The position numbers and the translations under genes are program-made. A stretch of DNA of 44,487 bases, from positions 1 through 44,487 of the forward strand of contig JAQXKS010000069.1 of assembly GCA_029010575.1 (NCBI GenBank), written 5' to 3'. The DNA comes from Bacteroidales bacterium (lineage in GTDB: Bacteria; Bacteroidota; Bacteroidia; Bacteroidales; UBA932). Positions within the stretch are counted from its first letter, which is position 1; each line of letters starts with the position of its first letter. Below are positions 1 through 44,487 of this stretch, one piece after another. Below the pieces are notes generated by a model, which was not told the origin of the DNA, made no database searches, and saw only the letters and a program-made list of their open reading frames with translations.

Positions 1-110
1 ATTCTCTTGGTACTTTGTTGTACTTGTACTTGTTCTTCAATATTTCAATCAACTATCCCATCCTAATCCGTCGCTGCCCTTGGAGAACCGCTCCGTTTCG
101 TTTGGGATTG
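1..110 (-). other. Putative rRNA operon leader (transcribed leftward, gene outside window)
   Basis: No coding region is visible here. Read on the minus strand this is the transcript start region of the promoter at 111-141. It contains a GATTGAAATATTGAAGAAC stretch, which resembles the TTGA-x-ATATTGAA element I associate with Bacteroidota rRNA leaders, followed by ACAACAAAGTACC near the window edge. A 16S rRNA gene would then begin just left of position 1. This is inference from promoter strength and leader resemblance; no part of a 16S gene can be seen. Confidence 0.5.
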
Positions 111-182
111 CAAAAGTAGCGCTTTTTTCCGTATCTCCAAACTTTTTTTGCATCTTTTTGCAACTTTTTTTCACCTTTTTTT
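111..182 (-). promoter_or_regulatory. Strong leftward promoter with phased A-tracts
   Basis: On the minus strand there is a -33 TTTG (138-141), a 19-bp spacer and a -7 TACTTTTG (111-118), a full match to the Bacteroidota housekeeping sigma consensus TTTG-N19-TAnnTTTG. Upstream, four T-tracts on the plus strand (143-149, 155-159, 165-171, 176-182) have centres exactly 11 bp apart, so they lie on one face of the helix and should bend the DNA or act as an UP-element. Another A/T tract lies in the spacer (123-128). This layout is typical of rRNA promoters. Confidence 0.75.
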
Positions 183-220
183 CCACTGTACCTGTGACTC
201 AGTGGGTTACATCTTGTACA

Positions 221-1075
221 CTACTTATTCTTTTTTACGATGGCAACGTAGGAAAGTAGGACAATATTCATCACCAGGGCATAAATAATAGCTGGTATTG
301 CCATTTCACCGTTATTGAAAATATAGGGAGATGTTGAAATCGCTATGGCCTGAGCCGCATTCTGCATCCCCACCTCAATAACTATAGTCCTCCGAACACT
401 CTTGCCCGACTTGATGAGAATACTAAGAAGAGCACCCGCCCCCATTGCAGCAAGGATCATAATCACCACAGAACTGCCTATCGAAGAGAAGTTTTCATAG
501 ATTTCTTTCGGATACTGCAAGAAAAAAAGTAACGCAAGAAGCATCAGAGCAGGAAAAGCAATCTTAGAAAGAAACTTCTCTACCGCAATTGCACTTTTTT
601 CGAAATACTTTCTCATCAATACCCCTGCAAACATGGGGACAAAGAGAAGAACAATGTTCTGCATCAGCAATTTGCCTGCAGGAAGATGAATTTCACTATT
701 ATATGCATCCGATACATACCCCGCTACCAGACTCATGCACACAGGAATAGTAAATAGAGTAATGATACTACTCAGAGCAGTAAGTGTAACAGAGAGAGCA
801 ACATCTCCACCGGCTAATTTTGAGAAGACATTGGACGAACTTCCTCCGGGAGAGAGAGCAATAAGAAGCAACCCCATAAAATAGACCGGCGGCAGCTTCA
901 TCATAACAGCAACTCCGAAAGCAATAAGCGGAAGAAAGACGAGCTGTCCGAGAAGTCCTGCGACCACAGGCAAGGGCTTTTTAGCAAGCTCAATGAAAGA
1001 TGACTTCGTGAGACCTATTCCCAACATGAACATAAGCATGATGAGAACCGGCATCACTATCCATATGGTATTCAT
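221..1075 (-). CDS. Bile acid:sodium symporter family (BASS/SBF) transporter
   Basis: A polytopic inner-membrane protein of 284 residues with about eight to nine hydrophobic segments. The motif SPGGSSSNVFSKLAGGD (about residues 75-91) and the following hydrophobic stretch are characteristic of the SBF/BASS family, which couples uptake of organic anions to sodium. The substrate cannot be read from sequence; bacterial members act on bile acids, pantoate, keto acids and others, and most are unassigned. It starts 2 bp after the rlmB stop codon, so it is the last gene of the valS-to-rlmB unit. No terminator with a U-tract is visible between its stop codon and the leftward promoter at 111-182, so transcripts may run into that promoter region. 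Length is normal for the family. Confidence 0.85.
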   Translation of the reverse strand: MNTIWIVMPVLIMLMFMLGIGLTKSSFIELAKKPLPVVAGLLGQLVFLPLIAFGVAVMMKLPPVYFMGLLLIALSPGGSSSNVFSKLAGGDVALSVTLTALSSIITLFTIPVCMSLVAGYVSDAYNSEIHLPAGKLLMQNIVLLFVPMFAGVLMRKYFEKSAIAVEKFLSKIAFPALMLLALLFFLQYPKEIYENFSSIGSSVVIMILAAMGAGALLSILIKSGKSVRRTIVIEVGMQNAAQAIAISTSPYIFNNGEMAIPAIIYALVMNIVLLSYVAIVKKNK

Positions 1076-1077
1076 GC

Positions 1078-1833
1078 TTATAGTCTCTGTCTTACAGCTT
1101 CAAACATTATAATGGAACAAGCCACGGATACATTGAGAGATTCAATCTCACCAACCATCCTAATCTTTGCCTTTTCATCACACAAGGCAAGAACAGAATC
1201 GGAAATTCCCTTGCCTTCAGACCCCATGACTATTACAGTCGGCTTGCACATATCTACATCATAAATAAGTTTATCGGACTTTTCAGTCGCCGCAACTATC
1301 TGAAAACCATATTCTTTGAAAGTATAGATAGGAATTCTCAGATTTTGTGTCCTGGAGGTAGGAATACGCAGAAGAGCACCTGCGGAGGCCTTCACTGCCT
1401 CAGCATTGATAGCAGCGCCACCCTTAGCAGGAACAATTATACCACTCACTCCGGCACACTCAGCACTTCTGGCAATGGCGCCAAGGTTTCTGACATCACT
1501 CACTCCATCCAGCATGACAAAAAGCGGAATAGGTCCTCCTACCCTCCACTTGGCAATTGCCCTGTCCAGAGCAGTTTCAAAAGGGGTATAATCAATCTGT
1601 GACAAATAGGCAATAACCCCCTGACTCTTTTTGCCCTTTTCAAGTTTCGAAATCCTCTCTGAAGGGACAAACTGTACAGGGATATTTGCCTGCTGAAGCC
1701 TTGAAAGCAAGGAACGGAACTGTTCCCCTTCCAGGCCTTGCCTGAAAATAACCTTTTCAATCTCCCTTCCTGAAGAGAGAGCCTCATCCACCGGATGAAA
1801 ACCATACAAATAATACGATTTTGTTTCTTCCAT
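1078..1833 (-). CDS. rlmB: 23S rRNA 2'-O-methyltransferase RlmB / TrmH-family (SPOUT)
   Basis: A SPOUT-class RNA 2'-O-ribose methyltransferase of 251 residues, expected to modify 23S rRNA in the peptidyl-transferase centre using SAM. The N-terminal part has the substrate-binding signature YYLYGFHPVDEAL. The catalytic domain shows motif 2 GSEGKGIS and motif 3 ESLNVSVACSIIMFEAVRQR, which form the SAM-binding trefoil knot. A longer GTG start at 1860 would overlap the upstream ABC-F stop codon (1853-1855). I chose the ATG at 1833 because it begins right before the conserved LYGFHPV segment and leaves a 19-bp gap. It is co-transcribed with the ABC-F gene, and both act on the ribosome. The exact target nucleotide is inferred from family membership; other TrmH-type methylases are similar. 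Confidence 0.88.
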   Translation of the reverse strand: MEETKSYYLYGFHPVDEALSSGREIEKVIFRQGLEGEQFRSLLSRLQQANIPVQFVPSERISKLEKGKKSQGVIAYLSQIDYTPFETALDRAIAKWRVGGPIPLFVMLDGVSDVRNLGAIARSAECAGVSGIIVPAKGGAAINAEAVKASAGALLRIPTSRTQNLRIPIYTFKEYGFQIVAATEKSDKLIYDVDMCKPTVIVMGSEGKGISDSVLALCDEKAKIRMVGEIESLNVSVACSIIMFEAVRQRL

Positions 1834-1852
1834 ACCAATATATATATGACGA

Positions 1853-3856
1853 TTATTCACTTAACATCATCCACTCTTCCATCTTTAGATCCAATGACCG
1901 CTTTAATTCCAGATACTCCCGAGTAAGAGTATCAACATCGGTTTCAGGCTGTACATTGGAAAGTTTCTCCTCAATGAGCTTCATTTCAGACTCAATGGAT
2001 GCAATTTTCTTTTCACAATTTTCAATCTGTTTCTGCTTTCTCCTTGCCTCCTTTTGCTCCTCGAAAGAGAGCTTGTTCCCCTCTTCAGAGGCAGAGGAAG
2101 AGGTAGAGGCTGATACAGTGTCTGTTTTAACAGGGGCAACTTTAACAGGGGCAGCTTTATCAGCGGCAGAACCTACCGCCTTAGAAGACGCTGTCGGTTT
2201 TACAGGCATTTCAAGATCTATGAGTGAATCTATCTGCCTGTGTTCAAGAAAATCCGCGACCCCACCAAGATACTCCTTAACCTTGCCATCCTTGAATTCA
2301 TATACCTTTGAAACCAGACCATCCAGAAAGTCTCGGTCGTGCGAAACGATTACCAAAGTACCGTCGTACTGCTGCAAAGCCTGTTTGAGTACATCCTTAG
2401 ATCTGATATCCATATGGTTAGTAGGTTCATCCAAAGCTAAAAGATTATAGGGATGGAGTATCAGTTTTGCCATGGCAAGGCGAGACCTCTCCCCTCCACT
2501 CAATACTGCGACCTTCTTGTCGATATCCTCGCCCTTGAAGAGAAATGCTCCGAGAATATCTCTGAGTCTTGTCCTGATATCCCCGACTGCTACCTTATCA
2601 AGAGTTTCAAAGACAGTATCCTCCTTCTTCAGTACATCCTCCTGATTCTGTGCATAATATCCCAGATCAACATTATAGCCCACTTTGGTCTGACCACCCA
2701 GAGGCTCAAGTTCGCCGGTAATGAGTTTCATCATTGTACTCTTTCCCTCACCGTTCCTTCCCACAAAAGCGACTTTCTCACCTCGCTCAATAGTGAGTTT
2801 TGGTTCCTCAAAGACCACCTTTTCAGTACCATTCTTTCTGTCAGGATAACCTGCCACCAGATCTGTAGCTTGAAAAACTACCTGACCGGATCTGGGCGCC
2901 GGAGGAAACTTGAGGTTCAGAGCAGAATTATCCTCACAGTCGATCTCTATTCTTTCAATCTTTTCCAGAGCCTTGATACGTGACTGCACCTGATTACTCT
3001 TGGTCGGCTTATATCTGAATTTTTCAATGAACTCTTCACTCTTTTCTATCATCCTCTGCTGGTTCTCATATGCGGCACGCTGCTGCTCCATCCTTTCCTT
3101 ACGAAGAATAACATACTGGGAATAAGGTACTTTATAATCATAAATCTTACCAAGCACTACCTCAACAGTGCGAGTCGTAACCTTGTCAAGAAACCATCTG
3201 TCGTGGGATATAAGAACGAGAGACCCTCTGTAGGTCGTCAAATACTCCTCAAGCCACTGAATCGATTCTATATCAAGGTGGTTAGTAGGCTCGTCAAGCA
3301 ATAGCACATCAGGTTTTCGAAGTAGAACTTTCGCCAGCTCTACACGCATGTTCCAACCTTGGGAAAAAGTACCCCTGCTGCGCTCCAGCTCATCGGACTT
3401 GAACCCAAGACCGACAAGTGTCTTTCTGGCAAGAAGCATGGGAGAATCTGACCTGATAATATTCAAGCGGTCATTAATGTCATTAAGCTCCTCTATCAGC
3501 TTACTATATGAGTTGGATTCATAATCGTCCCTTTCACTGAGTTCGACAGTAATCTGTTCAACCCTCTCCTTCATCATATACATGTCAGAGAAGGCACTCA
3601 TTGCCGCATCCAGAACAGAGGTCCCCTTGTCATAATCCATAATCTGCGGCAGATACCCGATAGTTATGCCATTGGGTTTGGTAATCGAACCTCCAGTGGG
3701 AGACTGCACACCGGCAATCAGTTTCAGAATGGTAGACTTCCCTGCACCATTCTTACCGGCCAATGCAATATGCTCACCGTCACTTATATGAAAATTTATA
3801 TTGTCCAGCAGCGTAAAACCGCCGAAGGCTACCGTAAGGTTATTAATTGCTATCAT
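1853..3856 (-). CDS. ABC-F family ATPase (EttA/Uup-like), ribosome-associated
   Basis: A soluble protein of 667 residues with two ABC ATPase domains and no membrane segment, the ABC-F layout. Domain 1 has Walker A GKNGAGKST (34-42), signature SQGWNMRVELAK and Walker B LLLDEPTNHLDIES. Domain 2 has GRNGEGKST, LSGGERSRLAMAK and LALDEPTNHMDI. Between them is the charged interdomain linker rich in Arg, Glu and Gln. After domain 2 comes a low-complexity Ala/Ser/Thr/Lys-rich linker, then a charged C-terminal coiled coil ending at the stop codon, as in Uup/YdiF-type members. ABC-F proteins bind the ribosomal E site and adjust translation. It overlaps tatC by 14 bp and precedes rlmB. Nothing suggests a drug-resistance type; a housekeeping role is more likely. 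Confidence 0.9.
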   Translation of the reverse strand: MIAINNLTVAFGGFTLLDNINFHISDGEHIALAGKNGAGKSTILKLIAGVQSPTGGSITKPNGITIGYLPQIMDYDKGTSVLDAAMSAFSDMYMMKERVEQITVELSERDDYESNSYSKLIEELNDINDRLNIIRSDSPMLLARKTLVGLGFKSDELERSRGTFSQGWNMRVELAKVLLRKPDVLLLDEPTNHLDIESIQWLEEYLTTYRGSLVLISHDRWFLDKVTTRTVEVVLGKIYDYKVPYSQYVILRKERMEQQRAAYENQQRMIEKSEEFIEKFRYKPTKSNQVQSRIKALEKIERIEIDCEDNSALNLKFPPAPRSGQVVFQATDLVAGYPDRKNGTEKVVFEEPKLTIERGEKVAFVGRNGEGKSTMMKLITGELEPLGGQTKVGYNVDLGYYAQNQEDVLKKEDTVFETLDKVAVGDIRTRLRDILGAFLFKGEDIDKKVAVLSGGERSRLAMAKLILHPYNLLALDEPTNHMDIRSKDVLKQALQQYDGTLVIVSHDRDFLDGLVSKVYEFKDGKVKEYLGGVADFLEHRQIDSLIDLEMPVKPTASSKAVGSAADKAAPVKVAPVKTDTVSASTSSSASEEGNKLSFEEQKEARRKQKQIENCEKKIASIESEMKLIEEKLSNVQPETDVDTLTREYLELKRSLDLKMEEWMMLSE

Positions 3857-4583
3857 CAGTTACTATTTTTGTCAACAGGATTGAAAATTCGTAAAGCAAA
3901 TATAGCGGTGCCGCCACCACCAGCATAGTGAAAGCATCCCCCGAGGGTGTTATGACAGCTGAAAGGATAAGAGCGGCCACCACCGCATACTTTCTGACTT
4001 TGACCAACATTTTCCTATTTATAAAACCAAGTCGTGAAAGGGCCATCGCCACTGCCGGAAGTTCAAATACCAATCCCATAATCAGAATCAGAGAAAGGAA
4101 CATTGAAATATAGGAATCAAGTGAGATGGTATTGGGGATGGATTCACTCACCTGATAATTGCCTAAAAACCTGACAGTCAAGGGAAATACGATACAATAT
4201 CCGACAGCCACACCTATATAGAAAAGAAGGGATGAGAGCATGAAGCCAATCTTTACCGCATTTTTTTCACTTTCATAAAGTGCAGGAGATACAAATTTCC
4301 AAATACAATATATAATATACGGTACAGTGACTATCAATGAAACAAGAAAGGTAACCCTCAAATGGACAAAAAACTGGGAGGCCATATCTACATTTATAAT
4401 ATTCAGCGCAAACGAAGTGCCCAATAGCTTGTAAAGAAAAAAGTCGGCCCTTGCAGGTGCTAAGATAATCCTGTCGAACAGAAACTCCTTCAAAAAGAAA
4501 ATTGGTAACATCAATACGACAACAGCGCCCAGGCTTCGCAAGACAAGCCCGCGCAATTGGTCGAGATGCTCCCAAAAAGTCAT
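3843..4583 (-). CDS. tatC: Sec-independent protein translocase TatC
   Basis: The multispanning core subunit of the twin-arginine translocase, which recognises RR signal peptides and exports folded proteins. The N-terminus MTFWEHLDQLRG is the conserved cytoplasmic TatC segment with its Glu, and it is followed by about six hydrophobic helices with the conserved FVSPALYESEK stretch between helices. A longer GTG-initiated form from 4598 is possible, but the ATG at 4583 places the start at the family position and gives 246 residues, a normal length. tatA lies 30 bp upstream, and the gene overlaps the ABC-F gene by 14 bp, which suggests translational coupling. No tatB is present, consistent with a TatAC-type minimal system. 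Confidence 0.93.
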   Translation of the reverse strand: MTFWEHLDQLRGLVLRSLGAVVVLMLPIFFLKEFLFDRIILAPARADFFLYKLLGTSFALNIINVDMASQFFVHLRVTFLVSLIVTVPYIIYCIWKFVSPALYESEKNAVKIGFMLSSLLFYIGVAVGYCIVFPLTVRFLGNYQVSESIPNTISLDSYISMFLSLILIMGLVFELPAVAMALSRLGFINRKMLVKVRKYAVVAALILSAVITPSGDAFTMLVVAAPLYLLYEFSILLTKIVTDDSN

Positions 4584-4613
4584 TTTATCACTCACCACAC
4601 TCCCTAAATTTCC

Positions 4614-4802
4614 CTATTTCACGCCATCTTGGTCAGCTTTTTCATCATCCGCACCATTCATTCCATCCTTGAAACTCTTGACACCCTTACCAAGTCCCTT
4701 CATCATCTCAGGAATTTTTTTCCCGCCCCAAAACAACAAGACGATCAGTGCGATAATGAGTATTTCGCCCATACCCAATGTTCCAAAAAGCAATAGTACC
4801 AT
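4614..4802 (-). CDS. tatA: Sec-independent protein translocase TatA/E
   Basis: A 62-residue protein with one N-terminal membrane helix (about residues 1-24), the hinge FWGGKKIPEMMKGLGKGVKSF and an amphipathic helix, then a short acidic and polar tail. This is the TatA pattern: it oligomerises with TatC to form the export pathway for folded proteins. The amphipathic helix carries the conserved Phe-Lys region. It lies between the ybgC-like gene (18-bp gap) and tatC (30-bp gap). Start chosen at the first ATG; a second Met at residue 11 would cut the membrane helix. Confidence 0.93.
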   Translation of the reverse strand: MVLLLFGTLGMGEILIIALIVLLFWGGKKIPEMMKGLGKGVKSFKDGMNGADDEKADQDGVK

Positions 4803-4820
4803 AATTATTGTAATTAAAAA

Positions 4821-5234
4821 CTAATCCTTGCTTGCCCTGCGGAACGCCTCTAAAACATAAGGAGGAATCCTCACAGGTCTTCTTGTAGCATCATTGAGGA
4901 AACCTAACACCACACACCCTTCACACACCAGCTCCCCGCGCTGATTATAGATCTCATTTTGGACCTCAACTTTTGCCATAGGCTCCTTAACGACCCTTGA
5001 AACCACTGTGAGAGTATCTCCAAGTTTGGCAGGAGTCCTATACTTCACCTCAACACTCACCACAGGCATCACTATTCCCCTCTGTTCAATCTCCATAATG
5101 GGAATGCCTGCGTCAATGAGAAACTGGTGACGCCCACACTCGAAATACCTTACGTAATTCGAGTGGTGGACAATCCCCATTTTATCTGTTTCGTAATAAC
5201 GAACTTCTATATCAACTTTAGACTCTATATACAT
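4821..5234 (-). CDS. Acyl-CoA thioesterase, YbgC/4HBT hot-dog family
   Basis: A single hot-dog-fold domain of 137 residues. The active-site segment RYYETDKMGIVHHSNYVRYF (about residues 12-31) is diagnostic of the YbgC/4-hydroxybenzoyl-CoA thioesterase group, with the catalytic Asp in ETDKMG and the conserved His-His-x-x-Tyr. It is expected to hydrolyse acyl-CoA thioesters in the cytoplasm; the natural substrate is uncertain. YbgC usually sits with tol-pal genes in Proteobacteria; here it lies between valS (8-bp gap) and tatA (18-bp gap), so the context gives no functional hint beyond co-expression. Confidence 0.87.
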   Translation of the reverse strand: MYIESKVDIEVRYYETDKMGIVHHSNYVRYFECGRHQFLIDAGIPIMEIEQRGIVMPVVSVEVKYRTPAKLGDTLTVVSRVVKEPMAKVEVQNEIYNQRGELVCEGCVVLGFLNDATRRPVRIPPYVLEAFRRASKD

Positions 5235-5242
5235 ATTGTCTT

Positions 5243-7897
5243 TTACTGCTTTTTAAGTTGTGCAAGAGTGGTCCTAAGAGATTCTAATTTTGCAGTCGCA
5301 TCACTCTTTTTCTTAAGCTCGGTCTTGACAACTGCTTCCGGTGCATTGTTCACGAACTTTTCATTGGAAAGTTTCGCCTCTACACCCTTGAGGAACTTCT
5401 CATATCTGGCTATTTCACTCTCTACTTTTGCTATCTCCTCCTCTACATTGAGCAGGCCCTGAAGCGGTACGAACATCTGTACAGTACCGGCAAGGAAAGA
5501 AACCCCGGCTTCACGGTTATCCAATGATGTTGTAAACGATATCTCTCCGAGATTTGACATTTTGGTAAGGACACACAACATACTATTGGGGAATTCTCCA
5601 CAGATAACCAAATTGATTTTCTCCTTTGGAGAGATTCCCTTTGACTGCCTTACATTTCTCAAAGAGGCTATTGCACTTGAGGCCAGCGTGAAATCAGCGA
5701 TGACCGTACTGTCGTAACCCTGGGACTTAGGCATTCTTTCCAGCATGATTGTCTCACCATCTTTCCTTTCTGAAAGGTTCTGCCAAAGTTCTTCGGTGAT
5801 GAATGGCATGATTGGATGCAACAGTTTGAGAAGCTTGTCGAAGAAGGTTATAGTGGCGTCAAATGTCTTGCCGTCAATGGGCTTGCCATATTCCGGTTTG
5901 ACAATTTCCAGATACCATGCACAGAAGTCATCCCAGAAGAGTTTATACAGAGTCATCAAAGCGTCAGAGATTCTGAACTTGTCATAATGTTCCTCTATCG
6001 TTTCAATTGTCTGTGAGAGCTTGTTGTCAAACCATCTTACAGCACACGAAGCAGCTTCAGAAGGCTCTGTATTCCTGTCAACCTCCCAGCCTCTAACCAG
6101 ACGGTAGGCGTTCCATATCTTGTTGCAGAAATTTCTTCCCTGTTCCACCTGTGACTCATCGAAAAGAATGTCGTTTCCTGCCGAACTGCACAGGAGCATT
6201 CCAAGACGGACACCGTCAGCGCCATACTTTTCCATAAGCATAATCGGATCGGGGGAGTTACCCAGAGACTTTGACATTTTTCTACCAAGTTTGTCCCTTA
6301 CGATTCCAGTGAAGTAGACATTTCTGAATGGAATGTTGCCCATGAACTCGTTTCCGGCCATGACCATCCTTGCCACCCAGAAGAAGATAATTTCAGGCGC
6401 AGTGACAAGATCGTTTGTAGGATAGTAGTATGCTAAATCCTTGTTAGGAAGAGTACCCGGGCGTCCCGGAACTGCAGGATCGAATACGGAGATCGGCCAT
6501 AACCATGAAGAGAACCATGTGTCAAGTACATCTGGATCCTGTATCAGATCCTCTTCCTTGAGAGTCGGATCCAGTTTGCGCGCTGCCTCGAGAGCCTCCT
6601 CGCGGGTAGCCTCAACCACAAACCTTCCATCGGGAAGATAATATGCAGGAATCTGTTGTCCCCACCACAGCTGACGCGAAATACACCAGTCACGAGCTGT
6701 CTCCATCCAGTGACGGTAGGTATTGCGGAACTTGTCAGGAATCAGCTTTATATCACCGTTTTCAACCCTTTCCAGCGCACCCTTTGCAAGATCTTCCATC
6801 TTCAAGAACCACTGCAGGGAGAGCTTGGGTTCGATTACAGCGTCAGATCTTTCAGAGTGACCCACCGGTGAGATATAATCTTCCTCTTTTTCGAGCTGGC
6901 CGGCATCAGCAATCATCTTCACTATCTTCTTGCGCGCCACAAACCTATCTTCACCGACGAGAATTACAGCCTTTTCATTAAGACATCCGTGGTCGTCTAT
7001 AATGTCAATTACAGGTAGATTGTGTTTAAGACCGAGATTGTAGTCGTTAACATCATGAGCCGGAGTGACCTTGAGGCATCCGGTTCCAAAGTCTATTGTT
7101 ACATATTCGTCTTCGATAATAGGTATTTCCCTGTTAATCAAAGGAATAAACAACTTTTTACCCTTTAGGTGGGTATATCTCGGGTCATTGGGATTGATAC
7201 ATACAGCAGCATCTGCCATTATGGTTTCAGGACGAGTGGTAGCAATGACTGCATACTCTGTTTCAGAGGGCTTTCCATTGTCTGAAATCATATACCTCAG
7301 GTAGTAGAGCTTGGATTTGGTCTCCTTGTGTATTACCTCTTCATCGCTCACTGCAGTGAGTGATTTTGGATCCCAATTGACCATTCTTACGCCTCTATAA
7401 ATCAGTCCCTTCTTATAGAAATATACAAAAGTATTGATAACAGCTTCACTCAGAGCCGGATCCATCGTGAATCGAGTTCTGTCCCAATCGCATGAGGCTC
7501 CAAGTTTCTTAAGCTGTTCCAGAATTATCCCTCCGTGTTTTTTTCTCCACTCCCACGCATGTTCCATAAACTGCTCACGTGTGAGTGAATGTTTGTCGAT
7601 TCCCTGCTCAGCCAACTTTGCCACCACCTTAGCCTCTGTAGCAATGGAGGCATGGTCAGTACCGGGCACCCAGCAGGCATTCTTACCATTCATGCGGGCA
7701 CGACGCACCAGCACATCCTGAATGGTATTGTTCAACATGTGGCCCATATGAAGTACTCCGGTGACATTGGGAGGTGGAATCACTATTGTATAAGGTTCTC
7801 TCTCATCTGGTTCAGAATGGAAAAATTTGTTTCTGATCCAGTATCCGTACCATTTATCCTCCACCTCTGCAGGATTGTATTTAGCCGACAATTCCAT
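5243..7897 (-). CDS. valS: Valyl-tRNA synthetase
   Basis: A class I aminoacyl-tRNA synthetase of 884 residues that charges tRNA-Val. The HIGH motif is HMGHM (50-54) inside [16 protein letters not shown], and the KMSKS motif is KMSKS (540-544) in [14 protein letters not shown]. The editing (CP1) domain shows [11 protein letters not shown], and the region around [12 protein letters not shown] is typical of ValS. The C-terminus (about residues 810-884) is the ValS tRNA-binding coiled coil with alternating Glu and Lys. Length matches the family. It is the first gene of a seven-gene minus-strand unit, with a -7 box at 7937-7944. I see no T-box or other leader; the 5' leader is short. Confidence 0.97.
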
Positions 7898-7936
7898 AAA
7901 TCTTCTATTTAATAAATCTTAATTACCAATAAACTG

Positions 7937-7944
7937 CAAAAATA
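7937..7944 (-). promoter_or_regulatory. Promoter -7 box for valS unit
   Basis: The minus strand reads TATTTTTG, a full TAnnTTTG match, 39 bp upstream of the valS ATG. No good -33 TTTG is seen at the usual distance, so strength is uncertain. It lies back to back with the promoter of the NUDIX gene. Confidence 0.55.
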
Positions 7945-7965
7945 ATCAAAATCGTTAAATTTGGC

Positions 7966-7973
7966 TACATTTG
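7966..7973 (+). promoter_or_regulatory. Promoter -7 box for NUDIX gene
   Basis: TACATTTG matches TAnnTTTG and lies 26 bp upstream of the ATG at 8000. This would put transcription start near 7980 and give a leader of about 20 nt. It also argues against the earlier start codon at 7961, which would lie upstream of the transcript. Confidence 0.6.
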
Positions 7974-7999
7974 CACTCCTAACTTTAATACTGTACAAA

Positions 8000-8611
8000 A
8001 TGGAATACACTCTATATTTTGACTTCAGAAAAGTGACTGTAAGCGATGATGACCCATGTTGCACCTGCGATGCCTCGGCACTGCTACTTTTCAATCCTGA
8101 TGACAAGTCGTTCGAAACTGCATATAATCTCTTCTTAAATGAGAAATCATATTCGTCACTCTATATAAAAACAGATAGACCAGACCATTACACCCGGCTT
8201 CTTCAAAAAAATTTCACACTTATAAATGCTGCCGGAGGGGTAATAGAAAATGAAAATGGAGAGATCCTGATGATCTTCAGAAATGGAAAATGGGATTTGC
8301 CCAAGGGCAAGCAGGAGGAGGGAGAGGCCATTGAAGAGACTGCCGTAAGGGAGGTTCAAGAGGAGTGTTCGATCTCAACCATTGAAACGGGAGAGCTCCT
8401 CTGTATCACCCACCACACATATAACATGAATGGAGAGGATATCCTGAAAGACACCTATTGGTACAAAATGAAAACCTCTTCCACAGAGAGCCTTAAGCCC
8501 CAGATGGAAGAGGGTATAGATGAAGTGAGATGGTTCAGCAAACCTGATCTGGCCTCGATAGCCCAAAATACCTGGCCATCGGTTACTAACGTGCTTACAA
8601 ATATAAAATAG
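8000..8611 (+). CDS. NUDIX hydrolase
   Basis: A 203-residue NUDIX-fold pyrophosphohydrolase. The NUDIX box runs from residue 103 to about 125: G103-x5-E109-x7-R117-E-V-Q-E121-E122, with Ser in place of the usual Gly near its end. The first 70 or so residues are a family-specific N-terminal extension with a Cys-rich patch (CCTCD). NUDIX enzymes hydrolyse nucleoside diphosphates linked to another moiety (ADP-ribose, oxidised nucleotides, NADH and so on); the substrate here cannot be told. Start chosen at 8000 because the -7 box overlaps the longer reading. It converges with the YeiH-family gene and overlaps its 3' end by 17 bp on opposite strands, with no clear terminator between them. Confidence 0.9.
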   Translation: MEYTLYFDFRKVTVSDDDPCCTCDASALLLFNPDDKSFETAYNLFLNEKSYSSLYIKTDRPDHYTRLLQKNFTLINAAGGVIENENGEILMIFRNGKWDLPKGKQEEGEAIEETAVREVQEECSISTIETGELLCITHHTYNMNGEDILKDTYWYKMKTSSTESLKPQMEEGIDEVRWFSKPDLASIAQNTWPSVTNVLTNIK

Positions 8612-9533
8612 CACAGACTGACAATACTGAGATAACTACCCAAAGCATTATTCCCAGTACAAGGGGCTTGAATCCAACCTCTTTTATTGACTCAATAGAG
8701 AGAGAAGAACCGATAAGGAAAAGGGTAACTACCAGCATCCTCTTGCTAAGAAGGAAAAGGAAGGGGTTTATAGTCTCTGTAAACAATGGAACATTGACAT
8801 AACTGTTGAACAGCATTGTTCCGACAAAAATGAAGATGAACCATGGAATGGAAATCTTCTTTCCCTTACTTCTGAAAAGGAGTACCGAAAGCAAAGAGAC
8901 GGGGATAATCCAAAGAGCACGTGCAAGTTTTACTGTTGTTGCCACCTTCAAAGCCTCTTCAGACCATGCAGACGCTGCACCTACGACAGAGCTGGTGTCG
9001 TGAATGGCAATAGCGCACCACATTCCGAACTGATTATCATCCATACCGATAATTTGTCCAAGGAAAGGGAAGATAATAAGAGCAATGGAGTTCAGAAGAA
9101 ATACTACACCCAGTGCCATGGAGGTCTCTTTTTCATCAGCACCAACTGCAGGAGCAACAGCAGCAATTGCACTACCTCCGCATATAGCTGTTCCTGATGC
9201 AGTCAAATGAGAAAGTCTGGTAGGAATCTTGAGCATCTTTCCGAAAACCCATCCCAACACCAAAGTAATGGTGATTGAACATACGGTAAGCCAGAATCCA
9301 TCCTTTCCCACCTGAAGAGCTGAGTGGGCATTCATTCCAAAGCCAAGACCTATGACAGAAGCCTTCAGAAGCTTCGAAGTCATCTTTCCGTTGATTTTAG
9401 GGAACGGATGTCCGAGAATCAGTGTAAAAAGGAATCCGCCTACCAATGCAGCAGGAGCTGGGATCCAAGGAGTCAAGCAGAGCAACAGAAGTATTATGAA
9501 AAATACTTTTGTAAAGGTTTCATTAAATTTCAT
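8595..9533 (-). CDS. YeiH/UPF0324 family membrane transporter (putative sulfate exporter family)
   Basis: A 312-residue inner-membrane protein with about nine to ten hydrophobic segments. It carries the family's two conserved regions: KASVIGLGFGMN, and ASGTAICGGSAIAAVAPAVG followed by AIHDTSSVVGAA. The family (Cons_hypoth698) is often labelled putative sulfate exporter; that name rests on few members and should be read as a family label, not a proven substrate. It begins 19 bp after the Na/Pi cotransporter stop codon and is probably co-transcribed with it. Length is typical. Confidence 0.85.
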   Translation of the reverse strand: MKFNETFTKVFFIILLLLCLTPWIPAPAALVGGFLFTLILGHPFPKINGKMTSKLLKASVIGLGFGMNAHSALQVGKDGFWLTVCSITITLVLGWVFGKMLKIPTRLSHLTASGTAICGGSAIAAVAPAVGADEKETSMALGVVFLLNSIALIIFPFLGQIIGMDDNQFGMWCAIAIHDTSSVVGAASAWSEEALKVATTVKLARALWIIPVSLLSVLLFRSKGKKISIPWFIFIFVGTMLFNSYVNVPLFTETINPFLFLLSKRMLVVTLFLIGSSLSIESIKEVGFKPLVLGIMLWVVISVLSVCAILYL

Positions 9534-9552
9534 TACAGGATATTTATATAAA

Positions 9553-11238
9553 TCATGGTTTCAGGTTAACTACAGATTTTGCGACATTCATCAAATGGTC
9601 TGCTATTCGCTCAGTATTAGATGAGAATTCCAAATATTGGGCACCGACTGTGGGGGTACATATTCCTTCACCCATCCTTTTTATATGGAACTCTTCCATC
9701 TTATGGGTATAGTCATCAATCTGTTCCTCTATGACATTGGCATCACTCACTAGCGATATGCTCTCATTAACATAGGCTTTGACAGCTACATCATAAAGAC
9801 TGTGTACCATTGAATGTAGTTCTTTGATCTCTTCAAGAGCACCTGAGGAGAAACTATCTCCAGCCTGACGCAGTCCCTGCGCGTACTCGACTATATTTTC
9901 AGCGTAATCACCTACCCTTTCCAAGTCTCTTACGCTTCTGTATGTAGTCGAAAGATAGCGTCTGTCGTGTTCACTAAGACCATTGCAGTCGGAGAGTTTC
10001 ACAACGAAATCTACAATAGCTCTATTCATAAAATTGAGCTTATGCTCACACTTATCAAACTCCGGTTGCTGTGAAAAATCCAGAGATGTGATAATATTTA
10101 TGGAGCGGTCGAAATTTTGCATTGCGAGCTGGCTCATGGCTACAATCTCCTTCTTGATCTGTGCTACCGCCATAGGAGGAGTCCTGAGCATATTGTCGTC
10201 CACATATGTAAGTTTGAGTTCCTTGGATGCTTCGTCCGTCGCTTTGTCAGGAACCAGTTTTGTAACCAAATTGACAAGAGGTTTAGTAAGAGGGAGCATA
10301 AGGACCACTGTAATTACATTGAAGAAGGTGTGGAACATTGCCAACTGTGTCTGAGGTACATCGGGGAACATCGAATTGAAAATCGAACCGAATGTTACTT
10401 CACCGGAGGTAACCAAGCCCAGAATCCATCCGAATAGCATGAAAATTATGACACCGGCACAGTTGAAGAAGAGGTGAATAAGAGATGTCCTCTTGGCATT
10501 TTTTCCGCTTGTCACACCTGCCAGAATAGCTACGACGCAGGATCCTATATTGGAGCCCATTGTCAGGAAGATACCTTGATTCAACGAGATAAGATCAGTC
10601 ACCACCATTGCCAGAGCGATGGATGTAGTGACAGAAGAACTCTGTATTATCGCTGTAAATATCGCTCCTATGAGAACCAGAAGAATCTGATTGCTGATAC
10701 TTGCCAAGAAAACCTTTACCTGATCCAGGGCAGCGAAGTCGGCCATAGAACCGCTCATGAGGGAAAGACCTACGAAGAGCATTCCGAAACCTGTCAATAT
10801 ACCTCCGGCCGTCTTCCATCCGTTTTTCTTCGAGAGCATCATCATGAATGCACCTATACCTGCAAATGCCGAAAAGATGATAGTAGTGGAGATGGTATTG
10901 CTTCCAAACATACCCAATGCAACAATCTGGGCTGTAATAGTGGTACCAATATTGGCCCCATATATTATCGTAGCGGCCTGCGAGAGAGAGATTATTCCTG
11001 CATTGACAAAACCAATGGTCATTACTGTCGTGGCACCTGAACTCTGAATGGCTGCAGTTCCCAAGGCACCGATACCCACACCGATAAGTCCACTCTGCGA
11101 AGCTTTTCCAAAAAGTTGTTTCAATTTGTGAGAACCGGCAGACTCGAGATTGGAACTCATCATATTACACGCAACGAGGAAAACCCCGATACCGGCTAAA
11201 AGGGTAAAAATAGCTGATACTACTGATACGGCGTCCAT
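9553..11238 (-). CDS. Na+/phosphate cotransporter family protein (NptA-like) with PhoU-like tail
   Basis: A 561-residue membrane protein. The first 350 residues contain two inverted Na/Pi-cotransporter repeats, each with the signature Gln-Ser-Ser: QSSGATTVM (about 65-73) and QSSSVTTSIALAM. The C-terminal 200 residues are soluble and helical, with features of PhoU (regular heptads, DLERVGDYAENI, NTERIADHLMNVAKS). Expected to move phosphate with sodium; some homologues may export. Start chosen at the ATG at 11238 (MDAVSVVSAIFTLLAG), which begins just before the first membrane helix. An in-frame extension to 11445 would run over the promoters and into the divergent msrC gene and has no membrane-protein character. 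Confidence 0.9.
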   Translation of the reverse strand: MDAVSVVSAIFTLLAGIGVFLVACNMMSSNLESAGSHKLKQLFGKASQSGLIGVGIGALGTAAIQSSGATTVMTIGFVNAGIISLSQAATIIYGANIGTTITAQIVALGMFGSNTISTTIIFSAFAGIGAFMMMLSKKNGWKTAGGILTGFGMLFVGLSLMSGSMADFAALDQVKVFLASISNQILLVLIGAIFTAIIQSSSVTTSIALAMVVTDLISLNQGIFLTMGSNIGSCVVAILAGVTSGKNAKRTSLIHLFFNCAGVIIFMLFGWILGLVTSGEVTFGSIFNSMFPDVPQTQLAMFHTFFNVITVVLMLPLTKPLVNLVTKLVPDKATDEASKELKLTYVDDNMLRTPPMAVAQIKKEIVAMSQLAMQNFDRSINIITSLDFSQQPEFDKCEHKLNFMNRAIVDFVVKLSDCNGLSEHDRRYLSTTYRSVRDLERVGDYAENIVEYAQGLRQAGDSFSSGALEEIKELHSMVHSLYDVAVKAYVNESISLVSDANVIEEQIDDYTHKMEEFHIKRMGEGICTPTVGAQYLEFSSNTERIADHLMNVAKSVVNLKP

Positions 11239-11259
11239 TTTTTTATTTTTAATCGGCCA

Positions 11260-11267
11260 CAAAGATA
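11260..11267 (-). promoter_or_regulatory. Promoter -7 box for Na/Pi cotransporter gene
   Basis: The minus strand reads TATCTTTG, a full -7 match, 21 bp upstream of the start codon at 11238. No -33 TTTG is seen at 19-20 bp. It confirms the short start of the cotransporter. Confidence 0.55.
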
Positions 11268-11280
11268 AAAAACATTGTAG

Positions 11281-11288
11281 TATATTTG
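11281..11288 (+). promoter_or_regulatory. Promoter -7 box for free-methionine-sulfoxide reductase gene
   Basis: TATATTTG matches TAnnTTTG and lies 24 bp upstream of the ATG at 11313. The two divergent -7 boxes (11260-11267 and 11281-11288) are only 13 bp apart, so the two polymerases would compete for the same site. Confidence 0.55.
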
Positions 11289-11312
11289 TAACACTATTGT
11301 AATTTTTGAACA

Positions 11313-11789
11313 ATGACAGAACAAGAGTACAACGAACGCAGGGATAAATACACACTGCTCTGCAGACAGATCTCCTCATTGTGCGAGGAAGAGAAAGACC
11401 TGATAGCAAACATGGCGAACACTGTATCTGCCATCCACCTGACAATGGGATTTTTTTGGACAGGATTTTATATTGTCAGAGGAAACGAGCTGGTTCTGGG
11501 ACCATTTCAGGGACCATCGGCATGCACACGAATTTCATATGGGAAGGGAGTATGCGGCACATGCATGAAAGAAGAAAAAACAATAATAGTGCCTGACGTA
11601 GAGGAGTTTCCAGGACATATAGCCTGTAGTTCTCTCTCAAAGAGTGAAATCGTCGTTCCGCTCTATTGCAAATCGCAACTCATTGGTGTACTGGATATTG
11701 ACAGCACAGAGAAGGACACATTCAACGAAGTTGACGCCTACTGGCTTGAGCACATCTGCATGATTTTGGGAGACTCTTCGGAACTTTAA
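11313..11789 (+). CDS. msrC: Free methionine-(R)-sulfoxide reductase (GAF domain)
   Basis: A single GAF domain of 158 residues. The signature run VLGPFQGPSACTRI, GKGVCGTC, VPDVEEFPGHIAC and SEIVVPL identifies the free methionine-R-sulfoxide reductase family (E. coli MsrC/YebR). Three cysteines align with the catalytic set: C71, C81 and C105; C84 is an extra one. The enzyme repairs free oxidised methionine in the cytosol using thioredoxin. It has its own -7 box and stands alone between divergent and downstream genes. In an anaerobe it would serve oxidative-stress defence. Confidence 0.93.
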   Translation: MTEQEYNERRDKYTLLCRQISSLCEEEKDLIANMANTVSAIHLTMGFFWTGFYIVRGNELVLGPFQGPSACTRISYGKGVCGTCMKEEKTIIVPDVEEFPGHIACSSLSKSEIVVPLYCKSQLIGVLDIDSTEKDTFNEVDAYWLEHICMILGDSSEL

Positions 11790-11795
11790 TTTTTT

Positions 11796-11826
11796 ATTGT
11801 CTGAAGCCAATTTTTTCTTAACATTG
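11796..11826 (+). promoter_or_regulatory. Probable promoter for nrdD-nrdG
   Basis: ATTG (11796-11799) and TAACATTG (11819-11826) are separated by 19 bp; each differs by one base from the -33 TTTG and -7 TAnnTTTG consensus. Transcription would start near 11833, leaving a leader of roughly 38 nt before the nrdD ATG at 11871. Confidence 0.45.
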
Positions 11827-11870
11827 CACTCTGAATACAACACATTTTTTCAGAAAAATTATCTAAATCC

Positions 11871-14078
11871 ATGATACAGACTGTAGTAAAAAGAGATGGC
11901 AGAATTGTTGGCTTCAATAGGGAAAAAATTGCGGCAGCAATTAGAAAGGCGATGCTGACTACTCCCAAAGGAGAAGACGAGATCCTCATAAACAAAATCG
12001 CAGACAGAATCGAGTGCCTGGGCAAATCACAGGCTTCAGTGGAAGAAATTCAGGACATGGTCGAAATAGAACTGATGAAATCTGCGAGAAAAGAGGTGGC
12101 GAAAAGCTACATTGCCTACCGTAACCAAAGGAGTATTGCCCGCAAGGCCAAGACAAGAGAGATTTTCCTTGAAATCGTTGAAGCTAAATCCAACGATATC
12201 ACCAGGGAGAATGCAAATATGAATGCAGATACCCCTGCCGGAATGATGATGAAGTTCGCCAGCGAAACCACCAAACCATTCGTAGATGATTACCTCCTCT
12301 CTGAAGATACCCTGTGGGCCGTCAACAACAACTACCTTCACATACACGACAAAGACTACTACCCTACCAAGTCGCTCACCTGTATCCAGCACCCTTTGGA
12401 TAAAATCCTCAAGAACGGTTTTTGCGCCGGTCACGGAGAGTCAAGGCCTACCAAAAGAATAGAGACAGCCTCATTCATGGCGTGCATCTCGATGGAGACA
12501 GTCCAGAACGAAATGCACGGAGGTCAGGCGATTCCTGCCTTTGACTTTTACCTTGCCCCCTATGTAAGACTCAGTTTCATAGAAGAGATCAAGGTAATCG
12601 GAAACCTCACCGGAGAGAATCTGGAGCACCTTTACAATATTCCCATAACCGACTACATCACACGCCCTCTGGAGGGACTTGAAGGAGATGAGAGGAAGGT
12701 TCAACATGCTGTCAACCGCACTGTCAACCGCGTTCATCAGGCAATGGAGGCATTCATACATAACATGAACACCATCCACTCAAGAGGTGGAAACCAGGTG
12801 GTCTTCTCATCAGTAAACTACGGAACAGACACATCCGCAGAGGGAAGATGTATCATCAGGGAACTGTTGCGCTCGACATACGAAGGGGTAGGCTCTGGTT
12901 CAACTGCTATCTTCCCCATCCAGATCTGGAAAAAGAAGAGAGGAGTCAGCTACCTTCCAGAAGATCCCAACTACGACCTTTACAAAGAGGCATGCAAAGT
13001 AGCTGCAAGAAGATTCTTCCCCAACTTCGTAAACCTCGATGCCACATTCAACCGTCACGAGAAATGGCGTCCTGACGATCCACAGAGATATCTCTACGAA
13101 ATAGCCACCATGGGATGCAGGACAAGGGTATTCGAGAACAGATATGGAGAAAAGACCTCTGTTGCCAGAGGAAATCTCTCATTCTCGACTATCAATATCG
13201 TAAAATTGGCGATAGAGTGCATGGAGATCACCGACATGGACCAAAGAATCGATAAGTTCTTCTCAAAACTTGACAATATGCTCGAAATAGCTGCCAAACA
13301 GCTCTGCGACAGATACGATTTCCAAAAGAGCGCATTGGCTAAACAGTTTCCCCTCCTGATGTCCTCACTATGGAGCGGATGCGAAAAGCTCAGGCCTGAT
13401 GATACTATTGAAAGTGTCATCAACCAGGGTACACTCGGCATCGGATTCATAGGATTGGCAGAGTGCCTCATTGCCCTGACCGGCAAACATCACGGTGAAA
13501 GTGAAGAGTCGCAGAAACTCGGTCTCAGAATAGTTACCTACATGAGAGACCGTGCCCTTGAGTTCAGCAGCAGATACGAGCATAACTTCAGTATTTTAGC
13601 AACTCCGGCAGAGGGACTTGCCGGCAAATTCACCAAAAGGGACCGCAAGGATTTCGGAGAAATACCCGGAGTGACCGACAAAATTTACTACACCAACTCC
13701 AACCATGTTCCCGTCTACTACAAATGTTCACCCAAACACAAGGCCATTATAGAAGCACCCTATCACGATCTGACACGAGGAGGACATATCTTCTACATAG
13801 AGCTGGACTCGGATGCAACACATAATCCTGAAGCGATAATGCAGATAGTGGATCTGATGGACAAATACAATATCGGCTACTGCTCTGTTAACCATAACCG
13901 CAACAGATGCAACATGTGCGGATACGAAGATGCCTCGGGCGATCTGGAGAAATGTCCGGAGTGCGGCAGTGATCAGATAGACAAACTCCAGAGGATAACA
14001 GGCTATCTGGTAGGCACTACGGAAAGATGGAACAATGCTAAACTTGCAGAACTCAATGACAGAGTGGTACACAAATAA
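11871..14078 (+). CDS. nrdD: Anaerobic ribonucleoside-triphosphate reductase (class III)
   Basis: A 735-residue glycyl-radical enzyme that makes deoxyribonucleotides without oxygen. The N-terminus is an ATP-cone regulatory domain (TVVKRDGRIVGFNREKIAAA, about residues 4-23). The catalytic barrel includes the Cys of MGCRTRVFENRYG and the conserved segment HSRGGNQVVFSS. Near the C-terminus is a zinc site of two C-x2-C pairs (CNMC and CPEC), then the radical loop RITGYL with Gly711 as the radical residue. The tail after it (VGTTERWNNAKL) follows the family pattern. It overlaps nrdG, its activase, by 23 bp. Presence of this class supports an anaerobic host. No repressor site is clear in the 81-bp leader region. 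Confidence 0.97.
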   Translation: MIQTVVKRDGRIVGFNREKIAAAIRKAMLTTPKGEDEILINKIADRIECLGKSQASVEEIQDMVEIELMKSARKEVAKSYIAYRNQRSIARKAKTREIFLEIVEAKSNDITRENANMNADTPAGMMMKFASETTKPFVDDYLLSEDTLWAVNNNYLHIHDKDYYPTKSLTCIQHPLDKILKNGFCAGHGESRPTKRIETASFMACISMETVQNEMHGGQAIPAFDFYLAPYVRLSFIEEIKVIGNLTGENLEHLYNIPITDYITRPLEGLEGDERKVQHAVNRTVNRVHQAMEAFIHNMNTIHSRGGNQVVFSSVNYGTDTSAEGRCIIRELLRSTYEGVGSGSTAIFPIQIWKKKRGVSYLPEDPNYDLYKEACKVAARRFFPNFVNLDATFNRHEKWRPDDPQRYLYEIATMGCRTRVFENRYGEKTSVARGNLSFSTINIVKLAIECMEITDMDQRIDKFFSKLDNMLEIAAKQLCDRYDFQKSALAKQFPLLMSSLWSGCEKLRPDDTIESVINQGTLGIGFIGLAECLIALTGKHHGESEESQKLGLRIVTYMRDRALEFSSRYEHNFSILATPAEGLAGKFTKRDRKDFGEIPGVTDKIYYTNSNHVPVYYKCSPKHKAIIEAPYHDLTRGGHIFYIELDSDATHNPEAIMQIVDLMDKYNIGYCSVNHNRNRCNMCGYEDASGDLEKCPECGSDQIDKLQRITGYLVGTTERWNNAKLAELNDRVVHK

Positions 14079-14583
14079 GATAAGGATTCACGACATCATA
14101 AAAGGAACTACAGCAGATGGACCTGGCCTGCGCACTTCAATATATTGCGCAGGCTGTTTTCATCATTGCCAGGGCTGTCACAATCCCCAGACATGGGACC
14201 CCATGTCCGGGTACGAAATCACCTTGGGTGAACTTTATCAGATAATAATAGATGAAGAGCTCAATGTCACACTGACAGGCGGAGACCCCATGTATAACCC
14301 TGAAAAATTTGCCCTGCTTGCCGGCAAAATAAAAGAGACTACTGATCTTACCATCTGGTGCTATACCGGCTTCACGTTCGAAGAGCTGATAAAAAGCCCT
14401 TCACAAATGGCCCTTGCAGCCCTTTGTGACGTGATAGTGGACGGTCCCTTCATCTTAGAACAGAAAAAAAGCTCCCTGCTTTTCAGAGGGAGCTGTAATC
14501 AACGACTCATAGATGTCAGAAGGACATTATCCACAGGGATAATCACACTCTACACTCCAGACAATATTCTGAACCTGGAATAA
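14056..14583 (+). CDS. nrdG: Anaerobic ribonucleotide reductase activating protein (radical SAM)
   Basis: A radical-SAM activase that installs the glycyl radical on NrdD. The iron-sulfur motif C34-x3-C38-x2-C41 lies in CFHHCQGCHNPQTW, with C31 just before. TGGDPM is the SAM-binding GGE-like segment, and FRGSCNQRLIDV is the conserved C-terminal part. 175 residues from the ATG at 14056, a normal length; an upstream ATG at 14035 is possible but begins deeper in nrdD. The gene overlaps nrdD by 23 bp. Oddly, codons for the Lys-Lys-Ser-Ser and Phe-Arg-Gly-Ser segments (14463-14494) also form an intrinsic terminator for the opposing operon. Its stop codon is 6 bp from the stop codon of the minus-strand EF-hand gene. 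Confidence 0.95.
   Translation: MTEWYTNKIRIHDIIKGTTADGPGLRTSIYCAGCFHHCQGCHNPQTWDPMSGYEITLGELYQIIIDEELNVTLTGGDPMYNPEKFALLAGKIKETTDLTIWCYTGFTFEELIKSPSQMALAALCDVIVDGPFILEQKKSSLLFRGSCNQRLIDVRRTLSTGIITLYTPDNILNLE
14463..14494 (-). terminator. Intrinsic terminator of guaA-to-EF-hand unit, inside nrdG
   Basis: A perfect 8-bp inverted repeat, AGCTCCCT (14470-14477) and AGGGAGCT (14487-14494) with a 9-nt loop. On the minus strand it is followed by a run of seven T's (14464-14470). It lies 96 bp beyond the EF-hand gene's stop codon (14590). On the plus strand the hairpin has no T-run after it, so it should not stop nrdG transcription. Confidence 0.8.
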
Positions 14584-14589
14584 AGGCCG

Positions 14590-16731
14590 CTAAGCGCAGA
14601 TATAGAAGTAGAACAGGCAGAAGATGCCACCGCCTACGACTATAAGCAGTCCTAAAGAGATCAGGAGCTTTTTCCACAGAGGGAGACCCTTTTTCGCATA
14701 TGGATCCTTCAGTTTAAGTTTGGGATATGTAGCTATGGATGTGAGCGTCTCTCCGAACAGGATATTAATCTTTGAGGATGCATTTATAGCCCAGCCATTG
14801 GCATTGAGCAGAGGAGCGATGTTACGTCTGCGGAGCTTAAGCCATGCCATTACCATAGAAGGACCTGAGATTACGAGCATAATACCCGCAAAAGTACAGA
14901 TGAGCTGCCACCATGTAAGATTGACGAATCCCTTCACCAATCCGGTCAGAGCTGTACCTATCATGCCAATAGCCATACCTAAGGCAGCAATTATACCTGC
15001 AAACTTACCGATATCGAAAGGAATCGCATCTTTTTTCTCACCTTCAGGTTTTTCCGTAGGAAGTGTCTTTGGCGCCTGTGCAAGTTTTGTATTTACCTCA
15101 TCCATAAGTTTGGCATCCTTTTCAGCTGCATTTTTTCCAATGAGATTCTCTACGGCCGAAGCAATTCTCCTGTAGGGAGACCAGAAAGCTTGAGCTATGC
15201 TTATAGGATTATCCACAATAGAGGTAACAACAGCATCCCACTCCACACCATCATTGTCATAATAGAGGGCATTCTTGCCTACGAAGATATCTCCGATACC
15301 ACCCACTGTCACAGCAGCAACTATCTGAATAGCACCTGCATGACTTTTGGTGGTGCAGTCACAGTAAACCAGATACATTCCGCTTGCGGGAGCCATAGTT
15401 TTATGATTTGCCATATTGGAGACCCTCATGCAGAATTTACACTCCCTCTTGTCAATCAGGAGGGTACCGGACTGGAATATAGCCTTGTGCTTACGATTTT
15501 TGTCATAAAAGTCCTGGAATGTGACAAAATTTCTCAAGACTCTGCCCAAATCCCTATACAGGTGAAGGAACTTGTCTACCTGCTCTATATCAGCAGCCTC
15601 CTGGGCCAGCATCAAATCTCGCTTTATAAGCGCCATAAGTGCATCTTTGCAGCTATTTGTCACTATCGAGCAGATTCGGTCGATACCAAGCGGCTCGACT
15701 ACAGCCCCAGCTTTTGACTCCTTCCAGGTGATATATTCCTTAAACTTGCTTCCTGCTTCAGACCAATCTTCAATAGTAATACTCTTGGTCGTCTGAGGGA
15801 AAATAATAGAGACAAGAGTCCTGAATTCCCTCTCCCAGATTGGGTTGACAGAAGCAGAAAGGTCCAGACGATTACTACCGTTTACCCTGGCCAAAGGGTA
15901 TGTTCCGATTTGATCAGCTTTTGTACATAGATTGTCTGCGCTGATGAGTTCAATCCTTGAATTCTGGACATCCAGTGTAGCAGTACTTTCAGGGGAAAAA
16001 GAGGCAAGGGAGGAACGCATGAAAAAGTCTCTCACCTTGGCATCCAATTTCATATAAGAGGCATATGCAGAATCAGTATTCTCTCCGAATGGAGCCTGAG
16101 GTGCAGAGTTGTACCACTTGTAATATTCATCGGCAGCCTTGTAGAATTCATTCACCAGCTCCTCATTGACCCCTTGTTCACCGCTTCTGTCCTTCAAAGA
16201 GCCGACAGTAGAAATAATCGCCTCGATAGCATCCTTTTCCTGCTGTGCATCGGCAGAGGCAGGAATAATAATACCATCACCATTAAAACGTGTCTTTGCA
16301 AAGATAGCCTCGCTGTTCTGAGTATCCGAAACAGAAAGTACACTACCCTCTTTTCCAAGATTCGAAAGAATCTCTTTGGCTGAACAATAGAGTTTCCGAC
16401 CTATTTCAGACTCCTTGTTAAAATCTTCAATATCAAAACTATCAGCACCATCCAGTAGAGCATCGTGGCTGCTTACAGCAGATGACATCCATTGGGCGGT
16501 AGCTACCACGTCATTGATCCTGATTTTGCCGTCACTATCAGAATCAATATAGGCAAGGCTCTTTTCATCTATTTCAAGACCCTTTACAGGACAGGACAAT
16601 ACAGTCCACATTTTGGGATCAAGATCCTTCAGGTTAGCAATGTCCTCACCTGTGGATATTTTCACCCTTGAAGATCCTCCGATGTTTTCAAATTCCCATT
16701 TGTGTTTGTTTTCTTGGTTAAATAACGCCAT
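14590..16731 (-). CDS. Uncharacterised EF-hand-containing membrane protein
   Basis: A 713-residue protein with no family I can name. Near the N-terminus is an EF-hand-type calcium loop at residues 63-74 (DSDSDGKIRIND; D63, D65, D67, G68, I70, D74). A long, mostly helical central part follows. A cysteine cluster, CKFC and about 30 residues later YCDC, could bind zinc. After a Pro/Lys-rich stretch come hydrophobic segments (IIAALGMAIGMIGTALTG, LICTFAGIMLVISG and a last one, LLISLGLLIVVGGGIFCLF). There is no signal peptide, so most of the chain is probably cytoplasmic and anchored at its C-terminal end. It starts 5 bp after the barrel gene's stop codon and ends the guaA-TPR-barrel unit. Function unknown. 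Confidence 0.8.
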   Translation of the reverse strand: MALFNQENKHKWEFENIGGSSRVKISTGEDIANLKDLDPKMWTVLSCPVKGLEIDEKSLAYIDSDSDGKIRINDVVATAQWMSSAVSSHDALLDGADSFDIEDFNKESEIGRKLYCSAKEILSNLGKEGSVLSVSDTQNSEAIFAKTRFNGDGIIIPASADAQQEKDAIEAIISTVGSLKDRSGEQGVNEELVNEFYKAADEYYKWYNSAPQAPFGENTDSAYASYMKLDAKVRDFFMRSSLASFSPESTATLDVQNSRIELISADNLCTKADQIGTYPLARVNGSNRLDLSASVNPIWEREFRTLVSIIFPQTTKSITIEDWSEAGSKFKEYITWKESKAGAVVEPLGIDRICSIVTNSCKDALMALIKRDLMLAQEAADIEQVDKFLHLYRDLGRVLRNFVTFQDFYDKNRKHKAIFQSGTLLIDKRECKFCMRVSNMANHKTMAPASGMYLVYCDCTTKSHAGAIQIVAAVTVGGIGDIFVGKNALYYDNDGVEWDAVVTSIVDNPISIAQAFWSPYRRIASAVENLIGKNAAEKDAKLMDEVNTKLAQAPKTLPTEKPEGEKKDAIPFDIGKFAGIIAALGMAIGMIGTALTGLVKGFVNLTWWQLICTFAGIMLVISGPSMVMAWLKLRRRNIAPLLNANGWAINASSKINILFGETLTSIATYPKLKLKDPYAKKGLPLWKKLLISLGLLIVVGGGIFCLFYFYICA

Positions 16732-16736
16732 AGATG

Positions 16737-18365
16737 TTAAAAGTTAAAGTAGATACCGGCAGCCACAGAGACTCCCGGTTCTCTGATTCCGCCAAAATAA
16801 TAGATTTTATCGTTTAGAAGGTTAGTACCTTTTATATACACAGTCATATCAGGATTGACAGAATAGGAGATTTTCAATCCGAGATTCACAAAACCGGGAA
16901 GTGACTCTGTCACCCCATTGCCGGACATCTTTGAAGAGGAGTGGTAACACAGGTCAGCTGCAAAGAAGATTCTCTTGCGAATATTATACTCGACCCCGGC
17001 ACGGACGTCTACAGGAGGAACAGCTAAAACCGCATCATTTGAGAAATAGTTATATCTTGCATCTGCCCACGCATACAGACTCTTTGAGTTCCATGAAGCA
17101 AACAATCCGGTATAGCCTCCCCATGAATCGGCAAGAAGCGGAACTTGAAGAGTACCATCATGTCCAAACGAGAGGATATTCATACGATGTGCCACACCTG
17201 CATATACACTATATGAAAAACGCTCTGCCAATACCCCCCTGAGCTTCAAAGCGGCATCGATGGGTGTCACCTCTGCCGAAAGTGCATTCATGGCAGCGAC
17301 AGAATTGTCAAGATAAGGATTGGTCGATGTCATTTCATAAAACGAATGCATGCGGCTACGTCCCTCTACAGATGCACTCACCCACAACAAATCTTTTACA
17401 GCCTCAAAAGAGATGTCTGCAATCGGATATATCTGCAGTTTCTTAAAAGGAAGCCTTTCCGTATCTGCGCTATATGGCATCGAGAAAGCACATCCTACCT
17501 TCAGATACCATCTTCCCAAAGAAAGATTGTAAATAGGAGAGAGTGACAAATATCCCATCATCGCTGATGAAGAGGGAATTGCGGAGAAAACTGTTTCGTC
17601 TTCAATATTAATATAAAGTCTGTGGAACTCCTTTAGAGTAGCCCCGAAGGAGAGGTTCATGGAGATTCCCTGCTCTGAAAGGCTCTTCATGGAGTAATCG
17701 AACATTCCGCCATTGCGTCCATAAAGTCCCTTGAAAGCAACAGAGAAATCGTAATAAAACGCGTCCCTGTCGATATTTGCAGACCTTCCATTCACATAGG
17801 CATTCATCCAACTGTAACCATGGGCACCATCAAGCCTGTATGCACCATCAGACAGCTGAACTCCGGCATTGATAACACCCCGTTTCCACTTATAGGAATA
17901 TCCTAATGAGAGTGCATTGGTCATCCTATTGCCAATTGAAATATCATCACACCATAAAGAGTTGTGTTTCAGATGTATCTCCATAGAGGAGCCCTTTCCG
18001 AAAGATGGAGAGAAAACAAGCTCTGCATAAGGATTCCATGGATATGCAAGCATAAGATCTGCATAAAACTTAGGATATATCACCTTCCCAGGAAAATTGA
18101 AATCTGCACTAAGAACCGGAGAAAACTCATACAGATCCTTATACGGCCTGTAAAATGTCGGATAGTCGAACTTAAGCTTGAAATTGAACAGCGAATCGGC
18201 AACCGGCAGATAAATATTGCTTTTGGAAGCCTTAAGCACCTCTCCTTCATAATTTTTCTCGACAGAGACGGTGGAATGGATCTTGTTCTGTGCGAAACCA
18301 TGGACAGAAGAGGCAACAATTGCAATCAATATATATATCAATCTCTTTTTCATCTGCTTACTCAT
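16737..18365 (-). CDS. Outer-membrane beta-barrel protein (TonB-dependent-receptor-like, no plug)
   Basis: 542 residues. An N-terminal signal peptide (MKKRLIYILIAIVASSVHGF, cleavage likely near FAQ) is followed by a chain rich in alternating aromatic and polar residues, ending in Phe (IYFNF), as expected for a barrel inserted by the BAM machinery. The last 100 residues (NIRKRIFFAADLCYHSS, YIKGTNLLNDKIYYFGG) resemble the end of TonB-dependent receptors, but there is no plug domain and no TonB box, so transport by TonB is doubtful. Its ATG overlaps the TPR gene's stop by 8 bp, so the two are probably translated together. A second ATG 12 bp in is an alternative start. Function unknown. Confidence 0.78.
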   Translation of the reverse strand: MSKQMKKRLIYILIAIVASSVHGFAQNKIHSTVSVEKNYEGEVLKASKSNIYLPVADSLFNFKLKFDYPTFYRPYKDLYEFSPVLSADFNFPGKVIYPKFYADLMLAYPWNPYAELVFSPSFGKGSSMEIHLKHNSLWCDDISIGNRMTNALSLGYSYKWKRGVINAGVQLSDGAYRLDGAHGYSWMNAYVNGRSANIDRDAFYYDFSVAFKGLYGRNGGMFDYSMKSLSEQGISMNLSFGATLKEFHRLYINIEDETVFSAIPSSSAMMGYLSLSPIYNLSLGRWYLKVGCAFSMPYSADTERLPFKKLQIYPIADISFEAVKDLLWVSASVEGRSRMHSFYEMTSTNPYLDNSVAAMNALSAEVTPIDAALKLRGVLAERFSYSVYAGVAHRMNILSFGHDGTLQVPLLADSWGGYTGLFASWNSKSLYAWADARYNYFSNDAVLAVPPVDVRAGVEYNIRKRIFFAADLCYHSSSKMSGNGVTESLPGFVNLGLKISYSVNPDMTVYIKGTNLLNDKIYYFGGIREPGVSVAAGIYFNF

Positions 18366-21300
18366 TTGAAGATTTCATTTTATCCAACTTTCCAAGCCTC
18401 ATATCAACCTGTTCATATATGTCATCAGTATCAGATGCTGGCGTATAGTCACTTCTGATGCTTCGGAATGTAGCCTCGGCCTGTTCCATCTCATCCCTTT
18501 CAGCAAACGAATCACCCAACACAATGAATGATCTGGCAAGCCAATACAGCTGATCGGTATTGGAATCTGAAAAATCGTAGACCATATTCTCGACCTCGTC
18601 AAAATTACCCTTATCGAAAGTCTCCTGAATAAGCATATAATAGGCCTCCGCGCCATAAGGATTCAACTTGAACTCAGAAATGGCCTTAAGATAAGGAGCG
18701 GCCTCTTCCCTTCTCTCAGTTGCAATAAGCGACTTTGCCGAAATATATCTGGCTTCAATCACCATCTCCTCAGGAGTGGTCGCAGAGACAATAAGCGCTG
18801 TGGCCGAATTTATGGCAGCATTATATTTGCCGCACATATATCCGGAACGCATCATTCCTACCACAGCAGAATATTTGTTATTGTCCAGACGGGCTATCTC
18901 AGAGAGGGACTGGTATGACTCATAAGCTTTTTCATACTCTTCCGTCTTATAGGCAATATCTGCATATTTCAAAGTTGCTATCTCTACAAATGCCCCCTCA
19001 CCCTCATTGACCACCTCTTCGTACGCTGCTGCAGCCTGCTCTACATTACCTAATGCAAGATATGACTCTGCCATATAGAAATCAACAAGCGATTTTTTTG
19101 ATGAGACAGGATATTTATCCTTGAATGAAGAGAGAGATTTAAGGGCTTCACTGTAATTACCCGAAAGATAGAGCTGCTCAGCAGATGTAAAGAAAAGTGT
19201 CTCCTTTTCGTCATCACTCTTGGACGCACCCCTGCCCACACTTTCAAGATAGAGCAAGTAATCATCAGGTCTGTTCTGTATCATATATATGCTCTCAATA
19301 ACAGCGAGTGCATTCTCACAATCCACACTCGATGGAAGTTCTTCCACGACTCTGGTAAGATAATCGAAAGCCTCTTCATAATGTTCCATATTGGAATAGA
19401 GAAGTCCCATCTCAATCATAGCCTTGCCGTAAAAATCACTCTTGTTCATATCACTTATGATATAATTGAAAGTGATCTGGGCCTTAGAGATTGCACCTGT
19501 CTGAATGTATGTTCTTCCCAATTCATATATGGCCTGAGGATAGAGCGGAGAATCAGAAGGGTACTTGAAAAGACGTTCAAGTATCTCCTGTTTCTTGTCC
19601 ATATTCATTAGCAATCCGTAACATATTGCCGACTGATATGTAGAATAGATTATATTCTCCGACTGATAATTAAGAAGCGCTACCTCTTCATAACACGATG
19701 CTGCCTTCTGATAATCCTTCAGCATAAAATATGAGTCTGCAATCCTTGTCTTGGATTCTATAATCAAATCCATATTCGTGTGGTGCTTTGCAAGATAGCT
19801 GTTGAAAGACTCTATAGCCTTCTGGTATTCCTCCTTTATGAAATAACAGTACCCGCAATTGAAAAGCAGCAGAGGATACTCCTTGAAATTTCTGAAACGG
19901 GAGTTATCCGTTAGAGAGAGGTTTATCTTTAGGGATTCATCGTATTTACCGAGCCGGTACAGAGCCTCTGCTTTCCAGAACCGGGTCAGCAACATCAGAT
20001 TTCTATTGTACTCACTATTATCCAACGACAGATTAAAAGAGGAGACCGCCTGTGAGTAGGAGCCCTTTTCCATGAATTTCATTCCTCTGAGAAAAGCTGC
20101 CTTCTGATAGTTTGCCTTCATTCCAGGATCCGGTTCACTGATCTTGTCAAGAGCCTCTATCGCAGCCTTGTAATTCTTTGAAAGGAGATAGGATGTAGCG
20201 ATGTAAGAGTAGATCTCATCTTTTCTCTTGGTCATCGGGAAGTACTCCATGTAATCCTCGAACGGTTTGATAATGGAGTTCAAGTCAAAAGAGAGCTTTG
20301 CATAATTGAAGAAAGACTCCTCCCTGATATTTCTGTCAAAATCAAGTTCTGAAGCCTTTTTGAAGTATACCAGAGCCTGATGTTTGTTCTTGAGAGCGAG
20401 ATAGGAATTAGCAGTGTGGAACAGGGCGCTCTGAGTGAGTGAGTCCTCCTTGCTGACCACATGCCCAAAAGCGTCAATCGCATTGTTATAGAGCTTTAGC
20501 GAATATGAAATGATACCTGAATAGTAGTGATCCTTCCTTGAGAGTCCATTATTGCCGGATCTAGAGTATCGTTCAAACCACTCTTTGGCATTCTCAGAAT
20601 CACCGTTTTCGAAATAGGCCTCAGAGATTATTCTCGCCACCTGTGGTTTCATTGAATTATCCACAATGCCTGATACCCTTTCGCCATGACGGATTACATA
20701 ATCATAATCCTTCAGCATAAATTTTGATTCCAGTATGTAGTAACTACAAAGAGAACTGTAGGCAATATCGTTTCGTACCTTATCGAAGAAGGATATAGCG
20801 GTCTTGAAACTACCCTGAATATAATGGATATACCCGGAATAATAGGTTGCTGCTGTAAAGTAACGAGTATTCTTGAATGACAGGAGTTCCGTAAAGCCGG
20901 ACAGGGATGCTGAAGTCTTGCCTACTCTCAGATATGAGAATGATCTGAAGAAAAGAAAATCCTGTCTTTGGGAATTATCCAGAAACGAATAGTTGATTCC
21001 GTCAAGGATCTCGATCGTCCTGGAGTACTCTTTAAGGTTGAAATAGTACTCGGCATAAAGTAGTCTGGCTCCCTGAATGCCGGCCGCATTCCCATATTTG
21101 TTTTCAAACTCCGAGAATAGCGCGTCCACATTGGCCCGCTTCATTCTGACACCACAAAGGAGAGAATAGAGTTCAACCTCCATCCTCTCCTGCTGTGTCA
21201 TAAATTCCATAACGGGTCTCAGTCTTTCAATTTCAAACTCAGCCGAGGTGTAAAGGTTTTGGTCACACAACTCCCTTACTCTCTCAATATTCTCTCTGAA

Positions 21301-21393
21301 CCTGTCACTGTCAAGTCTCTGTCCGCACAGACGGATAGAGAAACATAAGGATGCAGAAAGAACTCCAATTATGAAAAAAATTCTTTTCCTCAT
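18358..21393 (-). CDS. Large secreted tetratricopeptide-repeat protein
   Basis: 1011 residues. It begins with an export signal (MRKRIFFIIGVLSASLCFS) and is then made almost entirely of helical TPR-type repeats, recognised by recurring patterns such as YFNLKEYSRTIEILD, YRLGKYDESLKINL, YFIKEEYQKAIESFNSYL, YFMLKDYQKAASCYEEVA and YLALGNVEQAAAAYEEVV. No lipobox is evident. TPR solenoids bind partner proteins, so it may be a periplasmic scaffold for the barrel encoded directly downstream, with which it overlaps by 8 bp. It starts 16 bp after guaA. TPR protein plus barrel suggests an envelope assembly or cargo-handling pair; that is inference from context. Confidence 0.85.
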   Translation of the reverse strand: MRKRIFFIIGVLSASLCFSIRLCGQRLDSDRFRENIERVRELCDQNLYTSAEFEIERLRPVMEFMTQQERMEVELYSLLCGVRMKRANVDALFSEFENKYGNAAGIQGARLLYAEYYFNLKEYSRTIEILDGINYSFLDNSQRQDFLFFRSFSYLRVGKTSASLSGFTELLSFKNTRYFTAATYYSGYIHYIQGSFKTAISFFDKVRNDIAYSSLCSYYILESKFMLKDYDYVIRHGERVSGIVDNSMKPQVARIISEAYFENGDSENAKEWFERYSRSGNNGLSRKDHYYSGIISYSLKLYNNAIDAFGHVVSKEDSLTQSALFHTANSYLALKNKHQALVYFKKASELDFDRNIREESFFNYAKLSFDLNSIIKPFEDYMEYFPMTKRKDEIYSYIATSYLLSKNYKAAIEALDKISEPDPGMKANYQKAAFLRGMKFMEKGSYSQAVSSFNLSLDNSEYNRNLMLLTRFWKAEALYRLGKYDESLKINLSLTDNSRFRNFKEYPLLLFNCGYCYFIKEEYQKAIESFNSYLAKHHTNMDLIIESKTRIADSYFMLKDYQKAASCYEEVALLNYQSENIIYSTYQSAICYGLLMNMDKKQEILERLFKYPSDSPLYPQAIYELGRTYIQTGAISKAQITFNYIISDMNKSDFYGKAMIEMGLLYSNMEHYEEAFDYLTRVVEELPSSVDCENALAVIESIYMIQNRPDDYLLYLESVGRGASKSDDEKETLFFTSAEQLYLSGNYSEALKSLSSFKDKYPVSSKKSLVDFYMAESYLALGNVEQAAAAYEEVVNEGEGAFVEIATLKYADIAYKTEEYEKAYESYQSLSEIARLDNNKYSAVVGMMRSGYMCGKYNAAINSATALIVSATTPEEMVIEARYISAKSLIATERREEAAPYLKAISEFKLNPYGAEAYYMLIQETFDKGNFDEVENMVYDFSDSNTDQLYWLARSFIVLGDSFAERDEMEQAEATFRSIRSDYTPASDTDDIYEQVDMRLGKLDKMKSSNE

Positions 21394-21409
21394 TATATAA
21401 TTTATGAAA

Positions 21410-23014
21410 TTATTCCCACTCGATAGTTGCAGGCGGTTTCGAAGAGATGTCGTAACATACCCTGTTGACCCCCTTAACCTTATTTATGATTTCATTGGAA
21501 ACCTTTGCAAGGAATTCATAGGGCAGACGAACCCAGTCAGCTGTCATACCGTCTGTAGATACTACAGCCCTAAGAGCCACTGTATACTCGTATGTGCGTT
21601 CATCACCCATCACTCCGACACTCTTGACAGGAGGGAGAATGGCACCGGCCTGCCAGATGCAGTCGTATAGCGTAAGATAGCCTTCGCCGCTTTCAGTTCC
21701 ACCGGTTGCACTGGCTCCCGAAGCAGGCTTCCACCCTTGGGGTGCAGGAGTATTCCTGAGCATATCTATATATATAGCGTCAGCATTTCGGAGAATTTCC
21801 AGCTTTTCGGCTGTCACCTCTCCAAGCACCCTAATTCCCAGACCGGGACCCGGGAAAGGATGTCTTGAAATCAATGAATTCTTGATTCCCAAGGCACGGC
21901 CCACACGTCTGACCTCATCCTTGAACAGAGTTCTCAGGGGCTCGATAATCTTGAGATTCATCTCCTGTGGAAGGCCACCGACATTGTGGTGAGATTTGAT
22001 TGTGGAAGAGGGGCCGTTTACGGAAACCGATTCGATAACATCGGGATATATGGTTCCCTGAGCGAGCCATGAGGCATTTTTGATCTTTTTTGCCTCAGAG
22101 TCAAAGACATCTATGAAAGTTTTTCCTATTGCCTTCCTTTTGGCCTCCGGATCTCCAAGTCCATCAAGCACCTTCATAAACCGCTCAGCAGCCTCAACGC
22201 CTATCACATTGAGTCCCATATCTTTATATGATGCAAGAACAGAACTGAACTCATCTTTCCTAAGCAATCCATTGTCTACGAAAATACATGTCAGGTTGCT
22301 GCCTATCGCCCTATTGAGCAAAACCGCAGCTACCGTGCTGTCTACACCTCCCGAAAGTCCAAGGATTACATGGTCATCTCCGACTGTTTCCCTTATATGA
22401 GCGATGGAACTATCTATGAAAGAGTCTGCTGTCCAGTCTCCCCTGCATCCGCAGATTCCGAGCGCGAAGTTCGCGAGCATTGCCGCACCGAACTCAGAAT
22501 GAACTACTTCAGGATGGAACTGAACACAATAGATATTCTCATTCTCTATTGCGTAAGCAGCATTTACAACATCATCTGTAGAGGCTATGACCTCTGCCCC
22601 CTGAGGAAGAGATGCAATGGTATCTCCGTGGGACATCCATACCTGAGAGACTTCAGGAATACCTTTAAATAAAAGAGTATCCTTTTTAGTTACTGTCAGC
22701 ATAGCCCTTCCATATTCACGGGCAAGTGAAGGATTTACTTCTCCACCGTAAGTATGGGCTATATACTGTGCGCCATAACAGACACACATCATCGGGTACT
22801 TGCCCTTTATTGCGTCCAAATCAGGTTTGGGAGCCTTTGGATCCCTGACCGAGAAGGGGCTGCCCGAGAGAATGACCCCTTTCACACTATCGTCCAGAAC
22901 AGGTATCTTGTTGAAGGGATATATCTCACAATAGACATTGATTTCCCTAAGTCTTCGGCCTATCAGCTGCGTTAGCTGTGACCCGAAATCGAGTATAATG
23001 ATTTTCTCTGTCAT
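21410..23014 (-). CDS. guaA: GMP synthase (glutamine-hydrolysing)
   Basis: Converts XMP to GMP with glutamine and ATP. The class I glutamine amidotransferase domain has nucleophile C79 (MCVCYGAQ) and H167/E169 (VQFHPEV). The ATP-pyrophosphatase domain has the P-loop SGGVDST (221-227), and the C-terminal dimerisation domain ends in the conserved KPPATIEWE. At 534 residues it is longer than the usual 505-525. The excess is a stretch rich in Gly, Ala, Ser and Pro (about residues 422-445) before [10 protein letters not shown] in the C-terminal domain, where homologues have a short loop. A -7 box lies 18 bp upstream of the ATG. It leads an operon with the TPR, barrel and EF-hand genes, an unusual partnership for a purine gene. 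Confidence 0.97.
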
Positions 23015-23032
23015 ATTTTTTAAATTATCCTA

Positions 23033-23040
23033 CAAATATA
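23033..23040 (-). promoter_or_regulatory. Promoter -7 box for guaA
   Basis: The minus strand reads TATATTTG, a full -7 match, 18 bp upstream of the guaA start codon; the leader would be about 12 nt. No clear -33 box. No purine riboswitch can be fitted into the 57-bp intergenic region. Confidence 0.55.
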
Positions 23041-23053
23041 ATCAAATTTAGAT

Positions 23054-23061
23054 TATTTTTG
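23054..23061 (+). promoter_or_regulatory. Promoter -7 box for typA
   Basis: TATTTTTG matches TAnnTTTG and ends 10 bp before the typA ATG at 23072. Transcription would start only about 3-5 nt before the start codon, so the mRNA may be nearly leaderless. The divergent guaA -7 box lies 13 bp away. Confidence 0.5.
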
Positions 23062-23071
23062 CGCTTCAATT

Positions 23072-24871
23072 ATGCAAGACATTAGAAATATAGCAATTAT
23101 CGCCCACGTCGACCACGGAAAGACTACCCTGGTCGACAGAATGATTTATCAGGCGAAACTTGTCCGCGGAAATGACAAGCAGGGCAAGGAGTTGATTCTG
23201 GACAACAACGATCTGGAAAGGGAACGTGGTATCACAATCCTTTCAAAGAATGTATCAGTACCTTACAAAGGATTTAAAATCAACATCATAGACACTCCGG
23301 GCCACGCGGACTTCGGTGGCGAGGTAGAGAGAGTGCTCAACATGACGGACGGCGTACTACTGCTCGTGGATGCATTTGAAGGCACAATGCCCCAAACAAG
23401 GTTTGTACTTCAGAAAGCTATCGAGATGGGAAAGAAACCAATAGTTGTCATCAACAAGGTCGACAAGCCAAATTGTCGCCCCGATGAGGTGAATGACCAG
23501 GTATTTGACCTGATGTTTTCGCTCAACGCAACGGAAGACCAGCTCGATTTCAAGACCATCTACGGAAGCGCAAAACAGGGATGGATGTCAACAGACTGGA
23601 GGAAACCCTCTACAGATATCATTCCCCTGCTCGACACCATATTGGAAGAGATTCCCGCTCCTCCATACATGGAAGGAACTCCTCAGATGCTGATTTCATC
23701 ACTCGAATACTCCCCTTATGTAGGACGTATCGCTGTAGGCAGAGTGGCAAGAGGAGAGATAAGGACAGGCCAGCAGATTTCACTCTGCAAGAAGGATGGC
23801 ACCATCGAGAAACAGCGAATCAAAGATCTTCTCGTCTTTGAAGGACTAGAAAAGAGGAGCGTTGAAAAGGTGACATGCGGTGATATATGCGCAGTAGTAG
23901 GAGTAGAGGATTTCGAAATCGGGGACACTATTGCAGACTACGAAAACCCTGAAGCCCTCCCACCCATCACAGTTGACGAGCCTACGATGAGTATGCTCTT
24001 TACTATCAACGATTCACCCTTCTTCGGTAGAGAAGGAAAGTTCGTAACCTCAAGACACCTCAAGGAAAGGCTTGAAAAAGAGCTTGAAAAGAACCTTGCA
24101 CTCAGAGTCAAAGAGGGTCTTACAGCAGATTCTTTCATAGTATATGGTCGCGGTGTCCTTCACCTTTCCGTACTCATTGAGACGATGAGAAGAGAGGGAT
24201 TCGAACTTCAGGTAGGTCAGCCAAAAGTCCTTGACAAGAATATCAATGGCGTAAGATGCGAACCTATAGAGGCCCTAACTATCGACCTTCCCGAAGATAT
24301 GGTAGGAAAAGCCATAGAAATCTCCACCAGAAGAAAGGCTGCCCTGATGCACATGGAGACAAGGGGAGATAGGGCCCATCTCGAATTTGACATCCCCTCC
24401 AGAGGTCTTATTGGTCTGAGAAGCAACCTGATGACAGCAACACAGGGAGAAGCCGTAGTAGCACATAGATTCAAAGGATACGAACCTTTCAAGGGAGAAA
24501 TCGAAAAGCGCAACAACGGTTCACTGGTTTCACTCGAGACAGGCCTCTCTGTAGCCTATGCAATGGACAAACTTCAGGATAGGGGTCGCTTCTTTATCGA
24601 ACCCGGAGAGGATATATATGAAGGTCAAGTGGTAGGAGAACACACCAGAGCGAGCGACCTTGCAATCAATATTTGTAAGACTAAAAAGCTCACAAACATG
24701 CGAGCCTCAGGCTCCGATGACAAAGTGATGCTCCCTCCTCCCATAAGATTCTCACTGGAAGAGGCTCTTGAATACATACAGGAAGATGAATTGGTAGAAG
24801 TTACACCCGTTTCAATGCGTTTGAGAAAGATTATTCTGGATGAAACAGAAAGAAAACGCAGAAAAGGTTGA
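23072..24871 (+). CDS. typA: Translational GTPase TypA/BipA
   Basis: A 599-residue ribosome-binding GTPase of the EF-G/EF-4 group. The G domain has G1 [10 protein letters not shown]2 [10 protein letters not shown]3 [14 protein letters not shown] and G4 [13 protein letters not shown]. The EF-G-like beta-barrel and domain III/V regions follow, and the BipA-specific C-terminal domain contains [20 protein letters not shown]. It helps 50S assembly and stress adaptation. Full length. The yceD promoter -33 box overlaps its stop codon, so typA seems to be a single-gene unit with possible read-through into yceD-rpmF-plsX. Confidence 0.97.
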
Positions 24872-24897
24872 TAATACTGAAAATTTTTATATCTTTG
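24868..24897 (+). promoter_or_regulatory. Promoter for yceD-rpmF-plsX
   Basis: TTG (24868-24870) is followed by 19 bp and TATCTTTG (24890-24897), a good match to the Bacteroidota consensus. The -33 box overlaps the typA stop codon. Transcription would begin near 24904, about 15 nt before the ATG at 24920. GGAG lies just before that ATG, an unusually clear ribosome-binding-like site for this phylum. Confidence 0.65.
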
Positions 24898-24919
24898 TCG
24901 CCCCTTAATTTACGGAGAG

Positions 24920-25393
24920 ATGAGTAACATTTGTAAGATTGAGACCAAAGGATTGGGAAACGGAAGTCACAAGTATACATTCATACTTGACGGAGGTTTC
25001 TTCGAGGCGTTTGAAAATGACATGATTTCCGATGCGGGAATCACAGTTGAGGCTACACTTGAAAAGAATGGTCCTGCAATGAGACTCAGCATGTTAATTA
25101 ACGGGACAGTAACAGTGATGTGCGACAGATGTCTGGATAATCTGGACTTGCCTGTCAAGATTGACGAGACATTTGATGTCCTCTTCTCAGATTTGTCAGA
25201 TACTTCAGATATTGCCGATCAGGAGATTTCTGAGGAGAAAGATGTTGTGGTGCTTGACAGGACATCGGCCGATATCGACCTGAGTCAGTTGATCTATGAC
25301 TATGTGTGTACATCCCTCCCTATAAGAAAAGTACATCATGATGGAGAATGCAATCCTGAAATGATGGAGAAAATGAAGAATATATTAAAATAA
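24920..25393 (+). CDS. YceD/DUF177 family protein (23S rRNA accumulation)
   Basis: A 157-residue acidic protein with C68-x2-C71 (MCDRCLDNLDLP), the hallmark of the DUF177/YceD family, and a conserved acidic middle (SEEKDVVVLD) with DLSQLIYDYV towards the C-terminus. Family members sit upstream of rpmF in many bacteria and are linked to 23S rRNA maturation or accumulation. Here it is 16 bp upstream of rpmF, which makes the assignment firm. The molecular role is only partly known. Confidence 0.87.
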   Translation: MSNICKIETKGLGNGSHKYTFILDGGFFEAFENDMISDAGITVEATLEKNGPAMRLSMLINGTVTVMCDRCLDNLDLPVKIDETFDVLFSDLSDTSDIADQEISEEKDVVVLDRTSADIDLSQLIYDYVCTSLPIRKVHHDGECNPEMMEKMKNILK

Positions 25394-25409
25394 TTAAAAT
25401 TAAAATAAG

Positions 25410-25592
25410 ATGGCACATCCTAAACACAAGCTCTCTAAACAGCGTAGAGACAAACGTAGAACACACGATAAGTTAACTGTTCCTACATTGGCAACATGTT
25501 CAAACTGTGGTGCTGCTGTATTGTACCACAGAGTATGCCCTGAATGCGGATACTATCGCGGTCGCCTCATGGTGGCAAAGAATGTTGAATAA
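25410..25592 (+). CDS. rpmF: 50S ribosomal protein L32
   Basis: 60 residues with the L32 N-terminus AHPKHKLSKQRRDKRRTHD and a zinc ribbon of two C-x2-C pairs: C30, C33, C43 and C46. All four cysteines are present, so this is the zinc-binding C+ form. It sits between yceD and plsX, the classic order. Confidence 0.97.
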   Translation: MAHPKHKLSKQRRDKRRTHDKLTVPTLATCSNCGAAVLYHRVCPECGYYRGRLMVAKNVE

Positions 25593-25607
25593 TTCTTTGC
25601 ATAACTG

Positions 25608-26543
25608 ATGTTGAAGATCGGTCTTGATGCAATGGGTGGGGACTTTGCCCCGCTCAACGCTGTGTTAGGAGCGATCGACGCTTCTGCGCACAAGGATATT
25701 CAGATCTGGCTCTTCGGGGATAGGGAAATTATTACCGGGATCTGTAACAATGCAGGTTTTGATCCCGGTAGATTTGTTATTGTTGATTGTAAGGACAATA
25801 TCCTCTTTACAGACCACCCGGTATCAGCATTCCACAGGAAGAGGGAATCCAGCATAGTGAAAGGATTCCAGCTTCTAGAATCAGGGGATATTGATGCCTT
25901 TGCAAGTGCCGGTAACACGGGTGCGATGATGATAGGGTGTTCACTTACACTGAACATGATCAACAAGATTTCCCGTCCATGCATTTCAGTGGAACTTCCT
26001 CTGATTAATGGGAACAAGGTCCTCCTGCTGGATGTAGGATTCAACGCTGATTGCAGACCTGATAACCTTCTCCAATTTGGAGCTTTGGGAAATATCTACT
26101 CCAAAAGTGTTTTGGGGGTAAAGGAGCCCAAGGTAGGACTGCTGAACATCGGAGCGGAAAGCGGCAAAGGGAATCTCAATGTTAAAGAGGCATATACACT
26201 CTTTTCTGAAGGTTCCGATTTCAACTTCATAGGCAACATCGAACCGGACAACATATTTACAGACAGCTGCGCAGATGTAGTGGTAACGGACGGCTTCACT
26301 GGGAATCTATTTCTAAAACAGGCTGAGGCGTTGTACAACATCGTTTGCAAGAGAGAGATAGAAGACGCTTACCTCTCAAGGTTCAACTATGAGCTCTATG
26401 GAGGCACTGCAGTACTCGGAGTATCATCAGTAGTGATTATAGGACACGGCAGAAGTTCTTCAGCAGCAATTGCAAATATGATTTTTAAGGCAGAAAGTGT
26501 ATTAAAAAGTAGATTAATCGAGAATTTTAATATATTTGCATAA
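25608..26543 (+). CDS. plsX: Phosphate acyltransferase PlsX
   Basis: Makes acyl-phosphate from acyl-ACP, the first step of phospholipid synthesis through PlsY. 311 residues with the family signatures GLDAMGGDFAP, ASAGNTGAMM, DVGFNADCRP, VVTDGFTGNLFLKQAEAL and GHGRSSSAAI. It follows rpmF by 15 bp. fabH, which usually follows plsX in bacteria, is missing; instead a tRNA-Arg gene begins 9 bp after the stop codon, and that gene's -7 box lies within the last codons of plsX. Confidence 0.95.
   Translation: MLKIGLDAMGGDFAPLNAVLGAIDASAHKDIQIWLFGDREIITGICNNAGFDPGRFVIVDCKDNILFTDHPVSAFHRKRESSIVKGFQLLESGDIDAFASAGNTGAMMIGCSLTLNMINKISRPCISVELPLINGNKVLLLDVGFNADCRPDNLLQFGALGNIYSKSVLGVKEPKVGLLNIGAESGKGNLNVKEAYTLFSEGSDFNFIGNIEPDNIFTDSCADVVVTDGFTGNLFLKQAEALYNIVCKREIEDAYLSRFNYELYGGTAVLGVSSVVIIGHGRSSSAAIANMIFKAESVLKSRLIENFNIFA
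26531..26538 (+). promoter_or_regulatory. Possible -7 box for tRNA-Arg, inside plsX 3' end
   Basis: TATATTTG matches TAnnTTTG. It is formed by the codons for Asn-Ile-Phe-Ala at the end of plsX and ends 14 bp before the tRNA. No -33 TTG is seen at 19-20 bp. The tRNA could also be processed from plsX read-through. Confidence 0.4.
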
Positions 26544-26552
26544 TTATTCAAT

Positions 26553-26627
26553 GGCTCTGTAGTTCAACGGATAGAATGGAAGTTTCCTAAACTTTAGATG
26601 GCGGTTCGATTCCGCCCGGAGCTACCA
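26553..26627 (+). tRNA. tRNA-Arg, anticodon CCU
   Basis: A full cloverleaf. Acceptor GGCTCTG pairs with CGGAGCT (first pair G-U). The D arm is GTTC/GAAT. The anticodon stem GAAGT/ACTTT has the loop TTCCTAA, giving anticodon CCT. The T arm GGCGG/CCGCC has the loop TTCGATT. Discriminator A is followed by an encoded CCA (26625-26627). It reads AGG codons. It begins 9 bp after plsX and is followed at once by a terminator. Confidence 0.95.
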
Positions 26628-26664
26628 AGAGAGCGGTTCTGACTAATCGGAACTGCTCTCTTTT
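26628..26664 (+). terminator. Intrinsic terminator after tRNA-Arg
   Basis: A 12-bp stem, AGAGAGCGGTTC (26628-26639) with GAACTGCTCTCT (26650-26661), one G-U pair and a 10-nt loop, followed by TTTTCTTATT. It starts on the base after the tRNA CCA. Its right arm also encodes the last residues of the minus-strand Cys-rich gene. On the minus strand the T-run after the stem is too short for efficient termination. Confidence 0.85.
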
Positions 26665-26882
26665 CTTATTACATCGAAAAGAGTACAGCTACTATAGTCT
26701 GGGCATTCCTTCGCACAAAGGTCACAATACCTCTCTTGGGCACATCTTCTGATTTGGCAGCCTCTATCACAAAAATCCAGTTTTTTGCCATCTCCCTTGC
26801 ATCCGGAACATCCGGAAGGATATAAAGGACATGAAGCACAGTCGAAACCACAATAAGCTATATGGAAGTTATTTCTTTGCAT
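26643..26882 (-). CDS. Small cysteine-rich protein, DUF3795-like
   Basis: About 79 residues with eleven cysteines, in the order YCGFDCASCPLYPSGCSGCKG, FCDRGC, RRC, YCDLC, ECPDYSSC. The opening YCGxDCxxCP resembles DUF3795, a family of small proteins thought to bind metal or an iron-sulfur centre. Function unknown. It overlaps the end of xerD by 14 bp from the ATG at 26882 (32 bp from 26900), so it is the last gene of that unit. Its final codons (Lys-Glu-Ser-Ser-Ser-Asp) lie within the terminator of the opposing tRNA gene. The start is uncertain by six residues. Confidence 0.75.
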   Translation of the reverse strand: MQRNNFHIAYCGFDCASCPLYPSGCSGCKGDGKKLDFCDRGCQIRRCAQERYCDLCAKECPDYSSCTLFDVIRKESSSD

Positions 26883-27768
26883 TTCTGGGATGATGGTCAA
26901 GTATCCCTTTCTGCCACTTGGCAGAATCTACATGAGTATAGACCTGTGTAGTGAGAATGCTTTCATGACCGAGCATTTGCTGCACAGCTCTCAGATCTGC
27001 ACCGTTTTCCACCAGATGAGTGGCAAAGGAGTGTCTAAAAGTATGAGGCGATATCTCTTTTTCAATGCCTGCAATTGCTGCTTGATTTTTAACTATGAGA
27101 TAGACCATCACCCGCGTAAGGTGATTGCCTCTACTATTAGTAAAAACATAATCGAGATATCTGGGTTTGACCACTCTGTAGGGTGATTCAAGCCATTTTT
27201 TGATATAATCCAGCGCAGTAGAGTTTATTGGAATAATCCTTTGCTTGTTTCCCTTTCCTATCACCTTTACAAACCCCTCCTCCTGAAAGATATCACTTAT
27301 TTTCAATAAAATAAGCTCACTTACCCGCATTCCTGTCGAATAAAGGGTCTCAAGTATAGCCTTGTTCCTGTGACCCAAAGGTTCAGACAGGTCAACACTA
27401 TCTATTATTGCATCTACCTCATCTACTGTAAGCACTGAAGGAAGAGTGGGATTTATCTTGGGAAGTTCCAGCAGTTCAGCTGGATTTTCATCTTTGATTC
27501 CCTCAATTTCAATATAGCTGTAAAACGACTTGATAGAACTGACAAAACGCGCCTGACTTCTTTTGGAGAAACGGTTAACCATCATATAATACAGATACTC
27601 AGAGATATCTTCTCTGGTTACCTCCAGAGGATCCTCCACCTCTGATCTCTCAGCAAACTTCTTGATATCACTTGTATAAGAGATGACAGTACTCTTGGAG
27701 AGTGAGCGTTCAAGTTGGAGAAAAAGAGAAAATTCATCAATAAGTTTTTGCCATTTGTCACTTATCAT
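26869..27768 (-). CDS. xerD: Tyrosine recombinase XerC/XerD
   Basis: A site-specific recombinase of 299 residues that resolves chromosome dimers. The N-terminal SAM-like core-binding domain covers residues 1-90. The catalytic domain has R148 (TGMRVSEL), K172 (GKGNKQR), H242 and R245 (HTFRHSFATHL), H268 (MLGHES) and nucleophile Y277. All six expected residues are present and the length is typical. It is flanked by housekeeping genes with no att-like repeats or cargo, so it is a chromosomal Xer and not an integrase. It overlaps nth by 11 bp. XerD versus XerC cannot be settled here. Confidence 0.9.
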   Translation of the reverse strand: MISDKWQKLIDEFSLFLQLERSLSKSTVISYTSDIKKFAERSEVEDPLEVTREDISEYLYYMMVNRFSKRSQARFVSSIKSFYSYIEIEGIKDENPAELLELPKINPTLPSVLTVDEVDAIIDSVDLSEPLGHRNKAILETLYSTGMRVSELILLKISDIFQEEGFVKVIGKGNKQRIIPINSTALDYIKKWLESPYRVVKPRYLDYVFTNSRGNHLTRVMVYLIVKNQAAIAGIEKEISPHTFRHSFATHLVENGADLRAVQQMLGHESILTTQVYTHVDSAKWQKGILDHHPRNAKK

Positions 27769-28408
27769 ACTCTACTTTATTTTTTTCATGCTCCTTACAC
27801 CACTGGGAAATACCGCACTCCTGACATTTTGGATTGCGGGCTGTGCAGATATAACGGCCATGGAGAATGAGCCAATGATGCGCAGTGGCCCTATATTCGG
27901 CAGGAATATGGGCTGTTAGATCCTTCTCCACCTTCTCAGGAGTAGAGCCTTTAGAAAGACCGATCCGGTGGGACACCCTGAAGACGTGAGTGTCGACTGC
28001 AATAACCGGCTCGTTAAACAGAATAGAAGCTACCACATTCGCAGTCTTCCTTCCCACCCCCGGAAGTTTCATGAGTTTTTCGACACTGTCAGGAATCTCT
28101 CCATCGAAATCACTCACAAGCATCTTTGACATCCCTATAAGATGCTCACCTTTGCTGTTGGGATAAGAGACAGATCTGATGATGGCATACAAATCTTCAA
28201 AAGAGGCCTCCGAAAGCGCTTTCGGTGTAGGATACTTACTGAAAAGCACCGGAGTAACCATGTTGACTCTCTTGTCGGTACACTGAGCAGAAAGAATTAC
28301 AGCGCACAACAACTCGAATCCATTCGAGAAATTCAACTCGGATCGGACTGATGGTCTGTTGAGCCTGAACCATTCAATAATGGCATCGTATCTATCATTC
28401 AGTTTCAT
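27758..28408 (-). CDS. nth: Endonuclease III
   Basis: A base-excision-repair DNA glycosylase/AP lyase for oxidised pyrimidines, 216 residues. The helix-hairpin-helix LPGVGRKTANVVAS holds catalytic K121, and D139 is in AVDTHVFRV. The C-terminal [4Fe-4S] loop is C188-x6-C195-x2-C198-x5-C204, the exact Nth spacing. It overlaps xerD by 11 bp and the ABC ATPase gene by 4 bp (ATGA type). Confidence 0.96.
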   Translation of the reverse strand: MKLNDRYDAIIEWFRLNRPSVRSELNFSNGFELLCAVILSAQCTDKRVNMVTPVLFSKYPTPKALSEASFEDLYAIIRSVSYPNSKGEHLIGMSKMLVSDFDGEIPDSVEKLMKLPGVGRKTANVVASILFNEPVIAVDTHVFRVSHRIGLSKGSTPEKVEKDLTAHIPAEYRATAHHWLILHGRYICTARNPKCQECGISQWCKEHEKNKVEYDK

Positions 28409-29103
28409 GCTTCTTCCCTTATCAAATTACAAGAACAGTTCTCACAAAGCCACCTCTTGCCGGGAAATTTGGATATTATAGAACGGTTATGTGTTACCAT
28501 TATGACAGCCGGTCCCATTTCCCTATTGATATTCAACAGAAGATTCATGATACCTTCAGCTGTTTCATCATCAAGATTTCCGGTAGGTTCATCAGCCAAA
28601 ATAATATCAGGTTCGTTAAGCAGGGACCTTGCAATTGCTATACGCTGCTGCTCCCCACCTGAGAGTTGGTGAGGCATCTTGTGAGCCTTCAGAGACATGC
28701 CTACACCTTCAAGGACGCTCTTGATTCTACTGTCGATATCCCTTGAATTGCTCATTCCAGTTGCCTTGAGAACAAAAGCTAAATTATCATACACTGACCT
28801 GTCCATCAATAGCTGGAAATCCTGAAAGACCACCCCTATCTTTCTTCTAAGATACGGTATCTTCCTATTCTTGAGCTTGAGAAGGTCAAACTCTCCTACC
28901 CTTGCCACCTTTCCCTTTACCGGCAATTCGCTGATGAGAGACTTGATAATGGAAGTCTTTCCACTACCTACTTTTCCTTCGATATAAATGAACTCTCCCT
29001 TATTGACAGACATATTAAGAGAGTCAATAATCAGATTCCCATTGTTGAAAATGGAGATATCCTCGAACAGGATAATCGGAAGAGCTTTTTCTGGAGAATC
29101 CAT
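28405..29103 (-). CDS. FtsE/LolD-like ABC transporter ATP-binding protein
   Basis: 232 residues with one ABC domain: Walker A GKVGSGKTS, Q-loop VVFQDFQLL, signature LSGGEQQRIAIARSLL, Walker B DIILADEPTGNLD and switch VMVTHNRSII. The sequence is of the FtsE/LolD type, which pairs with FtsX- or MacB-like permeases in division or lipoprotein release. No permease gene is adjacent. The tail CENCSCN is an unusual cysteine cluster. An in-frame start at 29157 would lie within the terminator of the upstream operon and encodes no conserved residues, so I use the ATG at 29103, 12 bp from that terminator. It overlaps nth by 4 bp. Confidence 0.85.
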   Translation of the reverse strand: MDSPEKALPIILFEDISIFNNGNLIIDSLNMSVNKGEFIYIEGKVGSGKTSIIKSLISELPVKGKVARVGEFDLLKLKNRKIPYLRRKIGVVFQDFQLLMDRSVYDNLAFVLKATGMSNSRDIDSRIKSVLEGVGMSLKAHKMPHQLSGGEQQRIAIARSLLNEPDIILADEPTGNLDDETAEGIMNLLLNINREMGPAVIMVTHNRSIISKFPGKRWLCENCSCNLIREEA

Positions 29104-29114
29104 CGAAACAATAT

Positions 29115-29152
29115 AAAAAAGGGGAAGAAGTCCCGCAGGACAATCCTCCCCT
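29115..29152 (-). terminator. Terminator between GGGtGRT gene and ftsE-like gene
   Basis: On the minus strand there is a two-tier hairpin: outer stem AGGGGAG/TTCCCCT (one G-U pair), inner stem GTCC/GGAC, then TTTTTT (29115-29120). It lies 13 bp after the stop codon at 29166 and ends 12 bp before the ATG of the next gene, so it separates the CoA-transferase operon from the repair genes or attenuates read-through. Confidence 0.8.
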
Positions 29153-29165
29153 GTCAAAATGAAAG

Positions 29166-30179
29166 CTATTTATTCAAAGCTGTAGCCACATCGACAGCCA
29201 CAGCAACTGTTGCACCCACCATAGGGTTATTGCCTATTCCAAGGAAGCCCATCATCTCGACATGAGCCGGAACTGAAGAAGAGCCGGCAAACTGAGCATC
29301 CGAGTGCATACGACCCATGGTATCAGTCATACCATATGAAGCAGGACCTGCCGCCATATTGTCGGGATGAAGAGTACGTCCTGTACCACCACCTGAAGCA
29401 ACAGAGAAGTAATTCTTACCCTGAAGCATACATTCCTTTTTATAGGTTCCTGCAACGGGATGCTGGAAACGGGTAGGGTTGGTAGAATTACCTGTAATGG
29501 AAACATCCACTCCCTCCTTATGCATAATGGCTACCCCTTCACGGACATCATTCGCACCGTAACATCTCACTTTTGCACGAGGACCGTCACTATAAGCAAC
29601 TTCCCTTACGATTTTGAGTTCACCGGTGAAATAGTCAAAATCTGTCTCTACATATGTAAAACCATTGATACGCGAGATAATAAGAGCTGCATCCTTACCC
29701 AGACCGTTAAGAATACACCTGAGGGGTTCTTTACGCACCTTATCAGCTTTTGCTGCAATCTTGATAGCGCCTTCAGCTGCTGCAAAAGATTCATGTCCTG
29801 CAAGGAATGCAAAACATTTGGTCTCTTCGCGCAGAAGACGGGCAGCCAGATTTCCATGTCCGATACCTACTTTACGGTCATCGGCAACAGAACCGGGGAT
29901 ACAGAAAGACTGGAGACCTACTCCGATAGCTTCTGCTGCTTCTGCTGCATTCTTGCATCCTCTCTTGAGAGCAATAGCCGCACCCACTACGTAAGCCCAT
30001 TTTGCATTTTCAAAACAGATAGGCTGTGTCTCCTCACAAGTCTTGTAAGGATCGAGACCATACTGTTCGCAGATTTCATTGGCTTCTTCGATGCTTTTGA
30101 TTCCTTCAGCATTGAGAACAGAGAGAATCTGATTCATTCTTCTGTCCTGACTTTCAAATTTAACATTTCTTATTGCCAT
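29166..30179 (-). CDS. GGGtGRT-family protein (uncharacterised)
   Basis: 337 residues. The run FSVASGGGTGRTLHPDNMA, with GGGTGRT at 263-269, is the signature that names this family of unknown function. Other conserved-looking parts are GVGLQSFCIPGSVADDRKVG and GNSTNPTRFQHPVAGTYKKEC. Nine cysteines (C37, C48, C55, C75, C93, C122, C155, C206, C250) are candidates for an iron-sulfur or metal site. There is no signal peptide and no membrane segment, so it is cytoplasmic. It lies 12 bp after the IscU-like gene, with which the family is known to travel. A role in iron-sulfur chemistry is inferred from that pairing; no activity is known to me. Confidence 0.82.
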   Translation of the reverse strand: MAIRNVKFESQDRRMNQILSVLNAEGIKSIEEANEICEQYGLDPYKTCEETQPICFENAKWAYVVGAAIALKRGCKNAAEAAEAIGVGLQSFCIPGSVADDRKVGIGHGNLAARLLREETKCFAFLAGHESFAAAEGAIKIAAKADKVRKEPLRCILNGLGKDAALIISRINGFTYVETDFDYFTGELKIVREVAYSDGPRAKVRCYGANDVREGVAIMHKEGVDVSITGNSTNPTRFQHPVAGTYKKECMLQGKNYFSVASGGGTGRTLHPDNMAAGPASYGMTDTMGRMHSDAQFAGSSSVPAHVEMMGFLGIGNNPMVGATVAVAVDVATALNK

Positions 30180-30191
30180 ACCAATCTCTCC

Positions 30192-30893
30192 TTATTCTTT
30201 ACGTGGATCAATAAATTTCACTGCACCCTGCTCCTCAGAGAAACGGCCGTAAGTACCGGTTACCTTCTTGAGAGCCTCATTGGCATCTGTTCCCTTCTTG
30301 ATTTCATCCATGAATTTGCCAAGGTGCACGAATTCATATCCGATAATCTGATTATCCTTGTCAAGAGCGATTCTTGAACAATATCCTTCAGCCATTTCAA
30401 GATATCTGGGACCTTTGGCCAGAGTACCGAACATAGTACCAGTCTGACTGCGAAGTCCTTTACCGAGGTCTTCAAGACTTGCGCCTATAGCAAGACCGCC
30501 TTCTGAGAAAGCACTCTGAGTACGTCCATAGACAATCTGAAGGAAAAGTTCTCTCATTGCTGTATTGATAGCATCACATACCAAGTCTGTATTAAGAGCT
30601 TCAAGGAGAGTCTTGCCGGGAAGGATCTCAGAAGCCATTGCAGCTGAGTGAGTCATACCGGAACATCCGATTGTTTCAACAAGCGCTTCCTGAATAATAC
30701 CATCCTTTACATTGAGAGTCAACTTGCAGGCTCCCTGCTGAGGTGCACACCAACCGATACCGTGTGTAAGACCGGAGATATCGGTAATTTCCTTACTTTT
30801 TACCCATTTTCCCTCTTCAGGAATGGGTGCGGGACCGTGATTAGCCCCTTTTGCCACGCAACACATCTGTTGCACTTCGTGTGAATAAATCAT
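30192..30893 (-). CDS. IscU/NifU-like iron-sulfur scaffold-type protein
   Basis: 233 residues. The N-terminal 140 residues resemble the IscU/NifU-N scaffold fold: cysteines C49 (GIGWCAPQQGAC), C77 (ETIGCSGM) and C106 (LVCDAI) sit near the usual triad, and C11-C12 form an extra pair. The C-terminal 90 residues (after FSEGGLAIGASLEDLG) are specific to the group paired with GGGtGRT proteins. It is longer than IscU (about 130 residues). IscU would build [2Fe-2S] clusters; no isc/suf genes are nearby, so a dedicated role for the partner gene is more likely than general assembly. It lies 28 bp after the CoA-transferase gene. Confidence 0.8.
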   Translation of the reverse strand: MIYSHEVQQMCCVAKGANHGPAPIPEEGKWVKSKEITDISGLTHGIGWCAPQQGACKLTLNVKDGIIQEALVETIGCSGMTHSAAMASEILPGKTLLEALNTDLVCDAINTAMRELFLQIVYGRTQSAFSEGGLAIGASLEDLGKGLRSQTGTMFGTLAKGPRYLEMAEGYCSRIALDKDNQIIGYEFVHLGKFMDEIKKGTDANEALKKVTGTYGRFSEEQGAVKFIDPRKE

Positions 30894-30921
30894 ACTAACT
30901 ATTATATAAATAATCTTTAAC

Positions 30922-32226
30922 TTACTTTACAAAATGGTAGTGAGAGCCGAACCTTTCAAATGCGGCCTTGTCGAGTGACTCCCTATGGTCAGGATGGGCT
31001 ACACTGATTATAAGCTTTGCTCTCTCCTGCAGAGACTTGCCATATAAGTCAACAGCTCCGTACTCTGTCACGAACCAGTGGATGTGATTTCTGGTAGTGA
31101 CGACACCGGCACCCGGGGTGAGAATAGGTGCAATCTTGCTGACTCCCTTATTGGTAACTGAGGGCATAGCAATAATCGCTTTTCCTCCCTGTGACATGGA
31201 AGCTCCGTAGATAAAATCTATCTGACCGCCTACTCCACTATAAAAAGTGGTTCCAAGCGAATCTGCACAGACCTGACCGGTAATATCAACCTGCAAAGCG
31301 GAGTTGATGGCAGTAACCTTGGGATTCTTGGCAATTATGTAGGGGTCGTTCGTATAGGCCACATCCATCATTGCCACCATAGGATTGTCATCTATGAAGT
31401 CATAAACCTCTTGAGAACCCATCAGGAATGTAGAGACTATCTTTCCTTTGTCAATAGCCTTGGCAGCTCCATTTATAACCCCGCTTTTAACCAAAGGAAG
31501 CACACCATCTGCAAACATCTCAGTATGTATACCGAGGTTTTTATGACCGGAGAGCTGGCTGAGGACCGCATTGGGGATAGCACCAATTCCCATCTGAAGG
31601 GTGGCTCCATCTTCAATGAGAGATGCACAATTCATACCAATCTTTTCCTCAATTTCCGTAGGCTCAGAAAAATGGGCAGGAGTCAGAGGCTTATCGTCTT
31701 CAACAAAGAAATCTATCATTGAGACAGGAATCATTGCATCACCAAAAGCCCTTGGAACATACTTATTAACTACCGCGATGACATAATCTGCACACTCTAT
31801 TGCCGCAAGAGTAGCATCAACAGAGGTTCCCAATGATACATAGCCATGCTTGTCTACAGGAGAGACCTGAACCATTGCCACATTGCAGGGAAGAACACCT
31901 GATCTATATAGTTTCTGGGTTTCACTTAAGAAAATAGGAATATAATCTGCATATCCGGCCTGAACACTCTTCCTTACATTTCCACCTACAAAGAAAGCTT
32001 CGTGAAAGAAAATTCCTTCATACTCCTTATTGACATATGGAGCTGTCCCCTCGGTATGAAGATGATGGATTCGGACGTCTTTCAATTCACCCGAATCACC
32101 GCGCCTACACAGGGCGTCGATAAGGATTTGAGGAGCCGAAGCAACACTGCTAAGATGTACATGATCACCTGATTTGACCACCTTAACGGCTTCATCAGCT
32201 GAAACAAACTGGATATTATAATTCAT
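30922..32226 (-). CDS. Acyl-CoA:acetate CoA-transferase (AbfT/Cat1-like, acetyl-CoA hydrolase family)
   Basis: 434 residues of the family that includes 4-hydroxybutyrate CoA-transferase and butyryl-CoA:acetate CoA-transferase. The catalytic glutamate is E236 in LGIHTEMFADG, followed by GVGGQIDFIYGASMSQGGKA and the conserved C-terminal part HIHWFVTEYGAVDLYGK. It moves CoA between acetate and an acyl group, typical of anaerobic fermentation. The exact acyl substrate cannot be read. It is the first gene of the operon, with a near-consensus promoter, and precedes the IscU-like and GGGtGRT genes. Length is normal. Confidence 0.88.
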   Translation of the reverse strand: MNYNIQFVSADEAVKVVKSGDHVHLSSVASAPQILIDALCRRGDSGELKDVRIHHLHTEGTAPYVNKEYEGIFFHEAFFVGGNVRKSVQAGYADYIPIFLSETQKLYRSGVLPCNVAMVQVSPVDKHGYVSLGTSVDATLAAIECADYVIAVVNKYVPRAFGDAMIPVSMIDFFVEDDKPLTPAHFSEPTEIEEKIGMNCASLIEDGATLQMGIGAIPNAVLSQLSGHKNLGIHTEMFADGVLPLVKSGVINGAAKAIDKGKIVSTFLMGSQEVYDFIDDNPMVAMMDVAYTNDPYIIAKNPKVTAINSALQVDITGQVCADSLGTTFYSGVGGQIDFIYGASMSQGGKAIIAMPSVTNKGVSKIAPILTPGAGVVTTRNHIHWFVTEYGAVDLYGKSLQERAKLIISVAHPDHRESLDKAAFERFGSHYHFVK

Positions 32227-32250
32227 ATTCTATTTATTTTGATTAATCCT

Positions 32251-32282
32251 CAAATATAATTCACAAAGCGCAAATTTACAAA
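32251..32282 (-). promoter_or_regulatory. Consensus promoter for CoA-transferase operon
   Basis: On the minus strand, TTTG (32279-32282), a 20-bp spacer and TATATTTG (32251-32258) match the -33/-7 consensus fully. Transcription would start near 32244, giving a leader of about 18 nt before the ATG at 32226. It lies just after the terminator of the redox operon, so the two units are insulated. Confidence 0.75.
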
Positions 32283-32290
32283 AATATCCC

Positions 32291-32326
32291 AAAAAAAAGG
32301 TCGCCCGCAAATTAATGCGGACGACC
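32291..32326 (-). terminator. Terminator of envelope redox operon
   Basis: An 11-bp stem, GGTCGCCCGCA (32299-32309) with TGCGGACGACC (32316-32326), one G-U pair and a 6-nt loop, followed on the minus strand by eight T's (32291-32298). It lies 22 bp after the stop codon of the last redox gene (32348). Confidence 0.88.
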
Positions 32327-32347
32327 ATACAAAAATCAAGGATAAAA

Positions 32348-33763
32348 TTATTCCATCTGGTAATCGAGATCCTCACCTACCTTTATTGTGCGGCAGTTAT
32401 CTTCGATGTAGTCGAAGAAGTTAGTATATCCTGCTCCCTTGACATCACCAGTGAATTTACCTTCTCTAAGCACAACTACTACAACAGAAAGATTTTCGTT
32501 CTTTCTAACTGTAGAAGGAATAGCAGCAGAGAATTCGAGAACTTTTTCTTCATTAGCTGTGAAGATATAGTCGTCACCCATAACATTTTCAGTAAGCGCA
32601 ATTTTAGCTACATTATCGTGAACATAGTCACTTGATGCATTCGACTGAGCCTGTACACAACCACTTTCAACGAGGAAGGCCATCACTCTGTATTTCTTAG
32701 CTTCATTTGATTTGATCTTGATAGAAGCATTTACATTGCCGTCAGCTACAGTAAGACTTCCACCTATGTTAGAGATAGCCCAAAGTTCCTGTTTTGCGAG
32801 AGCTTCTTCTTTAAGCTGGGTATAAAGTTCCACCTGTCTGTCTTCCTTAATGTTAACACAGTCGACATAGTTATTAAAAACGCCTGAAGGATAACCTGTT
32901 ACACCATACTGCTTTGAAATAGCACTCATATCAGGGAATGTAAGACCTCCGTCTGAATTACCGTAGAAGTTTACAATTGCAAATCTTTCAGGATCTTCAT
33001 CAATAGCTCTGTGCATTGCACTTGCCATAATAGGACAATAGCCGCACCATGTTGCAGTAAATCTGAAGAAGATATTACGTTTGAAAGGAGTCTTTGAACT
33101 CATCTGAGCGACAGGTATTTCGATTTCATGTCCGTTAGAGGCCTTAAGAACCACCTTATCTTCTCGGAAATTTTCAGAAGATTCCTTTACGGTAGCCTTG
33201 AGGGTGGTAACAACATACTGAGACTTGGTCTTCTTGTCAGAAAGAATCAAAGAGTCAGTAGCTGATTCCTTAACAATTTCGAGCCAAGAGGGTGCAGAGG
33301 CCACTTCGAAAGGAAGAGTGCCCTCAACTTCGATAGGAAGAGACGATTCAACCTGAGATTTGAAAGTGTAGCTGGAATTGATAGAGGCAATACCCTGAAG
33401 GCCCCTCATTATTGCCACATATGTTGAGATCTTTTCACCATCCTGAATACCAAGCTTGTCTTCGATTTCATGGAAGGAGTCATTTGACTTGAGAGAGGTG
33501 AATTTGAGATTGACATCACCTGCAAAACCGCTCTTGGGAGAGACCTGAAGCCAATCAGGACACTTAACAATCATCCAGTTGTTTTCAAACTTATGAGGCA
33601 GTTCAACACTTTCACCCTCAACAGAAGAGAATACGTACTGTACGTCTGTAACAGTAGGCTCATCAGGACCATCATCAGGACCTTCTGTTTTCTGCTGACA
33701 GGAAACAAGAGCAAACATAGAAGCTGCAAAAAGCAGAATGAATTTAAAAATGTTCTTTTTCAT
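32348..33763 (-). CDS. Omp28-related lipoprotein with thioredoxin-like domain (second copy)
   Basis: 471 residues. A lipoprotein signal ends in LVSC (lipidated C22), followed by an acidic linker. Residues about 40-220 look like two BACON/Ig-like modules (CPDWLQVSPKSGFAGDVNLKF, then SSYTFKSQVESS onward). From about 228 there is a thioredoxin-like domain with FTATWCGYCPIM (C240-GY-C243) and a cis-Pro segment GYPSGVFNN. The Omp28-type C-terminus follows. Expected at the outer membrane with its redox centre in the periplasm. It lies 14 bp after the DUF6029 gene and 22 bp before the terminator. It is a paralogue of the gene at 35883-37295. Likely an oxidoreductase or electron carrier served by DsbD; substrate unknown. 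Confidence 0.85.
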   Translation of the reverse strand: MKKNIFKFILLFAASMFALVSCQQKTEGPDDGPDEPTVTDVQYVFSSVEGESVELPHKFENNWMIVKCPDWLQVSPKSGFAGDVNLKFTSLKSNDSFHEIEDKLGIQDGEKISTYVAIMRGLQGIASINSSYTFKSQVESSLPIEVEGTLPFEVASAPSWLEIVKESATDSLILSDKKTKSQYVVTTLKATVKESSENFREDKVVLKASNGHEIEIPVAQMSSKTPFKRNIFFRFTATWCGYCPIMASAMHRAIDEDPERFAIVNFYGNSDGGLTFPDMSAISKQYGVTGYPSGVFNNYVDCVNIKEDRQVELYTQLKEEALAKQELWAISNIGGSLTVADGNVNASIKIKSNEAKKYRVMAFLVESGCVQAQSNASSDYVHDNVAKIALTENVMGDDYIFTANEEKVLEFSAAIPSTVRKNENLSVVVVVLREGKFTGDVKGAGYTNFFDYIEDNCRTIKVGEDLDYQME

Positions 33764-33777
33764 CAGTAATTAATTAT

Positions 33778-35379
33778 TTACATCATTACAATAACTGAAA
33801 GGTTGACACCGGTATAGGCAGGAGTCATACGACAAACACCACCTGAACAGAGATATCCCTCCTTGAAACGGCCTGCATTCAAGGCAGCTCTTACCTTTCC
33901 ATAAGAGTATCCTACACTACCGTTAATGTAGTGAGTATTGGTCTGACCGTAGTTCCACATATCCTGAATGCTGACACTCCATCTGGGAGCCAGATTGTAC
34001 TCAACCAATGCAGCGACCCAATTCTTGTGATCCTGTTGTGTGTACAGATGTTGTACTTCAAATCTCAACGAATTCTTTCTATTGATCTTATAAGTAACAT
34101 CAGCAACTACAGTATGAGAATCCCAAAGGAGTGAAGGATTTTCAGGGTTTCCTTTTCCAATAGTATTAGGGTTGAATGTCTGCCATGTATAGTAGAGAAT
34201 CATCTTGACACTTTTTCCCCACCAACGTTCAAGGTCAATGGTAAGGTCTCTGAAAAGAAGCGAAGTATTAGCAGAGAGTTCACCCACTTCAAGGTATTTT
34301 CCATAGAAAGTCGAGAAGTTCGCGTGAACCTTCATACCCTTCTTGCCGCCCATGACAGAGCCCTTCTTGAAATTATAGAAAAGGTCGACCTGTCCACCAA
34401 TCTCATCGGCCTGAGGAGAATAGGGGTTCATTGTAGCAAGCATATATGTGTGCTGCTGTGTCAAAGCAGGAACATAGTTGATAAGGGTAAACATTTCTGT
34501 CTTACCCCTGTAGCCCTGGAACGAGGCATTCTTCAACTGACGGAAAGTAGCAAGTGCACCAAAACCATATCCTGAGTAACCGAGTTCAACCTGAATTGCA
34601 CGGTTACGAGAGGTATCATTTGCATTGTAGAATCCAGGGTCGCTCTTTCTGTCCATATATTCTCCCTTTAGGATAAAGCCATGGGTTCCAAAGTTGAGTC
34701 TTGCAGAATAACCGGTGGTCAGGGGTGATTTGGCCTCTCCGGAAATAGCTTGATATTTATTGACAACACTACCTTCAACAGAGAGATCTATATTGTCAAG
34801 CTTAGCTGCATTGGAAATGGAGAAAGAAAGGTCTGCTGCTGCGACAGAAGAAGATGTGTTGTAGTCATAATCGAAATCCTGACGCACCAAACCGTAAAGG
34901 CCCTTTACAGTAAGATAATCACCAAAAGTGTATGCAACCCTTGCACCCTTAAGGGCATTGTTCACACCCAAGGTACGGTCTTCATAAGTTCTGAGAATAA
35001 GGCCGCTTCCGAACTGTTCGAAAAGGCTGCCGACCCTAATGTCCCATCCTTTTGAGTTAAAACCAGCATAGTAGTCATAACGGGCCATTCTCTGACCCGA
35101 AAGAGACATGGGAAAATATCCTGAAAGTGCAGGAAGATAGAGCTCTACCTGTGTTCCGAAAGAGAAGCCACCCTTAACATAATCTACCTTTAAGTAGTTG
35201 TTGGAACCGAACTTCATGTCGGGAGCCATAGCTCCTGTCTTTTCATCGTTGAAGTAGTAGGTAGTGTTAGTTTCGAAACTTGAAGAGAGAGTACCCTTAT
35301 CCTCTCCCTCGTTCTGTGCGAAAAGGGAGGGGACAAGAGCCATTGCAGCCAATATAGAGACTATTGATTTTCTATACAT
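33778..35379 (-). CDS. DUF6029-like outer-membrane barrel protein
   Basis: 533 residues. A signal peptide (SIVSILAAMALVPSLFAQ) is followed by a chain with strong beta-barrel character: repeating aromatic and Gly-rich strands (GKVRAALNAGRFKEGYLC) to a hydrophobic end. The overall order matches the DUF6029 outer-membrane proteins found beside TlpA and Omp28 genes. Near the C-terminus is the pair C511-x4-C516 (CSGGVCRM), the only two cysteines I find in the protein. They could form a disulfide and be the target of the neighbouring thioredoxins. It lies 6 bp after the tlpA-like gene and 14 bp before the second Omp28 gene. Function unknown. Confidence 0.8.
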   Translation of the reverse strand: MYRKSIVSILAAMALVPSLFAQNEGEDKGTLSSSFETNTTYYFNDEKTGAMAPDMKFGSNNYLKVDYVKGGFSFGTQVELYLPALSGYFPMSLSGQRMARYDYYAGFNSKGWDIRVGSLFEQFGSGLILRTYEDRTLGVNNALKGARVAYTFGDYLTVKGLYGLVRQDFDYDYNTSSSVAAADLSFSISNAAKLDNIDLSVEGSVVNKYQAISGEAKSPLTTGYSARLNFGTHGFILKGEYMDRKSDPGFYNANDTSRNRAIQVELGYSGYGFGALATFRQLKNASFQGYRGKTEMFTLINYVPALTQQHTYMLATMNPYSPQADEIGGQVDLFYNFKKGSVMGGKKGMKVHANFSTFYGKYLEVGELSANTSLLFRDLTIDLERWWGKSVKMILYYTWQTFNPNTIGKGNPENPSLLWDSHTVVADVTYKINRKNSLRFEVQHLYTQQDHKNWVAALVEYNLAPRWSVSIQDMWNYGQTNTHYINGSVGYSYGKVRAALNAGRFKEGYLCSGGVCRMTPAYTGVNLSVIVMM

Positions 35380-35385
35380 AACAAA

Positions 35386-35874
35386 TTACTGAAGTTTGAG
35401 GATTTGTTCAAAAAGTTCCTCTTCATTACCCGGAGTATATCCTATATGAGTATAAACGATCTTGCCGTCCTTGTCAAGAAGGAATACTGTAGGCTGAGTC
35501 TGAACATTCATAGCACGTTTGAGATCTCCGTTTACATCGAGAAGGAAAGTAAACTCAGACCATCCGCGACCCTTTACCATAGGTGCTACTTTGGAGCTTG
35601 ATCTTGAATCATCAGTTGAAACAGCCACAAACTTGAAAGAAGCTTCTTCCTGCCAGTCTGACCATGCATCATTAACAGCTCCAAGCTCCTGAAGACATGG
35701 CTTGCATGTGGTATACCAGAAAGAGAGTACCACGGGAACACCATCTTCAAGAATAGAACGTATGTTAACTTCATTTCCTTCAAGGTCTGTAACATTCACA
35801 TTAGGCAGACTCTTCTGAGCTGATGCAAGGAAAGGCAGACAAAGTGCAACAATTGCAATTAAGATTTTTTTCAT
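35386..35874 (-). CDS. TlpA-like periplasmic thioredoxin
   Basis: 162 residues. A signal peptide (ILIAIVALCLPFLASAQ, cleaved before KSLPN) is followed by one thioredoxin fold of the TlpA/ResA type: WYTTCKPC with C57-KP-C60, and cis-Pro TQPTVFLLD. The mature protein would be a soluble periplasmic dithiol carrier or reductase. It starts 8 bp after the first Omp28 gene and ends 6 bp before the DUF6029 gene. In this operon it is the best candidate to shuttle electrons from DsbD to the outer-membrane proteins. Confidence 0.93.
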   Translation of the reverse strand: MKKILIAIVALCLPFLASAQKSLPNVNVTDLEGNEVNIRSILEDGVPVVLSFWYTTCKPCLQELGAVNDAWSDWQEEASFKFVAVSTDDSRSSSKVAPMVKGRGWSEFTFLLDVNGDLKRAMNVQTQPTVFLLDKDGKIVYTHIGYTPGNEEELFEQILKLQ

Positions 35875-35882
35875 AGAGCTAT

Positions 35883-37295
35883 TTATTCGTATTTGTAATC
35901 AACAAGTGAACCTACAGGACAGTAGATAACATTATCGACAATATTGCCAAAGTCCATATAATCAGCATTAGCAACAGAACCGTGGTAATTACCTTCATAA
36001 GTAACGTAAGCAATAATTGCCAGATTATTTTGATCACGTACAGCTGATGGAACATCTACAGAGAGGGGTACATATTTGATAGAGTTAGCTTCGAAGCTAT
36101 AATCATCACCCATATGTGCTGCAGTCATAGCTGTTCTGGCTACATAGTTATGAACATAGTTTGCTCCACCATTGGTCTGGCTCTGTACGATGTCGTTTTC
36201 AACGAGGAATACATGAAGTTTGCACTGTTTGGCCTCTTTGGTTGCTATGAAGAGCTCGAGGTTAACTTTATTGCCGTCAAGTGATGATACACATGCGAGC
36301 TGTGAGTTTGCAGGAAGGTTATTTTTAGCTTCATTAGCAAGGCCTTTAATGATATTTGCTGTAGTAGCAGAAGAGTAGTTAGCCACCTGTGCAACATCAT
36401 TCATAGCTCCGGTAGGGTAGCCCTCAACCTTATAGTAGTTCTGCATTTCGTTCACGAACCTATAAGTAAGATCCTGACTCTGTGCACCGTAGATATTGAG
36501 GTTAACAATACGTCCTTCTTCTTCCTTCATCGCAATCTTGAATGCTTCTGCCATCATAGGACAGTATCCGCACCAAGTAGCGGTGAAACGTACACCAAGG
36601 CTTCTTCTATAGAATGTTTTAGCATAATCAACATTACCGATCTGCTGTACTGGAATTTCTGCCAGGCTCTGACCATCAGTAGTTTTAAGGCTGATTGTAG
36701 ATTCCCTATAGTCTCCGGTATTTTCAGTTGCAGAGATGCTTACCCTGTAGGTTTTTGTCTGTGAATATGTCTTTCCATCAGCAAGAAGGGTAGAGTCAAT
36801 CTTTGCTACAGACTTAACTTCGAACCAATCTGAACCTTCACCCTTAGAATATTCGAAAGGAGCAGAGGCCTTTACAATAAGATCCAGTTCGCCGCCTTTA
36901 CCTGCGAATGTAGCAGTCTTGGGAGAACAAGATGCTCCCAGAGCAGGACGCTGGAAAACATAGTATCTGATATGTTCAGTACCAACGTTTACCACGATAG
37001 TACTTTCAACTTCAGCGAAAGACTCATTCGCTTTGGTAGTGGTGAAGGTCAGTTTGTTTGAACCTGCAAAACCTGAAAGAGGAGAAACTGTAAAGTTATC
37101 TCCGGTCTTAATGATCTGCCAGTCACCTGGAAAATCCAATGTAGCTTCAGTAACATTCTGAGCTGCGGCATCAAGAAATACTACATCAGAGGCCTGAGGA
37201 CCATCAGGTTCCTTCTCGTTAACAGTGTTACAAGAAGAGAACATTGAAACCATAGCGAGCATTAAAGCTCCAAATGAAATTGTTCTAAGATTCAT
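35883..37295 (-). CDS. Omp28-related lipoprotein with thioredoxin-like domain (first copy)
   Basis: 470 residues with lipobox FSSC (lipidated C22). It has the same plan as the gene at 32348-33763: two BACON/Ig-like modules (FPGDWQIIKTGDNFTVSPLS and a second about 115-215), then a thioredoxin-like domain with FTATWCGYCPMM (C242-GY-C245) and GYPTGAMND as the cis-Pro loop. The C-terminus is clearly related to the paralogue (YVHNYVARTAMTAAHMGDDY against YVHDNVAKIALTENVMGDDY). It starts 18 bp after dsbD and precedes tlpA by 8 bp. An outer-membrane-anchored oxidoreductase of unknown substrate. Confidence 0.85.
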   Translation of the reverse strand: MNLRTISFGALMLAMVSMFSSCNTVNEKEPDGPQASDVVFLDAAAQNVTEATLDFPGDWQIIKTGDNFTVSPLSGFAGSNKLTFTTTKANESFAEVESTIVVNVGTEHIRYYVFQRPALGASCSPKTATFAGKGGELDLIVKASAPFEYSKGEGSDWFEVKSVAKIDSTLLADGKTYSQTKTYRVSISATENTGDYRESTISLKTTDGQSLAEIPVQQIGNVDYAKTFYRRSLGVRFTATWCGYCPMMAEAFKIAMKEEEGRIVNLNIYGAQSQDLTYRFVNEMQNYYKVEGYPTGAMNDVAQVANYSSATTANIIKGLANEAKNNLPANSQLACVSSLDGNKVNLELFIATKEAKQCKLHVFLVENDIVQSQTNGGANYVHNYVARTAMTAAHMGDDYSFEANSIKYVPLSVDVPSAVRDQNNLAIIAYVTYEGNYHGSVANADYMDFGNIVDNVIYCPVGSLVDYKYE

Positions 37296-37313
37296 CGTTA
37301 AATAGTTTTTATT

Positions 37314-39278
37314 CTAGTTGTTTTTAAAATTTTCTATACCACCATTAAGGAATTCGATGAAAGCCTCAACGTCAAGGTTGTAACCTCTAGGTTCTGCAAG
37401 TTTCCTGCCATCAGGTGACTCAAGGATATAATATGGCTGTGCATTGGCGCCATACTTAGAGAACGCTATATATGAGTTAATCTTTCCTAAAGTCTTCAGA
37501 GTTTTTCCGCCAGCCTCAATCCAATTCTCTTCGGGTACTTCCATCTTATCGTCACAGTACAGAGCACAGATGACATACTGGTTTCTGAGAATATCCAGAA
37601 CCCTTGGATCTGCCCATACCCTTGATTCCATCTCGCGACAGTTCACACATGCGTGACCGGTGAAGTCAATAAAGAGTGGCTTGCCTACCTTCTTGGCGTA
37701 AGCCCTTGCCTGCTCGAGATCAAAGAATCCGTTAAGACCGTGCGAGAGCTTGAGTTTGTCAGCATATTTGACTTTGGTTATATCGTAATCTTCCATTTCG
37801 TATGCAACAGTCTTGTCATAGAACCAGCCTTTCTGCTGTTCAGGAGGCAAGTAACCTGAGAGAGCTCTAAGAGGAGCTCCGAAGAGACCGGTAATCAAAT
37901 ATATGTCAAACGCCAATACAATAATCGTGAATATGATTCTTGCAGCAGACCACTTCCTTACCTTGTCAACACCTTTGAAGCGAATGAATCCCAACATAAA
38001 AATGAACAGGAGAGTAAAGATTACAATCCAAATTGCTAAATAGATATCTCTGGGGAGAATATTCCAGTGGTAAGCCTGGTCAGCCATAGAGAGGAACTTG
38101 AATGCAAGAGCAGTTTCAACAAAACCGAGGATCACCTTTACAGAACCGAGCCATCCACCGCTCTTTGGCATTTTGCTCAAGAGTGAAGGGAACATTGCAA
38201 GCAATGTGAAAGGAAGAGCGAATGCAGTAGAGAATGCAAGCATAGTAACGATAGGTGTCCAGAACTCACCGGAAACCGAACGAATAACGACATTACCTAC
38301 AATAGGGCCGGTACATGAGAATGATACCAGAACCAGAGTAAGTGCCATGAAGAAGATACCACCGAATCCCTTAGTGTCAGCCTTGCTGTCTGTCTTGGTA
38401 GTCACAGAACCAGGAAGTGTAATTTCGAACAGACCGAAGAAAGAGAGTGCAAAGACAATGAACACTATGAAGAATATGATGTTAGGCAGCCAGTTGGTAG
38501 CAAGCCAGTTGAAAATATCAGTAGTAACTGCATCCCCTCCGAAGATTCTGGTAATGAGAATCAGAGCCGCAATAGGAAGAGTATATAGTATAATGATGAA
38601 GAATCCATAAAGGAACGCTCTCTTTCTTCCTGTTGCAGGATCCGGAGAACCCTTCATAAAGAACGACACAGTCATGGGGACCATAGGGAAGATACATGGA
38701 GTAAGCAGAGCGACTAGACCCCAAATGATAGCTTCGATAATCATGCTGAGAAGATTGCCACCGCCCACTTTAACAGATCCGGTTTGGGAGATAGTATCCT
38801 CTGCTACCGCTCCGTTGCTGTCAATTGCTATTTTCAACTCTTCATCGCCGAAAACACAACTTACAGAATCACAAGCCTGCCATTCCACATTTACAAGGAA
38901 GTCTGCTCTTTCAGCAAGGAGTTCGATCTGCTGAGTAAAGACGACACAATCTTCAAAGTAAGCAACATCCACCATGAAGACATCATCATAATACTTGTTT
39001 ATCTTACCTGAAATCTGAAGAGGACCGACCTTCTTCGCAGCAGGTCTATTGGAATCACCGAGAACTTTGATAGTCATCAGAGTTTCCTTAGGACCACCAG
39101 TGTAAGTAGTATCGTAAATGTGCCAATGTGAGTCAATTTGACCTGTCAAGACAAGTTCAAAATGAGAATCATCCAATTTGTTTACGCTAGAGTTCCACTT
39201 CACATGCGTCTCCTGTGCAAACAAAGCGAATGATGATAGTAAAATAACTATTACCGATAAAAAGCTTTTGAATTTCAT
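37314..39278 (-). CDS. dsbD: Thiol:disulfide interchange protein DsbD
   Basis: 654 residues. After a signal peptide (ILLSSFALFAQ) comes the N-terminal domain with C136-x4-C141 (ACDSVSC). The membrane part has paired cysteines C195 (LLTPCIFPMVP) and C322 (FSCTGPIVG). The C-terminal thioredoxin domain has C544-VN-C547 (GHACVNCREME). All three thiol pairs of DsbD are there, so it can carry electrons from cytosolic thioredoxin to the periplasm. It heads the run Omp28-tlpA-DUF6029-Omp28, with gaps of 18 bp or less. A weak -7-like TATCTTAG (39300-39307) lies upstream, so transcription may also come from the lipoprotein gene 39 bp before it. Confidence 0.95.
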   Translation of the reverse strand: MKFKSFLSVIVILLSSFALFAQETHVKWNSSVNKLDDSHFELVLTGQIDSHWHIYDTTYTGGPKETLMTIKVLGDSNRPAAKKVGPLQISGKINKYYDDVFMVDVAYFEDCVVFTQQIELLAERADFLVNVEWQACDSVSCVFGDEELKIAIDSNGAVAEDTISQTGSVKVGGGNLLSMIIEAIIWGLVALLTPCIFPMVPMTVSFFMKGSPDPATGRKRAFLYGFFIIILYTLPIAALILITRIFGGDAVTTDIFNWLATNWLPNIIFFIVFIVFALSFFGLFEITLPGSVTTKTDSKADTKGFGGIFFMALTLVLVSFSCTGPIVGNVVIRSVSGEFWTPIVTMLAFSTAFALPFTLLAMFPSLLSKMPKSGGWLGSVKVILGFVETALAFKFLSMADQAYHWNILPRDIYLAIWIVIFTLLFIFMLGFIRFKGVDKVRKWSAARIIFTIIVLAFDIYLITGLFGAPLRALSGYLPPEQQKGWFYDKTVAYEMEDYDITKVKYADKLKLSHGLNGFFDLEQARAYAKKVGKPLFIDFTGHACVNCREMESRVWADPRVLDILRNQYVICALYCDDKMEVPEENWIEAGGKTLKTLGKINSYIAFSKYGANAQPYYILESPDGRKLAEPRGYNLDVEAFIEFLNGGIENFKNN

Positions 39279-39317
39279 AAATCTAGTATTTAAACTTCGC
39301 TAAGATAGAAAAAATAA

Positions 39318-41267
39318 TCAGTCAAGTACTATTTTTTTAACCTTTTTTAATTTTTTTACCTCTAAATCCTTTGAATCTCCTTTTACGCAGGCTTTTGGAT
39401 ACATGGGTGCAATGACCTGATTCGGATTGTTCCATGCTTCCATCAGATCAAGGAACTCCTGAGGATCGCTGACCCCATCAGCCGTGAGTGTGAACTCCTT
39501 TTTATATAGAGGGCCATAAATACCATCGGGATCGACAGCCACGGCTACCGCTGTATAGCTCTGATCAAAAGAGAGTGCAGCAACAGAACGATACTGTTTG
39601 GGACCTCCATTCTTTATGAGCTTCTTGATCATATTGTCTGTAATTCCTTCAAACTGCTCGGATGTGAAGATACCATAGTATATGCTCTCTTGCGCTCCAT
39701 AGGGATTTACAGTAACTTCAAACGGGAGCAGGGCATCTTTATAATCATAGATTTGCCAGTTGGAATCGAGTCTTGAAACTTCAGCCACAGAATAGTAATT
39801 ACCGATATTCATATCGACGACTATTCCATCACCCCCCTCTTCGAGAGTAGTAAACTTGGTCTTGAAAAGCGATGTGGTATTAATACCGGCATCATATCCA
39901 AAAGCAACGACATAGTAAGAGGTGGCAGAATAGAGGTCCATCACCTTAAAAGACTGGTCCCCATTATAAGTAGTCAGAGAAAACATCGTATAGAGATACT
40001 CCATCAGATCGTTTTCTTCCATACCCTCCACAGTTGACTCAGAAAGCAATGCTATTGTGTAAGGATCAGAATTAGAGACACTGATATTCACTTCAGCTGT
40101 ATTCTGAGTAATATTGTATACAGATATATCTATTTGATTTTCTGAAGCTTCTGGTTTCTCTATTTCAAATTCGTATGTATAGACATTTGTACAGACATAA
40201 CCAGAGAGAGAGTCTACACCGTAAATACCCAATATATATGGTACTCCTGCTTTGAATCCCTCTGAAGAGAGTGATTGGTTACCCTTATAGCAGAACAGCT
40301 CAAGTATCTGATCCATAGTAGCACCATATTCTACCCACATAAGCATCGTATATCTCCAGTCTTCGGAAAACGCCAACTGGTAATCATTACCATAGGCATC
40401 CTCTACTGAAGATTTCGTATATATCCTATAAGAATAGTATCCTTCATACTCGGTTGAAATATCCAGATTCACCACATTGCTCACAAAAGAGAGAGCCACA
40501 TCCCACTGCACATCTTCGGTAGAAACACCAGAGGTGGTAAATACCTCCTTTACCAGTTTAGTGGTAACAACACACTTTTCTATATCTACGCCATACATAT
40601 AGGCAACATATTCAGTTTCGGGTTCCAGACCGTTCATGACGCAACCGGTAGTATCACCTGAATTGGCAAAAGAAGCAAAAACTTCACTCAGTGGTACATC
40701 ATTGATATCGGCAATATTCTGGAAATAAGCTATATCGTCAGCAATAAGTTTTTCATCAGTATCCAGGCCGTTTTGTTGAAGGTAAAGGGACGAGGCGACC
40801 AAAAAGACATAAGGCTGATTTTGATCAGCAGCCTCAATATCGAAAGTAACTGATCCGGCAGAGACATCTGTAATTTTGATTGAAAAAGGTTCTTTCTCAG
40901 AAGCATCCTGAATCACTGAACAATATACTGTTTCAGCACCGGGGTAGGCAACAGCCAGAGAAGCGCTTCTTGCCTGAGTCACTCCGGAGGCAGATACCAC
41001 AAATCGTACTTCACCCTCAGCAGCCAGAGGGTCATACTCTATGGAAGTAACAACTACCGAATCTGAAGCAGTCACACTAAGGGTGGCCCCATCCACAGGA
41101 TTTAGAACTTTATAAGCAAAATAGAAATCTCCTCCCATAGATGATGATTCAAAAACAGTGCTACTCAATTCTATCTCAGGAGTATTTATTTCCTCCTTGG
41201 GGGTACATGAAAACAAAAGAGAACCTGAAAGAGCCAATGCAAATAACTGTACAAACTTTTTTAACAT
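39318..41267 (-). CDS. Multi-domain lipoprotein (BACON-like plus FN3-like repeats), copy 1
   Basis: 649 residues with lipobox LLFSC (C21). The +4 to +6 residues Lys-Glu-Glu resemble the Bacteroidota surface-export signal K-(D/E)2, so it may be on the cell surface. Residues about 26-120 form a BACON/Ig-like domain. Then come repeated FN3-like modules, recognised by L-x-P-x-T-x-Y ending strands (GLEPETEYVAYMYGVD, YSATSYYVVAFGYDAG), several with an extra acidic helical insert (such as EKLIADDIAYFQNIAD). It belongs with the next two genes. It starts just 9 bp after the terminator of copy 2, and dsbD follows 39 bp downstream. Function unknown; carbohydrate or protein binding is plausible. Confidence 0.75.
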   Translation of the reverse strand: MLKKFVQLFALALSGSLLFSCTPKEEINTPEIELSSTVFESSSMGGDFYFAYKVLNPVDGATLSVTASDSVVVTSIEYDPLAAEGEVRFVVSASGVTQARSASLAVAYPGAETVYCSVIQDASEKEPFSIKITDVSAGSVTFDIEAADQNQPYVFLVASSLYLQQNGLDTDEKLIADDIAYFQNIADINDVPLSEVFASFANSGDTTGCVMNGLEPETEYVAYMYGVDIEKCVVTTKLVKEVFTTSGVSTEDVQWDVALSFVSNVVNLDISTEYEGYYSYRIYTKSSVEDAYGNDYQLAFSEDWRYTMLMWVEYGATMDQILELFCYKGNQSLSSEGFKAGVPYILGIYGVDSLSGYVCTNVYTYEFEIEKPEASENQIDISVYNITQNTAEVNISVSNSDPYTIALLSESTVEGMEENDLMEYLYTMFSLTTYNGDQSFKVMDLYSATSYYVVAFGYDAGINTTSLFKTKFTTLEEGGDGIVVDMNIGNYYSVAEVSRLDSNWQIYDYKDALLPFEVTVNPYGAQESIYYGIFTSEQFEGITDNMIKKLIKNGGPKQYRSVAALSFDQSYTAVAVAVDPDGIYGPLYKKEFTLTADGVSDPQEFLDLMEAWNNPNQVIAPMYPKACVKGDSKDLEVKKLKKVKKIVLD

Positions 41268-41275
41268 ACCAATAG

Positions 41276-41302
41276 AAAAAGGGGGCGGTTCATTACGCCC
41301 CC
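41276..41302 (-). terminator. Terminator after lipoprotein copy 2, abutting copy 1 start
   Basis: GGGGGCG (41281-41287) and CGCCCCC (41296-41302) form a 7-bp G-C stem with an 8-nt loop, followed on the minus strand by TTTTT. It sits between the copy 2 stop codon (41333) and the copy 1 start codon (41267), only 9 bp from the latter. Confidence 0.85.
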
Positions 41303-41332
41303 AAGATTATTTATTATTTATGAAAAATATGA

Positions 41333-43366
41333 CTATTTCTTGAGAAAATCTCTACGAAGCGAGTCGCTCTTCATAGAAGAGAGGTCAATCTCTTCAATTC
41401 TCTTTTCACGGGTCTTGAATACTCTTGGCTGAGCATTCTTAACTGACAGAGGAGAAGCTATCTCCTGAATATGTTTCATCACTGATGGAGCAAATCCGTT
41501 TGCAGGTGCAGCGCTTCCGCCATAGAGAGCGTTAATCAGGTCAAGTATTGCCTGAGGATCACCAGTTGCACCCTCTTCAGTAATTACAATCTTGTCACTG
41601 AACACGATATCAGAATATCTTCCTTCAGTATCCTTAACAAGCGCAGCAACTGCCAATTCATCTCCATAGTTCAGGATATAGATAGCTTGTGCTCCTGTTG
41701 CACTTGCACCCTGATATAGGAGGTAATCAGCAAACACGTCAGGCTCATTTGCTTCTACATCCTCATAAGAGAAGACACCAAAATAATAATCACTAACCTC
41801 ACCACCCTCAAGGATATTTACTTTAACATCAGCAAATACATCATTTTGTGAAAAATCGCTCCAAGTGGGATCAAGAGCTATAACCGAAGCTGTAGGACAA
41901 TAACTGTCAATTCCACAGGTAATCTTCACATCAGAAGGAATATCGACCTCAGTAGTAAACTTCTTTGAGAATAGAGGTGTCGTAGCCTGACCTCCGGCAT
42001 AACCGAAGCAATGAATAGCGTAGGTGGTTTCAGGCTGCAAACTTGAAGCAGTTCCTTCATAGACGCCCTGAACTGTACCAATGTTGAAGTTTTCAAGAAT
42101 ATGGTCAATAATATCCTGGTCACCTGTTGTAGGGAATTCTACATCATCATACAATACCAAAGCATAGTAGTCATCATTAGAAGGAGTAACTTTGATATGT
42201 GCACTTCTTGAGCCTACCTCTGTAACTTCGATTTCGATAGTCATATCTGAAGGTTTAACATCACCAGAAGTAAATTCATAAATTTCAGGTTTTGAATTCT
42301 GATATGCTGTAGCAGGATCCACCGCAAATGCAGCTGCAAAATACTTGGTATTAGGCATGATATTGGCAGGATTGTAAGTAGCATTTCCAGAGAAAGCAAG
42401 AGCTTCGATAATATCATCTGGAGTAAATCCGAACATCAAGTAGATATTTACGAGACTCATCCAGTTTACGCCTACGAACTCTTCGAGACTAAGTTCTTCT
42501 TCTTCAGCCGATTCTACAGAATAGACATCAAGGATGTAGGGACCGTCAATGGAAGGAGTAGCCTCAACAGCCACATTAACTCCGTCAACAGATACCTTGA
42601 GGGAGAATGATGCATCAATCATGGGAAGAGCAGGAGTGCTTACGGCTTCACGAGTAATATCGGTAAGTCTTGCCCAATCCTTTTCAGAATCGACACCATA
42701 AGCATATACTACATATGCTGTTTCTGGATTGAGGCCAGAATAAGCTACATCCAACTGGTCACCCACAACGGTCAAAGTTTCCCATACTTCATTAATATCC
42801 ATTGCATAATATTCGGCAACCATTTCCATATATGCCTTATCATCCTGATAAAGAGCCTCATCATCAGCAAACGATGCCAATTCCTCCTCTTTTGCAATGA
42901 ATGAAAGGAATCTCATCTCCTTATCTTTCAAGATAATGTCAGCAGTGAATGATGTTGCCTGAACATCCTTGACATTGATAGTGATGGGAAGTTCATCAGC
43001 AGCACTTTGGTTGACGACAAAGACTACAGGCTGAGCACCTTCATAAGAGAAAGTCAGTTCAGACTGGCGTGTCTGTGTCTCTTTGTTTTTTGCCACAGTA
43101 AACTCCACAGTTCCTTTGTTTCCTTCAGAAACTACAAGATCACTAATCCAGTCACAGTCCTGAGCTACTGCTACCTGAAGAGCGACACCCTCTACGGGAT
43201 TGAGAATTTCGAAAGCGACAGACAAAGAGTTACCTGCAGCCTCGACAGCTGTTTCTGTCATATTGAGTTTTATGACAGGAGCTTCTTGTTTAGGCTTGTT
43301 ACAAGATACTAAAACGAGTAACGACAATACCGAAATAATAACGGCTGGAAACATTTTTTTACTCAT
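41333..43366 (-). CDS. Multi-domain lipoprotein (BACON-like plus FN3-like repeats), copy 2
   Basis: 677 residues with lipobox LVLVSC (C22). An N-terminal BACON/Ig-like domain (about 30-120; NPVEGVALQVAVAQDCDWIS, VFVVNQSA) is followed by FN3-like modules that end in GLNPETAYVVYAYGVD, MPNTKYFAAAFAVD and LQPETTYAIHCFGYAGG. A helix-rich insert (EEFVGVNWMSLVNIYLMFGF) lies inside the second module. The tail after about residue 600 is Pro/Ala-rich, then charged (KTREKRIEEIDLSSMKSD). It is closest to copy 3. It has its own promoter (43394-43425) and a strong terminator, so it can be expressed alone. Function unknown. Confidence 0.75.
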   Translation of the reverse strand: MSKKMFPAVIISVLSLLVLVSCNKPKQEAPVIKLNMTETAVEAAGNSLSVAFEILNPVEGVALQVAVAQDCDWISDLVVSEGNKGTVEFTVAKNKETQTRQSELTFSYEGAQPVVFVVNQSAADELPITINVKDVQATSFTADIILKDKEMRFLSFIAKEEELASFADDEALYQDDKAYMEMVAEYYAMDINEVWETLTVVGDQLDVAYSGLNPETAYVVYAYGVDSEKDWARLTDITREAVSTPALPMIDASFSLKVSVDGVNVAVEATPSIDGPYILDVYSVESAEEEELSLEEFVGVNWMSLVNIYLMFGFTPDDIIEALAFSGNATYNPANIMPNTKYFAAAFAVDPATAYQNSKPEIYEFTSGDVKPSDMTIEIEVTEVGSRSAHIKVTPSNDDYYALVLYDDVEFPTTGDQDIIDHILENFNIGTVQGVYEGTASSLQPETTYAIHCFGYAGGQATTPLFSKKFTTEVDIPSDVKITCGIDSYCPTASVIALDPTWSDFSQNDVFADVKVNILEGGEVSDYYFGVFSYEDVEANEPDVFADYLLYQGASATGAQAIYILNYGDELAVAALVKDTEGRYSDIVFSDKIVITEEGATGDPQAILDLINALYGGSAAPANGFAPSVMKHIQEIASPLSVKNAQPRVFKTREKRIEEIDLSSMKSDSLRRDFLKK

Positions 43367-43393
43367 ACATTAAAATTTAACTGGTTAACGCTT

Positions 43394-43425
43394 CAAATTT
43401 AATCAAAAAATTATCATCGTACAAT
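43394..43425 (-). promoter_or_regulatory. Promoter for lipoprotein copy 2
   Basis: On the minus strand ATTG (43422-43425), a 20-bp spacer and TAAATTTG (43394-43401). The -7 is a full match; the -33 lacks one T. The -33 lies inside the 3' end of copy 3. Transcription would start near 43387, on a short inverted repeat TTAAC-TG-GTTAA (43377-43388) that could be an operator. Confidence 0.55.
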
Positions 43426-44487
43426 ATTTTTTTCTACTTCTGAACTTTTTTTACCATATAATTCTTCAAGCCTCTTTAGACAGCCTTCAGTATCGCTATT
43501 GACGCCTTCTTTGGTTATAGCTATCGGATCACTTACGAATAAATCGGAAAAATTTCCATCTGTATCCTGAATCAGCGCCAGAACAACGACTTCATCGCCA
43601 TAATTCAAGGCGTAAAAAGCCTCATTTCCCTGTTTGTTAGCCCCCAGGGAGATCAGATAATTTACATAAGACTCTGTTGATGAAGAATCAAAATTTTTGG
43701 TTTTAAAGACTCCGATATAATATTTATCTACCTCCCCGCTCTCTACTGTGACCACAACATCGGCAAAGACATCATACTCTGAGAACTTTGACCATGAAGA
43801 ATCTTTTGCAATTATGTCCGACATAGAATAGTAATCAGGAATACCCGCCTTGAATACTACAGAGGAAACCACCTTTTCTTTGGTTTTAAATATTGAAGAG
43901 AAGAGCTCTGTGGTTACCACTCCGCCCGAATATCCGAATGCCCAGACTCCATATTCACGCTCAGGCGTAAGATTCTGTACCTTCTTCTCACTATCCCCCT
44001 TCATGATATTAAGGCTGACATTCTCAATGATATATTTTAATATATCGTCATCTGTCTCTGGCATGACATCAAGTGGGCCAACAGCTGCCACATAAGAATC
44101 TTCATTCGTAGTAGTAAACTTCAAAGTGGCAGTCACAGCTGTAATGTCTGAAACCTCAATTGTTATTATATTATCTGAGGGTTTGACACTGCCGGTTGTA
44201 AACTCCTTGGAGGAAAGTGAAGAATTTTGGTAAGCAGTGGATGGATCCACAGCAAATGCACAGGCTATGTACCTATTTTGAGCCATAAGATTGGAAGGCT
44301 GGAACAGATATTCACCGCTTACACATAGCCCCTTTACGATATCCTCAATAGAAAAACCATAATATTTATATGTATTCACCGTTCCTATCCATTTCGCCAT
44401 TGCGAAATCATCCAGCGACATACCTGAATTTTCCACCTCCTGCGCATCGTAAACTGAAACAAAATAAGGAGAGTCGTTGGAAGGAGT
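43414..44487 (-). CDS. Multi-domain lipoprotein, copy 3 (5' end beyond window)
   Basis: The reading frame stays open to the window edge, so 357 residues of the C-terminal part are seen; the signal peptide and BACON-like domain would lie beyond 44487. The visible part aligns closely with copy 2: TPSNDSPYFVSVY against TPSIDGPYILDVY, FAVDPSTAYQNSS against FAVDPATAYQNSK, and WAFGYSGGVVTTELFS against HCFGYAGGQATTPLFS. It holds three FN3-like modules, the first with the helical insert SLDDFAMAKWIGTVN, then a short charged C-terminus. An internal GTG at 44436 is not a start, because homology to copy 2 continues upstream of it. Function unknown. Confidence 0.75.
   Translation of the reverse strand, partial: TPSNDSPYFVSVYDAQEVENSGMSLDDFAMAKWIGTVNTYKYYGFSIEDIVKGLCVSGEYLFQPSNLMAQNRYIACAFAVDPSTAYQNSSLSSKEFTTGSVKPSDNIITIEVSDITAVTATLKFTTTNEDSYVAAVGPLDVMPETDDDILKYIIENVSLNIMKGDSEKKVQNLTPEREYGVWAFGYSGGVVTTELFSSIFKTKEKVVSSVVFKAGIPDYYSMSDIIAKDSSWSKFSEYDVFADVVVTVESGEVDKYYIGVFKTKNFDSSSTESYVNYLISLGANKQGNEAFYALNYGDEVVVLALIQDTDGNFSDLFVSDPIAITKEGVNSDTEGCLKRLEELYGKKSSEVEKNIVR

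What the first reader, a model, noticed from the sequence alone, without database searches (positions are those of the whole stretch)
32348..39278. Complete thiol-redox relay from inner membrane to outer membrane in one operon
Gaps of 18 bp or less join DsbD (three intact Cys pairs), two lipid-anchored Omp28-type thioredoxins (WCGYC), a soluble TlpA (CKPC) and a DUF6029 barrel, followed by a strong terminator. The parts cover every step from cytosolic electrons to an outer-membrane client. I know of no described function for the Omp28/DUF6029 part. It could reduce disulfides in, or move electrons across, the outer membrane.
Basis: partly seen in the sequence, partly recalled or inferred. Interest (0 to 1): 0.78.

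Follow-up and report, generated by a model that had tools for sequence, protein, structure and literature searches.

The report
Obligate thioredoxin–barrel pair in outer membrane
Five neighbouring genes in a gut Bacteroidota bacterium encode a little-studied outer-membrane barrel that carries a cysteine pair and is inherited together with its own thioredoxin-like enzyme, and usually with a second, possibly surface-located one, which makes it a candidate machine for moving thiol redox power across the outer membrane; no experiment has tested this yet.

Summary
In detail: window 39278-32348 (minus strand) encodes DsbD, an Omp28 lipoprotein, TlpA, a DUF6029 barrel and a second Omp28 lipoprotein, gaps 18, 8, 6 and 14 bp, then a terminator. 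The interpretation needs reshaping. DsbD is a local addition, near the barrel in 2/80 and 3/80 neighbourhoods. The core is TlpA plus barrel: of 395 Bacteroidota genomes, all 97 with the barrel have its dedicated TlpA (121-245 bits); the 298 without have no reported match above 113.2. With one exception they stay together when unlinked, and one genus fuses them. All 78 full-length barrels of the first alignment keep C-x4-C near the C-terminus; AlphaFold2 predicts 24 strands with this pair in the last extracellular loop, the most conserved segment. Omp28 partners keep CxxC in 120 of 120; 19 carry a type IX sorting domain, so should be extracellular. Best reading: an outer-membrane unit relaying thiol exchange between periplasm and surface. 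Pairing is shown; the relay is inferred (0.42).

The parts
37314..39278 (-). DsbD-like inner-membrane thiol reductase, 654 aa: nDsbD domain (C136/C141), transmembrane part (C195/C322), thioredoxin domain (C544-VN-C547)
   Evidence: Pfam DsbD_N, DsbD_TM, Thioredoxin_7; cysteine positions. Clade-specific addition: near the barrel in 2/80 and 3/80 neighbourhoods.
35883..37295 (-). Omp28A: lipoprotein (lipobox Cys22) with BACON-like N-terminal region, thioredoxin motif WCGYC and Omp28 domain, 470 aa
   Evidence: Pfam PF11551 1.6e-22, Thioredoxin 7.8e-6, BACON 0.0019 (below its cut-off); CxxC and the presumed cis-Pro invariant in 120 partners.
35386..35874 (-). Dedicated TlpA, thioredoxin-like protein with signal-peptide-like N-terminus, 162 aa, C57-KP-C60
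   Evidence: Pfam AhpC-TSA/Redoxin; orthologue group present in 97 of 97 barrel-bearing genomes; natural fusion to the barrel in L080 and L192.
33778..35379 (-). DUF6029 outer-membrane barrel, 533 aa, predicted 24 strands
33832..33849 (-). Codons of the invariant C511-SGGV-C516 pair in the predicted last extracellular loop (loop 506-521)
   Evidence: Invariant in 78 of 78 rows; loop 506-521 is the most conserved segment.
32348..33763 (-). Omp28B: lipoprotein (lipobox Cys22), BACON, thioredoxin motif WCGYC, Omp28 domain, 471 aa
   Evidence: Pfam PF11551 1.5e-21, BACON 1.7e-5.
32299..32326 (-). Intrinsic terminator closing the operon
   Evidence: 11-pair stem with 8 G-C pairs followed by TTTTTTTT.

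Best explanation
DUF6029 and its dedicated TlpA form one obligate redox unit of the Bacteroidota outer membrane. TlpA works from the periplasmic side, at or inside the wide pore of the 24-stranded barrel, and exchanges thiols and disulfides with the C-x4-C hairpin in the barrel's last extracellular loop. That hairpin in turn exchanges with a thioredoxin-type partner held at the outer membrane or cell surface (Omp28 as a rule; TlpA-like lipoproteins in one family, f25). The unit would thereby carry reducing (or oxidising) equivalents between periplasm and cell surface, as DsbD/CcdA do at the inner membrane. In this clade DsbD in the same operon would keep TlpA reduced. Shown by computation: the operon, strict co-inheritance, the fusion, the invariant cysteines and the sorting signals of some partners. 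Predicted: barrel shape and loop position. Inferred: contact between the parts, transfer, its direction and the final substrates.
For: (1) Co-inheritance: barrel in 97 of 395 genomes; the TlpA profile at E<=1e-28 in 104, namely all 97 (121-245 bits) plus seven weak matches of 102-113.2 bits. (2) Linkage-independent: in eight f34 genomes and G212 the same TlpA (227-245 bits) lies elsewhere in the genome and is kept; likewise in three of the four named genomes whose barrel lacks an adjacent TlpA. (3) Natural TlpA-barrel fusion in both genomes held of one genus, 67% identical, barrel signal peptide missing, short linker. (4) Barrel C511/C516 are two of only eight invariant columns in 78 barrels. 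The loop holding them scores 3.01 bits and loop 120-142 2.78, against 1.85 for strands and 1.73 for extracellular loops overall. (5) Omp28 partners: C240, C243 and P292 invariant in 120 of 120; 19 of 120 carry a T9SS sorting domain, so those are expected outside the cell. (6) Barrel model most like the 24-strand usher pore, which from general knowledge passes folded pilin-size domains; fusion model pLDDT 91.1, pTM 0.81, above the about 0.70 that I estimate for a freely floating TlpA domain.
Against: No experiment. The pTM argument is indirect and gives no coordinates, so TlpA could hang below the barrel rather than enter it. One barrel genome, G534 (L136, barrel at a contig end), has only paralogue-level TlpA matches of 69 bits or less. 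Omp28 is not obligate: none within four genes in 18/80 and 6/80 loci, and no Pfam Omp28 match at E<=1e-5 in three of 13 genomes (12 of them picked because no Omp28 was adjacent). The window's two Omp28 proteins have only one acidic residue each in the six positions after the lipid cysteine (sequence), short of the two-acid rule for surface export quoted in PMC12578637, so their surface position is unproven. A C-x4-C pair in an extracellular loop could be a plain structural disulfide.
Confidence: 0.42

Rival explanations
1. TlpA is a dedicated maturation factor: it reduces or isomerises the single disulfide of the barrel during assembly, and Omp28 helps or proof-reads it at the outer membrane. 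The C511-C516 disulfide is a structural lock and no redox equivalents are carried across the membrane.
For: Explains the strict TlpA-barrel co-inheritance and the invariant cysteines. LptD, which needs disulfide factors, is a known precedent (general knowledge) and heads the Foldseek matches.
Against: A disulfide between cysteines five residues apart needs no isomerase in principle. The permanent TlpA-barrel fusion ties the enzyme to the product for life. Partners with a T9SS sorting domain (19 of 120) would act outside the cell, too late for assembly.
Confidence: 0.28
2. The barrel is a substrate-selective channel (for a thiol, a metal complex or another small molecule) whose conserved extracellular loops form a redox- or metal-operated gate. 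TlpA and Omp28 reset the gate or reduce the cargo.
Against: Nothing found here points to a particular cargo. Neighbours other than the four profiled families were not identified, so a cargo gene could have been missed.
Confidence: 0.2
3. DUF6029 is a polysaccharide-export barrel of the Wzi/AlgE kind and the thioredoxins are only general envelope helpers.
For: PMC9603273 reports HHpred similarity of many of 28 Wzi-barrel-type proteins near OPX genes to DUF6029 (passages read).
Against: The linked genes that recur are thioredoxins, and one of them is inherited one-to-one with the barrel, which 'general helpers' does not explain. Best structural match is the usher pore. Polysaccharide genes were not scanned for.
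Confidence: 0.07

Closest known systems
DsbD / CcdA thiol relay of the inner membrane
   Same: Thioredoxin domain, a membrane protein with a cysteine pair, and a second thioredoxin-like acceptor on the other side; a DsbD-like protein heads this operon.
   Different: Here the membrane protein is an outer-membrane barrel with its cysteines in a predicted extracellular loop, and the unit is found without linked DsbD in 78/80 and 77/80 neighbourhoods.
MtrCAB porin-cytochrome conduit
   Same: Layout of barrel plus periplasmic redox protein plus outer lipoprotein; chain B of the Mtr complex (6r2q_B) is among the Foldseek matches (rank 25).
   Different: Thiols in place of haems: none of the five proteins has a cytochrome match. 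Insertion of TlpA into the barrel is not shown.
LptD/LptE with periplasmic disulfide factors
   Same: Outer-membrane barrel with cysteines and a lipoprotein partner; LptD heads the Foldseek list.
   Different: Pfam finds only DUF6029, over residues 7-531; two invariant cysteines five residues apart; a dedicated thioredoxin inherited one-to-one with the barrel.
Omp28 of Porphyromonas gingivalis (PG2173)
   Same: Namesake of the Omp28 family; called a lipoprotein in PMC9722745 (passage) and a surface adhesion/receptor protein in PMC7290125 (passage).
   Different: Window copies carry an extra BACON-type N-terminal half; a redox role of Omp28 was not discussed in the passages seen.
PDB 2m72, uncharacterised thioredoxin-like protein
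   Same: Matches the dedicated-TlpA profile at 210.9 bits, more than twice the next entry, ResA at 98.5; its active site is NCKPC without Trp, like the window's TTCKPC.
   Different: Solved structure of the thioredoxin only. From memory it is P. gingivalis PG_2175, which would put it two genes from PG2173; not verified here.

Membership tests
DUF6029 (PF19494) | Match to the curated profile over its full length | tested here: met
   3.2e-170, positions 6-536 of 538.
DUF6029 (PF19494) | Conserved CxGGxC-type pair near the C-terminus (feature found here, not part of a published family definition) | tested here: met
   C511/C516 invariant in 78 of 78 rows.
Omp28 (PF11551) | Profile match above cut-off, with a thioredoxin CxxC before it | tested here: met
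   77.4 and 80.6 bits against 34.9; WCGYC in both.
Omp28 lipoprotein (NF033782) | Score above the NCBIfam cut-off of 150 bits | tested here: not met
   Omp28A 45.4 bits, Omp28B no match: diverged from the narrow model.
TlpA/ResA-type thiol-disulfide oxidoreductase | Thioredoxin-type protein with CxxC and cis-Pro, secreted | tested here: met
   Profiles; C57, C60 and P128 (presumed cis-Pro) invariant in 29 of 29; signal-like N-terminus read by eye. Scores lie below the NCBIfam cut-offs of the narrower ResA, DsbE and TlpA models.
DsbD | Three domains with three cysteine pairs | tested here: met
   total score 121.9 against the NF001419 cut-off of 330, so a distant member.
Outer-membrane thiol relay (proposed) | Barrel cysteine pair reachable by TlpA and by Omp28 | tested here: inconclusive
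   Loop position predicted; fusion pTM 0.81 suggests docking but shows no contact.
Outer-membrane thiol relay (proposed) | Redox state of the barrel depends on TlpA, DsbD and Omp28 | not testable with these tools
   Needs thiol trapping.
Porin-cytochrome conduit (MtrCAB) | Periplasmic and surface multihaem cytochromes | tested here: not met
   None of the five operon proteins has a cytochrome match. Neighbourhoods of relatives were not scanned for cytochromes.
Type IX secretion component | Found only together with the T9SS translocon SprA | tested here: not met
   Two barrel-bearing genomes, G000 (87% complete) and G230 (99%), have no SprA match; the other 95 of 97 do (lists compared by eye).
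Polysaccharide-export porin (Wzi/AlgE) | Full-length structural match and linkage to export genes | tested here: inconclusive

The most novel reading that the evidence does not exclude
A first thiol conduit across a bacterial outer membrane: a thioredoxin (TlpA) plugs a 24-stranded barrel from the periplasm, hands electrons to a cysteine hairpin on the outer face, and so supplies reducing power to surface thioredoxins (Omp28, T9SS-secreted or lipid-anchored) that act on proteins outside the cell.
Probability: 0.3. Interest if true: 0.92.

Novelty: new variant of a known kind. Interest (0 to 1): 0.72.

Why it matters
Thiol relays are known across the inner membrane; I know of none across an outer membrane, and the only held paper that names DUF6029 treats it as a possible polysaccharide porin. 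If the unit carries thiol equivalents outward, it would give Bacteroidota control over disulfides on their surface and in their surroundings, including the gut. Even if it only matures its own barrel, a strictly co-inherited thioredoxin-barrel pair seen in 26 sampled Bacteroidota families is a new functional link for two unexplained families, and the fusion protein makes it testable with one polypeptide.

Tried and rejected
DsbD as part of the general system: rejected, because it lies near the barrel in 2/80 and 3/80 neighbourhoods only; kept as a clade-specific addition.

T9SS component: rejected as a rule. Comparing the lists by eye, 95 of 97 barrel genomes have SprA, against 302 of 395 overall, but G230 (99% complete) and G000 (87% complete) have the barrel without SprA.

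PG0534/PorF as a relative of DUF6029: followed from memory because it is a gingipain-related outer-membrane barrel; rejected since it is described as a TonB-dependent receptor of 92 kDa (passages in PMC5445135 and PMC8564354).

First fusion alignment (A4) placed barrel N-termini on the TlpA domain; discarded, and A6 built with trimmed barrels.

Profile search of PDB sequences with the barrel alignment gave only three short matches to RecA constructs, taken as chance.

Literature: DUF6029 in 1 paper; Omp28 + Bacteroid* + thioredoxin in 1; Omp28 + TlpA in 2, on Helicobacter and Brucella, judged off-topic from the listing; 'Omp28-related' + selenoprotein in none; DsbD/outer membrane/Bacteroidetes/thiol in 3, judged off-topic from the listing; two wider searches (8 of 9 papers listed; 12 of 27 listed), listings only, none describing such a relay by title or start of abstract. 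In PMC8754138 (T9SS interactome) the terms PG2173, PG2174, PG2175, Omp28 and disulfide do not occur; in PMC12578637 (Bacteroidota BAM) Omp28, TlpA, thioredoxin, disulfide and DUF6029 do not occur. Most subscription journals are not held.

Limits of the counts. L058 (48.9-bit barrel match, not a barrel) was dropped from all counts; L031 (barrel cut short) and L067 (barrel split over two frames) were left out of A1 but are in the 80 and. 18 of the 97 other matched genomes were not fetched; all belong to families already sampled. In one search six loci were left out of the Omp28 list (L070, L124, L136, L172, L184, L185; mostly cut by contig ends). In one search, 118 of 119 references plus the two window copies were given; L141 was left out because its ORF call lacked CxxC; one search shows a frame break in that gene, with CGNC upstream in the same frame. 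The second barrel set was found with patterns that include the cysteine motif, so its 80 of 80 is not independent evidence; the first set (Pfam profile) is. The TlpA profile A7 was built from barrel-linked TlpAs, several of them from genomes that were then searched, and one search scored only nine first-look candidates per genome. In one search the Omp28 lipoproteins are all labelled Omp28 ORFs of the loci, not only the barrel's partners.

Full report
WHAT IS THERE. The finding is accurate in its anatomy. On the minus strand the window encodes DsbD (39278-37314), an Omp28-type lipoprotein (37295-35883), a TlpA (35874-35386), a DUF6029 barrel (35379-33778) and a second Omp28-type lipoprotein (33763-32348), with gaps of 18, 8, 6 and 14 bp and a terminator at 32326-32299. 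DsbD has three cysteine pairs (C136/C141, C195/C322, C544/C547); both Omp28 proteins have WCGYC; TlpA has CKPC, preceded by Thr instead of Trp; the barrel has exactly two cysteines, C511 and C516. The closest named record is a MAG labelled uncultured Alistipes sp., 98% identical over the barrel, followed by MAGs labelled Bacteroidales, Candidatus Cryptobacteroides and Candidatus Coprenecus (57-63%).

NEIGHBOURHOODS. The Pfam DUF6029 profile matched 98 of 395 sampled Bacteroidota genomes. I fetched 80 neighbourhoods from 79 of the 97 other matched genomes and obtained 80 more from named genomes. After dropping one weak non-barrel match and adding the window, the first set has 80 barrels from 26 families (unnamed, f-numbers). 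A CxxC-bearing TlpA is the immediate neighbour of the barrel, or fused to it, in 66/80 (24 of 26 families) and 76/80 of the two sets. Omp28 lies within four genes in 62/80 (22 of 26 families) and 74/80, and DsbD in 2/80 and 3/80. Genes at least five genes away in the same loci give 5/261 and 0/179 for TlpA and 1/261 and 0/179 for Omp28. In five family-f25 loci without Omp28 the barrel is followed by TlpA-like lipoproteins with a CxHC motif (L052, L055, L056, L065, L066), and in a sixth, L054, by a TlpA-like protein with CPLC. So the recurring unit is TlpA - barrel - second thioredoxin-like protein, and DsbD is an extra in this clade. In two close relatives (L114, L115) the DsbD position holds only a stand-alone nDsbD domain with its cysteine pair.

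OBLIGATE PAIR. A profile of the barrel-linked TlpAs (A7) was run on the same 395 genomes. It matched 104 at E<=1e-28: all 97 genomes with a barrel and seven others, whose best scores are 102-113.2 bits. The best scores of barrel-bearing genomes run from 121 to 245 bits (sets compared). Two cautions: the profile was built from barrel-linked TlpAs, and only nine first-look candidates per genome were scored. But the pairing is also seen where linkage is lost. In the eight f34 genomes and in G212 the TlpA (227-245 bits) lies on another contig or far away. In three of the four named genomes whose barrel had no adjacent TlpA it is elsewhere (184-191 bits), while the fourth, G534 (L136, barrel at a contig end), has only paralogue-level matches of 69 bits or less. 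In one genus (both genomes held) TlpA and barrel are a single protein, 667 aa in L080 and 671 aa in L192, 67% identical, with the barrel's own signal peptide gone and a linker of about nine residues in the model. In nine related loci read (L193-L201) the barrel is a separate ORF. A fusion kept in two species, without an internal signal peptide, is hardly a sequencing slip; it ties TlpA to the N-terminal, periplasmic end of the barrel.

THE THIOREDOXINS. In 120 aligned Omp28 partners C240, C243 and P292, presumably the cis-proline, are invariant (rows left out are listed under Tried and rejected). The T9SS type A sorting domain is found in 19 of 120, so these partners are expected on the cell surface. 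NCBIfam also holds an 'Omp28-related selenoprotein' model, matched at E<=0.001 by 101 of 120, which fits a redox-active site. [quoted passage not shown] Such acidic starts are the lipoprotein export signal in PMC5080379 (passages), and the two-acid rule is used in PMC12578637 (passages). The window's own two copies have one acidic residue each in that stretch, so their side of the membrane is open. In P. gingivalis, Omp28 is PG2173 (PMC9722745, passage) and is described as a surface protein (PMC7290125, passage). In Paraprevotella clara an Omp28-related protein is needed for trypsin recruitment and degradation (PMC9477747, passage); whether it is linked to a barrel was not examined. The closest solved structure to the dedicated TlpA is 2m72, 210.9 bits, next ResA at 98.5.

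DOES TLPA SIT IN THE PORE? I folded the natural fusion L080 with 80 further natural sequences, trimmed barrels among them (A6). pLDDT is 91.1 and pTM 0.81. Assuming that the barrel part keeps about 0.89, a freely floating TlpA would give about 0.70 and a firmly placed one about 0.83; 0.81 fits a mean error near 6 A. This suggests a defined position but does not say whether it is inside or under the barrel. No coordinates were available.

HOW IT MOST LIKELY WORKS. The facts ask for a mechanism in which one TlpA and one barrel are kept together and the barrel's two cysteines are the point. The most economical is thiol-disulfide exchange between TlpA and the C-x4-C hairpin. If that exchange continues to the outer thioredoxin, the unit is a thiol relay across the outer membrane (0.42 for the relay reading as a whole). 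If it stops at the barrel, TlpA is its private maturation factor (0.28). If the hairpin is a gate or metal site, it is a redox-controlled channel (0.20). Direction is not determined; the DsbD in this operon and the TlpA/ResA type point to reduction.

KNOWN OR NEW. All five proteins belong to known families. The module as such was not found in print in the searches made, which cover open-licence papers only and were seen mostly as listings. It resembles DsbD/CcdA in logic, MtrCAB in layout and LptD in having thiol partners, but is not a member of any of them as a whole. I rate it a new variant of a known kind, with the outer-membrane conduit as the bolder reading.

Noticed in passing
L114:3602-4051 and L115:3575-4027: In relatives labelled Candidatus Cryptobacteroides and Bacteroidales the DsbD gene before Omp28 is cut down to a stand-alone nDsbD domain (149-150 aa) with its cysteine pair; membrane and thioredoxin parts are absent there.
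   Followed up: partly
window 39318-43366: Two large lipoprotein-like genes (649 and 677 aa, the second with a BACON domain) precede DsbD; the nearer ends 39 bp before it with no terminator-like site listed between, so it may share the transcript.
   Followed up: no
L122, L124, L125 upstream of the barrel: In three MAGs a lipoprotein-like gene of 1026-1040 aa takes the place directly before the barrel, and the dedicated TlpA lies elsewhere in the genome.
   Followed up: partly
L097:3390-5459, L118:7660-9816, L119:2302-5175: Downstream Omp28 proteins with two CxxC motifs in one polypeptide (689, 718 and 957 aa), as if two Omp28 thioredoxins were fused.
   Followed up: no
Omp28 family (alignment A3): NCBIfam has an Omp28-related selenoprotein model that 101 of 120 barrel partners match at E<=0.001; whether any barrel-linked copy uses selenocysteine was not searched.
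   Followed up: no
window 28405-32226: Four genes downstream of the terminator; read by eye they include an acyl-CoA hydrolase/transferase, an iron-sulfur scaffold protein and a GGGTGRT-motif protein; not scanned against any library.
   Followed up: no
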